Source: a virus
IMG/VR virus record: IMGVR_UViG_3300019752_000005
Location: 1 to 64,000 of that record
DNA length: 64,000 nucleotides
Strand: one strand, 5' to 3'
The translations under genes and the position numbers were made by a program. The notes below the pieces were generated by a model, which saw nothing but the letters and a program-made list of their open reading frames with translations, was not told the origin of the DNA and did not search any database. Of the stretch, positions 1 to 64,000 are shown in pieces (position 1 is the stretch's first letter; each line of letters starts with the position of its first letter).

Positions 1-174
1 GCAAACTCAAGGAGGGGGCTAAAATTAATTATTTAATTATTTTATTATGTATGTAATTGGTTTTATTTGGTTTTTTATTGAAACTTAATATAGGAACAGG
101 GGTTTTTTAATTTATTTAATCCCCTCTTCAACACTTGTTTTGCAGAATAATCACGGTAACCGTAACCTTTGTAC

Positions 175-245
175 TGTTGTTTCTATACCACAACGGGTAT
201 AGACAGCATTCAATGTATGGTTATTACTGTGGTATAGAAACAACA
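175..245. repeat. Long inverted repeat with nested stem-loop
   Basis: An 18-base arm (175-192, TGTTGTTTCTATACCACA) is repeated perfectly inverted at 228-245. Nested on the left is a second stem, CTATACC (183-189) pairing with GGTATAG (196-202) around a short loop. The strand can therefore fold either as one long hairpin or as a short 7-bp stem-loop of the kind Cas6 enzymes cut. It could be a degenerate CRISPR repeat, a replication or regulatory element, or an operator. Seen directly in the sequence; the function is unknown. Confidence 0.7.
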
Positions 246-254
246 AAATATTTT

Positions 255-273
255 GTAAATGATAATCATTACT
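255..273. promoter_or_regulatory. Fur-box-like palindrome
   Basis: The core TGATAATCATTA sits in a 19-base stretch matching about 15 of 19 positions of the classical Fur consensus (GATAATGATAATCATTATC). It lies 10 bases right of the long inverted repeat. AT-rich DNA can produce such matches by chance, so this is only a candidate. Confidence 0.3.
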
Positions 274-398
274 ATTTGAGAGCGCAATAACTATATTATT
301 TATGTGTGAGTTATTGGGGTTGATGGGGTTTGATGTTGGAATCTGGTGTGGAGGTAATCTTACTTGATAAATTACACCCAGCTTGCTTTAAATATAGA

Positions 399-1013
399 TT
401 ATTTGTTGTAAACAGCTCTTGCGTACTCGATAATATCCTCTATTAATCCCTTATCATACTTAAATTTGGGCTTGTAAATACTATATCTGTTATCATGAAA
501 GTTACCTATTCGTGCTTCCATACCTTCACCGACTAGATAGTTGTAAAGCCATAACTGTAGAGTAGCTTGAGTGAGATGATCGTTTTCTAAAAAGGAGAAT
601 TCATCTACGCAAGGATAACCTGATGTAGACAGGTTTGTATAGTTTTTCCATTCCCATAGGATAGGTTTATCTTTATATAAGTAAATAGCATCAATAACAG
701 CCGATATACCGTTATGATCTATTGGAAACTCACTAGATTGAAGTATTAGCTTTTGCTTATCAATTATATCCTCCTTAAACTCTTTAAAAAACAATGGGCA
801 CTCACCACATCTACCCATTAAATAGTCATCAATCTGCTTGTGAACACTAATACCTCTTTTTCTTGAAATCTTACCTTTATTATCCCAGATTGCTTTAATC
901 TCTTGAGGTGTTTTGCCGAATAAGTCAGATCTTGGATCATTTGACTTTCTTTCAGCCCAATAATCAGCATCAAATGGTTTTTGTATTGATCTCACTATTT
1001 GTGTGACATTCAT
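399..1013 (-). CDS. PD-(D/E)XK superfamily nuclease (RecB/Cas4-like fold)
   Basis: Predicted metal-dependent DNA nuclease of 204 residues. The family motifs are in order: a G-x-x-x-H helix (GISVHKQID), the acidic residue in AVIDAIY, the E-x-K of LWEWKNY, and the downstream QATLQLWLYNYL helix. Phage members usually act as recombination exonucleases. It resembles Cas4 in fold, but only two close cysteines (CGEC) are visible and not the four that hold the Cas4 iron-sulfur cluster, so a Cas4 role is not supported. It is divergent from the next gene, with a good promoter between. Because the cas operon lies 5.4 kb away, a partnership cannot be excluded. Confidence 0.7.
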   Translation of the reverse strand: MNVTQIVRSIQKPFDADYWAERKSNDPRSDLFGKTPQEIKAIWDNKGKISRKRGISVHKQIDDYLMGRCGECPLFFKEFKEDIIDKQKLILQSSEFPIDHNGISAVIDAIYLYKDKPILWEWKNYTNLSTSGYPCVDEFSFLENDHLTQATLQLWLYNYLVGEGMEARIGNFHDNRYSIYKPKFKYDKGLIEDIIEYARAVYNK

Positions 1014-1032
1014 ATTTTTTTACCTTTTTACA

Positions 1033-1061
1033 TTGAAATGAAACATATCGTACATTATACT
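1033..1061 (+). promoter_or_regulatory. Sigma-70-like promoter
   Basis: TTGAAA (1033-1038) and TATACT (1056-1061) are separated by 17 bases. The site lies in the divergent gap and points at the zinc-finger gene, whose likely start is 34 bases downstream. Confidence 0.6.
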
Positions 1062-1094
1062 TTAGTATTTATGTTTTTGAAAAAGGATATGGTT

Positions 1095-1664
1095 ATGGAA
1101 GAACGGGTAACTTTGCAATGTTTTGCCTTTCATATTATGAAGGGTGATAAACTTTCAACACTGGTTAACACCTCCACTAATGAATATATGGGGCATGTAA
1201 TACAAGTTTGTGATGGCTGGCGTGCATACCTTGATTATAAAAGTTTTTATAAAGATTTAGGTGTTTGTAGTGGAAAGAATGATGCAATTAAGTTATTATG
1301 GAATGGTCGGTGGGATTATCATCAGAGTATTTCGCCAATTTGCGGATATTGTGGTGCTAAATCAATAATGAAACCAATTGGTAAGCGTGTTATGTATGAA
1401 TGCGATAATTGCGACACTAGAACAGGTTCCCACATCGGCACATTTGAACCGCTTGGAACTCTAGCTGATAGAGAGTTAGGTAGGTTAAGAAATGAAGCTC
1501 ATAAAGCGTTTGATCCTTTCTGGCAAGATACCACTATTAATAGAAACGCAGCTTATAGATGGTTAGCTAAGCAACTTGGTATTCCAGTGGATGAATGTCA
1601 TATGGGTTTGTTTGATGAAAGTATGTGTAAAAAAGCAATTGAGGTTTGTGGTTATGAAAACTAA
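1095..1664 (+). CDS. Zinc-finger protein, DUF3268-like
   Basis: A 189-residue protein with a CxxC...CxxC zinc ribbon (CGYCG, then CDNC), followed by a conserved stretch with GTLADRELGRLRNEAH and RNAAYRWLA. This combination matches the phage-associated DUF3268 zinc-finger family; the biochemical role is not known. I chose ATG 1095 because AGGA lies 7 bases upstream and because a longer frame from 999 would run through the promoter and into the neighbouring nuclease gene. Its end overlaps the start of the kinase gene, suggesting coupled translation. Confidence 0.65.
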   Translation: MEERVTLQCFAFHIMKGDKLSTLVNTSTNEYMGHVIQVCDGWRAYLDYKSFYKDLGVCSGKNDAIKLLWNGRWDYHQSISPICGYCGAKSIMKPIGKRVMYECDNCDTRTGSHIGTFEPLGTLADRELGRLRNEAHKAFDPFWQDTTINRNAAYRWLAKQLGIPVDECHMGLFDESMCKKAIEVCGYEN

Positions 1665-2238
1665 TGGTAAGAAAGTTGTTATTTTAAACGCTCCACCAAT
1701 GGCTGGTAAAGATACTTTAGCTAATCATTTGGCATTTAAACATGGTTGTAAGCATGTTATGTTTAAATCTAGACTTATCGAAATGGTGAAGGTGGTTTAT
1801 GGTTTAAATAACTCTGAATTTAGACAGTTAACAAGTCGACGGTTTAAAGAAGTTGGGCATGAAAAATTTAATGGTATGAGTGCTCGTGAAGCTATGATTG
1901 ATATGTCAGAAAATATTATCAAACCTAATTTCGGTAATAATTATTTCGGTCAGTCTTTATTATCTGATTTATCTAATGGTGTGAATATTGTTAGTGATGG
2001 CGGGTTTATCAGTGAGGTTGAATCTATTGTTGATGCTGTAGGAGCTGATAATGTATTAGTGCTCAAGATTATTCGTGATGGATTTAATTTTGATGGTGAC
2101 AGTCGTAGTTATTTGGATGGTGATTATTTGGGTGGTAAAGGTGTTTTAGTGAAAAGTATTAAGAATGTGGATGTTGATCCTTTTCTAAAAGAATCAACTG
2201 AGTATATTAAGTGGTGGGTATCCTCCTTAGCCAAATAA
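1654..2238 (+). CDS. Deoxynucleoside monophosphate kinase-like protein
   Basis: A 194-residue P-loop kinase of the adenylate/dNMP kinase type (compare T4 gp1). The Walker A motif APPMAGKDTLA is near the N-terminus and an Arg-rich lid-like region follows. It would phosphorylate dNMPs to dNDPs in the cytoplasm, in line with the other nucleotide genes of this phage. The start at ATG 1654 overlaps the previous gene by 11 bases and is preceded by GAGG. The 3' end overlaps a leftward gene by 12 bases. Confidence 0.65.
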   Translation: MKTNGKKVVILNAPPMAGKDTLANHLAFKHGCKHVMFKSRLIEMVKVVYGLNNSEFRQLTSRRFKEVGHEKFNGMSAREAMIDMSENIIKPNFGNNYFGQSLLSDLSNGVNIVSDGGFISEVESIVDAVGADNVLVLKIIRDGFNFDGDSRSYLDGDYLGGKGVLVKSIKNVDVDPFLKESTEYIKWWVSSLAK

Positions 2239-2706
2239 ACTATCTTGTTCTTCAGGCTCGACCTTTGTAATAGTCTTGCGAGGTTTAGTCCATATTTTGG
2301 GGGTTGTTAAGGCGTTAGTGCTGTGCACCTCCAAGTTATTTAAGTTTAGTATATCCCATTCTATCTGGTTAATTCTATCGCTTAATACCATCACAGCATC
2401 ATGCATTTCTGTTAATGTTATTCTCTTAACTTCCACTGGTTTAGTGGAAATGTAGCAGGCATTCAACACAGATAATTCGTTACACCTAACCAGCTTGCTT
2501 TTATACACACCTATATTTTTTTTATGCATGTCAAATATATGGGTTGCATAAACATTATAATTAATTGGTAGCGGGTGTTCTAAACTAACTTTTCTTGCCT
2601 TAAATATAAACCCCAGCTTTTTATTGAAGCAGTCTCTATTTGTTTGAACGATAATAGAACGAATTCTTTTTAGTGAGCGTAAACTAAGGAGTAGTTCAAG
2701 CTTCAT
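2227..2706 (-). CDS. Unknown protein ending in a clamp-binding-like motif
   Basis: A 159-residue protein that I do not recognise. The body is basic and mixed alpha/beta-like. The last residues, EEQDSLFG, resemble the bacterial beta-clamp binding motif (QL[S/D]LF) placed on a flexible C-terminal tail. This phage encodes a beta-clamp (25748-26878), so a role at the replisome is possible but inferred from the tail alone. One AGCTTGCTTT motif copy lies inside at 2492. Confidence 0.6.
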   Translation of the reverse strand: MKLELLLSLRSLKRIRSIIVQTNRDCFNKKLGFIFKARKVSLEHPLPINYNVYATHIFDMHKKNIGVYKSKLVRCNELSVLNACYISTKPVEVKRITLTEMHDAVMVLSDRINQIEWDILNLNNLEVHSTNALTTPKIWTKPRKTITKVEPEEQDSLFG

Positions 2707-2776
2707 CTTTCTTTTACGGTTAATAATATTTCTCCTAGAAAATAGAAATCAAAAGATAACAGTATAGTGTATAATT

Positions 2777-3247
2777 ATGAGTAATTCAAGATTCAGAGAT
2801 CAGATTAAGCATATTCAAAAGGGTTTGAAAGATATTCCTGCTAAATCTTGCGCTTACATGGCAAATAGGTTGCACAATAAAATTGTTATTTCCACACCAA
2901 GAGATGAAGGTACTGCACAAGCTAATTGGAATTTATCAGCAGGTTCACCAATAAAGGGTTTTGACCCATCTAAAACAGAACCAGAATTCAAGCTTTTACG
3001 TACAAACCAGTTGATAGAAAAGCCTGTGGCGTATATAACAAATCACACACCTTGGATTATGAATCTTGAATTTGGGACTTACCCAAACCCCAATAAAGAG
3101 CATTGGAGCAAAAAGCCACTGGGTATCGTTACACGTAAAACAGCAAAAGGATATTATGTTATACGCACAACGACAAAAGGATTTAGCTTGAGTGCACCGA
3201 ATGGAATGGTTAGAGTGGCTCTACAAGAAGCTAAGACTTATTTATAA
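2777..3247 (+). CDS. Tail completion / head-tail joining protein, HK97 gp10-like
   Basis: A 156-residue virion protein. The order TPRDEGTAQANW, then NHTPWIMNLEFGTYPNP, then APNGMVRVALQ is the typical pattern of HK97-gp10-like proteins that cap the tail tube and join it to the head. It stands alone on the plus strand between two leftward genes, far from portal and terminase, which is unusual. A TATAAT-like box (2770-2775) immediately abuts the start codon. Confidence 0.65.
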   Translation: MSNSRFRDQIKHIQKGLKDIPAKSCAYMANRLHNKIVISTPRDEGTAQANWNLSAGSPIKGFDPSKTEPEFKLLRTNQLIEKPVAYITNHTPWIMNLEFGTYPNPNKEHWSKKPLGIVTRKTAKGYYVIRTTTKGFSLSAPNGMVRVALQEAKTYL

Positions 3248-4493
3248 CATCCATTAGTATACTTTTACTCTCACATACAACAACACACATTTTTTGTGCG
3301 CGTGAAATCGCGGTGTAGAGCATGGCTTTATCCCATCTATCAATATGCTCGCTTGAAACTGGAATGATCACAACTGGATACTCAGATCCTTGTGCCTTAT
3401 GTATCGACATTGCGTAGTTAAGCATCAACTCACCCCCAGCTTGCTTTTGTGTGTAGAATAGCTCCCTACCACCTTCAATATTTACCCCAAATGAATAATG
3501 ACCTCTGAATTCTTTTTTCTCATTATTTACAATGCCAGATTCACCATTAAATACATTTTTAGTATAATTATTTTTACATTGCATAACAGGATCGCCCACT
3601 CTAAACTCTATACCTTCCCCCACCTGCCAACCATCTTTGTTAATAGTTTCTTGCATTAACTTATTAATGTTGGCGTGACCACATGCACCTCCTTCTTGTG
3701 GTGTGATAGTTTTAATATCAAGATAGCCGCATTTCAAATGGTTTGGTATTCTTCTTGATTGTAATTCAACAATCTCTTTTGGAATATTTTTTGACTCGAT
3801 AATAAAGAAGTCGCCACTATTACTGGTTAGGTTAGGGTAATTACTATCAAGAATAAGATCGCAATTAGATGTTATTAAGCTATCAGCCCCCTGCCTGTGA
3901 TTTTTTATTAGCGTAGATGTTGGTACGATGGATGATAAAAATTCCATAGGTCTACCATACACATCATACTCAACTGGTTTGATTTGGTTTAAATCACCAG
4001 CTAGATACAATCTAGCATCATCAGGTAGCGCATCTAACAGTGATAAAAATAATCTACCGTCAACCATTGCAGCTTCATCAACTACCACATGTTTCAGGTG
4101 TTCTGCTATGTTTCTTTTGTTATATGTGAACCCCCATTCTCCACTTTGTCTTCTGTATTTAAGGAGTCTATGTATTGTTTCCGCACTTTCCGCTAGACCA
4201 ACAACTTCCTGCAACCTGTTAGCAGCTTTACCTGTGGGAGAGCATATATGTAGGTTGTCTGTTTTGCGTTTTATGTTCTGTATTAATGAGCGAATTAATG
4301 TGGACTTGCCGCGTCCAGCTCTTCCATTCACAATGCCAACAGGGTTTGTCAGTAACGTGGTTAATGCGTTCTTTTGGCATTCAGCTAAATTTGATGGTGA
4401 TATTATATCTATATCATCTTGATACAATGGTTTATTTCGCATTAGTTGATTAATTCTATATTCAATTAGTTCTTGAATTCTATTTTTATGCAT
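3231..4493 (-). CDS. RecD-like SF1B DNA helicase
   Basis: A 420-residue ATP-dependent 5'-3' DNA helicase of the RecD/AAA_30 group. Visible motifs: Walker A GRAGRGKST (about residues 57-65), Walker B VVVDEAAM, motif III GDLNQIKPV, motif V SIHKAQGSEYPVVII and motif VI YTAISRAQ. It lacks the N-terminal extension of large RecD2 proteins. It probably serves replication restart or recombination. Its upstream gap holds an inverted repeat and a 14-base motif also found before the other leftward helicase (33887-35758). A second RecD-like gene lies at 12494-13636. Confidence 0.85.
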   Translation of the reverse strand: MHKNRIQELIEYRINQLMRNKPLYQDDIDIISPSNLAECQKNALTTLLTNPVGIVNGRAGRGKSTLIRSLIQNIKRKTDNLHICSPTGKAANRLQEVVGLAESAETIHRLLKYRRQSGEWGFTYNKRNIAEHLKHVVVDEAAMVDGRLFLSLLDALPDDARLYLAGDLNQIKPVEYDVYGRPMEFLSSIVPTSTLIKNHRQGADSLITSNCDLILDSNYPNLTSNSGDFFIIESKNIPKEIVELQSRRIPNHLKCGYLDIKTITPQEGGACGHANINKLMQETINKDGWQVGEGIEFRVGDPVMQCKNNYTKNVFNGESGIVNNEKKEFRGHYSFGVNIEGGRELFYTQKQAGGELMLNYAMSIHKAQGSEYPVVIIPVSSEHIDRWDKAMLYTAISRAQKMCVVVCESKSILMDVINKS

Positions 4494-4524
4494 ATTAATC
4501 TCTGTTTGTTTATCTGGATTCCCA

Positions 4525-4551
4525 TTATAACATCAATTTATTGTGTTATAA
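4525..4551. promoter_or_regulatory. Operator-like inverted repeat in divergent gap
   Basis: TTATAACA (4525-4532) and its exact complement TGTTATAA (4544-4551) are separated by 11 bases, about one helical turn. The repeat lies between the divergent helicase and membrane-protein genes and directly before a good rightward promoter. Confidence 0.5.
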
Positions 4552-4554
4552 ATA

Positions 4555-4583
4555 TTGATATTTAGTTTATTGGTATGTATACT
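4555..4583 (+). promoter_or_regulatory. Sigma-70-like promoter for the accessory block
   Basis: TTGATA (4555-4560), a 17-base spacer and TATACT (4578-4583). It lies 39 bases before the first gene of the rightward accessory block and just after the inverted repeat, so repression from that repeat is plausible. Confidence 0.6.
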
Positions 4584-4621
4584 TAAGGTTCTTTATAATT
4601 AATTTTGAGTGTGGTATTGAT

Positions 4622-4972
4622 ATGGGTGATAGAAAATACATTAAAAGCGGGGCTAAACAGGTTAATCATAAATTTAGATTCAAAAGGAGAAGTTGTAACT
4701 TAGGTTTACCTAAGAAACAGAAGGAAAGAGGGTTGCGTGATAGATGGAAGTCAGCATTAATAACTAATATATTTTTCACTACTGGTGGTGCTTCTATTTT
4801 AACTATTGGTAATCAATCTGATAACAATGTATTTATGGTTATTGGTTTTGCCATGGTCTTAATTGCTGCGTTTTTATCCGTGAGAGCTGGTGTTAGGTTG
4901 CATATTACAAAGGGTATGAGTGAAAATAGAATTAAGGGATATTTGAAAAAAAATGATATAAGCGTTGATTGA
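4622..4972 (+). CDS. Small membrane protein, two predicted TM segments
   Basis: 116 residues. A long basic N-terminal third is followed by two hydrophobic segments (around ALITNIFFTTGGASILTIG and VFMVIGFAMVLIAAFLS) and a charged C-terminus. No family is recognised. First gene of the rightward accessory block. Confidence 0.55.
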   Translation: MGDRKYIKSGAKQVNHKFRFKRRSCNLGLPKKQKERGLRDRWKSALITNIFFTTGGASILTIGNQSDNNVFMVIGFAMVLIAAFLSVRAGVRLHITKGMSENRIKGYLKKNDISVD

Positions 4973-4974
4973 TT

Positions 4975-5415
4975 ATGAGTGTAGAAAAAGATAAACTAAA
5001 GTCAATCTCTGTTATAAGACGATGTCTTGACATGGAATATCACGTTATCATGGGTGTGGGGAAAAGAAATAGAGTTAAGCGTAGGGAGTTAATGATTTCA
5101 GCATCAAATTATCTTAATGATATTATTGTATCTCTACTTGAAGAAAAATACACTGCTGGTAATTATCGTATAGAGTATGATGGTTGCTATCAAAATAATT
5201 CTGTATCAGGGGTTGTATTAACATTTTCTTTAGTGTTTAATGATATGGAGCTTTACACCTTATCAATTGATTTAGATAAGTTTCCAGAGACACAAGAGCT
5301 AAGTGAAATTACTGGTTTAGCTTCTATAACTGATGAAAGTTTTTCTGATATTTGGGTTAAACCTAGGGAGTTAAGTGTTATTAGTGCTATTAATGATTTG
5401 TGGGAGATGAAGTGA
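4975..5415 (+). CDS. Unknown soluble protein
   Basis: 146 residues with no hydrophobic segment and no recognised family. ATG 4975 is preferred over a TTG six bases earlier. The pattern of short beta-like stretches with aromatic and acidic residues resembles other unknown proteins of this phage (for example 14279-14941 and 16614-17288), so they may be distant paralogs. Its stop overlaps the GTG start of the next small gene. Confidence 0.5.
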   Translation: MSVEKDKLKSISVIRRCLDMEYHVIMGVGKRNRVKRRELMISASNYLNDIIVSLLEEKYTAGNYRIEYDGCYQNNSVSGVVLTFSLVFNDMELYTLSIDLDKFPETQELSEITGLASITDESFSDIWVKPRELSVISAINDLWEMK

Positions 5416-5522
5416 TATTATTCTTTGTTTTTGCATTGATATTGATTTTAATGTCTAGTATTAGTTGTATTTTATGGGTTAGGTTGGGGTGTTGTGGTAG
5501 TTTTTTAGTTGGCCAGCTTTAG
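5412..5522 (+). CDS. Short membrane peptide, possibly the 5' part of a broken gene
   Basis: A 36-residue hydrophobic peptide starting at GTG 5412, overlapping the previous stop (GTGA). A one-base shift at the T6 run (5501-5506) would join it to the next frame, which carries a second membrane segment and a soluble tail ending at 5680. It may therefore be half of a two-TM protein of about 88 residues split by an indel or by frameshifting. Confidence 0.4.
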   Translation: MILFFVFALILILMSSISCILWVRLGCCGSFLVGQL

Positions 5523-5554
5523 TCACTTTTTTATCCCTCACCCTACTCATCTTT

Positions 5555-5680
5555 ATGATTTTACCTATAAAAGTAATGGCCAGAAAATTCACAAAAACAG
5601 TAGAGTGGGATAAAGTTCCAGAATCATGCAGTAAATGTGGTAGTGGTTTTAAAGAGGATATTGAGTTAGCAGGTAAATAA
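5555..5680 (+). CDS. Short protein with CxxC pair, possible 3' part of a broken gene
   Basis: 41 residues from ATG 5555, or 34 from a second in-frame ATG at 5576. It includes SCSKCG, a possible half zinc knuckle. The same frame is open upstream to the T6 run at 5501 and encodes a membrane segment (LVTFLSLTLLIFMILP), but no start codon is seen there. This supports a fusion with the preceding short frame. Confidence 0.4.
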   Translation: MILPIKVMARKFTKTVEWDKVPESCSKCGSGFKEDIELAGK

Positions 5681-5681
5681 C

Positions 5682-6038
5682 ATGTTAAATGAAAAATATT
5701 TAAGAAAAATGGATGTAGCTGAGTATGAGTTGTACGCGAAGAATTGGAAAAGATATCATGGTATTGTTTCCTACCTTGACGATCCCATGCCTTTTGGTGA
5801 GATGGTTCGTTTCTTTAATAAAACTATCCAACTTATTTTAAGTTTTCATGAATGTCAAAGATACCGTTTCAGTCATTACAATGATGCTGTGGATAAACAT
5901 AAGCACATCATTCAGAGATATACCCAGTTCACTATTATTGGCGGCTTTAGATTTGAAGTGGAGGAGGGTTATCGTGATTTCAATGCTTTATATGAAATTG
6001 AACGTCGCCTTAAAGAATTATTGGAGATGAAAGAGTGA
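5682..6038 (+). CDS. Unknown soluble helical protein
   Basis: 118 residues, rich in aromatic and charged residues, probably alpha-helical, ending in a charged helix (EIERRLKELLEMKE). No family recognised. Its stop overlaps the GTG start of the next gene. Confidence 0.5.
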   Translation: MLNEKYLRKMDVAEYELYAKNWKRYHGIVSYLDDPMPFGEMVRFFNKTIQLILSFHECQRYRFSHYNDAVDKHKHIIQRYTQFTIIGGFRFEVEEGYRDFNALYEIERRLKELLEMKE

Positions 6039-6178
6039 TAAAAGAATTACGCCCTTCAACTGTAATTTTCTTTATTGGTTTATTAGTGGTTATTGGTGAA
6101 CTCACTGATTATGGTGAGCTAATTTCTCTTGTATTATTGGTATCTTTTTTTATTCATCTAATACCTGTAAAGGTATAA
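6035..6178 (+). CDS. Small membrane protein, two TM segments
   Basis: 47 residues from GTG 6035, coupled to the previous stop (GTGA). Two short hydrophobic stretches (VIFFIGLLVVIG and LISLVLLVSFFIHLI). No family recognised. Part of the series of short membrane proteins leading up to the cas operon. Confidence 0.45.
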   Translation: MIKELRPSTVIFFIGLLVVIGELTDYGELISLVLLVSFFIHLIPVKV

Positions 6179-6184
6179 AAAACA

Positions 6185-6349
6185 ATGAAAATATGGTTAT
6201 TCATCCTACTTGGTTATATTACAGTGATTGCAGGTTATGCGGTTGAATTTTCACTAAAATCAACTGGTTTATATTTATTTATGTCACTTTCTATGCTTAG
6301 CTTTCTTATTGCTGCTGGTTTATTAATCAAAGAGTATTTCTATAAATAA
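6185..6349 (+). CDS. Small membrane protein, two TM segments
   Basis: 54 residues from ATG 6185. Hydrophobic segments around WLFILLGYITVIAGYAV and LFMSLSMLSFLIAAGLL with a short charged tail. No family recognised. Last gene before the cas operon. Confidence 0.5.
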   Translation: MKIWLFILLGYITVIAGYAVEFSLKSTGLYLFMSLSMLSFLIAAGLLIKEYFYK

Positions 6350-6373
6350 TTTTATTTTTCCAGTAAAAACTGA

Positions 6374-6402
6374 TTGCATAGCTTATGATGCTGTGCAATA
6401 AT
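6374..6402 (+). promoter_or_regulatory. Candidate promoter of the cas operon
   Basis: TTGCAT (6374-6379), a 17-base spacer and AATAAT (6397-6402; 5 of 6 match to TATAAT), in the 94-base gap before cas6. The -35 match is weak. Confidence 0.4.
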
Positions 6403-6443
6403 ATTATCTCTAATATCAAATCCCTAATAAGGTTTAAGTGTAA

Positions 6444-7163
6444 ATGTTGAAGATTAAAATAACACCACCTGCAAAATCGGTGGAGTATAAATACTTGGAT
6501 GTTGTGCATGATGCAGTAGTCCAAGCGTTCTTGAAAACTGGTGTAGAGGAAAGTAAGATCATAGGTCATAAGTCAGAGCCTTGGAATTTTGCTGTTGAAT
6601 CTTATTCAAAAAAAGAAAACGGGGAGTTCATTAATGTAGTGAAGTCTCTATTTATCTCGACACCATCATCAGAATTATCAAAGTTTTTGAGTGGCATTAG
6701 TTTATCTAATCTGAATTATACACGTTCCCTAACTGGTGATACCGTGAATTTTATTAATTCAGGTATTGAGATTGTACAAGACCCCATCTTACCTAACCAG
6801 CATACATTATCCGTTAATTGTATATCTCCTTTGGCTATTCGCAAGCAGGATAAAAAGAATCGAAGTTGGTATTCTGAATTTGGAGATCTTGATATTATTG
6901 CGGCGATCAATAAGCGTTTATCGCGTTTAGCTGACAGAGATATTAGTTTATTGGTATCGGTAGACAGTTTGTTCTTACGTAGTAATGAAAAGTACAGTGT
7001 TTATATTCCAATTAAAAAGAATAGTAATGGTAATGTAACATTTGTAATTGGTATGAAAGCCCCTTTAGTGTTGCAAGGGAGTGAAGAAGATTTGCGATTT
7101 GCTTGGTATGCAGGGATTGGGGAAAAAACGCGCATGGGATTTGGAGGTTTAAGTGAGTACTAA
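6444..7163 (+). CDS. cas6: CRISPR pre-crRNA endoribonuclease Cas6
   Basis: A 239-residue Cas6 of the RAMP superfamily, which would cut CRISPR transcripts at the repeat stem-loop and often stays on the crRNA. The diagnostic C-terminal glycine-rich loop GIGEKTRMGFG is at residues 224-234. The central ISPLAIR stretch (about 128-133) matches the conserved start of the second ferredoxin-like domain. H22 and H42 are candidate catalytic histidines. First gene of a four-gene operon; its 3' end overlaps the next gene by 11 bases. No CRISPR array is in this window, so its substrate must be elsewhere. Confidence 0.85.
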   Translation: MLKIKITPPAKSVEYKYLDVVHDAVVQAFLKTGVEESKIIGHKSEPWNFAVESYSKKENGEFINVVKSLFISTPSSELSKFLSGISLSNLNYTRSLTGDTVNFINSGIEIVQDPILPNQHTLSVNCISPLAIRKQDKKNRSWYSEFGDLDIIAAINKRLSRLADRDISLLVSVDSLFLRSNEKYSVYIPIKKNSNGNVTFVIGMKAPLVLQGSEEDLRFAWYAGIGEKTRMGFGGLSEY

Positions 7164-9636
7164 GATGGAGCTGCAAGATATCGAACGGATATATTTCCAT
7201 ATACTAAATTATATTAAACAGAAGGAGAGTAAGAAGAGAATATCATTACTATCTGATAAGCAAGTTCAACAAGTTAACAAGGGTACGCACATTGACTGTA
7301 CCCCGTTAGCCGTGGGTTTTGGTTTAGATAAAAAGTTATCCTTACTTAGATTGGCTTTAATAAAGCAAGCTTACGTCACTTCTTGTGATGAAGATACACT
7401 GATTAATTATGGAATAGATGTCTATGATAATGGTTTACCAGTTAAAGATGAACTAAATCAGCTTAATGAACTTTTATTTATGGATAGTATTGATTTAGAT
7501 GCCATTAACGTATTAACCAAGCAATTATTTAATGAAACATATAAATTAGTTTCATTTCACACGCCGCACACACCATTCCTGACTGAAGAGTTTGTGTGTT
7601 CACTAACCACAGCTTGTGTTGACAATACATCAAAATATCCATTACTAAATCAATTTAGCGATGGATACTTAGAATGCCTATTACCAGAAAAACAAGCTGA
7701 TGATATCATTAGTAAAGCTAAAATCATTCTTTGTAAAGAAAGGCTACCATTTGATTTAGAATTAAATGTATCAGCAAAAGGATTCCCTAGCTTAAGTAAT
7801 GGGCAGCCTTGTGCAGAAGAAATTTATGACTTCTTGTCTGGGGATAAAGATGTTTCTGCAACAAGTAAGAATAAAGCTGATTTATTTCGTGTTAATGTTG
7901 ATGATTTATCAAACTTAAGAAGTGATATTGATAGTTTATTACAAAAAATAAACTTAACTGCTGATTATCCTAAGTCAGCAGGGGCAACACAACACCTTTT
8001 TTCAGTGAAAAGCATACCTAATTCAACAGTGTTTGCTGATATGTGTTTGATTTCATTAATGCTAAACCTCACTGTAGATAACAAGAAGTGCATCAACACA
8101 TCTGAGCGTGTGAATAAATTAATTGATATTGGTTTTGAATCTATGGGTTTAGAAGGTGAATTTAAAGAAGAAAGGACAGAACGTATTATTTATGCTATCC
8201 ACTTCACTGGATTAATTCAAGATAACCAACAGTTACGCGAAAAAATGCTTGTCGAGTTTAATAAATGGCTTGATGGTGATGATAATTACGCAGGATTAAA
8301 ACATAACTTCACTGGTATGGGTGCTCAAGTATCTATTGCGGTTGATAGTTATATAGATAATCTTGTTAATGGTAGGATGCAATCATTTGATAATGATGAA
8401 CTAGGTCGGTGCATATTTACAGGTGAACATGTTCCTATGTCGCAAAGTATTGACAGTAAAACAGGTATGCATGGTTTAAAAGTATCTGCTTTTTCAGGTA
8501 GAGAGAATAGACCAGAGGTGTTTAATTCAGCTAAAGCGTTAACAAATGTTGGATTTATATCTATAGCAGAACACAGATTGCGTACAATAGCCCATATGGA
8601 ACAAGGCGGGAAAAATGACGGCGTTCCAACCAATATATCAATACCAGTTGGTGTAGGCGGGTTTAGTGGTTTTAACCATAATAATGGTTTTAAACATTAT
8701 TCAGTATTTGACTTAGCAAGACAAGAAAAGAAAAAAGGTAAGGTATTTGATAGTTTCGATATTCATACTAATATGATTCGTGTGGCGCGTTTTGAATTAA
8801 TGCCACCTAAGTTAGCGGATCAGGTTGATAAGTTAAGGTTGATTATTAATGCTGCACTACGAACTGGCAGACCCACGCATATATTCCGTGGGTTACCATA
8901 TAAAAATAAAAATTTCTTTACATATGATGCTATGCCAGCTATAATTTCAAAACTTATTGGTGGGCAATCAATTAATTTTCAGCAATGTGTTGATGCCAGT
9001 AAGAAGTTAAAGTTTGCTAGTTCAGTACTTGAATATCATGATTTGGGTTATGATGCCTTAAGCAACTATCTATCCCCTGCCACTAAGTTTCAAGCCATAT
9101 GTAAAATGTGGTGCGTTATCAGAGGTAGTGGTGATTGCGGTTTATTTAATCAGCATGAATTAAGTGTTGAAATAGAGAATGAATACAGAAAGGAAATTCT
9201 ATCTATGGGAAGTAATGATATACATGAGCTTGGAAAGAAAGCGACTCGTATACAGAAATATTGTAGTTACACTGATAGTGTGATGTATCAGCAAATGTGC
9301 TTAATGTTATCTTTTGAAGCTGCTACCAGTTGCGTTAAGGTGGGGCAGAACGAAAAAGAAAGCATCGTTAGTGCGGTGTTAAGTAAGTTAATGGGAACAT
9401 TAAAGGATAAAAAACTATTAGCATCAAGTTTTAGTCGTGAAGGTGGTTCTTTAATCCAAGAGTGTGAAGAGTTTGCTAAATTATTCACGGAAAATATATG
9501 GTTTGGTATCTGTAATGGTGGATATCCAAGCCAGAGAAAGTTAAACGGCATCAAGAATATATTTAGAATGTCATTTATTATGGAACATAAAAGACTTTCA
9601 AACGAAAGAAGAAATGAACAAGAGAACAAGGTTTAA
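7153..9636 (+). CDS. cas10d: Cas10d/Csc3-like large subunit of a type I-D-like complex
   Basis: An 827-residue protein in the position of the type I-D large subunit, directly before csc2 and csc1. A conserved-looking middle part (about 418-480: GRCIFTGE, SAFSGRENRPE, AEHRLR) resembles the zinc-finger region of Cas10d, but only C420 remains of the usual cysteines. The N-terminal HD nuclease motif of typical Cas10d is not visible, and the length is shorter than common Cas10d. It would recognise target DNA, and possibly the PAM, without cutting it. GTG 7153 is favoured by GGAGG five bases upstream; ATG 7165 is an alternative. The family assignment is moderate and leans on the neighbours. Confidence 0.7.
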   Translation: MSTKMELQDIERIYFHILNYIKQKESKKRISLLSDKQVQQVNKGTHIDCTPLAVGFGLDKKLSLLRLALIKQAYVTSCDEDTLINYGIDVYDNGLPVKDELNQLNELLFMDSIDLDAINVLTKQLFNETYKLVSFHTPHTPFLTEEFVCSLTTACVDNTSKYPLLNQFSDGYLECLLPEKQADDIISKAKIILCKERLPFDLELNVSAKGFPSLSNGQPCAEEIYDFLSGDKDVSATSKNKADLFRVNVDDLSNLRSDIDSLLQKINLTADYPKSAGATQHLFSVKSIPNSTVFADMCLISLMLNLTVDNKKCINTSERVNKLIDIGFESMGLEGEFKEERTERIIYAIHFTGLIQDNQQLREKMLVEFNKWLDGDDNYAGLKHNFTGMGAQVSIAVDSYIDNLVNGRMQSFDNDELGRCIFTGEHVPMSQSIDSKTGMHGLKVSAFSGRENRPEVFNSAKALTNVGFISIAEHRLRTIAHMEQGGKNDGVPTNISIPVGVGGFSGFNHNNGFKHYSVFDLARQEKKKGKVFDSFDIHTNMIRVARFELMPPKLADQVDKLRLIINAALRTGRPTHIFRGLPYKNKNFFTYDAMPAIISKLIGGQSINFQQCVDASKKLKFASSVLEYHDLGYDALSNYLSPATKFQAICKMWCVIRGSGDCGLFNQHELSVEIENEYRKEILSMGSNDIHELGKKATRIQKYCSYTDSVMYQQMCLMLSFEAATSCVKVGQNEKESIVSAVLSKLMGTLKDKKLLASSFSREGGSLIQECEEFAKLFTENIWFGICNGGYPSQRKLNGIKNIFRMSFIMEHKRLSNERRNEQENKV

Positions 9637-9638
9637 TA

Positions 9639-10622
9639 ATGGAACAATTTAAAAAATATTTAGCTGATTTGGATGCTATAACCACAACCGTGCAAATGGA
9701 TGGTAAAAAGGAATATATACAGCCCTCACTAAAAAATGCAGCTAATTTATCTATTGTGCTGATTCGTGAAGCTATTGCACCTGTTATTTTCCGTAATGCA
9801 GAAGAAGAAATCACTGATATTGATATCAATGGTCAATCTCATGTTCGTGGTGTACCCAATAAATTTAAATATCCTGAAAAAGGTCGCGGATTGCAAGTGC
9901 TTCGTGCTTTAGGGGTTGGGGGTAAGCATTCACAAAATAAAACGGTTTTATTAAAAGGAGAAAAACCTTCTCAAGCTTATGATCTAAATACGTTGGTGTT
10001 TGGTGACTCAGTTGTACAGGATGGGCGTGTCTTATCTGTGAAGGCGGCGGTAAATTATTCTGATGCATTAAGTATTGAACGTAAAGAATTGTGTGTAGAT
10101 AGTAGTTTTCATAATGCAGCAGCAGAGGATGGTAGTCTGTTTGACTCTGAAGTAAAAAAGAATAGTAACAGCTTGTTCACACGACATTTTATCCGTCCTA
10201 ATACATTAATGGTTCAAGTGATATCAACCCGTGGTAAACTTTTACCTATGATTGGTTTGGATCACTTACTCCTTAGTATTGGTGTTGCTGGTGCTTATGG
10301 TGGGCAAACCTCTGTTACAGGAACTAATATTAAAACTCATGTTGTTGGTATTTATGGGGGTACTTATGAAAGCGCGTTATGCTCACCTTATGAGTTGGTT
10401 AAATTATTTGGTGGAGAGAATAGCTTAAGTGTTGAGCAAGTGAAGGATAAGATTCACACAGAATTAAGTGGTGTCTATCGTGACAACTTAAATAGTGATG
10501 CGGTTGAAAATCACATTACTCAATTATTACATGATTTTGATAATAACAATCTTGATAAATCTTACCAAGAAAGTAAACCTGTTATTGATAATTACTTTGA
10601 TAGTTGGTTTGGTTCTAAGTAA
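9639..10622 (+). CDS. csc2: Type I-D Cas7 family backbone protein Csc2
   Basis: A 327-residue Cas7-type RAMP protein that would form the crRNA-binding filament. Csc2-like features in order: an N-terminal helix with LIREAIAPVIF, a thumb-like region with LNTLVFGDSVV and LSIERKE, then FTRHFIRPNTLMVQVIS, and the closing part GVAGAYGGQTSVTGTNIKTH, which corresponds to the conserved RYGA...G segment. It lies 2 bases after the large subunit and its stop overlaps the csc1 start (TAATG). No nuclease motif is expected or seen. Confidence 0.8.
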   Translation: MEQFKKYLADLDAITTTVQMDGKKEYIQPSLKNAANLSIVLIREAIAPVIFRNAEEEITDIDINGQSHVRGVPNKFKYPEKGRGLQVLRALGVGGKHSQNKTVLLKGEKPSQAYDLNTLVFGDSVVQDGRVLSVKAAVNYSDALSIERKELCVDSSFHNAAAEDGSLFDSEVKKNSNSLFTRHFIRPNTLMVQVISTRGKLLPMIGLDHLLLSIGVAGAYGGQTSVTGTNIKTHVVGIYGGTYESALCSPYELVKLFGGENSLSVEQVKDKIHTELSGVYRDNLNSDAVENHITQLLHDFDNNNLDKSYQESKPVIDNYFDSWFGSK

Positions 10623-11248
10623 TGAATACTATAACACCTATTAAAGCTACAACTTTAACACCATTTAGCTATCATAGCTTGATGGTGCAGGGGGGTACAA
10701 CAACATTACAGGGTGTTATATCAGACACCGCCATAATGTATGGGTTGTGCTCCACACTTGGTTTTATGCGTAACACTGTTGTATTACCTAGTAAGGATTA
10801 TAAACGCGATCTACTTAACATGCCTTTAAGAGCATCGGTGTTTACTGATGATAACCCAAGTTTATTACCGCCACTATATAGACGCATAAACTTGGAAGAG
10901 GAAGGTGGATATAAAAAGCAAGTGCAGGATACTGTAAAAAAAGGTAACCTTGGTGCTTTTCATCAAATACAGGAAGTTAATATCGGTCAAATTTTCCGCG
11001 GTGCTTTGTTTGGATTTGATATATTCCAATACACTGGATTAGATGAAGTTGTTATACGCGTGGGTCTACATCGAAATGGCATGATTAAACTTGAACGCGG
11101 TAGTGTTGATAGTGTTCGTCTTAATGCGCATACAGCTAAGTTATTTGATTGTGATTTAGATGTGGATAGGTATATGCTGCATAATATTCAATTAACATCT
11201 TGCTTATCATTACCAGATGCTAGCAATATTGTTTCTGACTGGAGGTAG
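10622..11248 (+). CDS. csc1: Type I-D Cas5 family protein Csc1
   Basis: A 208-residue RAMP protein of the Cas5/Csc1 group, expected to hold the 5' handle of the crRNA at the base of the complex. Supporting features are the N-terminal TPFSYHSLMV, the early YGLCSTLGF (like YALCYALG of Csc1), a conserved proline and tyrosine region, and the C-terminal VVIRVGLHRNGMIKLERG strand resembling the IRLGK segment of Csc1. Last gene of the effector operon. No cas1, cas2, cas3 or cas4 follows; short membrane proteins do. Confidence 0.75.
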   Translation: MNTITPIKATTLTPFSYHSLMVQGGTTTLQGVISDTAIMYGLCSTLGFMRNTVVLPSKDYKRDLLNMPLRASVFTDDNPSLLPPLYRRINLEEEGGYKKQVQDTVKKGNLGAFHQIQEVNIGQIFRGALFGFDIFQYTGLDEVVIRVGLHRNGMIKLERGSVDSVRLNAHTAKLFDCDLDVDRYMLHNIQLTSCLSLPDASNIVSDWR

Positions 11249-11253
11249 TTGTG

Positions 11254-11520
11254 ATGTCCGATAATTTAAAAGCAAGCTGGGTAAGAGAAAGTTTAGCTAA
11301 AACTAAAATGAATATGTATTTATATTCATCATCTTCAATTTTATTATTCCTGCTATGCATGTACACACCATACATGCTTATCTATTACTTTACGTTAAGT
11401 TTTGCGGCGTTAATGGTGGCTTTAACTATTTTTGTTTTTATACTGCATAAATTTTCTTGCTCATTGAGTGATAAAGAATTGTCCGCTGCTTATGAAGGTG
11501 ATAGCACTAATGACCGTTAG
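11254..11520 (+). CDS. Small membrane protein, two TM segments
   Basis: 88 residues from ATG 11254, directly after csc1 and likely on the same transcript. Hydrophobic stretch SSSILLFLLCMYTPYMLIYYFTLSFAALMV is followed by a second segment and a charged tail. No family recognised. Contains the dispersed motif at 11269. Confidence 0.5.
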   Translation: MSDNLKASWVRESLAKTKMNMYLYSSSSILLFLLCMYTPYMLIYYFTLSFAALMVALTIFVFILHKFSCSLSDKELSAAYEGDSTNDR

Positions 11521-11716
11521 AAAATTCCATAGAATATATTTTGGTTTTCTAATTGGTTGGGTTTTATTCTATACTTTATCTGATTTAGCGTCTTACCATA
11601 GCTTGCTTTTGCTATCAAGCATGTTGTTTTACGGTGCGCTAACCTTGTTTGTTATCTTTGTAGTTATGACAGTGTTTATTGTTGCTTTATTTTTAGTTAA
11701 TGGTGGTGATTTATGA
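11510..11716 (+). CDS. Small membrane protein
   Basis: 68 residues from ATG 11510, overlapping the previous stop; a longer frame from 11468 would overlap more and is less likely. Two or three hydrophobic segments (IYFGFLIGWVLFY, LTLFVIFVVMTVFIVALFLV). No family recognised. The dispersed motif AGCTTGCTTT at 11600 is read here as part of a Leu-rich stretch. Confidence 0.5.
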   Translation: MTVRKFHRIYFGFLIGWVLFYTLSDLASYHSLLLLSSMLFYGALTLFVIFVVMTVFIVALFLVNGGDL

Positions 11717-11883
11717 AATCTTTTGTTGGTAAAGTTTTATTAATAACATTTATTCTATTGTTAATTAACTTATTGGTTAATGCGTTATTCGTTGGTGGTC
11801 AAGCTGCATTTTTAGTTAGTGTTGCAGTGAATCTTTTTATTTTAGGTTATATTAGAACCTGCACTAACTTTTGGGATCGGTAA
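11713..11883 (+). CDS. Small membrane protein, two TM segments
   Basis: 56 residues from ATG 11713, overlapping the previous stop (ATGA). Hydrophobic segments around VLLITFILLLINLLVNALFV and FLVSVAVNLFILGYI. No family recognised. Confidence 0.5.
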   Translation: MKSFVGKVLLITFILLLINLLVNALFVGGQAAFLVSVAVNLFILGYIRTCTNFWDR

Positions 11884-11888
11884 CTAAG

Positions 11889-12017
11889 ATGGATGATAAG
11901 TTGTTTAAAGATTTGTTATCAAGCGTTAAGGAGGCGGGAACTATGGTAGATAAGAAATCATGTGGTGTTGCTGTAAAACGTGTTATAATTTGGGTTTACT
12001 CAAACCTAAAAAGGTGA
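11889..12017 (+). CDS. Very small protein resembling an antitoxin N-terminus
   Basis: 42 residues. The start MDDKLFKDLLSSVKEAG is like the N-terminal helix of some HigA/NadS-type antitoxins and regulators, but no helix-turn-helix follows. It may be a remnant or an unrelated small protein. The SD-like AAGGAGG inside (before ATG 11943) could also start a shorter peptide. Confidence 0.35.
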   Translation: MDDKLFKDLLSSVKEAGTMVDKKSCGVAVKRVIIWVYSNLKR

Positions 12018-12024
12018 ATTATTT

Positions 12025-12264
12025 ATGATGGATTACTCTGAATCCCCTAAACAATACCTAAGTGTGTTCGCATCAAGTTTATTATTTAGCATGGTTAGCT
12101 ATAGCGTACTAAGTTCTGCTGTATCAACAGGTAGCTATATTATAGGTTTTGTTGGTGCTATTTCTCTATGCGCTAGTGGGGCGACACTGCTTTACTGTAG
12201 TTTTCACTTGGCAATATCATCTATTTTTGCTTTGGCTGAAAAAATAGATGATATTATAGATTAA
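12025..12264 (+). CDS. Small membrane protein, two TM segments
   Basis: 79 residues with two hydrophobic segments and a short acidic tail. AAGG lies about 10 bases upstream of ATG 12025. Stop and next start overlap (TAATG). No family recognised. Confidence 0.5.
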   Translation: MMDYSESPKQYLSVFASSLLFSMVSYSVLSSAVSTGSYIIGFVGAISLCASGATLLYCSFHLAISSIFALAEKIDDIID

Positions 12265-12491
12265 TGAGTTACGATATAATGAATGATGATAGATGTAAAC
12301 AGTTTAGAGTTGAAAGGGGTTTAGTTTCTATATTGGTAGCTATATTAACTTCAATAGCTATAACATGTATGATATGGTCTTTCTACAGTTTACTGGTGGT
12401 AGTGGCGATTATGCTTTTAATATCACTCTCTATCCTCGCATTAAAACATTCATTGTATCTTAACTGTGAAAATAATAACGAGTGCAAATAA
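12264..12491 (+). CDS. Small membrane protein, two TM segments
   Basis: 75 residues, two adjacent hydrophobic segments (LVSILVAILTSIAITCMIW and LLVVVAIMLLISLSILAL). No family recognised. Immediately upstream of the Dda-like helicase. Confidence 0.5.
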   Translation: MSYDIMNDDRCKQFRVERGLVSILVAILTSIAITCMIWSFYSLLVVVAIMLLISLSILALKHSLYLNCENNNECK

Positions 12492-12493
12492 TT

Positions 12494-13636
12494 ATGAATA
12501 ACATAACACCATCTAACTTACAAAATAAAGCTATCAGAAGCATCTCCCAGTGGTTTAATTACCAGAAAAAGGATAAACCCTACTTCTATTTAGCTGGTTA
12601 TGCTGGGACGGGTAAAACCTCTATTGTGAATTTTGTTTTAGATGAATTAAAGCTTAACACAAAAAAGGTTTTATTCGCCACATACACTGGTAAAGCTGCC
12701 AAAGTGCTAATGAATAAATCAGGTAGACATGTGAATACAATACACAGATTGATTTATAAGTTACAAGAAACAGAAGATGATGGTATAAGTGATGATCCGT
12801 GTTTTACGTTAAACGCTAAATCTAGCTTGGTCGATGCCTCACTATTAATTCTTGATGAGGTAAGTATGGTTGATAAAGAAATGATGCGTGATATTTTATC
12901 CTTCAACACACCTGTCTTGGTTTCAGGTGACCCCATGCAGATACCTCCAGTAAATGGAGATGCTTATTTTGAAGATAAAGAACCAGATTTCTTTCTTGAT
13001 GAAATTCATAGACAGGCTTTAGACTCTCCAATTATTTACATCTCCATGTTGGTACGTGAGAAGGGTTTTTTACCCATGGGTAAATGGGGTGATGTGGTGG
13101 CAAAGATTCCTAAAAACAAGATTAAACGTGATACATGGTTGTCTGCTGATCAGGTTTTATGTGGAAAAAATAACACTAAACGAGATACGAATAGATGGTT
13201 TCGTAATGAATACGGCTTGGAGTCAATGTTTCCTGTGAGTGGGGAAAAGATTATTTGCTTAAGAAATAATTGGAATTATAATATCGTTAATGGTACAATT
13301 GCTCATATGAGAGGTGGCGTTACAAATATGCAAGAGTGGCTATTTAGAGCTACACTTGTTGATGAAGACTCCAATTTTGTTTATGAAAATGTTGAGTTAG
13401 CAGCAACCCCGAATTACAAACCAATGAGAGAGGGTGCGCGTGCTCCTAGGGGGTTGTATAAAACAACCATTAATACTGATTTTGGGTACGCTATCACATG
13501 CCATAAATCACAAGGTAGTCAATGGGATAAAGTGTTGATTATTGATGAAGGTTTTGGTGATAGAGATATGTATGGCAGGTGGCTTTACACAGCAGTCACC
13601 CGCGCTTCTGAGAAGTTGATTATTGCTGGTGTTTAA
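12494..13636 (+). CDS. RecD/Dda-like SF1B DNA helicase
   Basis: A 380-residue helicase. Motifs: Walker A GYAGTGKTS, motif Ia YTGKAAKVL, Walker B LLILDEVSMVD, motif III SGDPMQIPPV, motif V AITCHKSQGSQWDKV and motif VI YTAVTRASEKL. This fits the Dda/RecD-like group used by phages for replication initiation and recombination. It sits 1.25 kb downstream of csc1 on the same strand with no terminator seen between, so besides replication it might supply unwinding to the Cas complex, as DinG does in type IV-A. That link is a guess. ATG 12494 is chosen over an upstream GTG at 12482. Confidence 0.85.
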   Translation: MNNITPSNLQNKAIRSISQWFNYQKKDKPYFYLAGYAGTGKTSIVNFVLDELKLNTKKVLFATYTGKAAKVLMNKSGRHVNTIHRLIYKLQETEDDGISDDPCFTLNAKSSLVDASLLILDEVSMVDKEMMRDILSFNTPVLVSGDPMQIPPVNGDAYFEDKEPDFFLDEIHRQALDSPIIYISMLVREKGFLPMGKWGDVVAKIPKNKIKRDTWLSADQVLCGKNNTKRDTNRWFRNEYGLESMFPVSGEKIICLRNNWNYNIVNGTIAHMRGGVTNMQEWLFRATLVDEDSNFVYENVELAATPNYKPMREGARAPRGLYKTTINTDFGYAITCHKSQGSQWDKVLIIDEGFGDRDMYGRWLYTAVTRASEKLIIAGV

Positions 13637-13653
13637 TTTAAATTAGGATGTAT

Positions 13654-13923
13654 ATGGAATATATTAGAAATATTGTTACAAACAAGGGTAACCTTGAAAT
13701 TACTAAAAGTTTATCACTTGGATTGATGATAGCATCTGGTATTGTAGGTTTAGCTTTTATTTTTAAGTTAAAGGTTATGGTATTTGCAGTATGCTTTATT
13801 GTGTCTTATGCGTCTTACCATGTTTATGGTTTAGCAAGTAAATTATTATCACTAGATGATAGTGATAGAATGAAGTTGGTTTATGAGAGCCTAGCTAAGT
13901 TTAATTTATTAAAAGGAAAGTAA
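13654..13923 (+). CDS. Small membrane protein, two TM segments
   Basis: 89 residues from ATG 13654, with AGG 6 bases upstream; an ATG at 13648 is an alternative. Hydrophobic segments in the first two thirds and a soluble C-terminal helix. No family recognised. Confidence 0.5.
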   Translation: MEYIRNIVTNKGNLEITKSLSLGLMIASGIVGLAFIFKLKVMVFAVCFIVSYASYHVYGLASKLLSLDDSDRMKLVYESLAKFNLLKGK

Positions 13924-13927
13924 AAGT

Positions 13928-14224
13928 ATGATCGAATATTCTATTCGTGATGGTAGTAACATCTATAACAATAATAAAAGTGAATATATTGTTGATGTTA
14001 AGCTTATTGATGGGAAATTACCCACAGAGGAGCAGATGGATGAGGTGGCAAAGGAGGTTAAATCTAAAGATAAAAACAAGCTTGTTTTCATCCTATTCTA
14101 TTTACCAGACATGATTGAATCTAATGGCGCGTTTGCTACCGCAAATTATCTACCAGAATACGAAGGGGTGGATATTAAATGGGCTGCTATTTATTGTAGT
14201 AAGTATAGTCACTTTGTTGAGTAA
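13928..14224 (+). CDS. Unknown small soluble protein
   Basis: 98 residues. A conserved-looking core (KLVFILFYLPDM, then GAFATANYLP and GVDIKWAAI) suggests a compact alpha/beta fold found in small phage or plasmid proteins, but I cannot name the family. AAAGG precedes the start region. Followed by a good terminator. Confidence 0.5.
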   Translation: MIEYSIRDGSNIYNNNKSEYIVDVKLIDGKLPTEEQMDEVAKEVKSKDKNKLVFILFYLPDMIESNGAFATANYLPEYEGVDIKWAAIYCSKYSHFVE

Positions 14225-14234
14225 TTAGTTTAAT

Positions 14235-14259
14235 AGCCATCGGTAACGGTGGCTTTTTT
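14235..14259 (+). terminator. Rho-independent terminator
   Basis: AGCCATC (14235-14241) pairs with GGTGGCT (14248-14254) around a six-base loop and is followed by a T run. It closes the transcript that passes through the cas and membrane-protein genes. Confidence 0.8.
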
Positions 14260-14278
14260 ATTGATAGGAATCCTAAAA

Positions 14279-14941
14279 TTGTACAGTAATTTATCAAAGT
14301 GTTTAGGTAAAGAGATTCTCTCTTTAGTTGAAGAAGAGTTTTTAGAGTTCAAAGGTGATATTGTATTTAGTATTGATGTTGAACATGAAACTGTGGAGGA
14401 TAGAGATTTTCTTGATATTAAAGTAATTTGTGATTTGAGTTATGATGATGATAGCTTTATATATTTAAGCTACAACACTGATGGAAAAGATAAAATTAGT
14501 GGTGAATGGAATGGTTTGGTTGATGATTATCTTGGTGGTAATTTAAGTGTATGTGATGATGAGGGTATGTATGTAGATCAGAGATTCAATACTCCATTAT
14601 CAGAAACACCAAAGTTGTGGTATAAGGGTTCGCGCGATCGAATTATTAAGATGCTTGCTTACCGTAATGTTTATAACTTTATTCAAAAGTATAATGAACA
14701 AGATATTAATATATCATTTTATTATGGTAAACGAGATAAAGTAAAAGATATTAAGCTAGAAATAGAGTACAACGATGTAAAACTGAAAGTTAACTGGAAT
14801 GACGCTGTCGAATGTTACACTGATATCAATGTCATTAGTGAGGCAAACATCGAGATAAATGGGGTTCAGTCATGGTTGTGTGATAACAAAACAACTCTTA
14901 TTGGTGCTTGGCAAAAGTTTAACGAGTTAATTGGTGGTTAG
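14279..14941 (+). CDS. Unknown acidic protein
   Basis: 220 residues from TTG 14279, with AGGA about 10 bases upstream. An earlier GTG at 14249 lies inside the terminator and is unlikely. No family recognised. The layout (N-terminal helix, acidic beta-rich centre, short C-terminal helix LIGAWQKFNELIGG) resembles 16614-17288 and 4975-5415, suggesting a diverged family. Confidence 0.5.
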   Translation: MYSNLSKCLGKEILSLVEEEFLEFKGDIVFSIDVEHETVEDRDFLDIKVICDLSYDDDSFIYLSYNTDGKDKISGEWNGLVDDYLGGNLSVCDDEGMYVDQRFNTPLSETPKLWYKGSRDRIIKMLAYRNVYNFIQKYNEQDINISFYYGKRDKVKDIKLEIEYNDVKLKVNWNDAVECYTDINVISEANIEINGVQSWLCDNKTTLIGAWQKFNELIGG

Positions 14942-14958
14942 TACCGCTTTAATATAAT
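14931..14958 (+). promoter_or_regulatory. Candidate promoter for rtcB
   Basis: TTGGTG (14931-14936), a 16-base spacer and a perfect TATAAT (14953-14958), 49 bases before the RtcB start. The -35 lies in the end of the previous gene. Confidence 0.5.
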
Positions 14959-15006
14959 GTTCTTATGTGTTATGAGTATCATAAATACAACTAAACAGGA
15001 ATAACA

Positions 15007-16110
15007 ATGAAAGAAATAAAGATTTACGCTGAAGTTTTGGAAAAAAGCGCATTAGAACAGTTTGAATCTGCTATGCAGCAACCCGATGTAGTTAAAGGTG
15101 CGCTAATGCCAGATTCCCATACAGGTTACTCACTACCTATTGGTGCTGTTGTGGCAACAAATAATACTATATACCCCGCATGGGTTGGTTACGATATTGG
15201 TTGTGGTATGTGTGCTTTGAAGCTTGACGGTATAGATGTAACTGCTGTAAAAAATAACGCAAAGGATATTTTTGATGTAATTTATCGTGATATCCCTGTA
15301 GGGTTTAAAATTAATACCACTGACACAATGTACTCACTTGATGGGTTAACCAGTAAAGGTGTTGAGATAGCGGAGAGTAAGAACTACAAAAAAGCGTTGG
15401 GTAGTTTAGGTGGTGGTAATCATTTTATAGAAATCGGATATGATGAACAAGATAATGTATGGGTTGTAATTCATTCTGGTAGTCGCGGTGTGGGGCATGG
15501 TATTGCTACTCATTATATGAAATTATTTCACCCAGAGGGTAAAGCTAAAGATGGTCATCATGGTAAACATGTTGTATCACAAGATGGTAAAGATTATATT
15601 CAGGATATGAGTTGGTGTTTGGATTATGCTCTTGCTAATCGTCAAGAAATGATGTTTCGTGTTGTGAACGCGATTACAGAAAGCCTTGATATGTCTTGTT
15701 ATGAAATTGACTTTAGTGAAATTATTAATAGAAATCATAATCATGCTGTACTGCAAGATGATTTATGGGTTCACCGTAAGGGTGCTACCCATGCTGAGGA
15801 CGGTATGATGGGTGTTATACCGGGGAATATGCGTGACGGTTCTTTTATTGTGCGCGGTAAAGGTAACCTAAATTCCCTAAAATCATCATCTCATGGCGCA
15901 GGTCGTGTATTAGGGCGTAAAGCGGCGCGTCGTGAACTTAGTGTTGATAAGTTTATGGAGCAAATGAATGGTGTGCAGGCACTAGTGAGTGATAAAACTC
16001 TTGATGAGTCACCTGATGCATATAAAAATATTTTTGATGTGATGGCTGCCCAATCTGAGTTGGTTGATATTGTGGCTCATATTAAACCACTGATTAATAT
16101 TAAAGGTTAG
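15007..16110 (+). CDS. rtcB: RNA-splicing ligase RtcB
   Basis: A 367-residue GTP- and Mn-dependent ligase joining 2',3'-cyclic-phosphate (3'-phosphate) and 5'-OH RNA ends. The family signature is complete: metal-binding GYDIGCGMCALK, GGGNHFIEI, HSGSRGVGH, NRNHNHA and the guanylylated histidine region SSHGAGRVLGRKAARREL. Length is close to short bacterial RtcB proteins. In a phage it likely reseals tRNAs or mRNAs cut by host anticodon nucleases or toxins. It has its own promoter and a following hairpin, so it appears to be a single-gene unit. Confidence 0.95.
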   Translation: MKEIKIYAEVLEKSALEQFESAMQQPDVVKGALMPDSHTGYSLPIGAVVATNNTIYPAWVGYDIGCGMCALKLDGIDVTAVKNNAKDIFDVIYRDIPVGFKINTTDTMYSLDGLTSKGVEIAESKNYKKALGSLGGGNHFIEIGYDEQDNVWVVIHSGSRGVGHGIATHYMKLFHPEGKAKDGHHGKHVVSQDGKDYIQDMSWCLDYALANRQEMMFRVVNAITESLDMSCYEIDFSEIINRNHNHAVLQDDLWVHRKGATHAEDGMMGVIPGNMRDGSFIVRGKGNLNSLKSSSHGAGRVLGRKAARRELSVDKFMEQMNGVQALVSDKTLDESPDAYKNIFDVMAAQSELVDIVAHIKPLINIKG

Positions 16111-16119
16111 ATAATGACT

Positions 16120-16137
16120 GGTGGGGTAGTGCCCACC
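16120..16137 (+). terminator. Hairpin after rtcB, probable weak terminator
   Basis: GGTGGG (16120-16125) pairs with CCCACC (16132-16137). The following stretch is only moderately T-rich. Confidence 0.45.
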
Positions 16138-16164
16138 ATCTTGATTTTAACAAGGAATACTTTT

Positions 16165-16608
16165 ATGTTTTTATCGTTGTGGAGAGTTGCATTTAGTTGC
16201 TCAAATTGTGGGAAACAGTTGCCAGAAAAAAATAAAATAATGCTTGCTAGATGTGACGAGCAATTTAAAGCCACTTGTGTTCTTGATTGTGGGGGTTGTG
16301 ATTTTAATGATTGGGTTGTGGTTGATGGCAAACCAATTAAAGATAATAATATACAAGTCTACAAGGTTAGCCGAAATAGCTTAAGCGTTAAAATAATTGG
16401 TGATAGTAAGATAAATCTTGATCACCTAAGATCGATCTTAAAATCTATTAGTGATGATGGTGGTTACAGTATAATTTATGTGAATATGTCTAGCCTAAAT
16501 ACATGTCATTTTATCCAGATGTGCAAAGAAACACGCGTCACACAAGATGTTTATATTTCTAATGGGTGTGGCGGTTATGAGCTTATTCCTTATTATTACT
16601 TAGGGTGA
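16165..16608 (+). CDS. Unknown protein with zinc-ribbon-like cysteines
   Basis: 147 residues from ATG 16165, with AAGGA nine bases upstream; a longer frame starts inside the hairpin and is rejected. The N-terminal half has CSNCGK and CVLDCGGC, a four-cysteine pattern that could bind zinc. No family recognised. Confidence 0.5.
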   Translation: MFLSLWRVAFSCSNCGKQLPEKNKIMLARCDEQFKATCVLDCGGCDFNDWVVVDGKPIKDNNIQVYKVSRNSLSVKIIGDSKINLDHLRSILKSISDDGGYSIIYVNMSSLNTCHFIQMCKETRVTQDVYISNGCGGYELIPYYYLG

Positions 16609-16613
16609 ATATA

Positions 16614-17288
16614 ATGCAACTTAAAAGAAATATACTACGAACAATTGGAGAAAGGTTTTACGCATGTGGGAGACATAAGTGTTATAGATTTAAAAATGTA
16701 GAAATGAGAGATGTGATTATTAATGATGATTGTATAGAAATTAATATTTACCTTCTTGATAAGCGCGGGGAAACATGTTTAAGCGTAGTTGCTTACACAT
16801 TCTTAGGTAATGAGTTAACACTTATACGCAGTGAAAATAGTTTATCTCCACAATGTAAGATAGATAAAATGTATTTTTATGGTTTACATGGGGTTAACAC
16901 TTTATTTGATGGTGCTGAAACATTGTTTGACGCAATTGAGATTGTATGGAGTAAATGCAATCACGTATCTTCACTAGAACCAATGTTTCTGTCAGATTAC
17001 AGTAAGAATTCAATTAAGAATAGAATAAATTACCTCCTTGAGAAAGATTTTAGCGGTAAAGGTTTATCGTGGAGATTCGGTGGTGATTATGGGCGTGATT
17101 TAATATTAACATATAATAATGATGAGAGTGTATTATGGCTAGATTTTAATAGGTTGGCAGATAGTTGTTTCACTCTAAAACAGCTTGTGTGCGAACATGG
17201 AATTTATGGTGATGGTATGAATGAAGATAATGTGTATGACACGATCGTATGGTTGCTTGGGGATAATAAACTTATCGAGGTTTATTGA
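16614..17288 (+). CDS. Unknown protein
   Basis: 224 residues from ATG 16614 with AGGG upstream; GTG 16605 is an alternative. No membrane segment or known motif. Similar organisation to 14279-14941, so possibly a paralog. Confidence 0.5.
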   Translation: MQLKRNILRTIGERFYACGRHKCYRFKNVEMRDVIINDDCIEINIYLLDKRGETCLSVVAYTFLGNELTLIRSENSLSPQCKIDKMYFYGLHGVNTLFDGAETLFDAIEIVWSKCNHVSSLEPMFLSDYSKNSIKNRINYLLEKDFSGKGLSWRFGGDYGRDLILTYNNDESVLWLDFNRLADSCFTLKQLVCEHGIYGDGMNEDNVYDTIVWLLGDNKLIEVY

Positions 17289-17319
17289 AATGGTAAGTAG
17301 GTATGGGAGTGATAATTAA

Positions 17320-17670
17320 ATGAAGTGGTCAAGAAGTAGAAGTGATGCATTAACAGCCGATCTTAACAGTATAAGTTTATCTGAAATTAAATTCCATGTT
17401 AATGTTTTTATAGGTCGCAAAAAACAGGAAATAAGTGTTCATTTTATGGATAACGATGGGTACGGTATAAAGGGATTATATTATTTGGTTTTTTATACAA
17501 AAAAATCTGATTTATCATGTATCGGTAATATAAAAGGTTATTACATGATTGGCGGTAAAAAAATAAAAGTTTATTTATTGTCATTAATAATAAGTAAGTT
17601 GTCGCCGTATATTAAAAGCGGATCTGAGGATATGCGGAAACTGACTTCAGCAGGAAACAGCGATAAATGA
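17320..17670 (+). CDS. Unknown basic protein
   Basis: 116 residues, Lys-rich, with short beta-like stretches. No family recognised. Its end overlaps the next small start (ATGA). Confidence 0.45.
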   Translation: MKWSRSRSDALTADLNSISLSEIKFHVNVFIGRKKQEISVHFMDNDGYGIKGLYYLVFYTKKSDLSCIGNIKGYYMIGGKKIKVYLLSLIISKLSPYIKSGSEDMRKLTSAGNSDK

Positions 17671-17801
17671 TTATCAAAAAAAGAGATTCTTTGAATGATG
17701 TATCAATATCTATTATTTTACTGATTGGTGGAATAAATTATTCATATCAAAGTTATTTAGTGTTAGATAATACAGTTTTACTTGAGTCATCAGAGAATTA
17801 A
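17667..17801 (+). CDS. Small peptide with one membrane segment
   Basis: 44 residues from ATG 17667, overlapping the previous stop. One moderately hydrophobic segment (VSISIILLIGGINYS). No family recognised; assignment rests on gene packing. Confidence 0.35.
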   Translation: MIIKKRDSLNDVSISIILLIGGINYSYQSYLVLDNTVLLESSEN

Positions 17802-17855
17802 AAAAGTAATAGTGTATAATTATATTGTAAGTTTTATTCTTTTAGGGGTCTTATT

Positions 17856-18046
17856 ATGAAATCTAATGAAAATACAGTTGTTAATTCAATATTTATAGGG
17901 GCGGCACTATTAGTTGTTGGTTGGGTTATGAATATTGTTGCTATTTTTAATAGCCCAGCATTAGGGGAGTGGGGGGGGGGATGGAAATAGCAAGGGTGAT
18001 AGGAGTATTTATTGCTCCAATTGGTGGGATACTAGGTTTCTTTTAG
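17856..18046 (+). pseudogene. Small membrane protein gene interrupted at a G10 run
   Basis: From ATG 17856 the frame encodes one membrane segment (FIGAALLVVGWVMNIVAIF) and then stops at 17990, just past ten consecutive G (17971-17980). The -1 frame continues as MEIARVIGVFIAPIGGILGFF to 18046, giving a natural second membrane segment. With 8 or 11 G the gene would encode one intact protein of about 62-63 residues, like other short phage proteins with an IGVF-PPIG-type ending. The tract could be a phase-variation switch, a ribosomal slippage site or a sequencing error. A TATAAT box lies at 17815-17820 and a terminator follows. Confidence 0.6.
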
Positions 18047-18058
18047 TAATTAACTGAT

Positions 18059-18086
18059 AAGACGATTATTTGATCGTCTTTTTTTT
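18059..18086 (+). terminator. Rho-independent terminator
   Basis: AAGACGAT (18059-18066) pairs perfectly with ATCGTCTT (18073-18080), followed by a T run. Confidence 0.85.
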
Positions 18087-18098
18087 ACAGGTAAAACA

Positions 18099-18569
18099 AT
18101 GAAAAAACTAATACCATCTCTATTTATCATAAGCACTGTTGGCGTTATCGTCGCATCACTAGCGGTTAGTAATAACCATGTCGAATTCGTAGTAACAATC
18201 GCCACTGTATTTACCATTGCTGCCACAACAATATCTGAGTTACCGAAATATGAACAGGTTAAAGAGGTTATCCATTACACTAAAACAGAAGATGGTGTGG
18301 GAGAAAGAATAATCCAACTACCCAACGATCATATCCTCTATGATACGAGTGTGGATGAAAAAATGTTAGTTAACAACAAAGATGGAACTCTTTTAATATT
18401 ATTTAAACGCATAGATAATGGTTGGCAGGCTTGGCTTTACAATAGAGAAGTTATACCAGATTGCGTTTTAAGTATAGATGACGTTAAGCGTATTTCAAGA
18501 GATGTTGCCGTACATGAACTACGTTTCAAGAGATACATTGGTATACTCTATTATCCAAAGCAGACATAA
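18099..18569 (+). CDS. Membrane-anchored protein of unknown function
   Basis: 156 residues. Two N-terminal hydrophobic segments (LFIISTVGVIVASLAV and VVTIATVFTIAATTI) precede a soluble domain of about 100 residues. No family recognised. It begins 13 bases after the terminator. Confidence 0.55.
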   Translation: MKKLIPSLFIISTVGVIVASLAVSNNHVEFVVTIATVFTIAATTISELPKYEQVKEVIHYTKTEDGVGERIIQLPNDHILYDTSVDEKMLVNNKDGTLLILFKRIDNGWQAWLYNREVIPDCVLSIDDVKRISRDVAVHELRFKRYIGILYYPKQT

Positions 18570-18727
18570 GGGAAAGGTCTTACCTATTAAGCATGAGCAC
18601 ACGATTTAGTAAAGGATTCTTATGGAGGGAATATACTGGTATTATGGGAATTATTAAGCTTAAGTTAATATCAATGTTATATCCACATTAGGAATTAAAA
18701 TGAACGCGAGAATTAGATAGGAGATTC

Positions 18728-19093
18728 ATGATCATGAGTACTAATGTAGAAGCATGGGTAGGATATGGATTTAATATTAATGAGACTGACTCTAAAAAAA
18801 TAGTGAAATGGATTCGATCCAAAGTTGATACGGAAGAAGAATCTGATAATGAAATTATCGACTATTATTTGCATCAAGCTCTAAATAATAGTCGATATGG
18901 TAAGATTGCACGTGTAATGAGTGAGGGTGAGTATGATTTCTATATTCTTATAAACCCTATTCTTACTGAAGACGCTACATCGATAGATACAGATTGGATA
19001 CTGTCAGATAATTTAGGTTTAGCAATTTCTTTAAGGGATGAGCTTGGGATTAAGTCTAAAGTTGAGCTGAAACTAGGTTTAATGCGGTATTAA
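18728..19093 (+). CDS. Unknown acidic protein
   Basis: 121 residues. AGGAG lies 4 bases before ATG 18728 and 10 before ATG 18734; both starts are possible. Mixed alpha/beta composition, no family recognised. The 158 bases upstream hold no convincing gene, only a possible 32-residue frame at 18593-18691. Confidence 0.5.
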   Translation: MIMSTNVEAWVGYGFNINETDSKKIVKWIRSKVDTEEESDNEIIDYYLHQALNNSRYGKIARVMSEGEYDFYILINPILTEDATSIDTDWILSDNLGLAISLRDELGIKSKVELKLGLMRY

Positions 19094-19135
19094 GATTTAT
19101 GAGAGGTCGTTTGATTATTAATATTTGATTTACAT

Positions 19136-19162
19136 GCCAGCTTATTACAAGCTGGCTTTTTT
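19136..19162 (+). terminator. Rho-independent terminator
   Basis: GCCAGCTT (19136-19143) pairs perfectly with AAGCTGGC (19149-19156), followed by six T. The stem includes CCAGCTT, the first half of the dispersed motif. Confidence 0.85.
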
Positions 19163-19232
19163 ATCGGAATAAAAAGTTAGTATAACAGTACGTATCATTA
19201 GTAATTAAATTCATTCAATGGGGAATAAAATA

Positions 19233-19484
19233 ATGGATATTGAGAAAATTAAAAAAGAGAAAAGCGGGTTGGAATTATCTGTGTTGGGGGCATCAATTAT
19301 CCTCCCCACATCAGCTTGCTTTTGCATACACCACCTTATCACGGGGTCGCCTTGGTTTGCTAGCTTACTAGGGTTCACAGCGTTCATGGCACTTGGCTGG
19401 ATAAATTTGTCAACTGAGAAATTAGATGTTGTAAAAGGTGTTTTAGCTGAAACTGAAAGCAGTAAAAAAACACCGTTAGCTTAA
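19233..19484 (+). CDS. Small membrane protein, two TM segments
   Basis: 83 residues from ATG 19233, preceded by GGGG at 9 bases; an ATG at 19218 would place the SD inside the gene. Two hydrophobic segments separated by a short loop. The dispersed motif at 19313 falls in the first segment and is read as SACFC. Confidence 0.5.
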   Translation: MDIEKIKKEKSGLELSVLGASIILPTSACFCIHHLITGSPWFASLLGFTAFMALGWINLSTEKLDVVKGVLAETESSKKTPLA

Positions 19485-19494
19485 GAGGTATATA

Positions 19495-19797
19495 ATGTTA
19501 GGATTTAAAGATACAGACAAGTATAATGCACACATGAATCGTGCAAATACAGCAGCATCTCATTTGGAAGAGGTTTTTAGCAAGGTGAAGGTTGATTATA
19601 GTAATGGAGGATTATCTAGTGAATTGGTTTCTGTTGCTCATGATGATGGTAATCTAGTTATGGAACTAAATAAATCACAACAGCCTGAACTTGCTGCTCA
19701 CCTACTTAGTAAGAAGTTAATGAGTGAGTTTGGTTATCAATGCTACTGGGAAACAGATACAAGTGGAAAAGTAACAGGTTTTCTGATTAGGCATTGA
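19495..19797 (+). CDS. Unknown soluble protein
   Basis: 100 residues with GAGG upstream of ATG 19495. Helical N-terminus and a beta-rich C-terminal half. No family recognised. Confidence 0.5.
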   Translation: MLGFKDTDKYNAHMNRANTAASHLEEVFSKVKVDYSNGGLSSELVSVAHDDGNLVMELNKSQQPELAAHLLSKKLMSEFGYQCYWETDTSGKVTGFLIRH

Positions 19798-19799
19798 TA

Positions 19800-20177
19800 A
19801 TGGAGGAGCTTTATAAAAAGGTATCCAACTACTTACTACGAATACGTAATAAGGGTTTGGGTTTGGAGTTATGTCAGGTAAGCTTAATTAAAAACAAGAT
19901 ATATATAACCCATCCCGAACAAATGGTTTATTGTTGCCTTGATTTTAGAACGAACAGTAGTGATTATCAAGTGGTTGTAAACTGTAGTTTTGAAGGTCAG
20001 CACCTATATAGAAAAGTTATTGGTTTTAATTTAAATGAAATTGATAGATTACTTAATGATATTGATCTGTCTATATGTGGTTTTTTTGTGAAGATAGATA
20101 TGTATAGGGGGCTAGATGGTGCTAAATTCCAATGGGTAGGTGGTGCTAAGTTTAAAATGAATGGCTTCACCTATTAA
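19800..20177 (+). CDS. Unknown protein
   Basis: 126 residues from ATG 19800; TTG 19794 is an alternative. No motif recognised; general pattern like the other unknown proteins of this block. It ends one base before the structured RNA candidate. Confidence 0.45.
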   Translation: MEELYKKVSNYLLRIRNKGLGLELCQVSLIKNKIYITHPEQMVYCCLDFRTNSSDYQVVVNCSFEGQHLYRKVIGFNLNEIDRLLNDIDLSICGFFVKIDMYRGLDGAKFQWVGGAKFKMNGFTY

Positions 20178-20307
20178 TTGACACGTAGCAGAGGCATTAA
20201 ACGCTGTGTCACACCGCCTGCAAAGGTTAGTCCATGGCTTGGTAACGGTGATCTGTCCTACTTTACAGTAGCTGAGACCTCACACGTGATGCGGGGTCGT
20301 TTTTTTT
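20178..20307 (+). ncRNA. Candidate structured small RNA
   Basis: A gap of 150 bases without a gene contains four stems in a row. TGACAC 20179-20184 pairs with GTGTCA 20206-20211. CACCG 20212-20216 pairs with CGGTG 20246-20250, enclosing CCT-GCAA-AGG with a GNRA tetraloop and a CCA/TGG hairpin. CTAC 20258-20261 pairs with GTAG 20268-20271. A terminator stem follows at 20276-20298 with eight T. It is more GC-rich than its surroundings. It could be a regulatory or anti-defence sRNA, or the leader of the next gene. No known RNA family is recognised. Confidence 0.5.
20276..20307 (+). terminator. Rho-independent terminator of the candidate RNA
   Basis: GACCTC (20276-20281) pairs with GGGGTC (20293-20298), including one G-T pair, around a loop containing CACGTG, then eight T (20300-20307). 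Confidence 0.75.
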
Positions 20308-20327
20308 AATTTAAAGGGTGTTTATGT

Positions 20328-20570
20328 ATGTTAACGAAAGAAGAGATAAAAATAGTTAAAGAGCTGCGCTTAACAGCAAAAGTAGTTGGTTCTTTATTAA
20401 TGTTATTTGGTTATGGTGTTATAGTATTTCTTGTTGAAGGTGATCCTGTGGTTTATATTGCAATTATATTATTGCATTTTGTCATAGAAGGTGGGAGTAA
20501 CTTATTTGATAAGGGAATGGAGAGTGATAGAGAAATTATTGATAGCTGGTATAAGGTGAAAAATAAATAG
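20328..20570 (+). CDS. Small membrane protein, two TM segments
   Basis: 80 residues with AAAGGG upstream. Hydrophobic segments (VVGSLLMLFGYGVIVFLV and VVYIAIILLHFVI) flanked by charged ends. Last rightward gene of the accessory block, convergent with the next three genes. Confidence 0.5.
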   Translation: MLTKEEIKIVKELRLTAKVVGSLLMLFGYGVIVFLVEGDPVVYIAIILLHFVIEGGSNLFDKGMESDREIIDSWYKVKNK

Positions 20571-20586
20571 GGGAATCACACCCCTA
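20568..20586. terminator. Hairpin between convergent genes
   Basis: TAGGGG (20568-20573) pairs with CCCCTA (20581-20586). It overlaps the stop codon of the rightward gene and could serve both directions, though no long T run follows. Confidence 0.5.
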
Positions 20587-20598
20587 TCTTCAATATCT

Positions 20599-21108
20599 TT
20601 AGATATTTATTTTCTTAACTTCCACGCTAAGAGCTAAATCAAATAGAAAGTCTAGTAGTAAATCAATATTTTGGTAACCATCACACATATCTACCACTTG
20701 TTCTGTGGTTAGGTGCTTCTGCACACCTCTCATAACCGCACCTAAACTATCGTGTGACTCAACGATAGATACATCATGACTAAGTGTTTCTTTATCAAAA
20801 ACTGAAACCGCGTATTTGTTTTCTTTTGGTCGTTTATCCACCAGCATTCCTAACCCATCTTCTTTTGATTGACGTTTCTGGAATGCTGTTTGTTGGTGTT
20901 CGATAACTCCAATAGCGCAGTCTCCAATATAGGCAGTACTTTTTATTTTATCAATATTATTAGCATCCATAAACCAACTACCAGCACCCTCGATTTCTGA
21001 CAAACCTTTCTTCAAAGCATCCAGATCGCTTACAGCACTTACAACAACCTGTTGAATATTTTCTTCTGGATAATTGCACAAAGCCACCGTATAGGTTTTA
21101 AGATCCAT
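20599..21108 (-). CDS. Unknown protein, paralog of 21433-21870
   Basis: 169 residues. It shares its order of segments with the 21433-21870 product: an N-terminal YTV strand, a 'DALKKGLSEI' type helix, an IGVIEHQ segment, then a second half with KYAVSV and a VESHD-type segment. This looks like a repeated two-half fold and an old duplication. No known family. Translationally coupled to the membrane protein upstream (shared base at 21108). Confidence 0.5.
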   Translation of the reverse strand: MDLKTYTVALCNYPEENIQQVVVSAVSDLDALKKGLSEIEGAGSWFMDANNIDKIKSTAYIGDCAIGVIEHQQTAFQKRQSKEDGLGMLVDKRPKENKYAVSVFDKETLSHDVSIVESHDSLGAVMRGVQKHLTTEQVVDMCDGYQNIDLLLDFLFDLALSVEVKKINI

Positions 21109-21404
21109 TATTCACCACCATTAATATTAGTGTGAACAACATACTTCTTGATTAATGAAAATTTATATTCATTATTTACAAGAGTTTGTTGAAGTTCTGC
21201 ATCTGTAGCTAAAAAATAAGCTATTTTTGATAAGCATATAAACCCAAAAATCAGTGCTGAAAACACCATAATTAGGCTATTCATAAATCCGTTTACAGAG
21301 AAAAATCCAGCTATAGCGGATACAGTCATTACGAGAAATAAATACCCTAACCATTTCTGTGCAATACGACTTTGTTTTAATGTTAGTTTTCTTTTTCCAC
21401 TCAT
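21108..21404 (-). CDS. Small membrane protein, two TM segments
   Basis: 98 residues from ATG 21404 with GGGAAAG upstream; a TTG at 21419 is less likely. Basic N-terminus, two hydrophobic segments (YLFLVMTVSAIAGFFSVNGF and LIMVFSALIFGFICL). Placed between two paralogs. Confidence 0.5.
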   Translation of the reverse strand: MSGKRKLTLKQSRIAQKWLGYLFLVMTVSAIAGFFSVNGFMNSLIMVFSALIFGFICLSKIAYFLATDAELQQTLVNNEYKFSLIKKYVVHTNINGGE

Positions 21405-21432
21405 TGTTTGCTTTCCCAATTGGTTAAAAAAA

Positions 21433-21870
21433 TTATTCTGATATACATCTTATCTCCATATGACCATCATAAAGAACCTCTGCGATTTCATCAATACATT
21501 TACAGTCTTTTATTTCATCGTAACTATAATGCTTGGATGCCATCATAATAAAAGCATCAAACTCACTCTCAGCCATAACAATTTCAATTGAAGAGTCTTT
21601 AACTTGGAAGTCAGCGAAAGACATGGTATATTTGTTAAGTGGTTTAACTTGATTTTCAAGAACACCAATAACCATGTTAGCATCAAAAGCCAACCGTTTC
21701 ATTTCATCTAGTGAGTTGCATTCCTCAAACCCAGTTAAACCATCAGGTGCTGGTGCTAACATCTTGCGGATACCAGCCATTAACGCTTCACATTCTGATG
21801 CCGCTTTAACCTGCGTCATAAGCATATTGTTTGTGAATGAATCTGTGTAAGATACTGTATAATTTTTCAT
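21433..21870 (-). CDS. Unknown protein, paralog of 20599-21108
   Basis: 145 residues from ATG 21870, with AGGTG six bases upstream. Segments YTVSYTD, EALMAGIRKM, MVIGVLENQ and KYTMSFADF parallel those of the 20599-21108 protein. First gene of a three-gene leftward unit with a good promoter. Confidence 0.5.
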   Translation of the reverse strand: MKNYTVSYTDSFTNNMLMTQVKAASECEALMAGIRKMLAPAPDGLTGFEECNSLDEMKRLAFDANMVIGVLENQVKPLNKYTMSFADFQVKDSSIEIVMAESEFDAFIMMASKHYSYDEIKDCKCIDEIAEVLYDGHMEIRCISE

Positions 21871-21903
21871 GAAAAACACCTGTTTTTATTGTATGTGGTT
21901 ATA

Positions 21904-21932
21904 ATATTAGATTGTTTGGTGCCTTATGTCAA
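21904..21932 (-). promoter_or_regulatory. Sigma-70-like promoter
   Basis: On the minus strand, TTGACA (21932-21927), a 17-base spacer and TAATAT (21909-21904), 34 bases before the gene starting at 21870. Confidence 0.6.
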
Positions 21933-21941
21933 GTTTTAATC

Positions 21942-21965
21942 AAAAAAAAAGAGGGTTACCCCTCT
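21942..21965 (-). terminator. Rho-independent terminator
   Basis: On the minus strand a GAGGG/CCCTC stem with a GTAA loop is followed by nine T. It ends the gene at 21977-22504. Confidence 0.8.
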
Positions 21966-21976
21966 TCTTTTATTCT

Positions 21977-22504
21977 CTAATTATCTTCTACCTTATCAAC
22001 TTTATTTTTGCTCTCAATCTTTGGTTTCAAACAATAATACTTAAAAAACACCCCATCCCCCACAAGAGGATGGTAAAATAAAGATACTTTAGGATTAAAG
22101 ATATCGCGCAATAAACCAATACCATATTGCTTAGGTAATTTAAAGCCAAATGTTTCCGCATAAAACCTGATAGTATCCCATGCTAGAAACTTAAATGTTT
22201 TATCTGGGTAATCATATTTAATATCAACCACTAACACACCACGTTTAACCTTATTTGTGTATAAGGTAATAGTGCTACCCTTGGGTAGTCTTGCACCGTT
22301 TTTAGGATCGGTATAATAACTCTCCACGCTTGTTTTTAAGGCTTGAGGAAACTCACCATCAGAAAAGTCTTTACCATTATATGATAGTTTACCACTATCA
22401 CCGTTAAGTGATTCTGTAGCTACAAAAATTCTATCACTGTTCAATTGACCGCTTGTTAGTGTTGCTGTTAACTTGTGTATAGTTCTATATCTATAGTCGC
22501 TCAT
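21977..22504 (-). CDS. Unknown protein
   Basis: 175 residues, basic, with several aromatic residues and a Lys-rich C-terminal tail. No family recognised. Downstream of the ribonucleotide reductase gene, separated by a hairpin. Confidence 0.5.
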   Translation of the reverse strand: MSDYRYRTIHKLTATLTSGQLNSDRIFVATESLNGDSGKLSYNGKDFSDGEFPQALKTSVESYYTDPKNGARLPKGSTITLYTNKVKRGVLVVDIKYDYPDKTFKFLAWDTIRFYAETFGFKLPKQYGIGLLRDIFNPKVSLFYHPLVGDGVFFKYYCLKPKIESKNKVDKVEDN

Positions 22505-22521
22505 AAGTATTCCTTTTGTTT

Positions 22522-22545
22522 AAGGATGCACATCTATGCATCCTT
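22522..22545 (-). other. Hairpin between RNR and downstream gene
   Basis: AAGGATGCA (22522-22530) pairs perfectly with TGCATCCTT (22537-22545). No T run follows on the minus strand, so it may be a processing or stability element and not a terminator. The terminator at 58025-58053 also has an AAAGGAT/ATCCTTT stem. Confidence 0.45.
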
Positions 22546-22566
22546 TAAAATATAGGTTAGATTAGC

Positions 22567-24591
22567 CTAACGTATTGGACATACACCAGTTTTACACTCG
22601 TCATCATCGAGAATATCACCACCGTAGTTATCAATATCAAAAGGCTTAAGCTTTGCCTTATATGATTCGTAACGCTCTTTGGTCACCACCTCTTGTGGTA
22701 AGTAGCTATAACCTAGGTCACGGGCTGTCTTTGTTGGATCATTTCGGAAAATAAAGCTAACACCAATATAGAAATCCCAATTATCTATAAACCAATCTAC
22801 AATATCCTGCACCTCACTAGCATCATAGGAAACAGTAACAGATACATTTTGCTGACACCAATACCGCATGTATTTCTTGTATCGTTCCAATTGAGTGATA
22901 GCACTTTCAATATTTATTTCCATTCCATCAACGTTGGTAAAGTTGATATTATCATATTCAATTGGTACAGCTACAATCACAGATTCAGGCTCATTTGGTA
23001 GAGAGCTAACCTCATAACCGCTTTCTTTCAACGCTACCAACATTTCATCATGAATACTGTATTTGATATTATTGATAATATAGCGTCCAAGTGGTAAATG
23101 AACCCCTTCTGTTGTGTCCATACACTTAGCCTGCGTCCCCGACGGCTTAACCGTAGTAACGTTTTTAGGGTACGGTGTTCCTAGTTCATCAGCCATTTTA
23201 TACGCATGGTATGTGGCATGGCGTTGCAGTGATTCCAATTCGTAACATGATAAGTCATCACGCATTGCAATTCCAGTTAATCCAACGCCACACAACCGTA
23301 AATGGTCATTATTTAAATTCCAAGCTTCCTGTAGGATTCCATCATCTAAATTAACACATGTTTGTCGGTAATTCGCGCGTGACATTATCTCAATTGCTCG
23401 TTTCAGCCCAGCAGAATCACCAATAAATCGACTTACATTAACATCAACTAAGTTACAGAAGCCTTTATTGGGAAGAATAACTTCACCGCATGGATTAAAG
23501 CCAGCAGCCCACTCAGCACGTTCTCTAGCATGTTTAGCATTTAAGAATGCAGGTTCAGAACCACCACTTCGAACCATTAGATTGAAAATATCTTCTAATG
23601 TATCGCGCGTCGGTTTATCATGAAATAATAAAGAGTTATTACTCTGCTCTCGATGTGAATTACCTTTTTCATACATACCTTCCTTAGCTGTTGCAAAAGA
23701 ATACCATTCCTCGTCACCAAAATCCATGATGGAAATTTCAGCACTACGTCGTGATGATAATGTTGTACCAAGCCAATTACATATATCTAAAATATCAATT
23801 TTTTTAAGCAATTCACCTGATCGCTTATTTAGAATTTGAGCAATATGTTCAAATGCTTTGGCAATTGATACATCACCACTACAAATCCAGCCATACCCTT
23901 TCAAACGTTCACCAGCAGGTCTGACTTCTGAAAAATCTAACACCAGTTTTTTAGCTGGGTATCTATGCACTAATAATTTACCAATAGACTTAGCCCATGC
24001 TTTAGCAGAGTCACCTACTTTAATAGTCCAAACACCTGTTTTCTTATTAAATGTTTCTACGTTATCTTCATAACCTTTATCCTTGCGCGTACTTCTAACC
24101 ACTTCAATTTCATTAATATGGCGTTTGAATCCTGTGAGTGTTCCAACTTCAGGTTTAAACCCTACACCACATCCTTGTAGTAATAACCAGAATAGATCAA
24201 CGGCATCATAAACAGTGTTAAGTTGGGTGAAGGCGCAATTGAATTGCGTTGCTTCAATCAACTTACTTAAATCAGTACCACCCAGCCAAAGCGTTCTACC
24301 ACTAACACCAGCTTTACCTTCCATGATTAACTTGCCCATCTCAACAAGTTCTATGATTTGCGAGTTATTCAACTCCTTACCTAATGCGCGTTCCCAAAGC
24401 CACTTTTGATGCCGCAGTACTCTTAAAACCACATCTTTCTTTTTCTCAAAATCATTGAGATATGGGCGACAATAAGAACGCTTAAAAACAAGCTGAGCGC
24501 GGAATGATGGTTTGTATTCTGGTGTGTAATTTAGAATGTCTTCTAATGCAGCTTTTACAGTGGTTGGTTTCAAATTTAATTCCTTTTTCAT
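22567..24591 (-). CDS. nrdJ: Adenosylcobalamin-dependent ribonucleoside-triphosphate reductase (class II, monomeric)
   Basis: A 674-residue class II RNR that makes dNTPs from NTPs using B12. C119 in FNCAFTQ sits at the position of the Lactobacillus leichmannii cysteine. The active-site loop NPCGEVILP and an LxGVGLTG segment are present, and the C-terminal pair CKTGVC would re-reduce the active site. The length fits the monomeric RTPR group. It ties phage dNTP supply to host or environmental cobalamin, and it does not depend on oxygen. Confidence 0.95.
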   Translation of the reverse strand: MKKELNLKPTTVKAALEDILNYTPEYKPSFRAQLVFKRSYCRPYLNDFEKKKDVVLRVLRHQKWLWERALGKELNNSQIIELVEMGKLIMEGKAGVSGRTLWLGGTDLSKLIEATQFNCAFTQLNTVYDAVDLFWLLLQGCGVGFKPEVGTLTGFKRHINEIEVVRSTRKDKGYEDNVETFNKKTGVWTIKVGDSAKAWAKSIGKLLVHRYPAKKLVLDFSEVRPAGERLKGYGWICSGDVSIAKAFEHIAQILNKRSGELLKKIDILDICNWLGTTLSSRRSAEISIMDFGDEEWYSFATAKEGMYEKGNSHREQSNNSLLFHDKPTRDTLEDIFNLMVRSGGSEPAFLNAKHARERAEWAAGFNPCGEVILPNKGFCNLVDVNVSRFIGDSAGLKRAIEIMSRANYRQTCVNLDDGILQEAWNLNNDHLRLCGVGLTGIAMRDDLSCYELESLQRHATYHAYKMADELGTPYPKNVTTVKPSGTQAKCMDTTEGVHLPLGRYIINNIKYSIHDEMLVALKESGYEVSSLPNEPESVIVAVPIEYDNINFTNVDGMEINIESAITQLERYKKYMRYWCQQNVSVTVSYDASEVQDIVDWFIDNWDFYIGVSFIFRNDPTKTARDLGYSYLPQEVVTKERYESYKAKLKPFDIDNYGGDILDDDECKTGVCPIR

Positions 24592-24774
24592 TTATAATAA
24601 GTCCGCAATAAGCTTTTGGTTATTGTTTTTCAAAACAACCTTCACATCTTCAAGCGTCTTGCTACCCTTAGTTAACGATAACAGTTCTTGTAGTTCGATA
24701 TCTAGTGCGGGAAAAATTGTTTGCGCTTGAATAAGAGCGGTATATAATATTCTTTTTAAACTATCCTGCTGCAT
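24592..24774 (-). CDS. Small helical protein upstream of nrdJ
   Basis: 60 residues, all helical in appearance. It abuts the RNR start and overlaps the end of the upstream gene by 14 bases, suggesting translational coupling. No family recognised. Confidence 0.4.
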   Translation of the reverse strand: MQQDSLKRILYTALIQAQTIFPALDIELQELLSLTKGSKTLEDVKVVLKNNNQKLIADLL

Positions 24775-25435
24775 AATCTCTCAACTTGCTGGCTAATTTT
24801 ATGAACTTTTCAGGTGTAAAGTGTGAGTTAGTTAACTCATTGTAATCACCTTTATCAATAGATAAATTCCATTCGTAACCTGAACTTATAATATCACTGA
24901 GCTTGAGGTTTGGATTCCATTTACTCTTAACGTTATCTTCTTTAGGTGTAACTGATACATGGAACTTAATACCATAATCATTATGGTAGCACTTAGCTTT
25001 TAACACCCCATCAGTAAATTCCAACGGTAAAGGTATATTCTTGGAATTCTTTTTTGCATACTTAGTTAAAATATCAGTTAGATCATTATAGGCGTTAGAT
25101 GTAATAACACTTAATTCATCGCGACCCATGTTAAATCTAATTGTAATGCCAATATTGAAATCATGAACCTCATTAAAACTAACTAGGTCAATGTATTCCC
25201 ATTTATCACCAGTACTATTAACGCCTTTAACATGATTAACATCTTTCACTACACAGCCGATAAGGTTACTCTTATCCCCATAAATTCTCTCAATAAATCC
25301 ACCTTCATTGTTTTGCTGTTTGTAGTTTGATTTTATCTTGCAATAGTAATTATCTTTGCAATAAACAACAATTCCATGATTCCCCTCAAGAATATCAATA
25401 GAGGTGATTACTTTACCTTTAATCTCATTCAACAA
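24761..25435 (-). CDS. Unknown protein
   Basis: About 224 residues if it starts at TTG 25435, which has GGAG eight bases upstream and overlaps the end of the preceding gene slightly; an ATG at 25474 would overlap by 50 bases. No family recognised. The beta-rich pattern is like other unknown proteins of this genome. Confidence 0.5.
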   Translation of the reverse strand: MLNEIKGKVITSIDILEGNHGIVVYCKDNYYCKIKSNYKQQNNEGGFIERIYGDKSNLIGCVVKDVNHVKGVNSTGDKWEYIDLVSFNEVHDFNIGITIRFNMGRDELSVITSNAYNDLTDILTKYAKKNSKNIPLPLEFTDGVLKAKCYHNDYGIKFHVSVTPKEDNVKSKWNPNLKLSDIISSGYEWNLSIDKGDYNELTNSHFTPEKFIKLASKLRDYAAG

Positions 25436-25631
25436 TCTTTTGTCTCCATCCCTTACCAACAGGTTCATCTGCATTTATTAATACATTAATCGCAGCATCA
25501 ATCTCATTATCCCCATAACTGATACACCCGTTAAACTCAGCCTTCCACTGCTCACTGACTCTCGTTATATGGATCGTAATTTGTTTTTTCTTAGGTTTTG
25601 TTTTTGTGTGGTTCATATTCTCTTCTTGCAT
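25425..25631 (-). CDS. Small basic protein
   Basis: 68 residues with a Lys-rich N-terminus (HTKTKPKKKQ) and a compact C-terminal part. An alternative ATG is six codons in. It has its own candidate promoter. No family recognised. Confidence 0.45.
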   Translation of the reverse strand: MQEENMNHTKTKPKKKQITIHITRVSEQWKAEFNGCISYGDNEIDAAINVLINADEPVGKGWRQKIVE

Positions 25632-25684
25632 TAAAAAGGTAACACCTATTTTATTTATCGGTAAGCTAATTAAATGTAGTGCTT

Positions 25685-25713
25685 ATAATAAATAAATTTA
25701 TTACAAACATCAA
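25685..25713 (-). promoter_or_regulatory. Sigma-70-like promoter
   Basis: On the minus strand, TTGATG (25713-25708), a 17-base spacer and TATTAT (25690-25685), 54 bases before the gene starting at 25631. The region is very AT-rich. Confidence 0.45.
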
Positions 25714-25747
25714 TCAATTATTATACACGAAACACTTGAATGTTCAA

Positions 25748-26878
25748 CTAAATCTGAATAGGCATAATGATGTGCTTCACGGATTTGTTAGTGTAACCGT
25801 GCACTGATACAAATGTTTTAGGGGAATCACAGTTCATTACAATTTCATCATCATCTATTGCTAACAAAGCTTGCTTTAAATACTTAAAGTTAAAACCAAT
25901 AGTCATTGAGCTAATACCATCACTAATAAACTCAACACCAATATTATCATTAGCTTTTTCATTGCTTGAATTAGCCATACTGATATCAAACTCATCTAAC
26001 CTCATGTTGATTACCAATCTCTGAGAACGTTGGTCTTTATCTCCAAGTGCAACAATACTCACCTTATTAATGGCTTGTAATAATAAAGCTCTCTTGCACT
26101 TATAAATACTATTAAATTGTTTATTTATAAAAAGCTCAATATCAGCAAACTTTTCATTTATCATTCTAGTTATTATTTTTGTGTTAGGTGTGCTAAAACT
26201 AGCATTGTTTTCACTTAACCTCATATCAACATCACCATCGCAAGATGATAGCATTTTACTTAATTCACCTACAGAATCGTAAGGTATTAAGCATTCAATG
26301 TTATCATTAGAATCACCTGTAGCCAAGTTAAAACCAGTGACAGATAATCTATGACCATCGGTTGCAGAGCATCTAACTGAATTATCTTTTGCATTTAACA
26401 TAACACAAGAGTAAAAGTTTTTTTCTCCATTCTTCATTATAATAAAGGATACATTACTTATCATCTTTAAAAGGAGATCACTATTAATTGATATTGTATT
26501 GGAGTCAACATCATCACGAAGCTCTGGGAAATCTGAGAAAGGTAACGTTTCCAAAGAGAAGGTAGAGCTATCTGAATTTACGATTACTCTGCCATTATCA
26601 TCATGTAATTCCATAAATTCACTAACATTACTTTGTGCAATCTTATGTAATTTATCTGCATTAACAGTTTTATCTATCCATTTCCCACCATTATTGATAA
26701 TACCTACATCCACTGAAACTTGCATTATGTTATTCAAGGCAAGCAGGGTAAGCTTGTTAGATCTTACAACTAATGCAACATTAGCACTAATACCTTCACC
26801 GCCAGTGACACCCACACACTTTTTTAATGCGGTACTAAGTTCTTTCCCACTAACTTTAAAATTTAACTTTTCTTCCAT
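25748..26878 (-). CDS. dnaN: DNA polymerase sliding clamp, beta (DnaN) family
   Basis: A 376-residue beta-clamp, the usual bacterial length with three repeated domains. Family marks include PFSDFPEL at the end of domain I, SATDGHRLSVTGF and IPYDSVGELSKML in domain II, and the C-terminal HIIMPIQI, which forms part of the ligand pocket (compare VVMPMRL in E. coli). It would tether the replicative polymerase, which is not in this window. The dispersed motif at 25868 lies in it, read as KQA. Confidence 0.9.
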   Translation of the reverse strand: MEEKLNFKVSGKELSTALKKCVGVTGGEGISANVALVVRSNKLTLLALNNIMQVSVDVGIINNGGKWIDKTVNADKLHKIAQSNVSEFMELHDDNGRVIVNSDSSTFSLETLPFSDFPELRDDVDSNTISINSDLLLKMISNVSFIIMKNGEKNFYSCVMLNAKDNSVRCSATDGHRLSVTGFNLATGDSNDNIECLIPYDSVGELSKMLSSCDGDVDMRLSENNASFSTPNTKIITRMINEKFADIELFINKQFNSIYKCKRALLLQAINKVSIVALGDKDQRSQRLVINMRLDEFDISMANSSNEKANDNIGVEFISDGISSMTIGFNFKYLKQALLAIDDDEIVMNCDSPKTFVSVHGYTNKSVKHIIMPIQI

Positions 26879-26899
26879 AATAAAAACCTATTTACCTTT

Positions 26900-26936
26900 A
26901 AAAAATAAAAAAGGGTTAAACTAAATATTTAACCCT
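26900..26936 (-). terminator. Rho-independent terminator
   Basis: AGGGTTAAA (26912-26920) pairs perfectly with TTTAACCCT (26928-26936). On the minus strand it is followed by a long T-rich tract. It ends the leftward run that includes the membrane-HTH gene. Confidence 0.8.
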
Positions 26937-26944
26937 GTGGAAAC

Positions 26945-28420
26945 CTAACCAATAATATTTTGTTCTTGCATTAATTTGATACGTCTACCCACTGTTTGGG
27001 GTGATGCTCCAATTTCTTCTGCAATTTGTTTATTATTTAAACCCATTTGTTTAAGTTCTAATATCCGTTCATTAGAGTATTTACCTCTACCACGCTCAAT
27101 ACGTACAGCAGGAGTTTGATCAATATTCGCCATAAAACCAATACCACGGCTTGGCTCAGGCGAAGGTTTATTAGAGATTCTTTCTATATTACCACAAAAT
27201 TGTGCTTTTGCAGGTGCGTTAGATTTCCCATGTTGAGCTACAACTGTTTTACCTGATAATGTTTTCGTGTTTCGTGTCCTTGAAAACCATGATCTAACTT
27301 TACTTACTGTATCGTCCAGCACAGTATTTTCATTAATTTTCTTTTTCCGACTAGTATCAGCTTTGCTCAATTGAAGTACCATATTTCCACCCATAGAATG
27401 AATAACGATAAATAGCACAGAAACAAATACAAGCAAAGCTTGCGATGTTCTTAACTCATTGATATGTATACCTACCATACCAGTGAATATATTAATGAAG
27501 TCATTAAATACTTCATATTTTGTTTTATTGTTATTATTGCTTTCACCATAACCCACAGATTCGCCACTAACAACAGCATTTTTTTGCGCCTTATTCACCT
27601 CTTTTTTCAATTCTTGGTGTTTAGTATTTAACGTTAATAAATACGATTTACTCGAAATATCCTTGTTAATAGATATAACATCAGGGTTTTTTGAGTTAAC
27701 TGGGTTTAGGGATTCCATTTCAGACCAAGCTTGTTGTAGTTCAGCCTGATACCTTTTAGCAACACCACGAAAATCTTTATTTATTATTGAAGACCCATCC
27801 TTAGATAATATTTCCGAAACCAGTTTACTGGAAAACTCGCCAGCACTATTATTGGCTTTTTTATTTAAAATAGAATTATACACAATAATAGCCTCCTGAT
27901 GTTTTTTTGTTTGCTCACTTAATAATGACTTTCTTTTCAACTCAAGTTCTGATATTGATTGACTAGCTTGAGCAATATCTATTAATTTCGATTTATTTAA
28001 AGTTTCAAAATCCTTTAAGTCACTCCTAGCCTGTTCTAAATCTATTCTAGCCAGCTTAGCTTCTACCGAGTTGGCTGCCGCTTCTTTATTTGATGTATGG
28101 TAAACATCTCCAAAATAAATAAACATACCCATAACTGATAAAGCAAAGAAGGAAAAGTAGATAAATTTATATATACTAGCAAAAAAGTATTCACCATCTT
28201 CATCAGCCTTAAATGCAGCTTCAAATAGGTACGGTCTATAAACCACCATATATAAAGCCATACCAATAAAAATTGCCTGAGCGGCAAATTCATTTGATGA
28301 TAGTTTAGACCAAGCTTGTATTTCAATCCACCCTAAACCAAGACCTAATATAAAGTTACCTATGCTAACTTTATTTAATTTTTTATCCTTTTTTCTTTCT
28401 TTTAAAGACTTCTTTCTCAC
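26945..28420 (-). CDS. Membrane protein with coiled coil and C-terminal helix-turn-helix
   Basis: 491 residues. A very basic N-terminus is followed by about three membrane segments (up to residue ~105), a long charged coiled-coil region (about 110-270), another membrane segment (LLVFVSVLFIVIHSMGG, about 325-350) and a soluble tail ending in a resolvase-like HTH (RILELKQMGLNNKQIAEEIGASPQTVGRRIK). With four segments the tail should be cytoplasmic, so the protein could tie DNA to the membrane. No whole-length family is recognised. It lies in a unit with a transglycosylase and two secreted or membrane proteins. Confidence 0.6.
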   Translation of the reverse strand: MRKKSLKERKKDKKLNKVSIGNFILGLGLGWIEIQAWSKLSSNEFAAQAIFIGMALYMVVYRPYLFEAAFKADEDGEYFFASIYKFIYFSFFALSVMGMFIYFGDVYHTSNKEAAANSVEAKLARIDLEQARSDLKDFETLNKSKLIDIAQASQSISELELKRKSLLSEQTKKHQEAIIVYNSILNKKANNSAGEFSSKLVSEILSKDGSSIINKDFRGVAKRYQAELQQAWSEMESLNPVNSKNPDVISINKDISSKSYLLTLNTKHQELKKEVNKAQKNAVVSGESVGYGESNNNNKTKYEVFNDFINIFTGMVGIHINELRTSQALLVFVSVLFIVIHSMGGNMVLQLSKADTSRKKKINENTVLDDTVSKVRSWFSRTRNTKTLSGKTVVAQHGKSNAPAKAQFCGNIERISNKPSPEPSRGIGFMANIDQTPAVRIERGRGKYSNERILELKQMGLNNKQIAEEIGASPQTVGRRIKLMQEQNIIG

Positions 28421-28431
28421 TACATAATCCC

Positions 28432-29700
28432 CTAATAATTAATTGTTGATTCTAACTTAAGCCACTCGTCGGCTATACTATCATTATAAAATTGAACATG
28501 AATATGCCCACCTGTTGCCTTACTACTTGGGAACCTGTATTCATCCAACACAGTAACACATTTACCCTTACGCTTTGTTTCACAGAAACCTTTAAAATAA
28601 TTCTTTATCATATCCGTAACCTCTTTGCTTTTATGTTTGTTAGTGATAATAAGATCAATAGCTAATCCTTTACGATGCTTGCTATTATTATTGTATTTCC
28701 AATGGTGACCGTCATTAAACGCACTAAACCATTTCAACTTATCACCTAAATCCTTTTGTATTTTGTGAGCTAAATGAGTGATAGCTAGATGATGTTTCCC
28801 ACCTTCGTATGCTTCAGGACTATTAATTTTTAATCCTTTTAATGTTTTATTGAAGTTATGGTTTAACCAGTTGTTAGTAATAGTTTTAACATAATTAATT
28901 GTTTCAGGGTATTTTGTTAGTGCCCCTCTTTTCACACCTTGTAATCCTGCATTATACGAACCTAACGCATGTCTAACCGCTTTAACGTGATCCGATGGAA
29001 ACTCTTTATCCCAAATAACCAATAAGTGCTTGAATATAGTTGCTCCACAAGTCAAGCTGGTATCAACATCAAATAGCTTATTGGCATCATCAATACCACA
29101 ACCACCATTAGCTACTGAGTCTTTAGCTGTAGATGGTAGTACCTGAGTTAACCCTCTTGCACCAGCTTTACTAATAGCTCTTGGGGAAAAGATACTTTCT
29201 TTATGGATTAGGTAATGAAACAATATTGGGTCAATACCATACTGTCTAGCCACTAACTCAGCTTTTAATTTATTCTTCTTTAGATTTAATTCAAAATATT
29301 CTGGTAAACCAGCATAATTATAGATTGCATTGTTTAACGCTCTCCCCTTTTGATCACCTTGATATAATCTACCTTTTGCTGAATCCTTTACAACCAAGGC
29401 AGCATCAATCACATCTGGTGTTAAGTGTGGGTGCTCGTTCTTAATCTTATTCATTTTATCCTCAATTAAAGCAATCTGTTTTTTTAAATTGGATAAATCG
29501 CTATCAATCACTTTAACTTTCCATTCTTTATTCTCAACCTTTATCTTATGTGGTATATCTTCACCCGCAAGATATACAGCTAAAACTAGGATGCATGGCA
29601 TCCCAACACTAAATATTCCACCATAAATACTTTTTGATTTCAGAAATGTATAGGATGCCCATGCTACAAACAAAATCCCTAATACAATTTTTAACCACAT
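28432..29700 (-). CDS. Membrane-anchored lytic transglycosylase with M15-like peptidase domain
   Basis: A 422-residue cell-wall enzyme. Two N-terminal hydrophobic segments are followed by an SLT domain (HKESIFSPRAISKAGARGLTQVLPSTA with the catalytic Glu, then ALGSYNAG) and a C-terminal D-Ala-D-Ala carboxypeptidase-like domain (HRKGLAIDL with the H-x6-D pattern and GGHIHVQF). It would cut both glycan strands and peptide bridges. Lysis, DNA entry or secretion-channel assembly are all possible; the membrane anchor and the neighbours argue for local action. Confidence 0.75.
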   Translation of the reverse strand: MWLKIVLGILFVAWASYTFLKSKSIYGGIFSVGMPCILVLAVYLAGEDIPHKIKVENKEWKVKVIDSDLSNLKKQIALIEDKMNKIKNEHPHLTPDVIDAALVVKDSAKGRLYQGDQKGRALNNAIYNYAGLPEYFELNLKKNKLKAELVARQYGIDPILFHYLIHKESIFSPRAISKAGARGLTQVLPSTAKDSVANGGCGIDDANKLFDVDTSLTCGATIFKHLLVIWDKEFPSDHVKAVRHALGSYNAGLQGVKRGALTKYPETINYVKTITNNWLNHNFNKTLKGLKINSPEAYEGGKHHLAITHLAHKIQKDLGDKLKWFSAFNDGHHWKYNNNSKHRKGLAIDLIITNKHKSKEVTDMIKNYFKGFCETKRKGKCVTVLDEYRFPSSKATGGHIHVQFYNDSIADEWLKLESTINY

Positions 29701-30083
29701 TTCACAGCCTTTATTTGTTCTGATAGTTTATTTAAGTACTTTACTGTAGCCCTCTCATCATTAGCACCTAAATCATTCTCCTTAACTCTATTAATATTAT
29801 CTTCAACACCCATATATAAACCAGTGAGAAATTCAGAAAAAAGAGTTTTAAAGTTTTTATTTCCACTTAAGGAACTATGATAACCAGCTAGCCCTTTTAC
29901 ATATTTTATTGGGTTACCATCATCACTATATCCGCTTTGTGTTATAGCACTTCTCCGTACATCAAAAGCTACAATAGAACCCCTTAGCATTGCTCCAATT
30001 TCATCATAACAATCGACATTATTATCAGCAGATAAATTTAATGGAGCTAAAAGTACCACCACAAATAAAACCATCTTATTCAC
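29691..30083 (-). CDS. Secreted or periplasmic protein
   Basis: 130 residues with a clear N-terminal signal sequence (MVLFVVVLLAPLNLSA). The mature part has two cysteines, one near each end (CYDEIG and KCG), which may pair. It overlaps both neighbours, so it belongs to the transglycosylase unit. No family recognised. Confidence 0.55.
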   Translation of the reverse strand: MNKMVLFVVVLLAPLNLSADNNVDCYDEIGAMLRGSIVAFDVRRSAITQSGYSDDGNPIKYVKGLAGYHSSLSGNKNFKTLFSEFLTGLYMGVEDNINRVKENDLGANDERATVKYLNKLSEQIKAVKCG

Positions 30084-30409
30084 ATTATCATCCTTCTAAC
30101 TAATTCCAAAATTCCAATATTTTCACCAGCAATTAACATCATAACTACCATCTTTAATATATCAGCCACAGTTGTCACGATTAGCATCAGTAGTATAACA
30201 TTTAGCCAATGTAGTACCACATCAACTATGGAAAGGAATTTTCCATATCTTGTGGAATTATTAAACCCGCTTTTAGCTTTGTTGGAATAATTCCTTATAT
30301 CATTTATAAATATTTTGGAATCACGTTTCCATCTATCATAAAACAACCTAAACCATGATCTATCTTTAACTGGTACCTGCTGGTTCTTATTTGTCTTTTT
30401 CTTTGACAT
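30080..30409 (-). CDS. Basic membrane protein
   Basis: 109 residues: a strongly basic N-terminal half, then two close hydrophobic segments (WLNVILLMLIVTTVADILKMVVMMLIA). No family recognised. First gene of the four-gene leftward unit. Its coding sequence carries many TGGAAT/ATTCCA elements. Confidence 0.5.
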   Translation of the reverse strand: MSKKKTNKNQQVPVKDRSWFRLFYDRWKRDSKIFINDIRNYSNKAKSGFNNSTRYGKFLSIVDVVLHWLNVILLMLIVTTVADILKMVVMMLIAGENIGILELVRRMIM

Positions 30410-30967
30410 TAAATAAACCTAAATGTTATATTGGAAGCAACCAACACTTGAAAGTTGATTCCAATATTGTTAACAGATCATTGCATGGAATTATACCAAC
30501 TTTTCAATTCCAAAGTCAATATTTTTATGGAATTAAATTCCATAACTTTTACTTATGGTTTTGTAGCGGAATCGTTATACATGGAATCGCTTATATAACA
30601 ATGAGTTGTATTATAGAATTCCATTTAATATGGAATATTCCACTATATTTTATATTTTAGAAGGAATTCCATAATGCCGATTCCATTGGAAGTATTCAAT
30701 AATGCGCGTGATATAGTGCATGAACAGTTTAGTAACTTTGATCATAGTTGCGTTTTAAAATTCCATCAAGATAGCACATTTAATATCGAAACAGGAAAGG
30801 AGGAAGCGATAGGTGTGCAGTCTTATGAATTTAAAGCTAAGAGGTTTAACTACACCAAGAAGGAGATGAATGACTTTAATTTTTCTGTATCAGATTTTAA
30901 GTTAAATGTTAATTTTGATTCCATTCCACTGGAACTACAGAACGTAATCAAAGATAAGAATGATTCC
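30103..30967. repeat. Dense cluster of TGGAAT/ATTCCA elements
   Basis: I count 24 copies of GGAAT or ATTCC in about 865 bases, 20 of them as TGGAAT or ATTCCA; fewer than one of the 6-mers would be expected. Some form palindromes such as GGAATTCC and TGGAATATTCCA. The cluster covers the start of the leftward membrane gene, the 264-base gap 30410-30673 and most of the rightward gene. The gap itself holds no other clear feature. It may be a multi-site binding region such as a regulatory, partition or packaging site. Confidence 0.75.
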
Positions 30968-31084
30968 AACAAAATAATCCAGGTTGGAACTGTGGTTGTT
31001 GATGATGATTTGGTTATGCAGGTTGAAGATATAGTTGTGTTACCAAAATACATAAACATGGAAATATTTCTTAGGCAGCAATAA
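30674..31084 (+). CDS. Probable head-closure / neck protein
   Basis: 136 residues. The layout (N-terminal helix, FNIETGKEE beta turn, FKAKRFNYTKKEMNDF, then VDDDLVMQVEDIVVLP and a final MEIFLRQQ strand) resembles phage neck proteins that close the head and bind the tail completion protein. The similarity is structural in flavour and no strict motif exists, so confidence is moderate. It stands alone on the plus strand within the TGGAAT cluster and is followed by a bidirectional terminator. Confidence 0.45.
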   Translation: MPIPLEVFNNARDIVHEQFSNFDHSCVLKFHQDSTFNIETGKEEAIGVQSYEFKAKRFNYTKKEMNDFNFSVSDFKLNVNFDSIPLELQNVIKDKNDSNKIIQVGTVVVDDDLVMQVEDIVVLPKYINMEIFLRQQ

Positions 31085-31095
31085 ATTTTAGGTAT

Positions 31096-31123
31096 AAAAA
31101 AACCTCAATTAAGAGGTTTTTTT
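31096..31123. terminator. Bidirectional rho-independent terminator
   Basis: AAAAAACCTC pairs with GAGGTTTTTT around a short AT loop. It lies between convergent genes and works in either direction. Confidence 0.85.
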
Positions 31124-31144
31124 GCAGTCTAACTAATTAAGCTT

Positions 31145-31465
31145 TTAATAAATCCAGCCATCATCAGTTGGTTGATAATGACCGCGCATTTTGTAGATGT
31201 CAATAAATTCATCTACCAAACAAACCAACTCAGGATCACAATCATGCATTATTTTAACTTCTGGTAAAGGCATGTATTCCACATCAAGCTTGCTTAACTT
31301 AACATCACAATCAAGTAAATCAACTTGCTTTTTACCATCCAAAATATCATAAGGATTAATGTCACCGCTAATATGCTTTAAACTTAAACCACTAAAGTCT
31401 GGTTTGTAATTCCAATCAGTTTTGCGTTGTTCTGCTAATACTTCGTTTGTTGCAAATGTTGGCAT
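31145..31465 (-). CDS. Unknown acidic protein
   Basis: 106 residues, Asp-rich, no membrane segment, no recognised family. A near-copy of the dispersed motif (AGCTTGCTTA) lies at 31287. Confidence 0.5.
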   Translation of the reverse strand: MPTFATNEVLAEQRKTDWNYKPDFSGLSLKHISGDINPYDILDGKKQVDLLDCDVKLSKLDVEYMPLPEVKIMHDCDPELVCLVDEFIDIYKMRGHYQPTDDGWIY

Positions 31466-31492
31466 GGTATATTCCTTAATATAGGTTTAGGG

Positions 31493-32476
31493 TTATTTCA
31501 TGATTTGTTTTTTGTAAGATTCAAAGTCAACGTCTTTGTATCCAACTCTGAAATATCGAGGGTAGTTTTCACTTTCAATAGCACTTTGTAATTTTTTACG
31601 TGTGTGATGCGTGTCATCTTTTGATGCAGCGTCGCTTAATGTTTTAAAAACTCCGTTAGGTGTTACAAGCAAATAACTGATATCAGGGATAGGTTGATAC
31701 TTATCTGGGTTAACAATAAAATCTTGTAATAAATACTTGTCAAGCAGTTTACGATAACCTTTCTGTTTTCCATTAACACTATACCATTTAGACCATAATG
31801 ATGAAGTGACATTCTTTTCTAAATAATCACTTGAAATATCAACACCAACTTTCTTTGGTTGATCTGTTGATGTAAAAATACCATGTGGTGTGACGTACAA
31901 GATATCATCTTTAGTGTAGATACCGCAAAGCTCAAAACTTAAGCGATCAATATCACTAACAATGCTTAGACTGGAAACCATTTCCTTAACTTTTGCTTGA
32001 TGAAGGTCTTCAATCGTTTTGAATTTGTTGCCTTTATCATCTAAAACATAGGTCTGATTAGTTTGTTTATTAGATAGCTTTGAGCGTGTTAGTGTGATTG
32101 GAAGACTGATAGTGTAACTTTCGTTATCACTTTTCTGGCTTGCTAGGTAATCATTAATTAATTCTAACACTTTCTTAGGGATTGTTGTTAATTCTTTCTT
32201 GCATTGATTCTTGAGTGATATGTAAGATTTTAACATCTCCTTATCTGTGATAACTAATTGAACCGATGTAGCTTTAGATGTTTTTTTGTATGATGGATTT
32301 AAAGGTAGTTTTTTAACTGAATTTAAATCAGGTTTCCTGTTTTTCACCTGTGATGATAAAATCAATTCCATTACACCTTTACCAAATGATATGTTTTCTT
32401 CAGCACATAAATCAGCAAATAATTTAGTTGAGTTTGATTTAGTATCGAATGCTATGTTTGTTTTAACTGGTTTCAT
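31493..32476 (-). CDS. Protein with VTPxGxF repeats, possible DNA-binding
   Basis: 327 residues. Two segments, ILYVTPHGIFTS (middle) and YLLVTPNGVFKTLSDAAS (C-terminal), are followed by helical stretches. Such V-T-P-x-G-x-F repeats occur as DNA-binding units in phage proteins and next to homing-nuclease domains. No nuclease motif is seen. A good promoter precedes it, so it is expressed separately from the ProQ-like gene upstream. Confidence 0.45.
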   Translation of the reverse strand: MKPVKTNIAFDTKSNSTKLFADLCAEENISFGKGVMELILSSQVKNRKPDLNSVKKLPLNPSYKKTSKATSVQLVITDKEMLKSYISLKNQCKKELTTIPKKVLELINDYLASQKSDNESYTISLPITLTRSKLSNKQTNQTYVLDDKGNKFKTIEDLHQAKVKEMVSSLSIVSDIDRLSFELCGIYTKDDILYVTPHGIFTSTDQPKKVGVDISSDYLEKNVTSSLWSKWYSVNGKQKGYRKLLDKYLLQDFIVNPDKYQPIPDISYLLVTPNGVFKTLSDAASKDDTHHTRKKLQSAIESENYPRYFRVGYKDVDFESYKKQIMK

Positions 32477-32520
32477 ATTTAAATCCTAATATATTGTGTT
32501 GTTTGTTATGTGTTAAGTAT

Positions 32521-32548
32521 GTTATCAAACAGTGTTGTAAGTTGTCAA
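32521..32548 (-). promoter_or_regulatory. Sigma-70-like promoter
   Basis: On the minus strand, TTGACA (32548-32543), a 16-base spacer and GATAAC (32526-32521), 45 bases before the gene starting at 32476. Confidence 0.5.
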
Positions 32549-32943
32549 TCACTTTTTTGATATTTTTTTGCTAAAATAAATTTAGCCTTTTCAATTTCCC
32601 TCTCCACCACTGGCTCACAGATAGATAAATCTAGGTTATACTTATTTTTTATATATAGTATAGATGTTAAGTACTCCTTTCTTAGTTTCCAACCAACGAT
32701 GGCTGCACGTACTGTGTTCAAGTTAATTTCACTCAAGTTTGCTTTAAAATAAGCTACAACCTGACTACCAATATTATCTGATAATGGCATATTACGTCTA
32801 AACACCGTAAATTCCTTTTTTAAGTGGTTTATTAACTTGCGCCTAGCTTCTTTTTTCTTTCGTTGATTGTAGGTTTTCTTATTTGGGTTTGTAACCCTAA
32901 TACTATTAAATGTTTTAGTTTTCTTTTTCTTGTATTTAGTCAT
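32545..32943 (-). CDS. ProQ/FinO-family RNA chaperone-like protein
   Basis: 132 residues. A Lys/Arg-rich N-terminus is followed by a domain matching the ProQ/FinO pattern: LINHLKKEFTVF, PLSDNIGSQVVAYF, then INLNTVRAAIVGWKLRKEYLTSIL and KYNLDL (family: PL.IGI..DI, LR.AL..W..R..YL, G..R.dL). Members bind structured sRNAs and mRNA 3' ends. A phage copy could guard phage sRNAs, perhaps the candidate at 20178-20307, or interfere with host RNA networks. This assignment is by pattern only. Confidence 0.6.
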   Translation of the reverse strand: MTKYKKKKTKTFNSIRVTNPNKKTYNQRKKKEARRKLINHLKKEFTVFRRNMPLSDNIGSQVVAYFKANLSEINLNTVRAAIVGWKLRKEYLTSILYIKNKYNLDLSICEPVVEREIEKAKFILAKKYQKSD

Positions 32944-32958
32944 TTTAGTGTTGCTTCC

Positions 32959-33885
32959 TTAGTTTGGGCAATAGGACACTATTCCACTTGGAATGTGTTT
33001 AATATTTACAGCGATATCATTGCAGTAACGTTTATTGTTCGTGTAGTCAATTAATATGTCATTTTTTATCCTGTGTTGCGTATAACTTATCATTTCAGGT
33101 AAGTCTTTTTCATCTTGTAGGATATCAGATAAATGCTCTGGGTATAATAAAACAAGCTGGTGTTCACATAGAATATAAATATGCCTCAACAATTCTTTGT
33201 CAGTGACCTGCATTAATTCATCCTTGGTTAACCAAATCTCGTTTTCATGCAGCACCCCTAAAACCTCTTTTACACGTTGGCTAGGTTTTTTACTTCCTAA
33301 TACATCACGTTTAAATTCATCTTTATCAACAATGAAGTCACGCATCAAGCATTGCTCATAGAGTCTATTTATCTTTTCCTTTTTATTAATATTGCCTTTT
33401 TTGTAGTAGTGGCATTTTTTCCACTCCCTATCCTGCTGTTGATATTCGTCACAACCATAATTAACACATGTAACACATTGAACGTTACCCATTTGATCTG
33501 ATGTTAATGTGAATATGTCGATATTATCAGGTGTGGGTATTCTCTCCTTAACCACATTATCAGAAACTGGTTTAAAGCCTATATTCATTTTTTCAATAAA
33601 AATACTAAGCTCCTGCCATCTTCTAATAAGATTAACATCAGAACCTAATGAAGAATATCCGCTTTTATTCCTGTATATTGCTACATATTGCTGTAAAAAT
33701 TGTTTGTTATTTGTGTGGAAAGTAACATCTCCTAAATCACCACCATCAACAAGCTGTTCCAGTATCCCTATAACTATTCTAATCACATGTGGTGGGCTTT
33801 TTTCTACAGTGTATTTTTTAATATCACCCCCATCTAACGAGCTGTAACCTATGTTATCATCAATCTTGATGTAAAAGTTTTTCAT
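32959..33885 (-). CDS. Unknown protein with possible degenerate RNase H-like domain
   Basis: 308 residues from ATG 33885, one base from the helicase stop; an earlier start would overlap it. The first 100 residues (SSLDGGDIKKYTVEK, HVIRIVIGILEQLV, VTFHTNNKQFLQQY) have the order of an RNase HI fold, but I cannot trace the full DEDD set. A CxxC...C region (CVTCVNYGC, then CHYYKKG) follows. Likely co-transcribed with the helicase. Confidence 0.45.
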   Translation of the reverse strand: MKNFYIKIDDNIGYSSLDGGDIKKYTVEKSPPHVIRIVIGILEQLVDGGDLGDVTFHTNNKQFLQQYVAIYRNKSGYSSLGSDVNLIRRWQELSIFIEKMNIGFKPVSDNVVKERIPTPDNIDIFTLTSDQMGNVQCVTCVNYGCDEYQQQDREWKKCHYYKKGNINKKEKINRLYEQCLMRDFIVDKDEFKRDVLGSKKPSQRVKEVLGVLHENEIWLTKDELMQVTDKELLRHIYILCEHQLVLLYPEHLSDILQDEKDLPEMISYTQHRIKNDILIDYTNNKRYCNDIAVNIKHIPSGIVSYCPN

Positions 33886-33886
33886 T

Positions 33887-35758
33887 TTAACCTGCGCCTT
33901 TATTAAGATCTTCTTCACTAATAAACCTAACTAGCTTAGCGTATTGCATCTTACCGCCTTTCTTTTTTCCCGCTAATGTTTCATCAACAATAATATATTC
34001 TGGCATATTGATTTTACCAACATTATTTACTATAGCTTCATGAACCAAGGAATCATTTGCGAAATTATTGGAATACTGAGCTACAGCAATAAAATCTGAT
34101 TCTGACATTTTACCTTTGAGTTCTTTAATATTCTTATCTCTGCTCCAAGGTCTTTTCTCATTATAGGAGAAATCAAGGAACATTCTTATGTGTTGCCCCT
34201 TACCCGTGCCAAATATATAATCCATAACTAAATGGTACTCGCCCCCCCACTTAACCATTCTAGTGTCTATTCGCAACATTTTATATGTATTGATAATAGG
34301 CTCTTCCTCAAAAGATAACAAGCTTGCTTTAGAAGCAACCACCCCATTTTTAGGTTTTTCTTCTATTAATAGCATATGGCAATCTGGACAATAAACTGTT
34401 TGAATCTTTAGTGGTTTTTCTCTATGCTCGTCGCACCCCTTGATAAACTTGCCTTTTTCATCAGTTTTTCTGCAATACTTAACAGGTTGTTCACCACCAC
34501 CTACACCAGCTTTAGATGTCGGCAGATTAGGATCATCAAAGTAACCATGTGTTTCAATGTTTTTTGCAAAATCCAATACCAAACAATTCAGCTTACCTTC
34601 ACAGGTTCTAGTGCCTCTACCTAAGATTTGAATATACAAGCTCAGACTAGCTGTAGGGCGGAGTAAAATAATAGCGTCAATTTCATTAACATTGAACCCA
34701 GTTGTGAGCATATCCATGTTAACAATAAATCGTGCATCGCCATACTTGAAATTACCAATGTTTCTTGCGTTAACTTTGTCAGTGTTTAGTTCCAGCGTAC
34801 TACTTACGTCATAACCTTTATCATCTAACTTTTCAAAAGCCTTTTTTGCACTCGAAGGTGATAACGCGCACCCACCAGAGAATCCTTTATCATTTAAATA
34901 CTTTGTTGCTAAAATAGCACTCTCTGATGATGGGCAAAATATCATCCATTTTTTTCTATCCCCCAAATGCTCAACAGCCTCATCAAGAGCTTTATATAAA
35001 TAATCTTCGACATGATTATCAGCAAGTGTTGCTAATGATTTGGCTTGAAAATCGTTATCTTTATTTAATTTTAAGCCAGATGTATCTAGGCTCATTGATG
35101 TATCAAGTTGTGATGGTGTTATAAGTGGGGACAAGAAACCTTGTTCCAGTAGAAGCTTAACAGGAATATCAAATAATTGATCGGTGAATAATCTATTATC
35201 ACCTTCTATCAATAATCCACCATCTAATCTATATGGTGTTGCGGTGAAGCCAGTTACCGACATTTTAGGGTTTTTTTTCAAAAGAAAGTCGATATATTCC
35301 CTGTAGATAGCCGTATCCTTAAACGGGATCATGTGAGCTTCATCAACCAACACAATATCAACTCTACCAATATCACGAAACGTCTTGTGATTTGGGTGAA
35401 GTGACTGAATCATTGCAAATGTGACTTGATGGTGCCTATCTTTTCTTTTTAGTTTTGCTGCATAAACTCCACATGGAAAACCTAAATGTGTTTCAGCTTC
35501 TTCATGATTCTGTTCAACTAGTGTTTGATTATGAGTTAGGATTAATATTTTTGTTTGTGTACCATCACTTGTTCTAGGGAATCTCCTAATTATCTCGTCA
35601 GCAAGATCAGCAATCATTAAAGATTTACCGCTACCTGTGGGGGATACGATTATGCCGTGTCTATTATATAATTCTTCTTTATGTCGATTAAGTATGAATT
35701 TAATAGCAGCATATACAGCCTTTTTTTGGAATTCGTAAGGTGTTTTTCTCGTTGACAT
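33887..35758 (-). CDS. SF2 DEAD/DEAH-box helicase (UvsW/SSL2-like)
   Basis: A 623-residue ATP-dependent helicase. Motifs: Q-like YEFQKKAV, Walker A SPTGSGKS, LILTHNQTLVEQ, DEAH (LVDEAHMI), TATPYR, then NMDMLTTGFNVNEIDAIILLRPT and QILGRGTR. A CxxC pair (CPDC) sits near the C-terminal third. It resembles phage UvsW-type fork-remodelling helicases and type III restriction helicases. Cas3 features such as an HD domain are absent, so it is not called as Cas3. Confidence 0.85.
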   Translation of the reverse strand: MSTRKTPYEFQKKAVYAAIKFILNRHKEELYNRHGIIVSPTGSGKSLMIADLADEIIRRFPRTSDGTQTKILILTHNQTLVEQNHEEAETHLGFPCGVYAAKLKRKDRHHQVTFAMIQSLHPNHKTFRDIGRVDIVLVDEAHMIPFKDTAIYREYIDFLLKKNPKMSVTGFTATPYRLDGGLLIEGDNRLFTDQLFDIPVKLLLEQGFLSPLITPSQLDTSMSLDTSGLKLNKDNDFQAKSLATLADNHVEDYLYKALDEAVEHLGDRKKWMIFCPSSESAILATKYLNDKGFSGGCALSPSSAKKAFEKLDDKGYDVSSTLELNTDKVNARNIGNFKYGDARFIVNMDMLTTGFNVNEIDAIILLRPTASLSLYIQILGRGTRTCEGKLNCLVLDFAKNIETHGYFDDPNLPTSKAGVGGGEQPVKYCRKTDEKGKFIKGCDEHREKPLKIQTVYCPDCHMLLIEEKPKNGVVASKASLLSFEEEPIINTYKMLRIDTRMVKWGGEYHLVMDYIFGTGKGQHIRMFLDFSYNEKRPWSRDKNIKELKGKMSESDFIAVAQYSNNFANDSLVHEAIVNNVGKINMPEYIIVDETLAGKKKGGKMQYAKLVRFISEEDLNKGAG

Positions 35759-35813
35759 TACCTTTCTCTGTTTTATGGTGGACTAGGATATAACCCACCT
35801 ATAATAAATCAAT

Positions 35814-35981
35814 TTATTGTGATTTAATACCAGCTAATACAGCACCAGCAAAAGTTACAGTTAACGCTACAAAATAAGAAACCACCGCACTACTAGCCAT
35901 GATTCCATCGCCGATAAAAATACCTATTGTTAAAAACAAGCTGGATATTAATAGTAGGAATAAACCAGATAACATAAACAT
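35814..35981 (-). CDS. Small membrane protein, two TM segments
   Basis: 55 residues from ATG 35981, two bases after the dUTPase stop and preceded by AGGGG. Two hydrophobic segments separated by GDGIMASS. No family recognised. Confidence 0.5.
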   Translation of the reverse strand: MFMLSGLFLLLISSLFLTIGIFIGDGIMASSAVVSYFVALTVTFAGAVLAGIKSQ

Positions 35982-35982
35982 A

Positions 35983-36432
35983 TCACTGCACCCCTGTAGA
36001 ACCAAAGCCATTATCACCGCGCGATGTTTTAGCTTTAAACTCACTTACTTCAATCATTTTAACATTAACCACTGGAACAAACACCATTTGACATATACGT
36101 TGCCCAACGTCCACTGCATAATCTTTATTACTACGATTCCATAATGCAACCTTCACCTCACCCTGATAATCAGAATCAATTAACCCAACTAAGTTACCTA
36201 AAACAATTCCGTCATTAACACCTAAGCCAGAACGTGGAATCAATACTGCTGCAATTTGATTGTTATCAATATTGATAGCTAATCCACTACCAATTAACAC
36301 TGTTTCACCAGCTTTGATAACCACTGGTTGATCAATATTTGCTCTAATATCCAACCCAGCACTACCTATGGTAGCCTGTTCTGGTAATTCATTTTCATTT
36401 CCGTTTAATCGTTTAACTTCAATTAAATTCAT
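35983..36432 (-). CDS. dut: dUTP diphosphatase
   Basis: A 149-residue trimeric dUTPase converting dUTP to dUMP, the substrate of thymidylate synthase. All five motifs are visible: SAGLDIRA, IPRSGLG, GLIDSDYQGEV, QRICQMVF and the C-terminal RGDNGFGSTG. Standard length and Gly-rich tail. Confidence 0.97.
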   Translation of the reverse strand: MNLIEVKRLNGNENELPEQATIGSAGLDIRANIDQPVVIKAGETVLIGSGLAINIDNNQIAAVLIPRSGLGVNDGIVLGNLVGLIDSDYQGEVKVALWNRSNKDYAVDVGQRICQMVFVPVVNVKMIEVSEFKAKTSRGDNGFGSTGVQ

Positions 36433-36457
36433 ATTTTATTTCCTTCTAAATAACCAA

Positions 36458-36482
36458 TAAAAAGCCGCCACAATGGACGGCT
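36458..36482 (-). terminator. Rho-independent terminator
   Basis: On the minus strand AGCCGTC pairs with GGCGGCT (one G-T pair), followed by five T. It ends the SSB-like gene's transcript. Confidence 0.75.
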
Positions 36483-36510
36483 ATAAAACATCAATATAGA
36501 CTAACTAAAC

Positions 36511-37281
36511 CTAAAATGGAATATCCGCATCAAAGTCTTCACCACTATTTGCTGGTGTAGCATTCTGTTGAGGTGCGGCATTAGATGTTGCAATGGGTGC
36601 TGTGGTTGGTGCGGGTGCATTACTTGTTGATGTTAAGAAGCTTGGATTAAATCCTTCCAAGTAATAAAACTTATTATCATCTTTCGACTGAAATACTGCA
36701 CGGTGTGGCTGTTTCGCAAACCCACCCTTCGCGTACTTAGCTTGATAGTTCTCGTTAGGGTAAATGGACTTTAGATCAATGTTAGGGTAAACATTCTTCT
36801 TGCCTTTTGATGCGCCATAGTATAGACACGCAATTATTTTTAACCCATTAAAAACTTTTAAGCTGGTGAATTGTTTGATGTTGTTTGCCACTAAAATTTC
36901 ATTCATGAAGTTACGTGTTCGCTCACACGCATCACGCTCCTTACCTTCTGGCATATTCTCAATAGGCATTGATGGTAAGTTAAGAAAAACCTCAATCTTA
37001 TTACCCTTAACACCCTCAAGCCAAGGCTTGTTTTCTGGAATACCGATAACCTCAAATACTAATACAGCCCATTTTTTCCCACTGTTTTTACCAATACCAC
37101 CTTTAAAACCAACCTCCCATTGGTAAAGATCAGGGTCTGGTTTACGCCATCCTAACTCGCGAGGAATAAGGCTTTCTTTATATTCTAAAGCTGGTTTTGG
37201 TTCGTCACTAACTTTTGTTTGCTCACCAAATACATTGCCTAAATCAAAATCAAATTCTTGTTCGTTTTCCACTAAAGCCAT
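36511..37281 (-). CDS. Single-stranded DNA-binding protein-like
   Basis: 256 residues. The disordered Ala/Pro/Thr-rich linker followed by the acidic tip DFDADIPF at the very C-terminus is the hallmark of bacterial-type SSB proteins and recruits partner proteins. The N-terminal part (WEVGFKGGIGKNSGKKWAVLVFEVIG) would be the DNA-binding domain but is unlike cellular SSB. Placed next to the Sak4-like ATPase, as expected for a recombination module. Confidence 0.7.
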   Translation of the reverse strand: MALVENEQEFDFDLGNVFGEQTKVSDEPKPALEYKESLIPRELGWRKPDPDLYQWEVGFKGGIGKNSGKKWAVLVFEVIGIPENKPWLEGVKGNKIEVFLNLPSMPIENMPEGKERDACERTRNFMNEILVANNIKQFTSLKVFNGLKIIACLYYGASKGKKNVYPNIDLKSIYPNENYQAKYAKGGFAKQPHRAVFQSKDDNKFYYLEGFNPSFLTSTSNAPAPTTAPIATSNAAPQQNATPANSGEDFDADIPF

Positions 37282-37284
37282 TTC

Positions 37285-38229
37285 TTAGTTTCCTTCTGTG
37301 TTTTTTGGTTGTGTTTGTTGGTTGTAACCCATTAATTGAGACATTAACATTTTGTTTTCATTCCTTACTTTTTTGATGTATTCATTAAGATCGTCACCTT
37401 CATGGAATTGATGGTGCTCAAATAGAATCTTACTAGGCAATACGCGTGGTTTGCGATGTTTTGCTGGGATATGGCTACCAGACGTTCCATCTGTAAAGAT
37501 AATAGACACAACATCTTCAATTTTGTTTTTCTTACCAAGGATTTCCTTATTATTGTTGTCTCTATGAACATGAATCTGAGGATCTTTAGTGATAAAGAAG
37601 TTATGATCCGTTAGTTCTGTTAATGCATTCCAGCATTTAATATTAGGCACTGGTGGTAAATAACCATCAAAGGGTTCTTTGTTTGGTAAACTAATCTTTC
37701 TGAATTCTGTTTTACATATAAGAATCAGATCAATACCACAAACCTCACAAACACCTATCTTCATTCGTGTTAAGAAGTCTCTCATTTTAGATTTGAACAT
37801 CTCTGTTGGCTTACCAAAATCATCACCAATAGCGTTTACAGTGTTACCACCTAAAGTAGTGTACTCATTAAGCACTTCATTCTCTATCTCAAGAAGGATA
37901 ACATCGAAACTGTCAATGATAATTGTGGATATATCCACACCTTCATCACTAATAACTCCATCTTTATCAGTTCCATCATCAATCGCTTTATTCTTAACCT
38001 TGGCTAACTCACGAATAAAGTCAAGGATATCATAACGATTTTTAATCACATTATCAAAATCATTACTATCAAGTGTTTCTGGGTAGAGTCTTGATTTCTC
38101 CAAGTTAAAACATAAAGGGTTTCTAGCAGCCTGAGTCAACTCGGTTTTACCAGAACCACTACCACCGAAAACAAGTGTTAAAGACGGGGTTGAATCCGAC
38201 TTGATTTTTCTTTTAATACCTAAACCCAC
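37285..38229 (-). CDS. RecA-fold ATPase, Sak4-like recombinase
   Basis: 314 residues. Walker A GGSGSGKTEL, a Walker B-like IIIDSFDVILLEI and a later hydrophobic strand LILICKTEF give a RecA-core AAA_24/Sak4-type ATPase. Such phage proteins promote single-strand annealing with the help of SSB. The SSB-like gene lies 3 bases downstream, supporting the assignment. Confidence 0.7.
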   Translation of the reverse strand: MGLGIKRKIKSDSTPSLTLVFGGSGSGKTELTQAARNPLCFNLEKSRLYPETLDSNDFDNVIKNRYDILDFIRELAKVKNKAIDDGTDKDGVISDEGVDISTIIIDSFDVILLEIENEVLNEYTTLGGNTVNAIGDDFGKPTEMFKSKMRDFLTRMKIGVCEVCGIDLILICKTEFRKISLPNKEPFDGYLPPVPNIKCWNALTELTDHNFFITKDPQIHVHRDNNNKEILGKKNKIEDVVSIIFTDGTSGSHIPAKHRKPRVLPSKILFEHHQFHEGDDLNEYIKKVRNENKMLMSQLMGYNQQTQPKNTEGN

Positions 38230-38855
38230 TGTTCATCTCCTATTTGCAAATCACTACCAAAGTGATAATGCGTGTAACGTTTGTAACTTCCATTAGCGTC
38301 TTTAATTGATTCACTAATAATTTGAGGTTGATGTCTTTTGTTGAAATCCTCATTTGCGGAACAAATTTTATCAAACTCTGACTCACTTGTAAAGCTATTT
38401 TCAGGTAAATTTCTAAAAACTTGCTCTTCATTTTTCTTTATTTTTTCATAATCAACAATGGCGCAAAACTTCATGCCAATATAGTCTAATGCACTCTTGG
38501 GTAAAGCCCCTTGAACACCATTTGCTAGCGCAATACCGCCAATACGTTTCATATCTTTGTCCATGCGAGCCGCCAGATATTTTTCCGATCTATCATCATC
38601 AATAACCAGCTTGCTTTTTGGATGTATTACCTGCCTACCCCACAGCTCTAAACGCAAGCTGGTGTGTTTAAAGATAAACTTCTTATTATCGTGCTGCTGA
38701 TTCAAAACCTTCAGCGTCAAATTTAGCGACGGTCTAAGTTTGGAATCATCCTCCATATTGTTAATTTTAGCGTCAACTATTTCAAACAGGTAAACCCCCT
38801 TGGATAGCAACACCTTGGTAAATGTAGCGTGATTATAATAAGATATGTTTTCCAT
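38220..38855 (-). CDS. Unknown protein of the recombination module
   Basis: 211 residues from ATG 38855, overlapping the primase stop (TAATG). A strand-rich N-terminal half (GVYLFEIVDAKI, LNLTLKVL) suggests an OB-like or phage DUF fold. It lies between the primase and the Sak4-like ATPase, so a replication or recombination accessory role is likely. Carries the dispersed motif at 38608 and a near-copy at 38651. Confidence 0.5.
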   Translation of the reverse strand: MENISYYNHATFTKVLLSKGVYLFEIVDAKINNMEDDSKLRPSLNLTLKVLNQQHDNKKFIFKHTSLRLELWGRQVIHPKSKLVIDDDRSEKYLAARMDKDMKRIGGIALANGVQGALPKSALDYIGMKFCAIVDYEKIKKNEEQVFRNLPENSFTSESEFDKICSANEDFNKRHQPQIISESIKDANGSYKRYTHYHFGSDLQIGDEQWV

Positions 38856-41476
38856 TAATCTACAACCCCCCAATACAATCTTAATTTAGGACGACCCGCC
38901 TTACTGGTGCCATCTTCGTTCTTATTTACCACATTCTTTAATGTGATAACGTGATTTTCTATTAAGTCAGCAATAATTCCATCCCTAACAACCTGATTAA
39001 TATGCTTTGTCATTTCTCTCAAGTCGCGCTTCCACATGCTACCACGTTTCTTTATGATTAATTCTATTTCTTTAACATACCCTTCATGTTCATTCTTAAC
39101 AATATTAGCATTAATAAAGTTAACCATATTTTGTGTTAAAACCATTGATAAACCCATACCCCATTCTGCATCAGCTAGAGATATTGATGGTGATACTGGA
39201 TTCTTTAATGTTGCAGATATCATTGCTAATTTAACACCAGAAGCATAACATCTTGAGAAACATATGTTAGATACAGCGCAAGATTCTCCCACAACCCGTT
39301 CCTCATGAAGATACGTTTCCATTTTTTGAAGATACTGATCAGCGTTTGTTTCAACACCTTCACTATCTTTTTCCATAATTAAAGATGGCACTATCTCGAA
39401 AGAATTAAAAACCTCATTTGCTTCACCGTCGGCACCAACTGATATATCAGGCATGTCTCCAGATGATCCTGCGTCATTAGCTCTATTGAAAATAGCCTTT
39501 AATTTATTAGATATTTTATCTGGAACATTGGATGCACTGAACTTTACTTTATCATAATATGATCTAACTGATTTTTTAGCACTTTCATCCCCACCCACTA
39601 GAAATATCCTTGCTGCAAAACCATTTAATGTATCCTCTTTGTTTAACATTCCTCCCAGTGGTTCTGGTGCTGAAACAGCGTATATATTAAATTGCGGTTT
39701 CACCACTGTTTTAATATCAGGTCTGGACATGGCAACATCAGGAGCAAGGTCATAGCTACTTGCTGAATAAAGCTCAGTGCAGAGACCCTTTACATCAGAT
39801 ATCATTGGATCTTTACCACCCCATTTCACACCAATTTCATCTGTAATTGATATGCATACAGGCTGCTTTTCAGTTAAATAATTCCTTAAAACTGCTGTTG
39901 ACTTAAATTGACTTGGTGCTATGAGGTGCTCACTACCATTACATGCTGTGGTGACCATGCTTTTAACACATCTTAAGCTGGCATCCTTTCCCATGCCCGG
40001 CCCTAATACACTTATTGTGTAAATATTTGGGTAAAGCTCGTCATGACTATAACCCCTGCCCATTAAAACTGCTGTTGCTGATATAGCTGAAAACATTGCT
40101 AACGCAGGCTGTTTTACGCGGGAACCCCCCATCCACTCAATAACATCTTTAATTGTTTCTGGTGCAGTATCAATAAATTTTCTTGGTATCGTAAGATCAA
40201 CATCGTTATTTCGCCTACCAACCCCTTTATTCTTTTTTGTTGCTGCTTTTTCTTTTTTTGGTGCAACCTTCTTCGCTTCATTATCTTTTTTATCTTGTTC
40301 CTCCAGTTCCTTTTCGATAACTGAAAAATCCACAATAGTTGAATGTGGCTTCCTTTTTTGTCCTTTCTGTATTCCACATAACGCAGCAGCACCATTAACA
40401 GCTTGAACCCAAGACTCCTTCCCCACACCAAAAGCAAGTATTCTATATACATCGAAAGCGTCATGTGTGTTTTTACCATTTGCTGATAAAACATCGGAGC
40501 CATGATGTGAAAAAACAGTGTTGGTTTTTCTGAATATTTTTACACCAGCCAAACCTGTAGTTGATGCAGGGCACTTGTAACGCTTACCATGCTTTGTGTA
40601 ACCATATTGAAGTAATAACTCTTCAAGTTGAAACTGGTTATTAAAAGCATCCATAACTAATGACATATAGTCATCATTAGAATTATTGTTGATAGGGCGG
40701 GGTGCTAACTTCACATCTTCATATTCTTCATCTTCTTCATTAGCTTCTGCTAGAGATAGCAACTCATTTAAGCTTGATGTTGTGTGAATCTCGCCAGTAT
40801 AGGGATAAAACGTACACATTGAAGCCTCTGATTTTTCGGTCGCGTGTTTCCAAAATCCAGCTAAAGCCATAATTCTAGCTAAATTATGAATCTTTTTATC
40901 AGAACCAAAAATACTGATAAGGTCTTTCTGTGAACGGGTAAACATATCCACAGGAAAATCTTTTACTATCCAATAGAAATGCGCTTTACCTTTGCTGCTT
41001 TCAATATAAAATGAAGGTTTAATATTGTATGCGTTAACTTTTGCTAAATGGGTTTCTAAGCTATCAGCTTTTTCATCACAATCAATATATAATGATGTGA
41101 TACTTGTGATGTCTTTATTTGCACACATTAACGGATATTCATCACACTTATCATCTATTTCATCATCACTTAACCGCTCAGAAACAGGTTTACAGGCGTT
41201 ATCCATTTTTATTTGCTGTCTAATCCTTAGATTTTCTTTATATCGAATACCTAATTCTTCACCATTGCAGCCATTAACAACAAAATAAATATTGTAACCC
41301 TGTCTATTTAACTCTAATAGTTCATCACCACACTCATATATTGTCCCGTACAACGCTTTTGATGTGTGATTTTTTTTATTAATATACCTAAACTCTATTT
41401 TAGAGTTATCTAAACCAAGCGCAGCTAAGTGACTAATAGCTTGCTTTATATCCTGCCTCTTGTGCGGCTCACGCAT
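38855..41476 (-). CDS. AEP-type primase fused to a DUF3987-like helicase/ATPase
   Basis: 873 residues. The N-terminal third is an archaeo-eukaryotic-type primase: TSLYIDCDEK provides the paired acids, PSFYIESSKGKAHFYWIV the strand and His, and LARIMALAGFWKH the last motif. A zinc-like region (CPAST...HHG) and a charged linker follow. The C-terminal half has a P-loop-like GPGMGKDASL and SITDEIGVKWGG, as in DUF3987 primase-helicases. It would both prime and unwind. First gene of the replication unit. The motif AGCTTGCTTT at 41438 is near the start. Confidence 0.8.
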   Translation of the reverse strand: MREPHKRQDIKQAISHLAALGLDNSKIEFRYINKKNHTSKALYGTIYECGDELLELNRQGYNIYFVVNGCNGEELGIRYKENLRIRQQIKMDNACKPVSERLSDDEIDDKCDEYPLMCANKDITSITSLYIDCDEKADSLETHLAKVNAYNIKPSFYIESSKGKAHFYWIVKDFPVDMFTRSQKDLISIFGSDKKIHNLARIMALAGFWKHATEKSEASMCTFYPYTGEIHTTSSLNELLSLAEANEEDEEYEDVKLAPRPINNNSNDDYMSLVMDAFNNQFQLEELLLQYGYTKHGKRYKCPASTTGLAGVKIFRKTNTVFSHHGSDVLSANGKNTHDAFDVYRILAFGVGKESWVQAVNGAAALCGIQKGQKRKPHSTIVDFSVIEKELEEQDKKDNEAKKVAPKKEKAATKKNKGVGRRNNDVDLTIPRKFIDTAPETIKDVIEWMGGSRVKQPALAMFSAISATAVLMGRGYSHDELYPNIYTISVLGPGMGKDASLRCVKSMVTTACNGSEHLIAPSQFKSTAVLRNYLTEKQPVCISITDEIGVKWGGKDPMISDVKGLCTELYSASSYDLAPDVAMSRPDIKTVVKPQFNIYAVSAPEPLGGMLNKEDTLNGFAARIFLVGGDESAKKSVRSYYDKVKFSASNVPDKISNKLKAIFNRANDAGSSGDMPDISVGADGEANEVFNSFEIVPSLIMEKDSEGVETNADQYLQKMETYLHEERVVGESCAVSNICFSRCYASGVKLAMISATLKNPVSPSISLADAEWGMGLSMVLTQNMVNFINANIVKNEHEGYVKEIELIIKKRGSMWKRDLREMTKHINQVVRDGIIADLIENHVITLKNVVNKNEDGTSKAGRPKLRLYWGVVD

Positions 41477-41516
41477 TTTTATATTCCTTCTTCTTGTTGC
41501 TACGAGACGTTGAGGA

Positions 41517-41545
41517 TTCTATGTTATTTGCTTTATAATTGTCAA
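41517..41545 (-). promoter_or_regulatory. Candidate promoter of the primase unit
   Basis: On the minus strand, perfect TTGACA (41545-41540), a 17-base spacer and the weak -10 ATAGAA (41522-41517), 41 bases before the primase start. Confidence 0.45.
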
Positions 41546-41559
41546 GCTTAAAACAAATT

Positions 41560-42066
41560 TTATTTATTCTCGTTAATTCTTTTCTTTGTTTTTATCACAA
41601 ATTCATCAACAATTTCCGCACCCTTTGACGTTCTATATTCCCTTACATCGTTATCAATGCAAGATAAAAATATAACCATTGCTGTGATAGTAATGGAAAA
41701 ATCTTTGAACATATTAGGGACACCTGAATGTGAGCAATATAATGTTCTCCTTTGATCGTTATTTTCATATGTGTTTAATGGTATTTCACTACAATCAATG
41801 ATACCAATAATAATACTTCTCCTGCTCACATCAATTGTAACGCATATTTGATAGCGTTTAACCACCAAGTAATCAGTTGTAAATTGTATTGTGTGATTAT
41901 TAGCGTAATCCACTCTCAATGCACCAAATATATTTTGACAACATATGTAAAAATGATTGGGACTTGTTATTTTAGTGTTACTTTCATCTTTAATAAATTG
42001 TTCTAGCTTTTCTGTTAGATATTTAATATTGATTGATTCTTGTGTTGACATGTTATTTTTACTCAT
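41560..42066 (-). CDS. Unknown protein
   Basis: 168 residues. No membrane segment or motif recognised. Divergent from the next gene. A second in-frame ATG lies five codons in. Confidence 0.5.
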   Translation of the reverse strand: MSKNNMSTQESINIKYLTEKLEQFIKDESNTKITSPNHFYICCQNIFGALRVDYANNHTIQFTTDYLVVKRYQICVTIDVSRRSIIIGIIDCSEIPLNTYENNDQRRTLYCSHSGVPNMFKDFSITITAMVIFLSCIDNDVREYRTSKGAEIVDEFVIKTKKRINENK

Positions 42067-42074
42067 GTTAGTAT
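42045..42074 (+). promoter_or_regulatory. Sigma-70-like promoter of the 42-51 kb block
   Basis: TTGACA (42045-42050), an 18-base spacer and TAGTAT (42069-42074), 40 bases before ATG 42114, which has a strong AAGGAG. The -35 lies inside the start of the leftward gene. Confidence 0.6.
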
Positions 42075-42113
42075 TTAAAACTCAAATCTAATTACATACA
42101 CAAGGAGTTTAGC

Positions 42114-42578
42114 ATGTCTAAAGAAAAGATGGAAACAGTGTTGAGAGATAAGAAAAGATTAATACCTGTTGATTCTCCATTATTTACTCAATTAACTGGG
42201 CTAACTAGCTGTTTTAATGACCCTATAAATGAGTTTATCTTTTATTACGGTATTCAAGAATGTGTGATAGGTGAAATGGATGCCACTATGTTACCGCAAG
42301 ATGATGGTGAAATTATTGGTCACTACACTGTTGAGCAGATTGCAAACTTTTGTGAAGCAGTGTTAGTGGGGCGTGACCACTCTGATAAGTTGCGTGATGA
42401 TGTTGACTACACTCTTTATGCTGACACCTGTTTATCAACGATCAGAAATCTAGCTAAAATCGGTATTTTAGCCTTGGTTGATGAAGCTACAAATTACCAA
42501 TCAATTCGAAATAAGCAAGAACTACAGAATAAATTCGGTAAATTCTCTAAATACAGAAGACGAACCACAAAAGGTTAA
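42114..42578 (+). CDS. Unknown protein with DEATNYQSIR motif
   Basis: 154 residues. The C-terminal ILALVDEATNYQSIRNKQEL resembles the 'DEATGYQ..R' segment of P63C-type phage and mobile-element proteins, but the main P63C domain is not evident. It may be a regulator. Strong SD (AAGGAG). Confidence 0.5.
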   Translation: MSKEKMETVLRDKKRLIPVDSPLFTQLTGLTSCFNDPINEFIFYYGIQECVIGEMDATMLPQDDGEIIGHYTVEQIANFCEAVLVGRDHSDKLRDDVDYTLYADTCLSTIRNLAKIGILALVDEATNYQSIRNKQELQNKFGKFSKYRRRTTKG

Positions 42579-42622
42579 TTAGGTGTTGCGGTATCTTATG
42601 TGGTGCCGCATCATAATCAAAT

Positions 42623-43177
42623 ATGAATAGCAAAAATTTAGATAAGAACATGGTATTTCTAGCCAAGAAGCATTTATATCTGGCAAAGCAAGCTAATTAT
42701 TCAATACCAATTTACGATAACGCAGGTGTTATATGTGGTATTCAGGAAGTTCAAGAGGATCGGAATAAAAAAGTTTATGGGACATTAAAAGGTGGTTTTC
42801 ATATATTATACGGTAGCGATGAAGCACTATTAGTGTGTGAAGGTTTTTCCACTGGAGTAGCATTAAATAGCGTATTAGGAATTAGAACACTAGTCACATT
42901 TAGTGATGGTAATATGCTGCCAGCAGTGAAAAGTTATTTATTAAATCATAAGGTGGTTAACTTAATATTTTGTGCTGATAATGATAAATGGAAGCCGTGG
43001 GCTGGCAACACTGGTGTTAAGGCGGCTAATAAGTGTGTAAAAGAATTTGGTGGTAAAGTAGTTGCTCCTGAGTTCCCTAGTTTTTTAAATTTATTACGTC
43101 CAACAGATTTTGATGACTTGAAAAAATATTGCGGCGATGAGGTTTTGAAAAATTACTTTAAGGATATTTTAAAGTGA
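42623..43177 (+). CDS. TOPRIM-domain protein (primase-like)
   Basis: 184 residues. LLVCEGFSTGVALN (catalytic Glu), TFSDGNMLPAV and IFCADNDKWKPWAGNTGVKAAN (D-x-D) form a TOPRIM domain as in phage P4-type primases. No primase zinc finger or helicase is attached, so it may be a stand-alone RNA/DNA-acting TOPRIM protein working with the AEP primase-helicase. The dispersed motif at 42685 is near the start. Confidence 0.65.
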   Translation: MNSKNLDKNMVFLAKKHLYLAKQANYSIPIYDNAGVICGIQEVQEDRNKKVYGTLKGGFHILYGSDEALLVCEGFSTGVALNSVLGIRTLVTFSDGNMLPAVKSYLLNHKVVNLIFCADNDKWKPWAGNTGVKAANKCVKEFGGKVVAPEFPSFLNLLRPTDFDDLKKYCGDEVLKNYFKDILK

Positions 43178-43428
43178 GTATTAAAAACAATACAGAAGAA
43201 AAATGCAATTGTGATTTCTGCGTAGAGGGTATGCCAGAACATTGTAACGAGCAGGTTGATTATACATACATTGTTTGCCCTTACTGCGGACACGAGCATG
43301 ATGATGCTCTTGAGATATGCTCACCTGATGATTATGATGGGGTGACTTTTCAGTGTAGTGATTGCGAGAAAGATATTAAGGTGTTTTGTGAGGTTACTCT
43401 TGAATGGACGGCAAGAAAGGTTAAGTGA
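43174..43428 (+). CDS. Small zinc-ribbon protein
   Basis: 84 residues. CNCDFC, CPYCGH and CSDC make at least one treble-clef or ribbon zinc site. Overlaps the previous gene by 4 bases. Similar small phage proteins often bind nucleic acid or host proteins; no specific family. Confidence 0.5.
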   Translation: MSIKNNTEEKCNCDFCVEGMPEHCNEQVDYTYIVCPYCGHEHDDALEICSPDDYDGVTFQCSDCEKDIKVFCEVTLEWTARKVK

Positions 43429-43644
43429 ATGTTCCTAAAACACAAAACAACACGACGTTATAAAAACGGATATAGCGTTGTGATCGTAAAAAGCCGTAAA
43501 CTATCCCAGATTGCTTTTTATAATGAGCATGGCGATTGTATAAACGCATTCTATTGTGCTAATAGCAGGGTTAATGAAGAGATTGGGAATTGGGCTGATT
43601 TTAATGGGTTGGTGTTGGTTGAGAGTGAGGAGGAGGTTGTTTGA
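43429..43644 (+). CDS. Unknown small protein
   Basis: 71 residues, basic first half, acidic tail. Directly abuts the previous gene. No family recognised. Confidence 0.45.
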   Translation: MFLKHKTTRRYKNGYSVVIVKSRKLSQIAFYNEHGDCINAFYCANSRVNEEIGNWADFNGLVLVESEEEVV

Positions 43645-43889
43645 TGGGTGGGATTAGTGTTTTATTAACATCAAGTGTAGACATAGAGCTTAATAATGTT
43701 ATTGACTACATTGATAAATGGAATGATAACTGGTCTTTTCATATTAAAACGAAAAAGAATATTCCATCACTATCACACTTAAAGCGTGGAGAATGGTATG
43801 TACTTAGTGGTAGTGAATGCGGTAATGTTCGTGAAATTAGGAGTGCAATTATTGAGTATTTCAATTGGCATAATGGAGATTTGCAATGA
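43644..43889 (+). CDS. Unknown small protein
   Basis: 81 residues from ATG 43644, overlapping the previous stop (TGATG), with GAGGAGG upstream. No family recognised. Confidence 0.45.
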   Translation: MGGISVLLTSSVDIELNNVIDYIDKWNDNWSFHIKTKKNIPSLSHLKRGEWYVLSGSECGNVREIRSAIIEYFNWHNGDLQ

Positions 43890-43972
43890 AAGTTTACACG
43901 GTTAAGGTTAAATATAGAAATGGATTTACAGAGTGCATTTCGTTAAATATAATTAGTAAGGAGAGGGTGTGA
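43886..43972 (+). CDS. Truncated paralog of the next gene
   Basis: 28 residues. MKVYTVKVKYRNGFTECISLN parallels the start of the next product (SFYTVKITTANGVTTKVPFHF), then ends at a stop that also provides the SD region of the next gene. It looks like a decayed tandem copy, though a real short peptide is possible. Confidence 0.35.
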   Translation: MKVYTVKVKYRNGFTECISLNIISKERV

Positions 43973-44253
43973 TGCCTGATATAAGTTTTTACACGGTCAA
44001 GATTACCACAGCTAATGGAGTAACCACCAAAGTTCCATTTCATTTTATGGAAAGTCATCACACAGATGATAGCGGGTTATCAATAAGAATGATTATGGGA
44101 TATTATGATCACACCGTGGATGATGGCGTATTTAAGACGTATGATAATTGCGGCTACTACACATTAACCCCTGATAACTGTATAAATTACGAAGAGGTGA
44201 GAAACATTATTAGTAACTTTTTCAATCTAGCTTGGGTATGCGTAAATGAGTAG
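43972..44253 (+). CDS. Unknown small protein
   Basis: 93 residues from ATG 43972 with AAGGAG upstream. His-rich middle (ESHHTDDSG). No family recognised. See the short relative just upstream. Confidence 0.45.
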   Translation: MPDISFYTVKITTANGVTTKVPFHFMESHHTDDSGLSIRMIMGYYDHTVDDGVFKTYDNCGYYTLTPDNCINYEEVRNIISNFFNLAWVCVNE

Positions 44254-44482
44254 AGACATTGAGTTTCAGCGTAGTGAGTTGTTATTTAATCTCACTGAAG
44301 ATATTCTTGTTCATATGGAGGATAATAATATCACTAAACTTGATTTAACCAGAAAAATCAATAAATCTGGACTATGGGTTACTAGGTTTTTTAATGGGGA
44401 TATAGATATTACTATCTCCCAATTAAATGAAATTTGTTTTGCGTTGGGTGTGAAGCCTATTTTTGAGATTAAGGAGAAGTGA
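44246..44482 (+). CDS. Cro/CI-type helix-turn-helix regulator
   Basis: 78 residues. NNITKLDLTRKINKSGLWVTRFFNG is an XRE-type HTH and TISQLNEICFALGVKP is the usual following helix. It may regulate the surrounding unit or act as an antitoxin-type repressor; no toxin is adjacent. Confidence 0.65.
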   Translation: MSRDIEFQRSELLFNLTEDILVHMEDNNITKLDLTRKINKSGLWVTRFFNGDIDITISQLNEICFALGVKPIFEIKEK

Positions 44483-44670
44483 TTGTGTTTTTTAAAGACT
44501 TAGATGGTGCTGATTTTATAGTTAACCCAAGTGCTATAACACTTATAACTGATATAAGAGAAAAAAGCTATCTTGTTCATGTTGGTGAGCGCAAGATATA
44601 CGCGGTATTCAAGAGTGAGCGAAAGAGAGATGATTCTTTACACAGTATCAATGAGTTTTGGAATAAATAA
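44479..44670 (+). CDS. Unknown small protein
   Basis: 63 residues from GTG 44479 (AAGGAG upstream); GTG 44485 is an alternative. Starts within the previous stop. No family recognised. Immediately followed by thyA. Confidence 0.45.
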   Translation: MIVFFKDLDGADFIVNPSAITLITDIREKSYLVHVGERKIYAVFKSERKRDDSLHSINEFWNK

Positions 44671-45462
44671 ATGAAACAATACCACGACCTATTACACCAC
44701 ATCCTACAAAACGGTATAGACAAACAAGACCGTACAAAAACTGGTACACGCTCAGTATTTGGCTACCAGTACCGTCACGATTTACAAGAAGGATTCCCGC
44801 TTTTAACAACTAAGCGCGTGCATTTTAAATCAATCTGCTATGAACTCCTATGGTTTTTACGGGGCGACACTAATATTAAGTATTTGCACGATAATGGTGT
44901 AACAATTTGGGATGAATGGGCTGATGAAGATGGTGATTTAGGTTCGGTTTATGGGAAACAATGGCGATCATGGCAGTGTAAAGATGGTAGCACTATTGAT
45001 CAAATACAAAATGTGATCGATGAAATACAAGTGAATCCTGATTCACGACGTTTAATTGTGAACGCTTGGAATGTTGGGGAACTTGATGAAATGGCATTAC
45101 CTCCCTGTCACTTGCTTTTTCAGTTTTATGTGGTGAATGGCAAGTTGTCGTGTCAACTGTATCAACGCTCAGGTGACGCTTTCTTGGGAATTCCTTATAA
45201 TTTAGCATGTTATTCTCTCCTAACCCACATGATCGCGCAACAATGCAATTTACAGGTAGGCGAATTCATCCACACAATAGGTGATGCCCATATTTATTTT
45301 AATCATTTTAAGCAGGTAGAGTTGCAATTATCACGCGAACCTTTTAAACTACCTGCACTGATTTTGGAAAAAGCAGAAAACATAAATTCATACACGTACA
45401 AACACATTAATTTAGAAGGATATAGACCACATGGTAAGATTAAAGCACCTGTTGCTATTTAG
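44671..45462 (+). CDS. thyA: Thymidylate synthase
   Basis: A 263-residue ThyA, close to the E. coli length (264). It methylates dUMP to dTMP using methylene-THF. Visible motifs: [12 protein letters not shown], the [11 protein letters not shown] segment, [10 protein letters not shown], the catalytic Cys in [26 protein letters not shown] and the C-terminal IKAPVAI. The DHFR gene 270 bases on would recycle its folate product. Confidence 0.97.
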
Positions 45463-45691
45463 TGTTTTATTAAGCGGTAATGTTGCAGCAGATTCATACA
45501 CTGTACACGGCACCACTAAACAAACCCATCATGAGAAACCATTACCTATCGCTTATACATTTGAATCAAGAGATGCTGCGTTAACCCGTTATCATGTATT
45601 AAAAAACAAATCATGGATGGGTTATGTGTGCATTCATAATGATAAAACCCCAAACGATGAAACCTGTTCACACGCCAAGAAACCCCAATAA
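45431..45691 (+). CDS. Small secreted protein
   Basis: 86 residues with a signal sequence ([20 protein letters not shown]). The mature part has two cysteines (YVCIH, ETCSH) that may pair. It overlaps thyA by 32 bases. No family recognised. Confidence 0.5.
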
Positions 45692-45704
45692 TACCTAGTT
45701 AAGG

Positions 45705-45726
45705 ATACCCGTGTAATAGCGGGTAT
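45705..45726 (+). promoter_or_regulatory. Hairpin in the DHFR gene leader
   Basis: ATACCCG (45705-45711) pairs with CGGGTAT (45720-45726) and ends 7 bases before the DHFR start, where an SD would be expected. It may influence translation or be part of a promoter (TATAAT at 45724-45729). Confidence 0.35.
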
Positions 45727-45733
45727 AATAAGT

Positions 45734-46432
45734 ATGACAACCAAACAAAAAATAGTAACTTACACATCTCTATGTGGTAATAAATATTTCGCTAGGCAGA
45801 ATAATGATCGCACTTGGAATATTTATGAAGAAGCTACCCCCAGCTTGCTTTTATTATGCAAGAATATCACATCTCCCATCATGAATAATGATATATTGCG
45901 TTTTGCGATCACTTCATACCAGAATAGCTGGTTGAATAAAGGTATGAAGGTGAATATTATTGCCGCATTAGATAATGATGGTGGTATAGGGAAAAATGAT
46001 GGTATTCCTTGGAAAGCTAAAGGAGAATTAGCTCATTTTAAGAAACTAACTAAGGGTCATATTGTTGTAATGGGTCGTGCAACATACGAATCCCTCGATG
46101 GTGGAGCGTTAAAAGATCGCATTAACATTGTTTTATCCAAAACACTAAAGGATGTTAAAGATGATGTTATTCTATGCCAAGATTTTAACGCGCTTCAATC
46201 TACCTTAAACTATTTATCAAAGTTTTACCAAGAAAAAACAGCTTGGATTATAGGCGGCAACAGTGTTTACAAGCATTTCTTGAATAAGGCAAACGAACTT
46301 CACCTGTCATTAATTAATTCCAAAAATAATAATTGTGATACTTTTTTCCCAAATTGGGAACAAAAGGGTTTTCAATTGGAAAGTGTCGATAATTCATATA
46401 ATGGATGGGAGTATCAAAAATGGGTCAAATAG
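45734..46432 (+). CDS. folA: Dihydrofolate reductase with N-terminal extension
   Basis: 232 residues; the DHFR domain starts at about residue 71 (MKVNIIAALDNDGGIGKNDGIPW). It reduces dihydrofolate for ThyA. GELAHFKKLT carries Glu at the place of the catalytic acid (Asp27 in E. coli, Glu in animals); VVMGRATYESL and WIIGGNSVYKHFL are typical. The 70-residue extension matches no known domain and contains the dispersed motif at 45842. An internal ATG at 45944 with AAAGG just upstream could produce the plain enzyme. Confidence 0.9.
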   Translation: MTTKQKIVTYTSLCGNKYFARQNNDRTWNIYEEATPSLLLLCKNITSPIMNNDILRFAITSYQNSWLNKGMKVNIIAALDNDGGIGKNDGIPWKAKGELAHFKKLTKGHIVVMGRATYESLDGGALKDRINIVLSKTLKDVKDDVILCQDFNALQSTLNYLSKFYQEKTAWIIGGNSVYKHFLNKANELHLSLINSKNNNCDTFFPNWEQKGFQLESVDNSYNGWEYQKWVK

Positions 46433-46653
46433 TGTTTTGTAGTGGTGAGAAATTTAATATTCATCTTGGTTATGATTCCAGTGGAAAGTATCATCAGTTA
46501 TCCGTACCAACTGAGGTTGGGTTTATGTGTGGTTGTGGTTTCACAACAAGTGTAAATATGATGCATGAGCATAGTTTTTTTGTTTGCGGTAATTGTGGTT
46601 TTGCTAATCAAATTGATTTAAGGAGAGAGTTTTCAGTTGTTGAGAGAGATTAG
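46420..46653 (+). CDS. Small zinc-binding protein
   Basis: 77 residues from ATG 46420, with GGAG 8 bases upstream inside the end of folA. FMCGCGF and FVCGNCGF provide four cysteines for a zinc ribbon. No further family. Confidence 0.5.
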   Translation: MGQIVFCSGEKFNIHLGYDSSGKYHQLSVPTEVGFMCGCGFTTSVNMMHEHSFFVCGNCGFANQIDLRREFSVVERD

Positions 46654-46927
46654 AAAAAGAGCGGTATCTATAATTGATCGAGGTGAATTTACAGAAGTTA
46701 GTTTACCATATAGGTATAGATATTTATCTACTGCTATTAACAATGTTAAGTTAAGAAAACCAATTAAGTTTGTGTTTGTTGGTGGTGAAAACAGGCTGGA
46801 TTTTGAAGTAAACGAGATAAATAAAAAAATGAATAAAATAATTAATGAAGATGCATTTCTTCAAGAATTAATTGATAGATGTGATGCTAGTGTTTTAACG
46901 ATAGAGGTTCTTAATGACAGTAAATAG
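46637..46927 (+). CDS. Unknown small protein
   Basis: 96 residues from TTG 46637, preceded by AAGGAGAG at good distance. Basic N-terminus. No family recognised. Overlaps both neighbours. Confidence 0.45.
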   Translation: MLREIRKRAVSIIDRGEFTEVSLPYRYRYLSTAINNVKLRKPIKFVFVGGENRLDFEVNEINKKMNKIINEDAFLQELIDRCDASVLTIEVLNDSK

Positions 46928-47501
46928 TGAAGATAGACGATGTGGATTATATGATCATATTTTCCACTTGGATGATGATGGAAATGTTATAGGTGAAGAT
47001 AGTATGATGATACATATACCATACAATGCTCAATCATCGAAGAACGCACAAATGATTGTGTATCGTGGAGGTCTTAAGATGGGTACAACCATCACATCAC
47101 AAAGGCAGGCTGCTGGATTAGCAAGGTGTTATGGTATTAAGCAGAATAAAAAGTGTGATGAATATGAGCGCAACACTAAATCTTTTTTTCTGGAAAATAA
47201 AGAAAAATTCCAAAGTTTAGTGGAAAATTTACCAAAACCACTAATCATTGGTGTTTATTACATGCGTAAGACGATGCATGAATTTGATTATCATAATGTC
47301 GTGCAACACTTAGCGGATTTAATCTCAGAGCCTAGTGGAGCTAAAAAGAAAGGCTATGGGTGGGTAAAGGATGATAATATGAAGGAAACCATCTATCTAC
47401 CGCTGGGATACTGTGTAACTAAATATAATGGAATGCCAAAAGAAGGTGTTATCATCAAAATCTTAAGTTTAGAGAAATACATGGAGTTTATTAGATCATG
47501 A
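46914..47501 (+). CDS. RusA-like Holliday junction resolvase
   Basis: 195 residues. The core LIIGVYYMRKTMHEFDYHNVVQHLADLI followed by GWVKDDNMKE matches the RusA pattern (D-x-D-N, then K-x2-xD, then a DD pair) of small phage junction endonucleases. Some acidic positions differ, so the assignment is moderate. It would resolve recombination intermediates before packaging. Confidence 0.5.
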   Translation: MTVNSEDRRCGLYDHIFHLDDDGNVIGEDSMMIHIPYNAQSSKNAQMIVYRGGLKMGTTITSQRQAAGLARCYGIKQNKKCDEYERNTKSFFLENKEKFQSLVENLPKPLIIGVYYMRKTMHEFDYHNVVQHLADLISEPSGAKKKGYGWVKDDNMKETIYLPLGYCVTKYNGMPKEGVIIKILSLEKYMEFIRS

Positions 47502-47995
47502 GTAGATGTGATTGGTGGGATGTGCCAACAAATAATCCAGAATCTTTACATAAAAAGTTATCGGCATTAGAGGTTTATGATTCTGGCGTGCCTGCTGAAC
47601 GCACAGCAAGGTGTAATGATGTCGAGTGTTTTAGTTACCAGAACTTCACTGAATTTTTATTAAATATGCGTGAAAAGCATAGCGGTAGCACTGAGTTTGG
47701 AAAAATCAGAAATCAACGCGTATTGCGTAGCATATTCACTAAATCAGAGCAGGATGTATTCGGTAAAAAACTATATCCCACAACAGAATCACGCGTGGTG
47801 TTTATTTTTTATGAGCTTATAAAGCAGCACCCTTTTGTAGATGGGAATAAACGCATTGCTGCAACATTTTTATATGCAACACGCGCTCATATGGGTGTTA
47901 CGTTAAATCGGGCTATGTGTGCAGCATTATTTGTTGCAGGTAGCGTGGGTGAGGATCGGGATAGTGTTATTGGTTTTATTGAGGGAGTTATTTAA
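47498..47995 (+). CDS. Doc/Fic-family protein
   Basis: 165 residues. The motif HPFVDGNKRIAATF is the Fic-fold active loop with Lys in place of the second Gly, as in Doc (HxFx[D/N]xNKR), a kinase that inactivates EF-Tu in phage P1. Upstream helices fit the fold. No dedicated antitoxin is recognised next to it. In a phage it could modify host translation factors or act against other phages. Confidence 0.75.
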   Translation: MSRCDWWDVPTNNPESLHKKLSALEVYDSGVPAERTARCNDVECFSYQNFTEFLLNMREKHSGSTEFGKIRNQRVLRSIFTKSEQDVFGKKLYPTTESRVVFIFYELIKQHPFVDGNKRIAATFLYATRAHMGVTLNRAMCAALFVAGSVGEDRDSVIGFIEGVI

Positions 47996-47999
47996 TATC

Positions 48000-48028
48000 T
48001 TGACATTAAAATAAACCTCATCTACAAT
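48000..48028 (+). promoter_or_regulatory. Strong sigma-70-like promoter
   Basis: TTGACA (48000-48005), exactly 17 bases, and TACAAT (48023-48028), 34 bases before the next gene. One of the best matches in the window. Confidence 0.75.
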
Positions 48029-48062
48029 GCGTCACACAAATCAACAAACAGAGTGAAATAAA

Positions 48063-48524
48063 ATGCAACGAGATATTGATATTTTAAATAAAATTATCAC
48101 AGAAGAAAAAACTGCTGCAAAAAACCTAGTTATTAGTGCTGGTGCAGAACCAATCTACCAACAAGGTTACATTAACGCATTTCATCTCCTAGGTGTTTTG
48201 AATCGCCTATGCAAAGCTAGGGGTGATATCCCAGAATTCCAGATGTCACGCGGGGTGGCTTATTTTGTTGATGATGATAGTATGATTCGTCACATTACAT
48301 TTAAAAATAAGCATACAGATATATTTGTAAGCGGCACCACTAATGTTATAAACTATAATGGTAATTCAACTGAGAAAGCGTTTAATGTAACGTTAGACTT
48401 TAATCAATACGATGACCTAGAATGGCATTCGTTTATGTTTCGCTTTTCAGTGAAGATTTTGGACGCTCTTGACATTAACAAAACTAATTTAATTAAAGTG
48501 ATAGATAGGAGAGAAGACACCTAA
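48063..48524 (+). CDS. Unknown protein
   Basis: 153 residues. Helical N-terminus and a beta-rich second half. No family recognised. It follows a strong promoter and could be expressed early. Confidence 0.5.
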   Translation: MQRDIDILNKIITEEKTAAKNLVISAGAEPIYQQGYINAFHLLGVLNRLCKARGDIPEFQMSRGVAYFVDDDSMIRHITFKNKHTDIFVSGTTNVINYNGNSTEKAFNVTLDFNQYDDLEWHSFMFRFSVKILDALDINKTNLIKVIDRREDT

Positions 48525-48539
48525 TTAATGTGAATGGCA

Positions 48540-48562
48540 GTATGTTCCAAAATGGAACGTAC
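48540..48562. promoter_or_regulatory. Operator-like palindrome
   Basis: GTATGTTCCA (48540-48549) and TGGAACGTAC (48553-48562) are inverted copies with one mismatch around three bases. It lies 46 bases before the next gene, a typical place for a repressor site. Its TTCCA/TGGAA core recalls the TGGAAT cluster at 30.1-31.0 kb. Confidence 0.5.
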
Positions 48563-48608
48563 TTGATTCATCAATAAAAACAGCTTAAGTACACACAAGG
48601 AATAAATA

Positions 48609-48830
48609 ATGGATAATTCAAATATTGGTCGTGAAGTAATAATTATTCAGCACCGATGGATGGGGCAGATAACAAAGGAGATTGGCGAGCCGAAAACAGA
48701 TATTATCACCAAGGAAACAAAAACAATGGTTACCACAGCGAATAATGGTCGTTTTATGAAGTCAACAGAACTAAAGCGCGGAGATTCCATGAGTAACCCA
48801 ATATTTACAACTATAAGGTTTACTACATAA
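48609..48830 (+). CDS. Unknown small protein
   Basis: 73 residues with AAGGAAT upstream. No family recognised. It lies between an operator-like palindrome and a terminator and so forms a single-gene unit or the end of one. Confidence 0.45.
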   Translation: MDNSNIGREVIIIQHRWMGQITKEIGEPKTDIITKETKTMVTTANNGRFMKSTELKRGDSMSNPIFTTIRFTT

Positions 48831-48863
48831 GTAGTTAAGCTAATTTAATCACCATCACCCGCC

Positions 48864-48889
48864 AAAGCATCTTAACTGATGCTTTTTTT
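48864..48889 (+). terminator. Rho-independent terminator
   Basis: AAAGCATC (48864-48871) pairs with GATGCTTT around TTAACT, followed by a T run. Confidence 0.85.
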
Positions 48890-48962
48890 ATGTCTGCAAT
48901 AATCAAACTATATTTTATTAAATGGAAGTTAAGCGTGACAATAATAAAATAAAGGTTTATTT

Positions 48963-49706
48963 ATGATTTTAAGCAGAACACTAAAAATGCAGCCATGGGA
49001 ACACGGTTTCATTGAAGGGGAAACAGAAAAAGAATATAGGGACTTACTAACTTATATAGAAATGGGTGTAAAGCGTTCTTTACGTAAGCTATGGACTGCG
49101 AATCATGCTAAGGACGAGAAGAATAAAGGTACATACCCATCATGGTGGGGTAATAGAGCAAAGGAGTTGAAGTGGGAGCGTAGGGCTATTGCTAACGATA
49201 TACATAAAACTCAACAGGCTATGATAAACGCTCAGAAAGAAGCTAAAAAAACAAATGAAGAAATGATTTATAGGGAAAAACAATGGCTTAGGGTTGTTAG
49301 TAAGAAATTAAAACGATATGAAGATATGGCTGATAATAACCAAGATGACCAAATATCACCTACTGATATGAAAGATTTAGGGTTGGCAATGAAAACTGTT
49401 CATTCTGAGTTGGAACGCCACCAAGGATTGGGTCAGTACGATCTAAATGATGTTAATAAGGTAGTGGAATTATCTATGTTAGAACCAGATTGGGTTTCAG
49501 ATAGTATTGATCCAGAAAAGAAAGCTGTTAATCTTACTTGGCAGATGTCATCAATAAATCAATTTGGAATGCTTACCAACAATACTAAGCTTGCATTAGG
49601 CACAAATGTGTATATGCAGAAGATGTTAGAAGTTGATGGTGATGAATATATTCAGTCTATAACTACACCAAAGCCGACAGCAACAGTAAGTAGGAAAGAT
49701 GATTAG
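48963..49706 (+). CDS. Probable terminase small subunit
   Basis: 247 residues, five bases before the large terminase gene. The N-terminal EYRDLLTYIEMGVKRSLRKLW plus SWWGNRAKELKWERRA is like the DNA-binding start of phage small terminases. A long charged helical centre would form the oligomerisation part. The assignment is mainly by position. Confidence 0.55.
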   Translation: MILSRTLKMQPWEHGFIEGETEKEYRDLLTYIEMGVKRSLRKLWTANHAKDEKNKGTYPSWWGNRAKELKWERRAIANDIHKTQQAMINAQKEAKKTNEEMIYREKQWLRVVSKKLKRYEDMADNNQDDQISPTDMKDLGLAMKTVHSELERHQGLGQYDLNDVNKVVELSMLEPDWVSDSIDPEKKAVNLTWQMSSINQFGMLTNNTKLALGTNVYMQKMLEVDGDEYIQSITTPKPTATVSRKDD

Positions 49707-49711
49707 TTAGT

Positions 49712-51298
49712 ATGGGGTACTTTAAAAAAAAGAGAAAGAAGGTAGATATTGATCTATCCCAATCTAACATAGATCTACCCATGCACGATAAGCAGATTAT
49801 TGCATTTAATACTTTTGCAAACGAAATATTATATGGTGGTGCGCGTGGTGGTGGAAAATCTCTTTTATTAAGGTATGCTGCAATAAAGTGGTGTTTAGAT
49901 GTTGATGGTATTGAGATTTATATATTTCGTAAAACTTATGGTAATGTTATCAGAAACCATGTGTATGGTTCATTAGGTTTTAGTGCAATACTCGAACCAT
50001 TAAAAGCTTTTGGTGTTAGAATAATAACAAGCCAATCACCTATGGTTATATTCCCTAATGGAAGTAAAATAATCCTAAGTTACCTTAGAAATATGGCTGA
50101 TTATGATAATTATCACGGGATCGAAATGCCTGTTGTCATGTTTGACGAGCTAACGCAATTTCCGCAAGAGCTTTACTCTTTAATTAAAGGTAATCTGCGT
50201 ATGACAAATATAGAAATACCAGAAAAATATAGTTCTCAGGTTCTTATTAAGCAAGCTGCTGAGCAAGGGGTTGAATTACCAGATACATATAGTTTTTTTC
50301 CTAGAATAATATCAAGTTCAAATCCAACAGGAATCGGTCACAACTGGGTGAAATCAAACTTTGTTGATAGGTGCGGTAACGACATGGAGTTAAATATCAT
50401 ACCTAAAGATGAAGGTGGCATGGTGCGTCAATATGTTCCTGCAACAGTGTATGACAACCCCCAATTAATGAAGGACAGCCCAAACTACATCCACAATCTA
50501 AAATCTCTACCACCAGATAAGAGAAGGGCGTACTTAGAAGGTGACTGGGATGTTACATCAGGTGGTGCGGTAGATGATGTTTGGGATAGGAATATTCATA
50601 TTGTTAAAGCGTTTGATATACCACCAACTTGGGTGGTTTTTAGATCTCTTGATTGGGGTGAAGCACACCCTTACTCAGTGGGCTGGTGGGCACGTTCAAA
50701 CGGCGAAAGTGTTAAGTTAAAGAATGGCTTAACTGTAACCTATCCAGCAGGTACAGTATTTCGTATATATGAGGACTATGGGTGCGCAAATCCAGATAGA
50801 GAGCCTGATAAAGGAGTTAGGTTAACAACAACACAAGTTGCTAGACGTGTGTTAACTATAGAAGAAAATCTTGGTATAAGAAGCGCATTTGGTATTGCTG
50901 ATGGGCAAATATTTAGCCCAAATAACGGTAGTTCTTTATATGAAGGTTTTGAGAAAAATGAAGTGTATTGGGTTGCAGCAGATAAGTCACCAGGTTCACG
51001 TAAAATAGGATTATCTCTATTAAAGGCTATGATGAAATCATCTGTAGATAGAGATGATTATATAGTTAGAATGCAACAAGGCGATCATGTTCACCCGCCA
51101 GAATCAACTCATGAAGAGTCTTGTTTCTACGTATTTGATAGATGTAAGCAGTGGATAAGGACAGTGCCAAGCCTACCATTAAGTAAGCTTGACCCTGATG
51201 ATGTTAATACAGATGCTGAGGATCATATTTATGATGAAACTCGCTATGCGCTAATGCATAAACCATCACACGCTTCTATATTAAGTATGGATTATTAA
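49712..51298 (+). CDS. terL: Terminase large subunit
   Basis: A 528-residue packaging motor. Walker A GGARGGGKS (about 42-50), Walker B VVMFDELTQFP and a coupling SSNPTG form the ATPase; SLDWGEAHPYSVGWW, GIADGQIF and the final AEDHIYDETRYAL give the RNase H-like nuclease acids. It cuts concatemeric DNA and pumps it through the portal (59328-60812), which is 8 kb away instead of adjacent. Its 3' end overlaps a convergent gene by 18 bases. Confidence 0.95.
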   Translation: MGYFKKKRKKVDIDLSQSNIDLPMHDKQIIAFNTFANEILYGGARGGGKSLLLRYAAIKWCLDVDGIEIYIFRKTYGNVIRNHVYGSLGFSAILEPLKAFGVRIITSQSPMVIFPNGSKIILSYLRNMADYDNYHGIEMPVVMFDELTQFPQELYSLIKGNLRMTNIEIPEKYSSQVLIKQAAEQGVELPDTYSFFPRIISSSNPTGIGHNWVKSNFVDRCGNDMELNIIPKDEGGMVRQYVPATVYDNPQLMKDSPNYIHNLKSLPPDKRRAYLEGDWDVTSGGAVDDVWDRNIHIVKAFDIPPTWVVFRSLDWGEAHPYSVGWWARSNGESVKLKNGLTVTYPAGTVFRIYEDYGCANPDREPDKGVRLTTTQVARRVLTIEENLGIRSAFGIADGQIFSPNNGSSLYEGFEKNEVYWVAADKSPGSRKIGLSLLKAMMKSSVDRDDYIVRMQQGDHVHPPESTHEESCFYVFDRCKQWIRTVPSLPLSKLDPDDVNTDAEDHIYDETRYALMHKPSHASILSMDY

Positions 51299-51595
51299 GG
51301 ATGCCTTATCCAAACACCCCTTACAAATAGATTTACCAGAAAATATTGAAATCAGTTTATCATCTTCTGCACCACATAAACTGCAACCCCATTTCGGTAG
51401 GTAACCTTCAAACAATACCCTTAATTCATTATCACTAAGGGTGTGTAAACTTTCACCTAACCCATCAACAGAATTTAAAATCCTATTAATACTTTCAAGG
51501 GTGTATGGTTGGTAGAATGGGGATGACTCAATAACACACTCTCTTAGATATTTTATTGTGCCATCAATAGACTCTTTTCTTGTGTGCAGGTGCAT
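51281..51595 (-). CDS. Small protein with C-terminal zinc finger
   Basis: 104 residues; a helical front part, then CSLCGAEDD...CKGC, a four-cysteine zinc site. No family recognised. Overlaps the terminase end on the opposite strand. Confidence 0.5.
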   Translation of the reverse strand: MHLHTRKESIDGTIKYLRECVIESSPFYQPYTLESINRILNSVDGLGESLHTLSDNELRVLFEGYLPKWGCSLCGAEDDKLISIFSGKSICKGCLDKASLIIHT

Positions 51596-52342
51596 CTAAT
51601 TTTTCAACCACTCAGTGCCACTTATTTTATATTTTAAGTTAAAGTGCTCAATATCATCTTTAATTTCTATTGCAAAGCAATACTTGGGGTGCGATTCATC
51701 AAGCATCTCTTCAAAAATTTCTGCAACATGAAGCTCCCCACCACATAACCAAGGCTCCTTCAGCATGTTTTCCATTGTACCAACAATACCGAAAGACCTT
51801 GTAACCACATTGCTTGGTTTAGAAATATGCTTATCTTCCATATCACTGGATATCTGGTATTTTATTTTGTAAACACCAATCTTACGAATAATAGCCTGCA
51901 CTAACTTAGGTAACCCACATTTAATATATTGCTGGTAATCAGCACCCAAATCGTCCTTCATTTTTTCCTTAGCCACTTCATCCCAGTTTGATGGGCATGT
52001 GATATAGATAGTGTATGGCATACGTGGTGTTAAACCGTTATGTTTCATAGATGATAAGTGGGATAGACAACAAAAATCATCTATTGCACATATTATTTCA
52101 TAAGGGTTATGCTGATACTTTCCTAAGACATGATATGTATCATAATCAAATTCACTTCTATTTAACACACCAGATTCCAGTGCGCTATTTAAGTGGTTGT
52201 AGAAGATATCACTACTTGGTGTTTCTGTGTGAACTTCCTTATAAAAATTAAAGATAATCAAACCAAGATCATATAATCTTAAAACTGGTTTTTTTTGTTT
52301 ACCTATTAATAAGTTAATCTCTCTTTGGTATTTCGACATCAT
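51596..52342 (-). CDS. Unknown protein
   Basis: 248 residues, abutting the zinc-finger gene. Mixed alpha/beta, several cysteines, no recognised motif. Confidence 0.5.
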   Translation of the reverse strand: MMSKYQREINLLIGKQKKPVLRLYDLGLIIFNFYKEVHTETPSSDIFYNHLNSALESGVLNRSEFDYDTYHVLGKYQHNPYEIICAIDDFCCLSHLSSMKHNGLTPRMPYTIYITCPSNWDEVAKEKMKDDLGADYQQYIKCGLPKLVQAIIRKIGVYKIKYQISSDMEDKHISKPSNVVTRSFGIVGTMENMLKEPWLCGGELHVAEIFEEMLDESHPKYCFAIEIKDDIEHFNLKYKISGTEWLKN

Positions 52343-52345
52343 AAT

Positions 52346-52627
52346 TTAAAAACCTTTAAAGCTGGAAACCAACTCACTATAAATTACCACGCCAAAGAAG
52401 TTTTCCAATCTTGCGCGTTCACCTTCTGTTTTTGGGTTTGCCATCTTTACAAATAGCTCTCCATCAGAACAAGGTATGGTGGTATTTTTTTGAAGCTTAC
52501 TATCACCTACAGCAATAATATGTGCGGTGTAATGATGATTACCGTCACTTGACGGGTGTTTTTCATACCTAACACCATGTTTGTTCATGAAATTAAATAA
52601 TCTTTTACCTAAAACTTGTTGTTGCAT
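52346..52627 (-). CDS. Unknown small protein
   Basis: 93 residues with HPSSDGNHHYTAHI in the first half. No family recognised. Close spacing to both neighbours suggests one transcript. Confidence 0.45.
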   Translation of the reverse strand: MQQQVLGKRLFNFMNKHGVRYEKHPSSDGNHHYTAHIIAVGDSKLQKNTTIPCSDGELFVKMANPKTEGERARLENFFGVVIYSELVSSFKGF

Positions 52628-52632
52628 ACTAA

Positions 52633-52947
52633 CTACTCCTTAATCTTACTCATGTAATTTACAGTATCAGGCATGTTATAAAACTGTTCTAGCAACTTTT
52701 CAACGTCACTCTCTTTAGTATAGTATGAAGCGCGGAAACGATGCAAGTTTTCACCGTCTTTTTTACCCACAGCGACTAGGTCGCGGGAATCTTGTTGGTA
52801 GAATAGGGTGAATATGCCATTGTATTCTAGTGTTTTGTAGGGTTTACTATCACAACAGATTGCTTTAATCAGGCAGTTGGGGGCTGTGGATGGGGTGAAG
52901 TTGGTTAGGTTTGGTATTAGATTTTCCTTTACCTTATGTTTTAACAT
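52633..52947 (-). CDS. Unknown small protein of the paralog cluster
   Basis: 104 residues. General pattern like neighbouring unknown proteins (beta-rich centre, short C-terminal helix 'VEKLLEQFYNM'). Overlaps the next upstream gene by 7 bases. Confidence 0.45.
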   Translation of the reverse strand: MLKHKVKENLIPNLTNFTPSTAPNCLIKAICCDSKPYKTLEYNGIFTLFYQQDSRDLVAVGKKDGENLHRFRASYYTKESDVEKLLEQFYNMPDTVNYMSKIKE

Positions 52948-53528
52948 AAAAACTTCCTTAATTGTTTTTCAAGTTGAGCCATTCCACCGAATCTATTGTG
53001 TTGAAACATAAAACTACCTCTATCAAAGTTAGATTCTTTTATTTTAATTTTCTTATCACCTACCATGAAATATCTTACAAGAAAAGCATGTTGGGACAAT
53101 GGATCGGCTTTTGCCTTTATCCCACCAAAAACCACATCCTCACTTGTCATTGACTCCATTCTGTGAATCAGGGTCGCTGTAGTATTTTCTATATCACTTG
53201 TTATTTCAAAGCTCCTTGACGAATGCTGTAGAATTACTTTAGCAGCGTTTTGCACGCTCAACTCACTGCTAATAACGTGTATTTCATTTTCACAGCCATC
53301 TATTAAGTCTGTTTTAGTTACCCCTCCCACAAACCTAGCTCGACCATCTTTTATATAAAGTTGTACGTGCTTAATCCATTTGCTTTTGATATCTATCAAT
53401 AGACCACCGTTGTTGCTAGTGCTATTGATAATAAATCTATCTTGCACCCTACCTTTATTTAAGTGGTGTAATAGTTCGGCTTCTATTGAATTGAAAACCA
53501 TAACTTCTTTTTTAAAAAACCCAAACAT
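52941..53528 (-). CDS. Unknown protein, paralog of the C-terminal half of 53576-54838
   Basis: 195 residues. The segment IKSKWIKHVQLYIKDGRARF...TKTDLIDGCENE matches LQNKWISGVEVWVDENNKGMF...KIDLINRAEVKK in the neighbour, with the same order of strands and helices afterwards. This supports duplication. Function unknown. Confidence 0.5.
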   Translation of the reverse strand: MFGFFKKEVMVFNSIEAELLHHLNKGRVQDRFIINSTSNNGGLLIDIKSKWIKHVQLYIKDGRARFVGGVTKTDLIDGCENEIHVISSELSVQNAAKVILQHSSRSFEITSDIENTTATLIHRMESMTSEDVVFGGIKAKADPLSQHAFLVRYFMVGDKKIKIKESNFDRGSFMFQHNRFGGMAQLEKQLRKFLC

Positions 53529-53548
53529 AATATTTTCCTTTAAGTTAA

Positions 53549-53564
53549 AGCCGCCTGAGCGGCT
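53549..53564 (-). terminator. Hairpin, probable terminator
   Basis: AGCCGC (53549-53554) pairs with GCGGCT (53559-53564) around CTGA; on the minus strand a moderately T-rich stretch follows. Confidence 0.6.
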
Positions 53565-53575
53565 GCTGATAGCTA

Positions 53576-54838
53576 TTAGTTTAGCATATCCTTAATATCA
53601 GTAATTAAACCTTGCAGATCAAAATGACCACCTAATATATTATTAGAAAGGCTTCTTTCGGTTGGTTTGATTATATCACCATCAGAGTTTAAATCATGTA
53701 TACTATATTGCTCCCGCATACCTGACACATGATATTTTGAGATGTGACGAATAACAAAAGACAAGTCATCGCTCATGAAATAGTAATAACGAGCATCATC
53801 ATGTTCTCCACCGAATCTAATATCAACCAGAATAAAATAACACCCGCCAGAAACCTCGTTTATCTTAGTGGTTAAAACACCCCCTATAGCCTTCGCCTCA
53901 TCAATGACATCAACAGATTGCCGAGAACACCGCACCAATTCATCAATAATCACTTCTATATCAACAAGGCTGTTCTTTTTCACCTCAGCCCGATTAATTA
54001 GATCAATCTTACCTACGTCACTAACAAACATACCTTTGTTATTTTCATCAACCCACACCTCCACGCCACTAATCCACTTATTTTGCAACGTGTAAAGCGC
54101 ACCGTTTTCATCTTTCTGTTCCTTTTTTACGGTGAATTGGTGTGGGGATTTTTGGTTTAGGGTGGTTAGGAAGTCTTGATTTTTAATATATCTATCCTTA
54201 ATCAAGGATGACGCTTCTTTAATATAACCCTCCAAATCATTGCCGCTAAAACTAATTTCCCTGTACTTCCCATTTAAATCATAGAGGCAAATATCCACCA
54301 TATCCAAACCCTTATCACCATGTAGAACAAAATCTGATGTTTGATATTCTGCAAACCACCCACTACCAACACTTAAACAGCTTTTTATATCACTAGGATT
54401 GATACTAGGAAGGCTTTTAGTTAAAAGGTGAATAAAATCACCTACCTTCAACTCTAGTGATTTATTATTCTTCTGCTTAACACTAATAATGTGAGATTTA
54501 ATATCTGTAGCTATACCATTGATTCCAGTTGATGATGGTATGTTATTTAACCTCTCATTATTAATATGTAACCCCAAAATAAGATAATAATCATTAGTAG
54601 TGACACTGCCTAGTAATTTTATCGTTACATGTTTACCAAGCAGCATTCCATCAACTAAGTAATAGCTGCTTGATGAATTATGACCTATATGGTGTGAGTC
54701 AAGGAATGTAATGTTGTTTTCAATTTCTCTAATCTTTACATTATCAAAACCATTACCCTCAAAAGCATCACGAATACCGCGTAACACCTCATCTTCAAAA
54801 GCACTCCTAACACACTTAGCCAAACATTTAAACATAAT
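53576..54838 (-). CDS. Unknown two-part protein of a local paralog family
   Basis: 420 residues from ATG 54838, with AGGAG eight bases upstream. The N-terminal part (MFKCLAKCVRSAFEDEVLRG, then a DNVKIREIENNITFL strand) resembles the 54828-55193 product. The C-terminal part resembles 52941-53528. It therefore looks like a fusion or ancestor of two neighbouring families. No outside family recognised. Confidence 0.5.
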   Translation of the reverse strand: MMFKCLAKCVRSAFEDEVLRGIRDAFEGNGFDNVKIREIENNITFLDSHHIGHNSSSSYYLVDGMLLGKHVTIKLLGSVTTNDYYLILGLHINNERLNNIPSSTGINGIATDIKSHIISVKQKNNKSLELKVGDFIHLLTKSLPSINPSDIKSCLSVGSGWFAEYQTSDFVLHGDKGLDMVDICLYDLNGKYREISFSGNDLEGYIKEASSLIKDRYIKNQDFLTTLNQKSPHQFTVKKEQKDENGALYTLQNKWISGVEVWVDENNKGMFVSDVGKIDLINRAEVKKNSLVDIEVIIDELVRCSRQSVDVIDEAKAIGGVLTTKINEVSGGCYFILVDIRFGGEHDDARYYYFMSDDLSFVIRHISKYHVSGMREQYSIHDLNSDGDIIKPTERSLSNNILGGHFDLQGLITDIKDMLN

Positions 54839-55193
54839 TAAATTCTCCTGATAAAACATCATTCACTTTATTTTTTAATTCACCAATCAAAACATCCTCC
54901 TTCAATCCCACTTTTTGTCTATTCACATATAAACTACATGTGGTTAAATCATCGTTATTTTTAATACAAGGGAATAGTCTAATCTTGTCACTAGTTTTAA
55001 GGAATGTAACTGGCATAGTACCGTCTAGTAGTGCGGATACAGTGTAGCCATAGTTCCATATTATCACTAAATCCCTTTCTTCTCTTTCTACTTTAATATT
55101 GGTGAAGCCTTGCTCTAATAGAGATTCTTTAATTTGTAAAGAAACTTTATCTGCTAAAGTGCATTCAACCCATTTTTTTAAGTGTTTAATCAT
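54828..55193 (-). CDS. Unknown protein, paralog of the N-terminal part of 53576-54838
   Basis: 121 residues. MIKHLKKWVECTLADKVSLQI...GFTNIKVEREERDLVII corresponds to the start of the next gene's product, and it ends with a similar LIGELKNKVNDVL helix. Overlaps that gene by 11 bases. Confidence 0.5.
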   Translation of the reverse strand: MIKHLKKWVECTLADKVSLQIKESLLEQGFTNIKVEREERDLVIIWNYGYTVSALLDGTMPVTFLKTSDKIRLFPCIKNNDDLTTCSLYVNRQKVGLKEDVLIGELKNKVNDVLSGEFNYV

Positions 55194-55296
55194 GCTCGCT
55201 CCTTTTTTAATTAAATAACACTAAAATTATAACACAAATAACCAATTACGTAGCCAATTAGAGCTAATAAAGACCGTGAATAGCTAAGAATAATGA

Positions 55297-55683
55297 TTAA
55301 TACGTCCATTTAGTTTTAACTTTACAAAAATCGAGCATCATTTTTTCCAATACATTTACAATATCTTCATTAAAAACAGGAAACTGTGTTGTACGTTCTG
55401 GCTTGTGTGTATCGATAAGATAGCAGTCAATCCAATTCCCGTATGAATAATTGAATACAACATAAAATCTCATACCATTATATCTAACTAAAAATTGATT
55501 ACGCCTAAACCACTCGTCATATTCTACAACCACAAATTCAGTATTTTTTATATGTGCAGTCTTAAAATTTAAGTTGTCTATGATTTTACCAAAAACACTG
55601 TAAGGCATTGGTGGTGGATAATTTACATGATATGGTGTATGGTTGCGTTTAAAATACATCCTGATTTTACTGAGTAATGTCAT
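55297..55683 (-). CDS. Unknown protein, member of a three-gene paralog group
   Basis: 128 residues. The C-terminal LDFCKVKTKWTY and the NLN...FVVVEYD region resemble the upstream neighbour (CHKIYTSWEY). About 100 bases without a gene separate it from 54828-55193; I see nothing in that gap. Confidence 0.45.
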   Translation of the reverse strand: MTLLSKIRMYFKRNHTPYHVNYPPPMPYSVFGKIIDNLNFKTAHIKNTEFVVVEYDEWFRRNQFLVRYNGMRFYVVFNYSYGNWIDCYLIDTHKPERTTQFPVFNEDIVNVLEKMMLDFCKVKTKWTY

Positions 55684-56076
55684 TTAATACTCCCAACTAG
55701 TATAAATTTTATGACATTCTAAAATCTTTTTTGGCAGCATATTAGTTAATTGTGAGCGTATAAACTTTACTTCACTACCCCACCCACCATTTATATCCAT
55801 AACAAAACAAGATAACCCATTGTGAGTGGAGTGATCATAACTCATAAGTAAAACTGTGAGCGTTTCACCTGACTCAACTACTATATCATTACTGTGATGA
55901 TCTAAATTGATTTTAATTATAGAAAACCTACGATGTTGTTGTGTGGATAATAATCTTGAATTCAAGTTATCGATTAGATTGTAGATTTCAATTATCGATA
56001 ACAATGGAGGTTTGATTGGGTTTTTATCGCATTCTGTTTTCTTGTTAAACATAAGAATGTTTTTAATCCAACTCAT
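55684..56076 (-). CDS. Unknown protein, member of a three-gene paralog group
   Basis: 130 residues. Same layout as 55297-55683: short basic start, IDNLN helix, beta-rich centre, final W/Y-rich tail. It abuts that gene exactly. Confidence 0.45.
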   Translation of the reverse strand: MSWIKNILMFNKKTECDKNPIKPPLLSIIEIYNLIDNLNSRLLSTQQHRRFSIIKINLDHHSNDIVVESGETLTVLLMSYDHSTHNGLSCFVMDINGGWGSEVKFIRSQLTNMLPKKILECHKIYTSWEY

Positions 56077-56459
56077 GTTATTCTCCTTATACCATGATCA
56101 GCTCTTATAGAGATAAGATGTTTAACCAATGAACTCATGTAATGTGGACACAGCGGTCTTTTCATAGAATCATAAAAACCTAAGTGTTTAAAGTTGTTTT
56201 TTACTGTCACCTTAAACTCCCATAGATAATACCTATAACTATATAAATCTGTGACAGTTAGATTGATAAAAGTTTGACCTCTATCTGATACTTTAGCTAT
56301 AATTTCATCAGGTGAATTAGTTAGATCACCTTCTATAACAATAAATTCATCGTGACTGAACATCTTATCATTAAGTAATTTTATAGTATGATTAATGCAA
56401 TTTATTTTTATTTGCTCGTCATTTGGTTTGGTATCTTTTTTCTTAAAAAAATTAAGCAT
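56073..56459 (-). CDS. Unknown protein, member of a three-gene paralog group
   Basis: 128 residues with a basic start (MLNFFKKKD) and EFIVIEGD strand as in its two neighbours. Overlaps both neighbours by 4-8 bases. Confidence 0.45.
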   Translation of the reverse strand: MLNFFKKKDTKPNDEQIKINCINHTIKLLNDKMFSHDEFIVIEGDLTNSPDEIIAKVSDRGQTFINLTVTDLYSYRYYLWEFKVTVKNNFKHLGFYDSMKRPLCPHYMSSLVKHLISIRADHGIRRIT

Positions 56460-56739
56460 TGAAATGAAACCTCTCTAAATAAAATTTCCCATACTGGTTA
56501 ATTATGGGTGTAAGGTAAGCTGTGTAATATAACAAGTAAACATACCAGCTTGCCTTCCTACTCATCATCTCAACTGGATCTTTATAGCTATAATGGATCT
56601 CATGCCTGTAAAACTCAATCTGTTCTTTTATTTTAACGTCGCATTCATAGAGAGAATGCGACTGACAAGCCAAACCATATTCTAGTGTTTGGGCTATATA
56701 GAGGTTGTTATGTTTGTGGATGATGTATCTGACTTTCAT
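56452..56739 (-). CDS. Unknown small protein
   Basis: 95 residues, rich in Tyr and His (HKHNNLYIAQTLEYG). No membrane segment of full length, no family recognised. A near-copy of the dispersed motif lies at 56547. Confidence 0.45.
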   Translation of the reverse strand: MKVRYIIHKHNNLYIAQTLEYGLACQSHSLYECDVKIKEQIEFYRHEIHYSYKDPVEMMSRKASWYVYLLYYTAYLTPIINQYGKFYLERFHFNA

Positions 56740-56990
56740 CTAGGACAATCCTTTTTAACGGTATTGGTTAGTGCTTCCAACCAACTCATTGACCATCCAT
56801 AAAATATTTCATCAAGCATTTCATTAGATAGATCATAAATATTATCACCATAACCAGATATTATATCTAAATCTAGCTTAGCATCCACTACATCATGATG
56901 ATTATAATCACATAAAAGTTCATAAGCGATTACCCTTAGATAATATATTTTATTGTTAATCAATAAAACCTTTAGTTGTTGTTCTGTCAC
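56736..56990 (-). CDS. Unknown small acidic protein
   Basis: 84 residues, acidic, helical. Overlaps the methylase gene (ATGA) and so is probably co-translated with it. No family recognised. Confidence 0.45.
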   Translation of the reverse strand: MTEQQLKVLLINNKIYYLRVIAYELLCDYNHHDVVDAKLDLDIISGYGDNIYDLSNEMLDEIFYGWSMSWLEALTNTVKKDCPR

Positions 56991-57757
56991 TTATCAGACC
57001 TTATTATTAACACCTCTTTAGCGTCTTTCCTAGATGTTTTCTTGCACGCTATATTTCTCTTGACATCAAAAAAAACGAACTCAAAACCCTTGCCAGAATA
57101 CAACTCTATTATATCTATATCAGCTTTATTGGATACAACAACATCTCCGTCTATTGAAGATGCGTATTTACATAATCTAACTTGATCACCCCATGAAAAT
57201 CCCTTACCTGTATAGCCATTAAATGAATTATGGTATGGTGGATCAATATAAACAAAATCACCATCTCTTGGTTGAACATTACTAAAATCTGTGCAGGTGA
57301 ATTTAAAACTACTAAACACATCTTTATAGGCAAGAAAATCTTTTTTGTAATTTATATTGAAATAACTACCCATACCAACATTAAAGTCACCTCTCTTGTT
57401 GAATCTAACTAATCCATTAAAGCAGGTTCTATTTAAATAGTAGAATAGCTGCGCTGCATACGCAGTGTTTTGATTGTCAAGATCGTTAAATACATCACGA
57501 TAATAATAATATAAATCTTTATCGTTCCTCATATCTATATCGCAAACCAATCCGTGCTGAATTTGTTTATAAAGGTTGATCACATGCGGGTTTAAATCAT
57601 TCAGCACAGCATCATTAACACCTAAACCTAACGCAACAGAAACACCTCCAGCAAAAGGCTCAATAAGCCTTTGTTCTTTTTTATAGTATTTTTTTAAGGT
57701 GGGTATAAGCCAACGTTTACCGCCAGCGTATTTCAACACAGGATTTAACAAGCTCAC
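56987..57757 (-). CDS. dam: DNA adenine methyltransferase, Dam/D12 class
   Basis: A 256-residue N6-adenine methylase. Motif X KYAGGKRWL, motif I EPFAGGVSVAL, RFNKRGDFNVGMG in the target-recognition part and motif IV DPPYHN are all present. The class most often methylates GATC; the actual site is not shown by sequence. It could protect phage DNA from restriction or mark it for replication timing. Confidence 0.9.
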   Translation of the reverse strand: MSLLNPVLKYAGGKRWLIPTLKKYYKKEQRLIEPFAGGVSVALGLGVNDAVLNDLNPHVINLYKQIQHGLVCDIDMRNDKDLYYYYRDVFNDLDNQNTAYAAQLFYYLNRTCFNGLVRFNKRGDFNVGMGSYFNINYKKDFLAYKDVFSSFKFTCTDFSNVQPRDGDFVYIDPPYHNSFNGYTGKGFSWGDQVRLCKYASSIDGDVVVSNKADIDIIELYSGKGFEFVFFDVKRNIACKKTSRKDAKEVLIIRSDK

Positions 57758-58011
57758 ACCTCAACCACATAATTAATGTATTTAATTTTGTGGTTTTGAC
57801 CATATAAAGGAAATTTGCTGTCCCCCATAGGATGTCTTCTAAATGCCTCGTTAAAAACATTTACCATTTTACCATGCTGTTTCAATAGTTGGATTCTGGT
57901 TTGTGACAACTGTCTTAATCTGAGTAAAGCTTTATCTTTATTAACGAAGTCACCTAACACCCATAATACATTACCATGCTCATTAACTGCTATAACTTGA
58001 TGTATTTTCAT
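57754..58011 (-). CDS. Unknown small basic protein
   Basis: 85 residues, overlapping the methylase start by 4 bases. A central basic helix (ALLRLRQLSQTRIQLLKQHG). No family recognised. Confidence 0.45.
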   Translation of the reverse strand: MKIHQVIAVNEHGNVLWVLGDFVNKDKALLRLRQLSQTRIQLLKQHGKMVNVFNEAFRRHPMGDSKFPLYGQNHKIKYINYVVEV

Positions 58012-58024
58012 TATCTATCTCGCA

Positions 58025-58053
58025 CAAAAAAAGGATACCTTATCGCATCCTTT
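58025..58053 (-). terminator. Rho-independent terminator
   Basis: AAAGGAT (58030-58036) pairs with ATCCTTT (58047-58053); on the minus strand it is followed by a T run. It ends the exonuclease-containing transcript. Confidence 0.75.
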
Positions 58054-58081
58054 AATTATAGTGTAGATCTTACAAATTTCT

Positions 58082-58306
58082 TTACACAGACATAATCCAA
58101 TCCATTAACTCTGTTGTTGGCTCAAGCACACATAGTTCTGAGTGATTAAATACAGCATTAATACATACATTTTCTTCATCAACTTTACACCCAAGATGTT
58201 CACCCATTTTATATGCATGAAAACCATGATCAGAGTGATGTAAGCTTGCATCATCCATAAACTCAGCTATCAACTCTCTCATTTCGTTATCTGTGAGGTG
58301 TTGCAT
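58082..58306 (-). CDS. Unknown small acidic protein
   Basis: 74 residues, acidic, with ASLHHSDHGFHAYKMGEHLG. No family recognised. Overlaps the upstream gene by 28 bases. Confidence 0.45.
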   Translation of the reverse strand: MQHLTDNEMRELIAEFMDDASLHHSDHGFHAYKMGEHLGCKVDEENVCINAVFNHSELCVLEPTTELMDWIMSV

Positions 58307-58608
58307 GGAAATAATTCCTGTAGTTTGTTTAACGTAGGTTCTATTAGCTGGATAACCTCTAAAGCCTTTAATTTAGCTTTATCTCTATCATCCTCGTTAA
58401 CATAATAGATAAGCTCATTAAATATGTCAAGGGTGTGCTTTGGTATTGATGTGCATCTGCTTGGAAATATTTCTATTTGCACAGAATTTAAACCGCATTT
58501 CTTATCTAAAGAATCTGAAGCTAATACGGTAGTAGATATTCTATAAATTCCCTTGTATTGTTCAAATTCATTTTCCGATACCAGCAGTCTCTTTATTATT
58601 TTCAACAA
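58279..58608 (-). CDS. Unknown small protein
   Basis: 109 residues, probably soluble and helical. Overlaps the exonuclease gene by 7 bases and the downstream gene by 28. No family recognised. Confidence 0.45.
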   Translation of the reverse strand: MLKIIKRLLVSENEFEQYKGIYRISTTVLASDSLDKKCGLNSVQIEIFPSRCTSIPKHTLDIFNELIYYVNEDDRDKAKLKALEVIQLIEPTLNKLQELFPCNTSQITK

Positions 58609-59276
58609 TTTAAAACCTTTATTAGTTCGTTAGTTATAACCACATCTTGCTTACAATATTCATGCAGTAACTTGAATTCTTTTTCCTTGTACGCATCCCA
58701 TACCAACGCACCACACATAGCTTGCTTTTTATAATTCAATGTTTTAGCACCATAACCAAGTAAAGATAAGGACGCGTTATCCATAGAAACACCTCTCTCG
58801 TCTGAAATCATTTTCATTACATCAACACTACGTGACCAGTACCTTTTACTTTCATAAACTGGAAATAGTTCTGGTACTGGAATATTCATCTTAATAAAAG
58901 AATTTCTAAGTAAAAATAGATCATAACTTGATGAATTATACCCATACCAGATTGTTTTCAAACACACGTTATCACCCACCCAACTATAAAGTTTCTCCAT
59001 GATATTTTCTCCGTCGAAGCAATCTATGGTGTGATGGGTGTTATCCACATAAACATGAATCAAAATTGGTTCTGCATACAACGGATTTAATGATGTTTTT
59101 CTAACTAAATCTTGGTATCTACCATCTATAGCATCATCGGTATCCCACGATTCTTTTAAAGCTTTTCTCGTATTGTGCTTTGGCTTGGAATTAATAGATT
59201 CCTCTCTAAACTTTTCCAATAACACAGGATTACTTGTTGGAATTGCTTCCACGTCAAACACTAATTTTCTAATCAT
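58602..59276 (-). CDS. DEDD-type 3'-5' exonuclease (polymerase B proofreading-like)
   Basis: 224 residues from ATG 59276, with GGGAG upstream; a longer frame would reach into the divergent portal gene. ExoI FDVEAIP, ExoII IWYGYNSSSYDLFLLRN and ExoIII LLHEYCKQDVVITNEL give the four acids. It resembles stand-alone exonucleases related to family B polymerases. A proofreading or recombination role is likely. The motif at 58719 lies inside (read KKQAMCG). Confidence 0.75.
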   Translation of the reverse strand: MIRKLVFDVEAIPTSNPVLLEKFREESINSKPKHNTRKALKESWDTDDAIDGRYQDLVRKTSLNPLYAEPILIHVYVDNTHHTIDCFDGENIMEKLYSWVGDNVCLKTIWYGYNSSSYDLFLLRNSFIKMNIPVPELFPVYESKRYWSRSVDVMKMISDERGVSMDNASLSLLGYGAKTLNYKKQAMCGALVWDAYKEKEFKLLHEYCKQDVVITNELIKVLNC

Positions 59277-59327
59277 AATACTCCCGCTATATTTTAATAT
59301 TAATAATAAAAATAGGTATTTTAACAT

Positions 59328-60812
59328 ATGAGCATAGAATATGATATAGAAAGTCCTGAGTACGCAGCGCATAAGAAAAATTGGATTATAACCCAAGACT
59401 TAATGGGCGGTACTCCAGTTATGCGTGAAAAAGGAGAAGAATACCTATTTAAAAATGAAAAAGAAGGTGAAAAAAAATATAGACATAGATTAGAAAGTTC
59501 TACATTATACAATGCTTATCGCTCAACATCAATTAGGCTTATTGGTCAAATACTGCATGATAGGATTATGATAGATGATAGCTCAACAAATGAATTCAAA
59601 GAGTGGATGAAGAACGTTGACAGGCAAGGTAATGATATTAACATGTTTGCCAAGCAAATCTGCTATGACGCTTATCATTTTGGTGTGGCTCATATATTCA
59701 CAGAAATGCCTGATAAAAGTAAACTAGAAAAAGAGTATGATGATGCTGGTATTCCTTATACAATGCAAACCGATATTGAACATGGGATAAAGCCATATCT
59801 ATGCAGGGTATCCCCCATGAATGTTTTAGCAATTAGATTTGATACTAAATTTGGCGTTAAGGAGCCTTACTATGTTAGAACAATAGAAAGAAATCAAATT
59901 GAAGATGAAGAAAACCCACTAGTAACTATTGAACAAAAAGTAGTTAGAGAGTTTAGAAGAGGGGTATTGGTTACCCATACAAAAACAGGCGATGGGCAAT
60001 GGGAATCTAAAACAAGGAATAATTATAAGAAAAGAATACCGATTACCACGCTTTATTTTAGACAGGATGGGGATGGTTACGGAAGACCTGTAGCTGAGGA
60101 TCAGGCTTATGATAACGTTAAGCATTGGCAAATACAAAGTGACACTGAAAACTCCGCAAGATTTAGCAGGTTCCCTATGCTGTCAGTTATTGGTGTTGAT
60201 AAGAGTGAAATAGATCAATTTAAGGTTATTAGTCCAGATAAGGTATATACAACTTCACAGAAGGATGCAAAAATTGGATATATTGAATCTAGGGGTGAAG
60301 CTATTAGTATTGGTGAAAAACAGTTAGAACGCCTTGAAAGACAAATGGACGCAATGGGTACACAATTACTCATGCCTACATCAGGTAAAATGACAGCTAC
60401 AGAAGCCGCTATTAAGAACGCAGGTTCTCAAGCCACAATAAACTCCCTGATACTTGTTTTAGAGTCAGCATTAAATCACGCGCTAGGGCTTGCAGATACA
60501 TGGTATACCACCACCATAAACACCTATAAAGGTTCTATAACATTGTCATTAGACGCACAATTTGAAGAATCAAAACCAGATCCACAGCTATTATTAGCAT
60601 TACATAAGCTTGCAGGGGAGTTAAGTATATTTAGTCCAGAAGCAGTGGCTGAAATAATTAAATCTTTATACGATTGGCTACCAGAACAAAGTGCAGAAGA
60701 TATTGTTGCTGATGCAGAGGATACATCCAATGATGTTGGAATGGAATCTTTACCAGAAGGCGAAGATTTAGATGAACTTATTGATGATGAGCTGGACGAG
60801 GAAGAAGATTAG
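59328..60812 (+). CDS. Portal protein, DUF4055 type
   Basis: A 494-residue protein that would form the dodecameric DNA gate of the capsid. Typical DUF4055 features: early TLYNAYRSTSIRLIGQILHD, the CRVSPMNVLAIRFDT segment, IPITTLYFRQDG, then YDNVKHWQIQSDTENSARFSRFPML and MDAMGTQLLMPTSGKMTATEA. It ends in a very acidic tail. It is divergent from the exonuclease and separated by 8 kb from terminase. Confidence 0.85.
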   Translation: MSIEYDIESPEYAAHKKNWIITQDLMGGTPVMREKGEEYLFKNEKEGEKKYRHRLESSTLYNAYRSTSIRLIGQILHDRIMIDDSSTNEFKEWMKNVDRQGNDINMFAKQICYDAYHFGVAHIFTEMPDKSKLEKEYDDAGIPYTMQTDIEHGIKPYLCRVSPMNVLAIRFDTKFGVKEPYYVRTIERNQIEDEENPLVTIEQKVVREFRRGVLVTHTKTGDGQWESKTRNNYKKRIPITTLYFRQDGDGYGRPVAEDQAYDNVKHWQIQSDTENSARFSRFPMLSVIGVDKSEIDQFKVISPDKVYTTSQKDAKIGYIESRGEAISIGEKQLERLERQMDAMGTQLLMPTSGKMTATEAAIKNAGSQATINSLILVLESALNHALGLADTWYTTTINTYKGSITLSLDAQFEESKPDPQLLLALHKLAGELSIFSPEAVAEIIKSLYDWLPEQSAEDIVADAEDTSNDVGMESLPEGEDLDELIDDELDEEED

Positions 60813-60826
60813 ATAGTTATTAATGA

Positions 60827-60843
60827 GAGGGTTGCCAGCCCTC
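60827..60843. terminator. Hairpin between convergent genes
   Basis: GAGGG (60827-60831) pairs with CCCTC (60839-60843) around a seven-base loop. No real T run, so a weak call. Confidence 0.4.
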
Positions 60844-60852
60844 CATATTTAA

Positions 60853-61317
60853 TTAATCCCTGCACTGATAGTTTTTCATGTGATCTTCTTCACATAGTTG
60901 ATGGTAGTTGTCATAGGTTTCATTAATAATGCCATTCAACCCATAAAAATCAGATACATCCCCACAAATATCGTGGTAACTTTCCTCTATTTCATCAACA
61001 TAAGCCTGTACTACTGAGCTAATTTTTGTTGCAGAAATTGTATCAAACATTATCGATACATTTGTATCATCATGGTATTTTTGTGTTGAAATTGCAAGTT
61101 TTTTTGCGATATCTTCAGGTGACTCGCATTTAGATCCAATAATGAAAATAGGGTCAAAACCACCCTTGCATAATTCACTTACCGCGTTATCAAAGTCAGA
61201 TTCATCCCCTTCTGTATCACAGAACAAACACTCCAAGTCCTCTAAACTATTAATACTAATGTTTTCATACTGAGATAAATCAACTTCTTTTGCTGTGTTG
61301 TATTCTAATCTGAGCAT
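60853..61317 (-). CDS. Unknown acidic protein
   Basis: 154 residues, strongly acidic, with several cysteines, no membrane segment and no known family. A consensus-like promoter lies just upstream. Confidence 0.5.
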   Translation of the reverse strand: MLRLEYNTAKEVDLSQYENISINSLEDLECLFCDTEGDESDFDNAVSELCKGGFDPIFIIGSKCESPEDIAKKLAISTQKYHDDTNVSIMFDTISATKISSVVQAYVDEIEESYHDICGDVSDFYGLNGIINETYDNYHQLCEEDHMKNYQCRD

Positions 61318-61354
61318 ATCTATTTACCTATATGGTGTTGTTATGTATGTGATA

Positions 61355-61384
61355 ATTATAAATGAACACAGCAAGTAAAGTCAA
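61355..61384 (-). promoter_or_regulatory. Sigma-70-like promoter
   Basis: On the minus strand TTGACT (61384-61379), an 18-base spacer and a perfect TATAAT (61360-61355), 38 bases before the acidic gene. Confidence 0.65.
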
Positions 61385-61888
61385 TTATTTATTTGGAATA
61401 AACACATACTCTTTTACTTCAAATAAACCATTATCATTCATATCCAGTACAACATCCTTAATAACCCCTTTTTCAAAATTAACCAATGGGATATAAAGCT
61501 TTTCTGAAGAAAAAACAGGTTTATAATCACTAATTATTTCGAATTTAGAGTAGGTTTGATGTTTATATCCAAATGATGCTGGATTATACGTTCCTTCTCT
61601 TGTTGTTGGGTCAAATATAAAGTTAACCCAGCACTTAGTTATATCTGTGTTGGCTGGACACCTCTGATTTAAAGCAAATATATTTAAATCACCATCATTA
61701 TTAATTGTTCCCTCCCATACATAGTCTTCACTGTAAATTGTGTTACCAGAAGACTTTGTAAACTCTATCTCTTGAGTGCTGAATATATCGTACTCAATCT
61801 TTAACGTCGTATTTGCATAATCATTAATATCCGCTGCTGATAATGCTGTGGAAGTTAATAATAATCCTGTTGCTAATAATTTTTTCAT
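61385..61888 (-). CDS. Secreted or periplasmic protein
   Basis: 167 residues with a classical signal peptide (MKKLLATGLLLTSTALSAA, cleavage probably after Ala). The mature part is beta-rich with two cysteines (QRCPA, TKCWV) that may form a disulfide. No family recognised; it may alter the envelope, for example against superinfection. Confidence 0.55.
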   Translation of the reverse strand: MKKLLATGLLLTSTALSAADINDYANTTLKIEYDIFSTQEIEFTKSSGNTIYSEDYVWEGTINNDGDLNIFALNQRCPANTDITKCWVNFIFDPTTREGTYNPASFGYKHQTYSKFEIISDYKPVFSSEKLYIPLVNFEKGVIKDVVLDMNDNGLFEVKEYVFIPNK

Positions 61889-61899
61889 ATTCGTATTCC

Positions 61900-62445
61900 T
61901 TAGTAGTTATGGTTTAAATTGTCATTAATTAAAATATTTGGCGTTTTTTTATCACCAAAAGTTATTGCAGCTATATTATCGCTATTACTTAGCGCGTCAC
62001 TCTTATATCCAACATAGAATCCGCGCCGAGAAAATCCAACAATAAAGCTATCTTTTTTATCCCCATCGAATAAAATTTCATATAAATCATATACTAAACT
62101 TACATCTATTTTATCTAATATGTTATCAGTTTTAAATGTACAGCTATCAAGAACAAAAGATAACTTTCCATTCCTTTCAACTGCACACAAGATATCATCT
62201 CGATTAATGATCGTCTCAATATTTGATGCAGGTATTTCATTTTTAACTGATAGTGTTATCTTGCATTTCAAACCAAGTTTAGTGCCGTATTCAATCAAGC
62301 TTGATTTCTTAAATCTAACCTCAATACCAAAGATTAAAACACAAAATAACGTTTTAGTTTCTCTATTTATTCTACCCACTGTTGAAATGTAAGGATTGGA
62401 AACCCTTACGTGTTGACCAACTTTAATCATTACTTTACCACTCAT
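61900..62445 (-). CDS. Unknown protein
   Basis: 181 residues. The start GQHVRVSNPYISTVGRINRETKTLF looks like a small SH3-type barrel as in KOW-like domains, followed by a beta-rich part. No firm family. 11 bases upstream of the secreted-protein gene. Confidence 0.45.
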   Translation of the reverse strand: MSGKVMIKVGQHVRVSNPYISTVGRINRETKTLFCVLIFGIEVRFKKSSLIEYGTKLGLKCKITLSVKNEIPASNIETIINRDDILCAVERNGKLSFVLDSCTFKTDNILDKIDVSLVYDLYEILFDGDKKDSFIVGFSRRGFYVGYKSDALSNSDNIAAITFGDKKTPNILINDNLNHNY

Positions 62446-62464
62446 GTTTTTTTATTGCTAATAA

Positions 62465-62578
62465 TTAACATGATACATGTGTAGGGGGCTTAAAGCAAGC
62501 TGGGGGTACTTTCCTAAATATCAATCTACTGTTATCTTTATCTGAACTCTTTAGTGTATTTATTTTATGCACGATCAT
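62465..62578 (-). CDS. Doubtful small peptide
   Basis: A 37-residue frame from ATG 62578 with GGAGG upstream but too close to the start. It contains the dispersed motif at 62492 with its C5 flank. The 183-base gap 62446-62628 otherwise shows nothing clear. Confidence 0.2.
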   Translation of the reverse strand: MIVHKINTLKSSDKDNSRLIFRKVPPACFKPPTHVSC

Positions 62579-62628
62579 ACCCTCCACACTCTCATGCAAG
62601 AGAAATAAATTAACAAAAATAAATATTA

Positions 62629-62928
62629 TCAATAATAATCGCATTTACTAAAGCAGATTGTATTACCATCTAATACAGAAACATCATAGCCACCCAGAAC
62701 ACCTATGAACTTACAATCAACTAATGTGTGATGGGCGGTTGTTATTTTTCTTGTGTACGGATAATTCCTGCAAAGATAGAAAAATAACTCCATTGTTAAT
62801 TTTTTATATAAAACAAAAATATCTTCAGATATATCATTATTCAACCCTACTAACTCATGATAGGTTGATAATAATTTAGCGCAAACTTCCATTAATGTTT
62901 CTAAATAATCCATCTCATGCAGATTCAT
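62629..62928 (-). CDS. Unknown protein
   Basis: 99 residues from ATG 62928, preceded by AAGG; a longer frame would overlap the upstream gene. Helical first half (LETLMEVCAKLLSTYHELVG), beta-like end. No family recognised. Confidence 0.45.
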   Translation of the reverse strand: MNLHEMDYLETLMEVCAKLLSTYHELVGLNNDISEDIFVLYKKLTMELFFYLCRNYPYTRKITTAHHTLVDCKFIGVLGGYDVSVLDGNTICFSKCDYY

Positions 62929-62942
62929 AATAACACAGCCTT

Positions 62943-63107
62943 TTAAAACGGCTTTCCTACACTTAATTTTGTATCCTGATGAAACTCGCATCTTATTCTT
63001 TCCACAGAAAAGAATTTATCATTTGATTCAATGCATCGCCTAATTATTGAGCCACCCTGTGGAAAATCTGTGTTAGATATTAATAGTTTATCATTAACTT
63101 TAATCAT
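62943..63107 (-). CDS. Unknown small protein
   Basis: 54 residues from ATG 63107; an earlier start would run into the hairpin upstream. A KVNDKLLISN start, no family recognised. Confidence 0.4.
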   Translation of the reverse strand: MIKVNDKLLISNTDFPQGGSIIRRCIESNDKFFSVERIRCEFHQDTKLSVGKPF

Positions 63108-63128
63108 TTTATCTCTTTTTAACTTGTG

Positions 63129-63162
63129 AAACGGCACTTAGTGTGTGCCGTTTTAGTTTTTT
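63129..63162 (+). terminator. Strong hairpin with T run on the plus strand
   Basis: AAACGGCAC (63129-63137) pairs perfectly with GTGCCGTTT (63145-63153), followed by a T-rich stretch on the plus strand. The surrounding genes run leftward, so it has the orientation of a terminator for antisense transcription; on the minus strand it lacks a T run. Confidence 0.6.
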
Positions 63163-63164
63163 GA

Positions 63165-64000
63165 TTACACCCTAACTAAGAATAAAGTAGCGAATCCGCT
63201 ACACTTAAAAACCCCAAATTCGCCAATTTTACCAATATAATCACCTTGCACACCACCATAATTAAAAGTGATGGTGGTTACATCGCATTTATCCCCAATA
63301 ACTATTTTATCTAAAGGAAACCATTTTAACATTTTACGATAAACGCTAAATACCATTGTGCGGTATTTCTTAAGTAATTCATCACGCTTAATGCGAACAG
63401 ATAAGTGATAATCAATTTCCCAGTCATATTCAAATTTAGGCGGGTTTTGCAATGATTTATTGGAATATTCCAACTCTTTATATAGCTTCTCACACCCTTT
63501 GATATCTTGCTGTAAATCTTGGATGGTATACTTAAGGTGATATTTATTGCTGTCCTTATTTAGTACATTAAGAACAGCGTTATCTATGCCCCCTTTGATA
63601 TCTACATCCACACCCCATTTAGCAGCTTTTCTAGGAAAACTATGTGGTGCTAAATCATCTGTCTCAGGAACTTTTAACATCAGTTTTTCTTTGCGAGATT
63701 TAAAATAATCTATAATAGATTTAATCTCTTTCAATAACCCTTCCATCTCACGCTGTCTAACAATATTGGTATCACATCGATCTTCAACAGATGTTTTTAA
63801 CAAACTATCTCTCCAATCATCAGCCATTTTAACCTCTAAACGAATACTTTTACCACTATTTAGCTCATGATTAACCCACTTCTTTCTATCCTCTTCCACA
63901 TCCTTCATGGCTTGACGTGCAGCTTTTGAAACACCATTTTCTTTACCAGCTACAGGCACCTTAATACAACATTGATAGCACCAACTGTGCGGATTAGGAA
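63165..64000 (-). CDS. Unknown phage protein, 5' end beyond the window
   Basis: The frame is open without a stop to the window edge, so the GTG at 63959 need not be the start. The visible part (at least 278 residues) begins with SWCYQCCIKVPVAGKENGVSKAARQ, then a charged helical region and a C-terminal beta-rich part. The cysteines near the edge suggest a metal or disulfide site. It may be a structural or morphogenesis protein, but no family is recognised. Confidence 0.5.
   Translation of the reverse strand, partial: PNPHSWCYQCCIKVPVAGKENGVSKAARQAMKDVEEDRKKWVNHELNSGKSIRLEVKMADDWRDSLLKTSVEDRCDTNIVRQREMEGLLKEIKSIIDYFKSRKEKLMLKVPETDDLAPHSFPRKAAKWGVDVDIKGGIDNAVLNVLNKDSNKYHLKYTIQDLQQDIKGCEKLYKELEYSNKSLQNPPKFEYDWEIDYHLSVRIKRDELLKKYRTMVFSVYRKMLKWFPLDKIVIGDKCDVTTITFNYGGVQGDYIGKIGEFGVFKCSGFATLFLVRV

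Follow-up and report, generated by a model that had tools for sequence, protein, structure and literature searches.

A GC-rich intergenic stretch that ends in a likely intrinsic terminator, and may act as a regulatory leader, in a phage carrying type I-D Cas genes

Transcription attenuators are terminator/antiterminator leaders of bacterial genes. The element described here (positions 20178-20307 of a viral sequence) resembles them in that a terminator stands before a gene and an alternative upstream fold is predicted to take up the 5' arm of that terminator, and it differs from them in carrying no demonstrated sensing element, leader peptide or covariation and in that the mutual exclusivity of its predicted folds is within chance expectation (16.4% of 500 shuffles). 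The putRNA of HK022 is described in PMC9378689 as a cis-acting antitermination RNA of ~70 bases with two neighbouring stem-loops in the early phage transcript, and the same source places putRNAs downstream of early promoters, where they act on distant terminators. Two adjacent stem-loops predicted at 20179-20250 recall this arrangement, but the likeness of the element, which lies between two genes (A and B), is one of layout only. The phage-encoded small RNAs IsrK, AgvB, AsxR, and c4 each have a demonstrated transcript and target (PMC12197685), and the element shares with them that it is a short, intergenic phage RNA candidate. Racr are single CRISPR repeat units in viruses that mimic the CRISPR repeat (PMC11656645). 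The element is likewise a small RNA candidate of a phage that carries Cas genes, but neither the sequence nor the hairpin of a CRISPR repeat was found in it when three type I-D repeats were compared. Finally, long GC-enriched gaps in the AT-rich genome of Pelagibacter are reported to be enriched for structured RNAs (PMC2704228).

The window, that is the whole stretch of DNA analysed, comprises bases 1-64,000 of a 76,625-base IMG/VR virus record. The element begins directly after the stop codon of gene A, and genes A and B are both encoded on the + strand. Searches of Pfam and PHROGs returned no match for gene A and no significant family for gene B, and a second copy of the element was looked for in the record and not found. 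The features of the locus are as follows.

19794-20177, + strand: upstream gene A, an open reading frame of 127 residues without known family
20178-20327, + strand: GC-rich gap between genes A and B, 150 bases, 46% GC
20179-20211, + strand: stem I, a predicted hairpin (GACAC/GTGTC with inner AGC/GCT) of the MFE fold, not above shuffles
20212-20250, + strand: stem II, in which CACCG pairs with CGGTG; seen in folds of growing prefixes, prediction only
20216-20227, + strand: GCCT-GCAA-AGGT hairpin with a GNRA tetraloop, predicted in the MFE fold and mutually exclusive with stem II
20234-20300, + strand: long antiterminator-like rod of the MFE fold, predicted to capture the 5' arm of the terminator
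20276-20307, + strand: intrinsic terminator, GACCTC-11 bases-GGGGTC-G-T8, -10.1 kcal/mol
20313-20318, + strand: Shine-Dalgarno-like AAAGGG of gene B, from the sequence
20328-20570, + strand: downstream gene B, an open reading frame of 80 residues with a hydrophobic middle, a putative membrane protein

The original prediction described the element as more GC-rich than its surroundings, and this was confirmed. The GC content is 49.2% in the element vs 34.3% in the window, and 130-base stretches as GC-rich as the element occur at three places in the window, the element included, the other two being located inside the open reading frames 19218-19484 and 22567-24591. In the rest of the record beyond the window the maximum for 130 bases is 47.7% and none reaches 49%. 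Among gaps, the GC content of 20178-20327 (0.46) lies 5.4 sd above that of 19 other gaps (mean 0.303, sd 0.029, maximum 0.352), where the comparison gaps are the longest 19, each of at least 78 bases, that were left by a greedy picker of open reading frames. This picker took a 43-codon TTG frame within the gap as a gene; the gap was added by hand, and gaps filled in the same way elsewhere are missing from the control. A GC-rich gap in an AT-rich genome belongs to a class that is enriched for structured RNAs, which indicates that the stretch was picked out for a real property; it is real but overstated.

The TTG frame bears on the claim that the stretch is free of genes, which holds in so far as the stretch lies between two open reading frames, but the frame (20178-20309) spans it and is open. 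Its GC content by codon position (0.52/0.57/0.43) is unlike that of five phage genes (0.43-0.54/0.33-0.38/0.26-0.32), it has no match in Pfam at E 10, and tblastn in phages gave no significant match (10 records at E 5-10, under unrelated genes). On these three grounds the frame was judged to be non-coding and a coding gene at 20178-20309 was rejected. In addition, the last codons of the frame are the T run of the terminator and no Shine-Dalgarno-like sequence was seen before the TTG, and translation of a 43-residue protein from the TTG at 20178 is extremely improbable even though the frame is open.

The arms of the terminator, GACCTC (20276-20281) and GGGGTC (20293-20298), are followed by a single G and by eight T residues at 20300-20307, and a hairpin with a directly adjoining T run of this kind is an intrinsic (Rho-independent) terminator by the usual definition. 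A standard pattern scan omits it, presumably due to the 11-base spacing of the arms, as the scan allows loops of up to 8 bases. A terminator at the end of the stretch, as originally described, is borne out by the sequence, the energy, and the T8 run, but when the element is folded on its own its MFE structure lacks this hairpin.

The MFE fold of the element consists of stem I, the GCAA-tetraloop hairpin, and the long rod, and its predicted energy (-34.6 kcal/mol) is at the level of shuffled sequences (mean -34.9 kcal/mol; 101 of 200 dinucleotide shuffles match or exceed its stability, z = +0.07). When the upstream 98 bases were shuffled and the terminator was kept, 64.8% of 500 sequences were at least as stable. 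Equally stable folds were obtained for 127 out of 12,774 overlapping 130-base windows on both strands, and for its GC content the stability of the element exceeds the expected value by 1.1 sd (regression on + strand windows). A fold more stable than shuffled sequence, the general criterion for a structured RNA, was therefore not found for the element. Many real RNAs are not outliers in fold energy relative to shuffles. An energy at shuffle level gives the structure no real support and does not refute it either. Of the consecutive stems with a GNRA tetraloop that had been proposed, the GCAA hairpin at 20216-20227 is present in the MFE fold, but the fold is no better than chance, and since the terminator hairpin is unformed in it (probability 0.08) a series of stems ending in the terminator is not the preferred fold.

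The rod and the terminator are predicted to be mutually exclusive, and the predicted probability of the terminator varies with the start of the transcript: from 0.83 for a start at 20100 and 0.05 for a start at 20140 to 0.98-0.99 for starts at 20250-20270. The formation of the terminator with a start at 20100 indicates that a switch of this kind would depend on its context. When the chain is folded as it grows, stem II is predicted ahead of the rod, and the terminator would stay free in its presence. The terminator is hidden equally well in the above 16.4% of upstream shuffles, which leaves the attenuator-like layout a hypothesis.

As the predicted fold is no better than chance, the most likely reading of the element is an ordinary terminator, possibly preceded by a regulatory leader, and it is ordinary on present evidence. 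The reading tentatively preferred, with a confidence that stays somewhat short of probable, is that 20178-20327 holds a terminator between two cistrons and, before it, a GC-rich leader, and that it restricts read-through into gene B, perhaps by attenuation. Transcripts through gene A would end at 20300-20307 and gene B would be expressed only via read-through; within the bases that precede the terminator, either stem II would free the terminator or the rod would take its 5' arm, and read-through into gene B could be tunable in attenuator fashion. The position, the GC excess, the terminator sequence and the lack of a strong sigma-70 promoter match are observed, whereas the alternative folds of the leader are predictions only; that transcripts do terminate and read through here, with consequences for gene B, is what we infer. 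A terminator between genes of the same strand and a Shine-Dalgarno-like site before gene B speak for this reading, as do, on the models used, the lack of an outstanding sigma-70 site, the GC excess, and the exclusive folds of rod and terminator. Against it stand the fractions of shuffles that hide the terminator or are as stable, the context dependence of the switch, and the lack of a homologue in the searches described below. A leader that controls the next small membrane protein, one of three functions originally suggested, fits the layout best (genes on the same strand, AAAGGG, no convincing promoter), but the exclusivity of its folds is within chance. If a regulated terminator is indeed present, it would add another attenuator, from a phage lineage that has been sampled little, which is useful and not surprising.

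Searches for RNA families and homologues were negative throughout. No match was obtained in the whole window with Rfam 15 at the gathering score, and at E values up to 10 the element gave only a chance-level match to SNORD21 (17 bits vs 63), so that the Rfam scan that had been recommended for the candidate RNA yielded no credible family. ARAGORN identified no tRNA or tmRNA in the window. In homologue searches, whose databases may omit records that closely resemble that of the window, DNA similarity to phages and plasmids gave nothing useful (one 27-base plasmid match, E 0.9) and exact 19-21-mers of the element were absent from viral and genome contigs. No relatives were found in viral contigs via gene A, gene B, a 169-residue gene, Cas10d, or the terminase, and searches with Cas10d in genome contigs and in phages yielded none either. 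The RNR shows 59% identity to its best phage match and 58% to two 156-kb viral contigs. When the element was compared with seven records, these two viral contigs gave no match and the other five gave short ones only (best E 0.06 over 17 bases).

The lack of an Rfam match and of any homologue, together with a fold energy at shuffle level, is what a plain terminator with a spacer, an outcome that the original prediction named as refuting it, would lead one to expect; in this reading the 98 upstream bases have no function and are GC-rich as recently acquired DNA or as a decayed gene. However, the GC excess is the largest among the compared gaps, needs a cause and speaks against a random spacer, and donor DNA was found neither in phages or plasmids nor as an exact 21-mer in genome contigs; this explanation is considered rather unlikely.

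Promoters were scored with sigma-70 weights, and the scoring covers the sigma-70 type only. On the + strand between 20060 and 20300 nothing sigma-70-like scored higher than a TTGACA whose second hexamer is poor, and that score recurs ~15 times per kb over both strands; a separate promoter scan listed no + strand promoter. The best pairing of the element with any of 130 phage start regions is no better than chance (21 of 40 shuffles do as well or better), and pairing with the start of gene B is also within shuffles. These results weigh against a small RNA with a stable 3' end, ~100-130 bases long, that would be cut from the gene A transcript or start at an unrecognised promoter and act in trans. 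A terminator with T8 at its end would suit such an RNA, as would a GC-rich gap of >100 bases in an AT-rich genome, the class described for Pelagibacter (PMC2704228), but no promoter match stands out, the pairing is that of shuffled sequences, and no homologue was found. A small RNA of this type is improbable, as is the trans-acting RNA of the original prediction.

The phage encodes a type I-D Cas operon (6444-11248, + strand) with Cas6d, Cas10d, Cas7d/Csc2, and Cas5d, and the element was for this reason examined as a guide or a decoy. The phage Cas10d has 827 residues vs ~970 in three plasmid relatives (24-30% identity), and the N-terminal region that carries LDH and HD(x)DK motifs in these relatives is missing or not conserved. 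Beside the operon no cas3', cas1, or cas2 was recognised among open reading frames judged by eye, and a search of the record for a CRISPR array (repeated 16-mers 45-90 bases apart) gave none apart from a pair of 24-base units near the right end. These are identical direct repeats, 64 bases apart (L002 13359-13382 and 13423-13446; record 76359-76446), and their sequence is absent from the window even when 3 mismatches are allowed. Judged by its sequence, the type I-D complex of the phage thus appears to be without nuclease and array, and a limited literature search that included PMC11656645 and PMC12669027 showed no phage system of nuclease-less, array-less type I-D.

The three plasmids with a related Cas10d carry type I-D loci and arrays, with cas1/cas2 annotated in two of them and not in the third. 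The best match of the record to the three type I-D repeats covers at most 18 of 28 bases, for none of these repeats does the element figure among the 8 top-ranking sites, and it lacks the CCCC/GGGG hairpin that the repeats possess. A 9-base word, ATGCGGGGT, is common to the element and the Thiothrix plasmid repeat; a shared word of this length occurs in 1.8% of 1000 shuffled versions of the element and in ~3.1% of the 491 phage windows compared. A role as guide RNA or anti-defence decoy tied to type I-D CRISPR-Cas would account for the shared word and for Cas genes without an array in the record, but an equally long word is shared by the stated fraction of phage windows and the element has neither a repeat-like site nor the hairpin, and this explanation is hardly credible. 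A CRISPR repeat mimic or decoy was rejected as it stands on a comparison with three repeats from distant systems, and with it the anti-defence RNA decoy of the original prediction. A new phage RNA that is GC-rich for the sake of its structure, either a signal-responsive terminator switch before a small membrane protein or an unconventional guide or scaffold for the type I-D Cas complex of the phage itself, which has no array and apparently no nuclease, is very improbable. The value of the element would rise sharply if its RNA were bound by the phage's own Cas proteins, which are apparently without array and HD nuclease region.

The type I-D Cas operon and the inverted terminal repeats of the record are more unusual than the element itself. 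The terminal repeats are exact over 123 bases (1-123 and record 76503-76625, L002 13503-13625), the right end being the reverse complement of the left, and indicate that the linear genome may be complete, though the record is classed as without end repeats. A perfect 18-base inverted repeat (175-192 / 228-245) adjoins the left terminal repeat, and the + strand of 138-267 has a fold z of -5.1 with 0 of 200 shuffles as stable and only sub-threshold miRNA matches in Rfam. The direction of the genes changes at 30410-30673 (+ strand), a region with many inverted repeats that is rich in TGGAAT/ATTCCA; 15 of the 99 occurrences of these words in the window fall within 30084-30673, which includes a 109-codon frame (30080-30409). 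The strongest fold lies at 30558-30687 (+ strand), with a z of -5.9 at 28% GC and sub-threshold matches only in Rfam. Going by these predictions, 30410-30673 outranks 20178-20307 as a candidate for a structured RNA or an origin-like element. A further hairpin (63127-63156, + strand, -16.1 kcal/mol) with a T-rich tail is located in a segment (63110-63170) with a fold z of -3.7 and 1 of 200 shuffles as stable, and is probably a terminator.

Follow-up and report, generated by a model that had tools for sequence, protein, structure and literature searches.

On plasmid pSM19035, the sites of omega, an RHH ParB protein, are 5'-WATCACW-3' heptads that overlap the copS, delta, and omega promoters; the 7-10 copies adjoin one another, and need to do so (PMC9499535). 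In Cluster A mycobacteriophages, operators and stoperators are asymmetric sites bound by a monomeric repressor of lytic promoters, and the stoperators are spread genome-wide (PMC9283540). Cluster O mycobacteriophages carry >30 copies of a 17-bp dyad of unknown function, partly inside genes (PMC4351075), showing that unexplained phage motif sets exist. In phage 186, the regulator Apl binds between the early promoters pR and pL at direct repeats one helical turn apart (PMC7498355).

The locus described here, a cluster of the hexamer TGGAAT/ATTCCA in a tailed phage, resembles the pSM19035 omega/parS arrays in that a short non-palindromic word recurs many times, in either orientation, over the promoters of flanking genes, which are predicted ones in our case. 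By analogy, its design would work most like that of these arrays; membership is not claimed. Unlike the plasmid heptads, the copies are non-contiguous, with starts 5-158 bp apart, and neither ParA nor an RHH_1 protein was found in the record. Numerous copies of a short asymmetric site also recall the operators and stoperators of Cluster A phages (PMC9283540), but here they form a single cluster, in both orientations, confined to one locus instead of being dispersed over the genome. The Cluster O dyads are likewise many copies of a short motif, partly in genes; there, an invariant 7+3+7 palindrome occurs genome-wide, whereas the present motif has an asymmetric core of 6 bp and forms one cluster. 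As in phage 186 (PMC7498355), sites lie between two opposed promoters, predicted in our case, but without the helical phase of the Apl repeats.

Genome Setting

The window, i.e. the whole stretch of DNA that was analysed, comprises bases 1-64000 of a linear virus record of 76,625 bp (IMGVR_UViG_3300019752_000005; G+C 34%). In the search for relatives, phage records were queried with DNA and protein sequences, and IMG/VR and GTDB genomes were scanned as well; in these collections, no homologs of the proteins of the two genes flanking the cluster were found. Among the matches listed, the best ones for the ribonucleotide reductase were from marine podoviruses (≤61% identity), which lacked the rest of the leftward unit, and the best identity for the terminase was 42% (41% in IMG/VR). 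For the portal, with all matches taken into account, it was 32%. Judged from sequence identity, the core proteins appear to have only distant relatives. The positions of features are collected in Table 1.

The record also carries a phage-borne type I-D CRISPR effector operon (6444-11248, plus strand) for Cas6d (252 bits), Cas10d (563 bits), Cas7d/Csc2, and Cas5d (295 bits). The Cas10d match begins at model position 224, so that the protein seems to lack its N-terminal part, which is probably the HD nuclease. Cas1, Cas2, and Cas3 were not seen among the proteins scanned, nor was a CRISPR array seen among closely spaced direct repeats. At the non-coding right end of the record (76359-76446), a 24-nt repeat bearing hairpin-like TGTGGTA/TACCACA arms is present in two exact copies 64 bp apart.

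Table 1. Features of the cluster region and of the rest of the window
Feature	Position	Strand	Remarks
TGGAAT/ATTCCA cluster	30103-30968	both orientations	20 exact copies
Divergent intergenic region	30410-30673		264 bp; densest part, 10 copies
109-aa putative membrane protein	30080-30409	-	first gene of leftward unit; membrane segments by eye
136-aa orphan protein	30674-31084	+	single-gene rightward unit
Leftward sigma-70-like promoter	30490-30519	-	TTGACT-N18-TATAAT, TG extension; predicted
Rightward sigma-70-like promoter	30403-30432	+	TTGACA-N18-TATATT, TG extension; predicted, weaker
21-bp perfect dyad	30525-30545		TTATGGAATTAAATTCCATAA; just upstream of leftward -35
12-bp perfect dyad	30631-30642		TGGAATATTCCA
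Long RNA hairpin	30600-30680	+	over Shine-Dalgarno and start of rightward gene; folding versus shuffles
Two-way terminator-like hairpin	31090-31123		AAAAACCTC-AATTAA-GAGGTTTTT; after rightward gene; seen directly in sequence, absent from scan list
327-aa protein	31493-32476	-	N-terminus ribbon-helix-helix-like by eye; no profile match
ProQ/FinO-like protein	32545-32943	-	just under Pfam cut-off (26.4 versus 27 bits)
491-aa candidate binder	26945-28420	-	hydrophobic segments (membrane segments by eye), coiled-coil-like middle, C-terminal HTH
78-aa Cro/C1-type HTH protein	44246-44482		candidate binder
Class II ribonucleotide reductase	22567-24591
Sliding clamp	25748-26878
Primase	38855-41476
Terminase	48963-51298
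Portal	59328-60812

A Single Cluster of TGGAAT/ATTCCA

The first-pass annotation had reported twenty copies of the word, in both orientations, in about 865 bases between 30103 and 30967. All 20 were recovered by exact counting; the start was correct, and the last copy reaches one base further than reported. As had also been proposed, the copies cover a divergent gene pair in coding and non-coding DNA, with five in the leftward gene, 10 in the gap, and five in the rightward gene. The whole record contains 111 copies, 91 of them outside the cluster. The rest of the record predicts ~1.04 copies per 865 bp, dinucleotide shuffling of the window yields 0.76, and base composition alone gives 0.59, corresponding to enrichments of ~19-fold, 26-fold, and 34-fold, respectively. 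The initial estimate of over thirty times expectation thus holds under the simplest model, base composition, but not against the shuffles or the rest of the record. Comparison of density along the genome excluded a comparable concentration elsewhere, because every other 865-bp window outside the cluster held at most five copies.

When every 6-mer was scanned over the whole record with window sizes of 300 and 865 bp, the TGGAAT/ATTCCA cluster was the most extreme among all hexamers (Poisson log10P -18.4 per window). Related words came next, and the best unrelated 6-mer was a poly-C run with a log10P of -10.4; this run, five overlapping CCCCCC at 17971, is the sole other strong hexamer cluster in the record. 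If 5-of-6 cores (TGGAA or GGAAT) are counted, 32 sites lie in 30080-31084. A tRNA and an Rfam RNA were looked for in the follow-up of the cluster and rejected as explanations.

A second, smaller grouping, with four ATTCCA copies within 110 bp, was seen at 23232-23341, inside the ribonucleotide reductase gene, a density reached in none of 60 simulated genomes. The gene as a whole contains five copies versus 1.27 expected from its codons (P 0.0012). Whatever binds the main cluster might use this group as an auxiliary site.

Selection on the DNA Word

For the two flanking genes, synonymous codons were redrawn at the phage's own usage in 20,000 trials. The five copies in the leftward gene compare with 0.33 expected, and none of the trials gave at least five (P <5e-5). 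For the rightward gene, 0.92 copies were expected, and at least five were reached in 10 of 20,000 trials (P 5e-4). In neither gene are the copies accounted for by the encoded protein; therefore, selection acts on the DNA word itself. Other intergenic DNA contains the word at 0.85/kb versus 1.24/kb in genes, i.e. it is not enriched. A genome-wide regulatory motif was thereby ruled out, and the function is local, not that of a genome-wide regulon. The cluster is genuine, an array of a short word under strong selection that is confined to one divergent promoter region. An 89-aa open reading frame across the gap (30391-30660) was judged to be spurious, its TTG start lying inside the opposite gene.

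Site Architecture and Predicted Promoters

The flanks of the copies are diverse. The only bias concerns the next (+1) base, which is T or C in 16 of the 20 copies versus 47 of the 91 outside. A long or tandem repeat unit was sought in the cluster, and only two-copy weak families were found. The distance from start to start is not fixed, and helical phasing was rejected, no signal being present at 10.5 bp. Many of the copies had been said to form palindromes. The core does occur in five perfect dyads (11-21 bp), but close opposite-orientation pairs only marginally exceed the number expected from density (12 versus 7.8, P 0.03-0.09). The palindromes are therefore mostly a by-product, and the palindrome was rejected as the defining unit.

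The two promoters in Table 1, which are consensus matches only, face each other. As in a multi-site operator, copies overlap promoter elements: the one at 30486-30491 lies on the predicted leftward -10 and the one at 30507-30512 in the spacer of the same promoter, beside the -35. A near-miss site, TGGAAG, is located at 30432, at the predicted rightward promoter. That promoter call is the weaker one because its -35 lies in coding DNA, at the start of the leftward gene, and it may be a coincidence. Across the 76.6-kb record, 12 promoter-like sites match the consensus at ≥11 of 12 positions, and the two in the cluster are the only ones among them with an extended -10. Overall, the number of promoter-like sites within 28.3-32.6 kb equals that expected by chance (20 versus 22.6).

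Candidate Binders and Proposed Mechanism

The leftward unit begins with a putative membrane or exported set (26945-30409, minus strand) consisting of proteins of 109 aa and 130 aa, a 422-aa transglycosylase, and the 491-aa HTH protein. The sliding clamp and ribonucleotide reductase genes follow directly downstream, an odd mix for one unit.

We infer that the copies form a local multi-site operator array, built on a short and asymmetric recognition site and serving local transcription control, and we put the probability of this reading at roughly 0.5. A DNA-binding protein recognizing a word of about WTGGAATY would bind many of the copies in a cooperative manner, from the divergent promoter region outward into the genes on either side. 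The bound array would control the leftward promoter, which would feed the membrane-protein, transglycosylase, sliding-clamp, and ribonucleotide-reductase unit, as well as the single rightward 136-aa gene, most likely by repression until the products are needed. The multi-site protein-binding region that had been suggested at the outset is in our opinion the best explanation of the synonymous-codon results in both genes, the two orientations without a common flank or long repeat, and the copies on the -10 and in the spacer of the predicted leftward promoter with the 21-bp dyad just upstream. The rank of the cluster among all hexamers, the two extended -10 sites at the locus, and the local occurrence of the word with its +1 bias point in the same direction. 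On the other side, many cooperative repressors have a fixed spacing or helical phase, which is absent here; the copies go 300 bp into both genes, beyond the needs of simple promoter occlusion; and the promoters are consensus matches in a region where such sites occur at chance frequency.

Among the roles originally offered for the region, autoregulation or local regulation fits best, with several candidates for the binder. The 136-aa product of the rightward gene is a candidate autoregulator by position; profile and homology searches matched it to no family, and its AlphaFold model, made without an alignment, is unusable (pLDDT 36). The 491-aa protein, which had been proposed to nucleate on the cluster, does have a C-terminal HTH (PF13412, 24.2 bits versus a cut-off of 21.9), the helices of which have a pLDDT of about 89 in the predicted structure. 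Foldseek returned generic HTH matches, none with E <0.001. However, nothing ties this HTH, or that of the 78-aa Cro-like protein, to the TGGAAT word. A host factor is the remaining candidate.

Alternative Explanations

An origin, a membrane tether, or a centromere-like site is unlikely, although it ranks first among the alternatives. The array would then nucleate an initiator, a partition protein, or the 491-aa protein, and the genome would be held at the membrane or start replication here. Such a role could account for an array that continues across coding DNA, beyond the needs of a promoter, and would suit an adjacent unit in which a membrane-HTH protein, its HTH fold supported by the predicted structure, stands beside the sliding clamp and ribonucleotide reductase. 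Partition, one of the roles first suggested, lacks a partner gene: neither a ParA-type ATPase (PF13614; 14 of 14 controls matched) nor RHH_1 (PF01402) was matched in the record, which may be a fragment. Of the hallmarks of a pSM19035-type RHH ParB centromere, contiguous repeats, a ParA-type Walker ATPase, and a profile-matched RHH protein were not found in this possibly incomplete record, in which the 327-aa protein looks RHH-like by eye only. The direct repeats of about 17-22 bp typical of an iteron origin are likewise missing, and GC skew tracks gene direction without an origin-like switch at the locus. The missing link between the HTH and the word weighs against nucleation of the 491-aa protein as well. 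It would be a long shot to propose that this protein, anchored in the membrane, binds the array heading its own operon, tethers the genome, and couples transcription of the clamp and ribonucleotide reductase genes, or replication, to anchorage.

A function at the RNA level is improbable. Opposed copies would form hairpins in the two leaders; these would mask the ribosome-binding site of the rightward gene and might engage the ProQ-like protein, whose match is weak. The fold of the rightward leader (30440-30680) is far more stable than that of shuffles (z -4.0), but with the sites kept in the shuffles the whole leader falls to z -0.9. Most of the leader structure is therefore a by-product, because site-keeping shuffles fold nearly as well. 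Compared with such shuffles, the hairpin at 30600-30690, a segment picked after inspection, was still more stable (z -3.1), as was the leftward leader (z -2.4). In the two genes, in which copies are enriched, the extra structure was not significant (z about -1 and -0.6), and a DNA-level role is therefore preferred. Translational control by the ribosome-binding-site hairpin is possible in addition to it.

Similarly doubtful is a host regulator, in place of a phage protein, that binds the array or is titrated by it. A clear phage repressor gene is absent beside the array, where the 136-aa neighbour has no family match, but the word was matched to no regulator in our analysis, and the phage itself encodes HTH proteins.

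We consider it very unlikely that the word has no function and was spread locally by mutation or recombination, since the flanks differ, a tandem unit was not found, and two unrelated genes contain more copies than their codons predict. Least credible is a packaging (pac) site for the small terminase subunit, also among the first suggestions: some phages, such as P1, mark pac by repeated hexamers, but this role is disfavoured because the terminase genes are 18 kb away, and the array lies on a promoter region.

Significance

If the cluster is indeed a local operator array, a single phage promoter region would carry unusually many copies of an uncharacterised binding word, TGGAAT. Known systems in which copy number, not spacing, sets the response are few, and this one would extend them by a design with dispersed sites.
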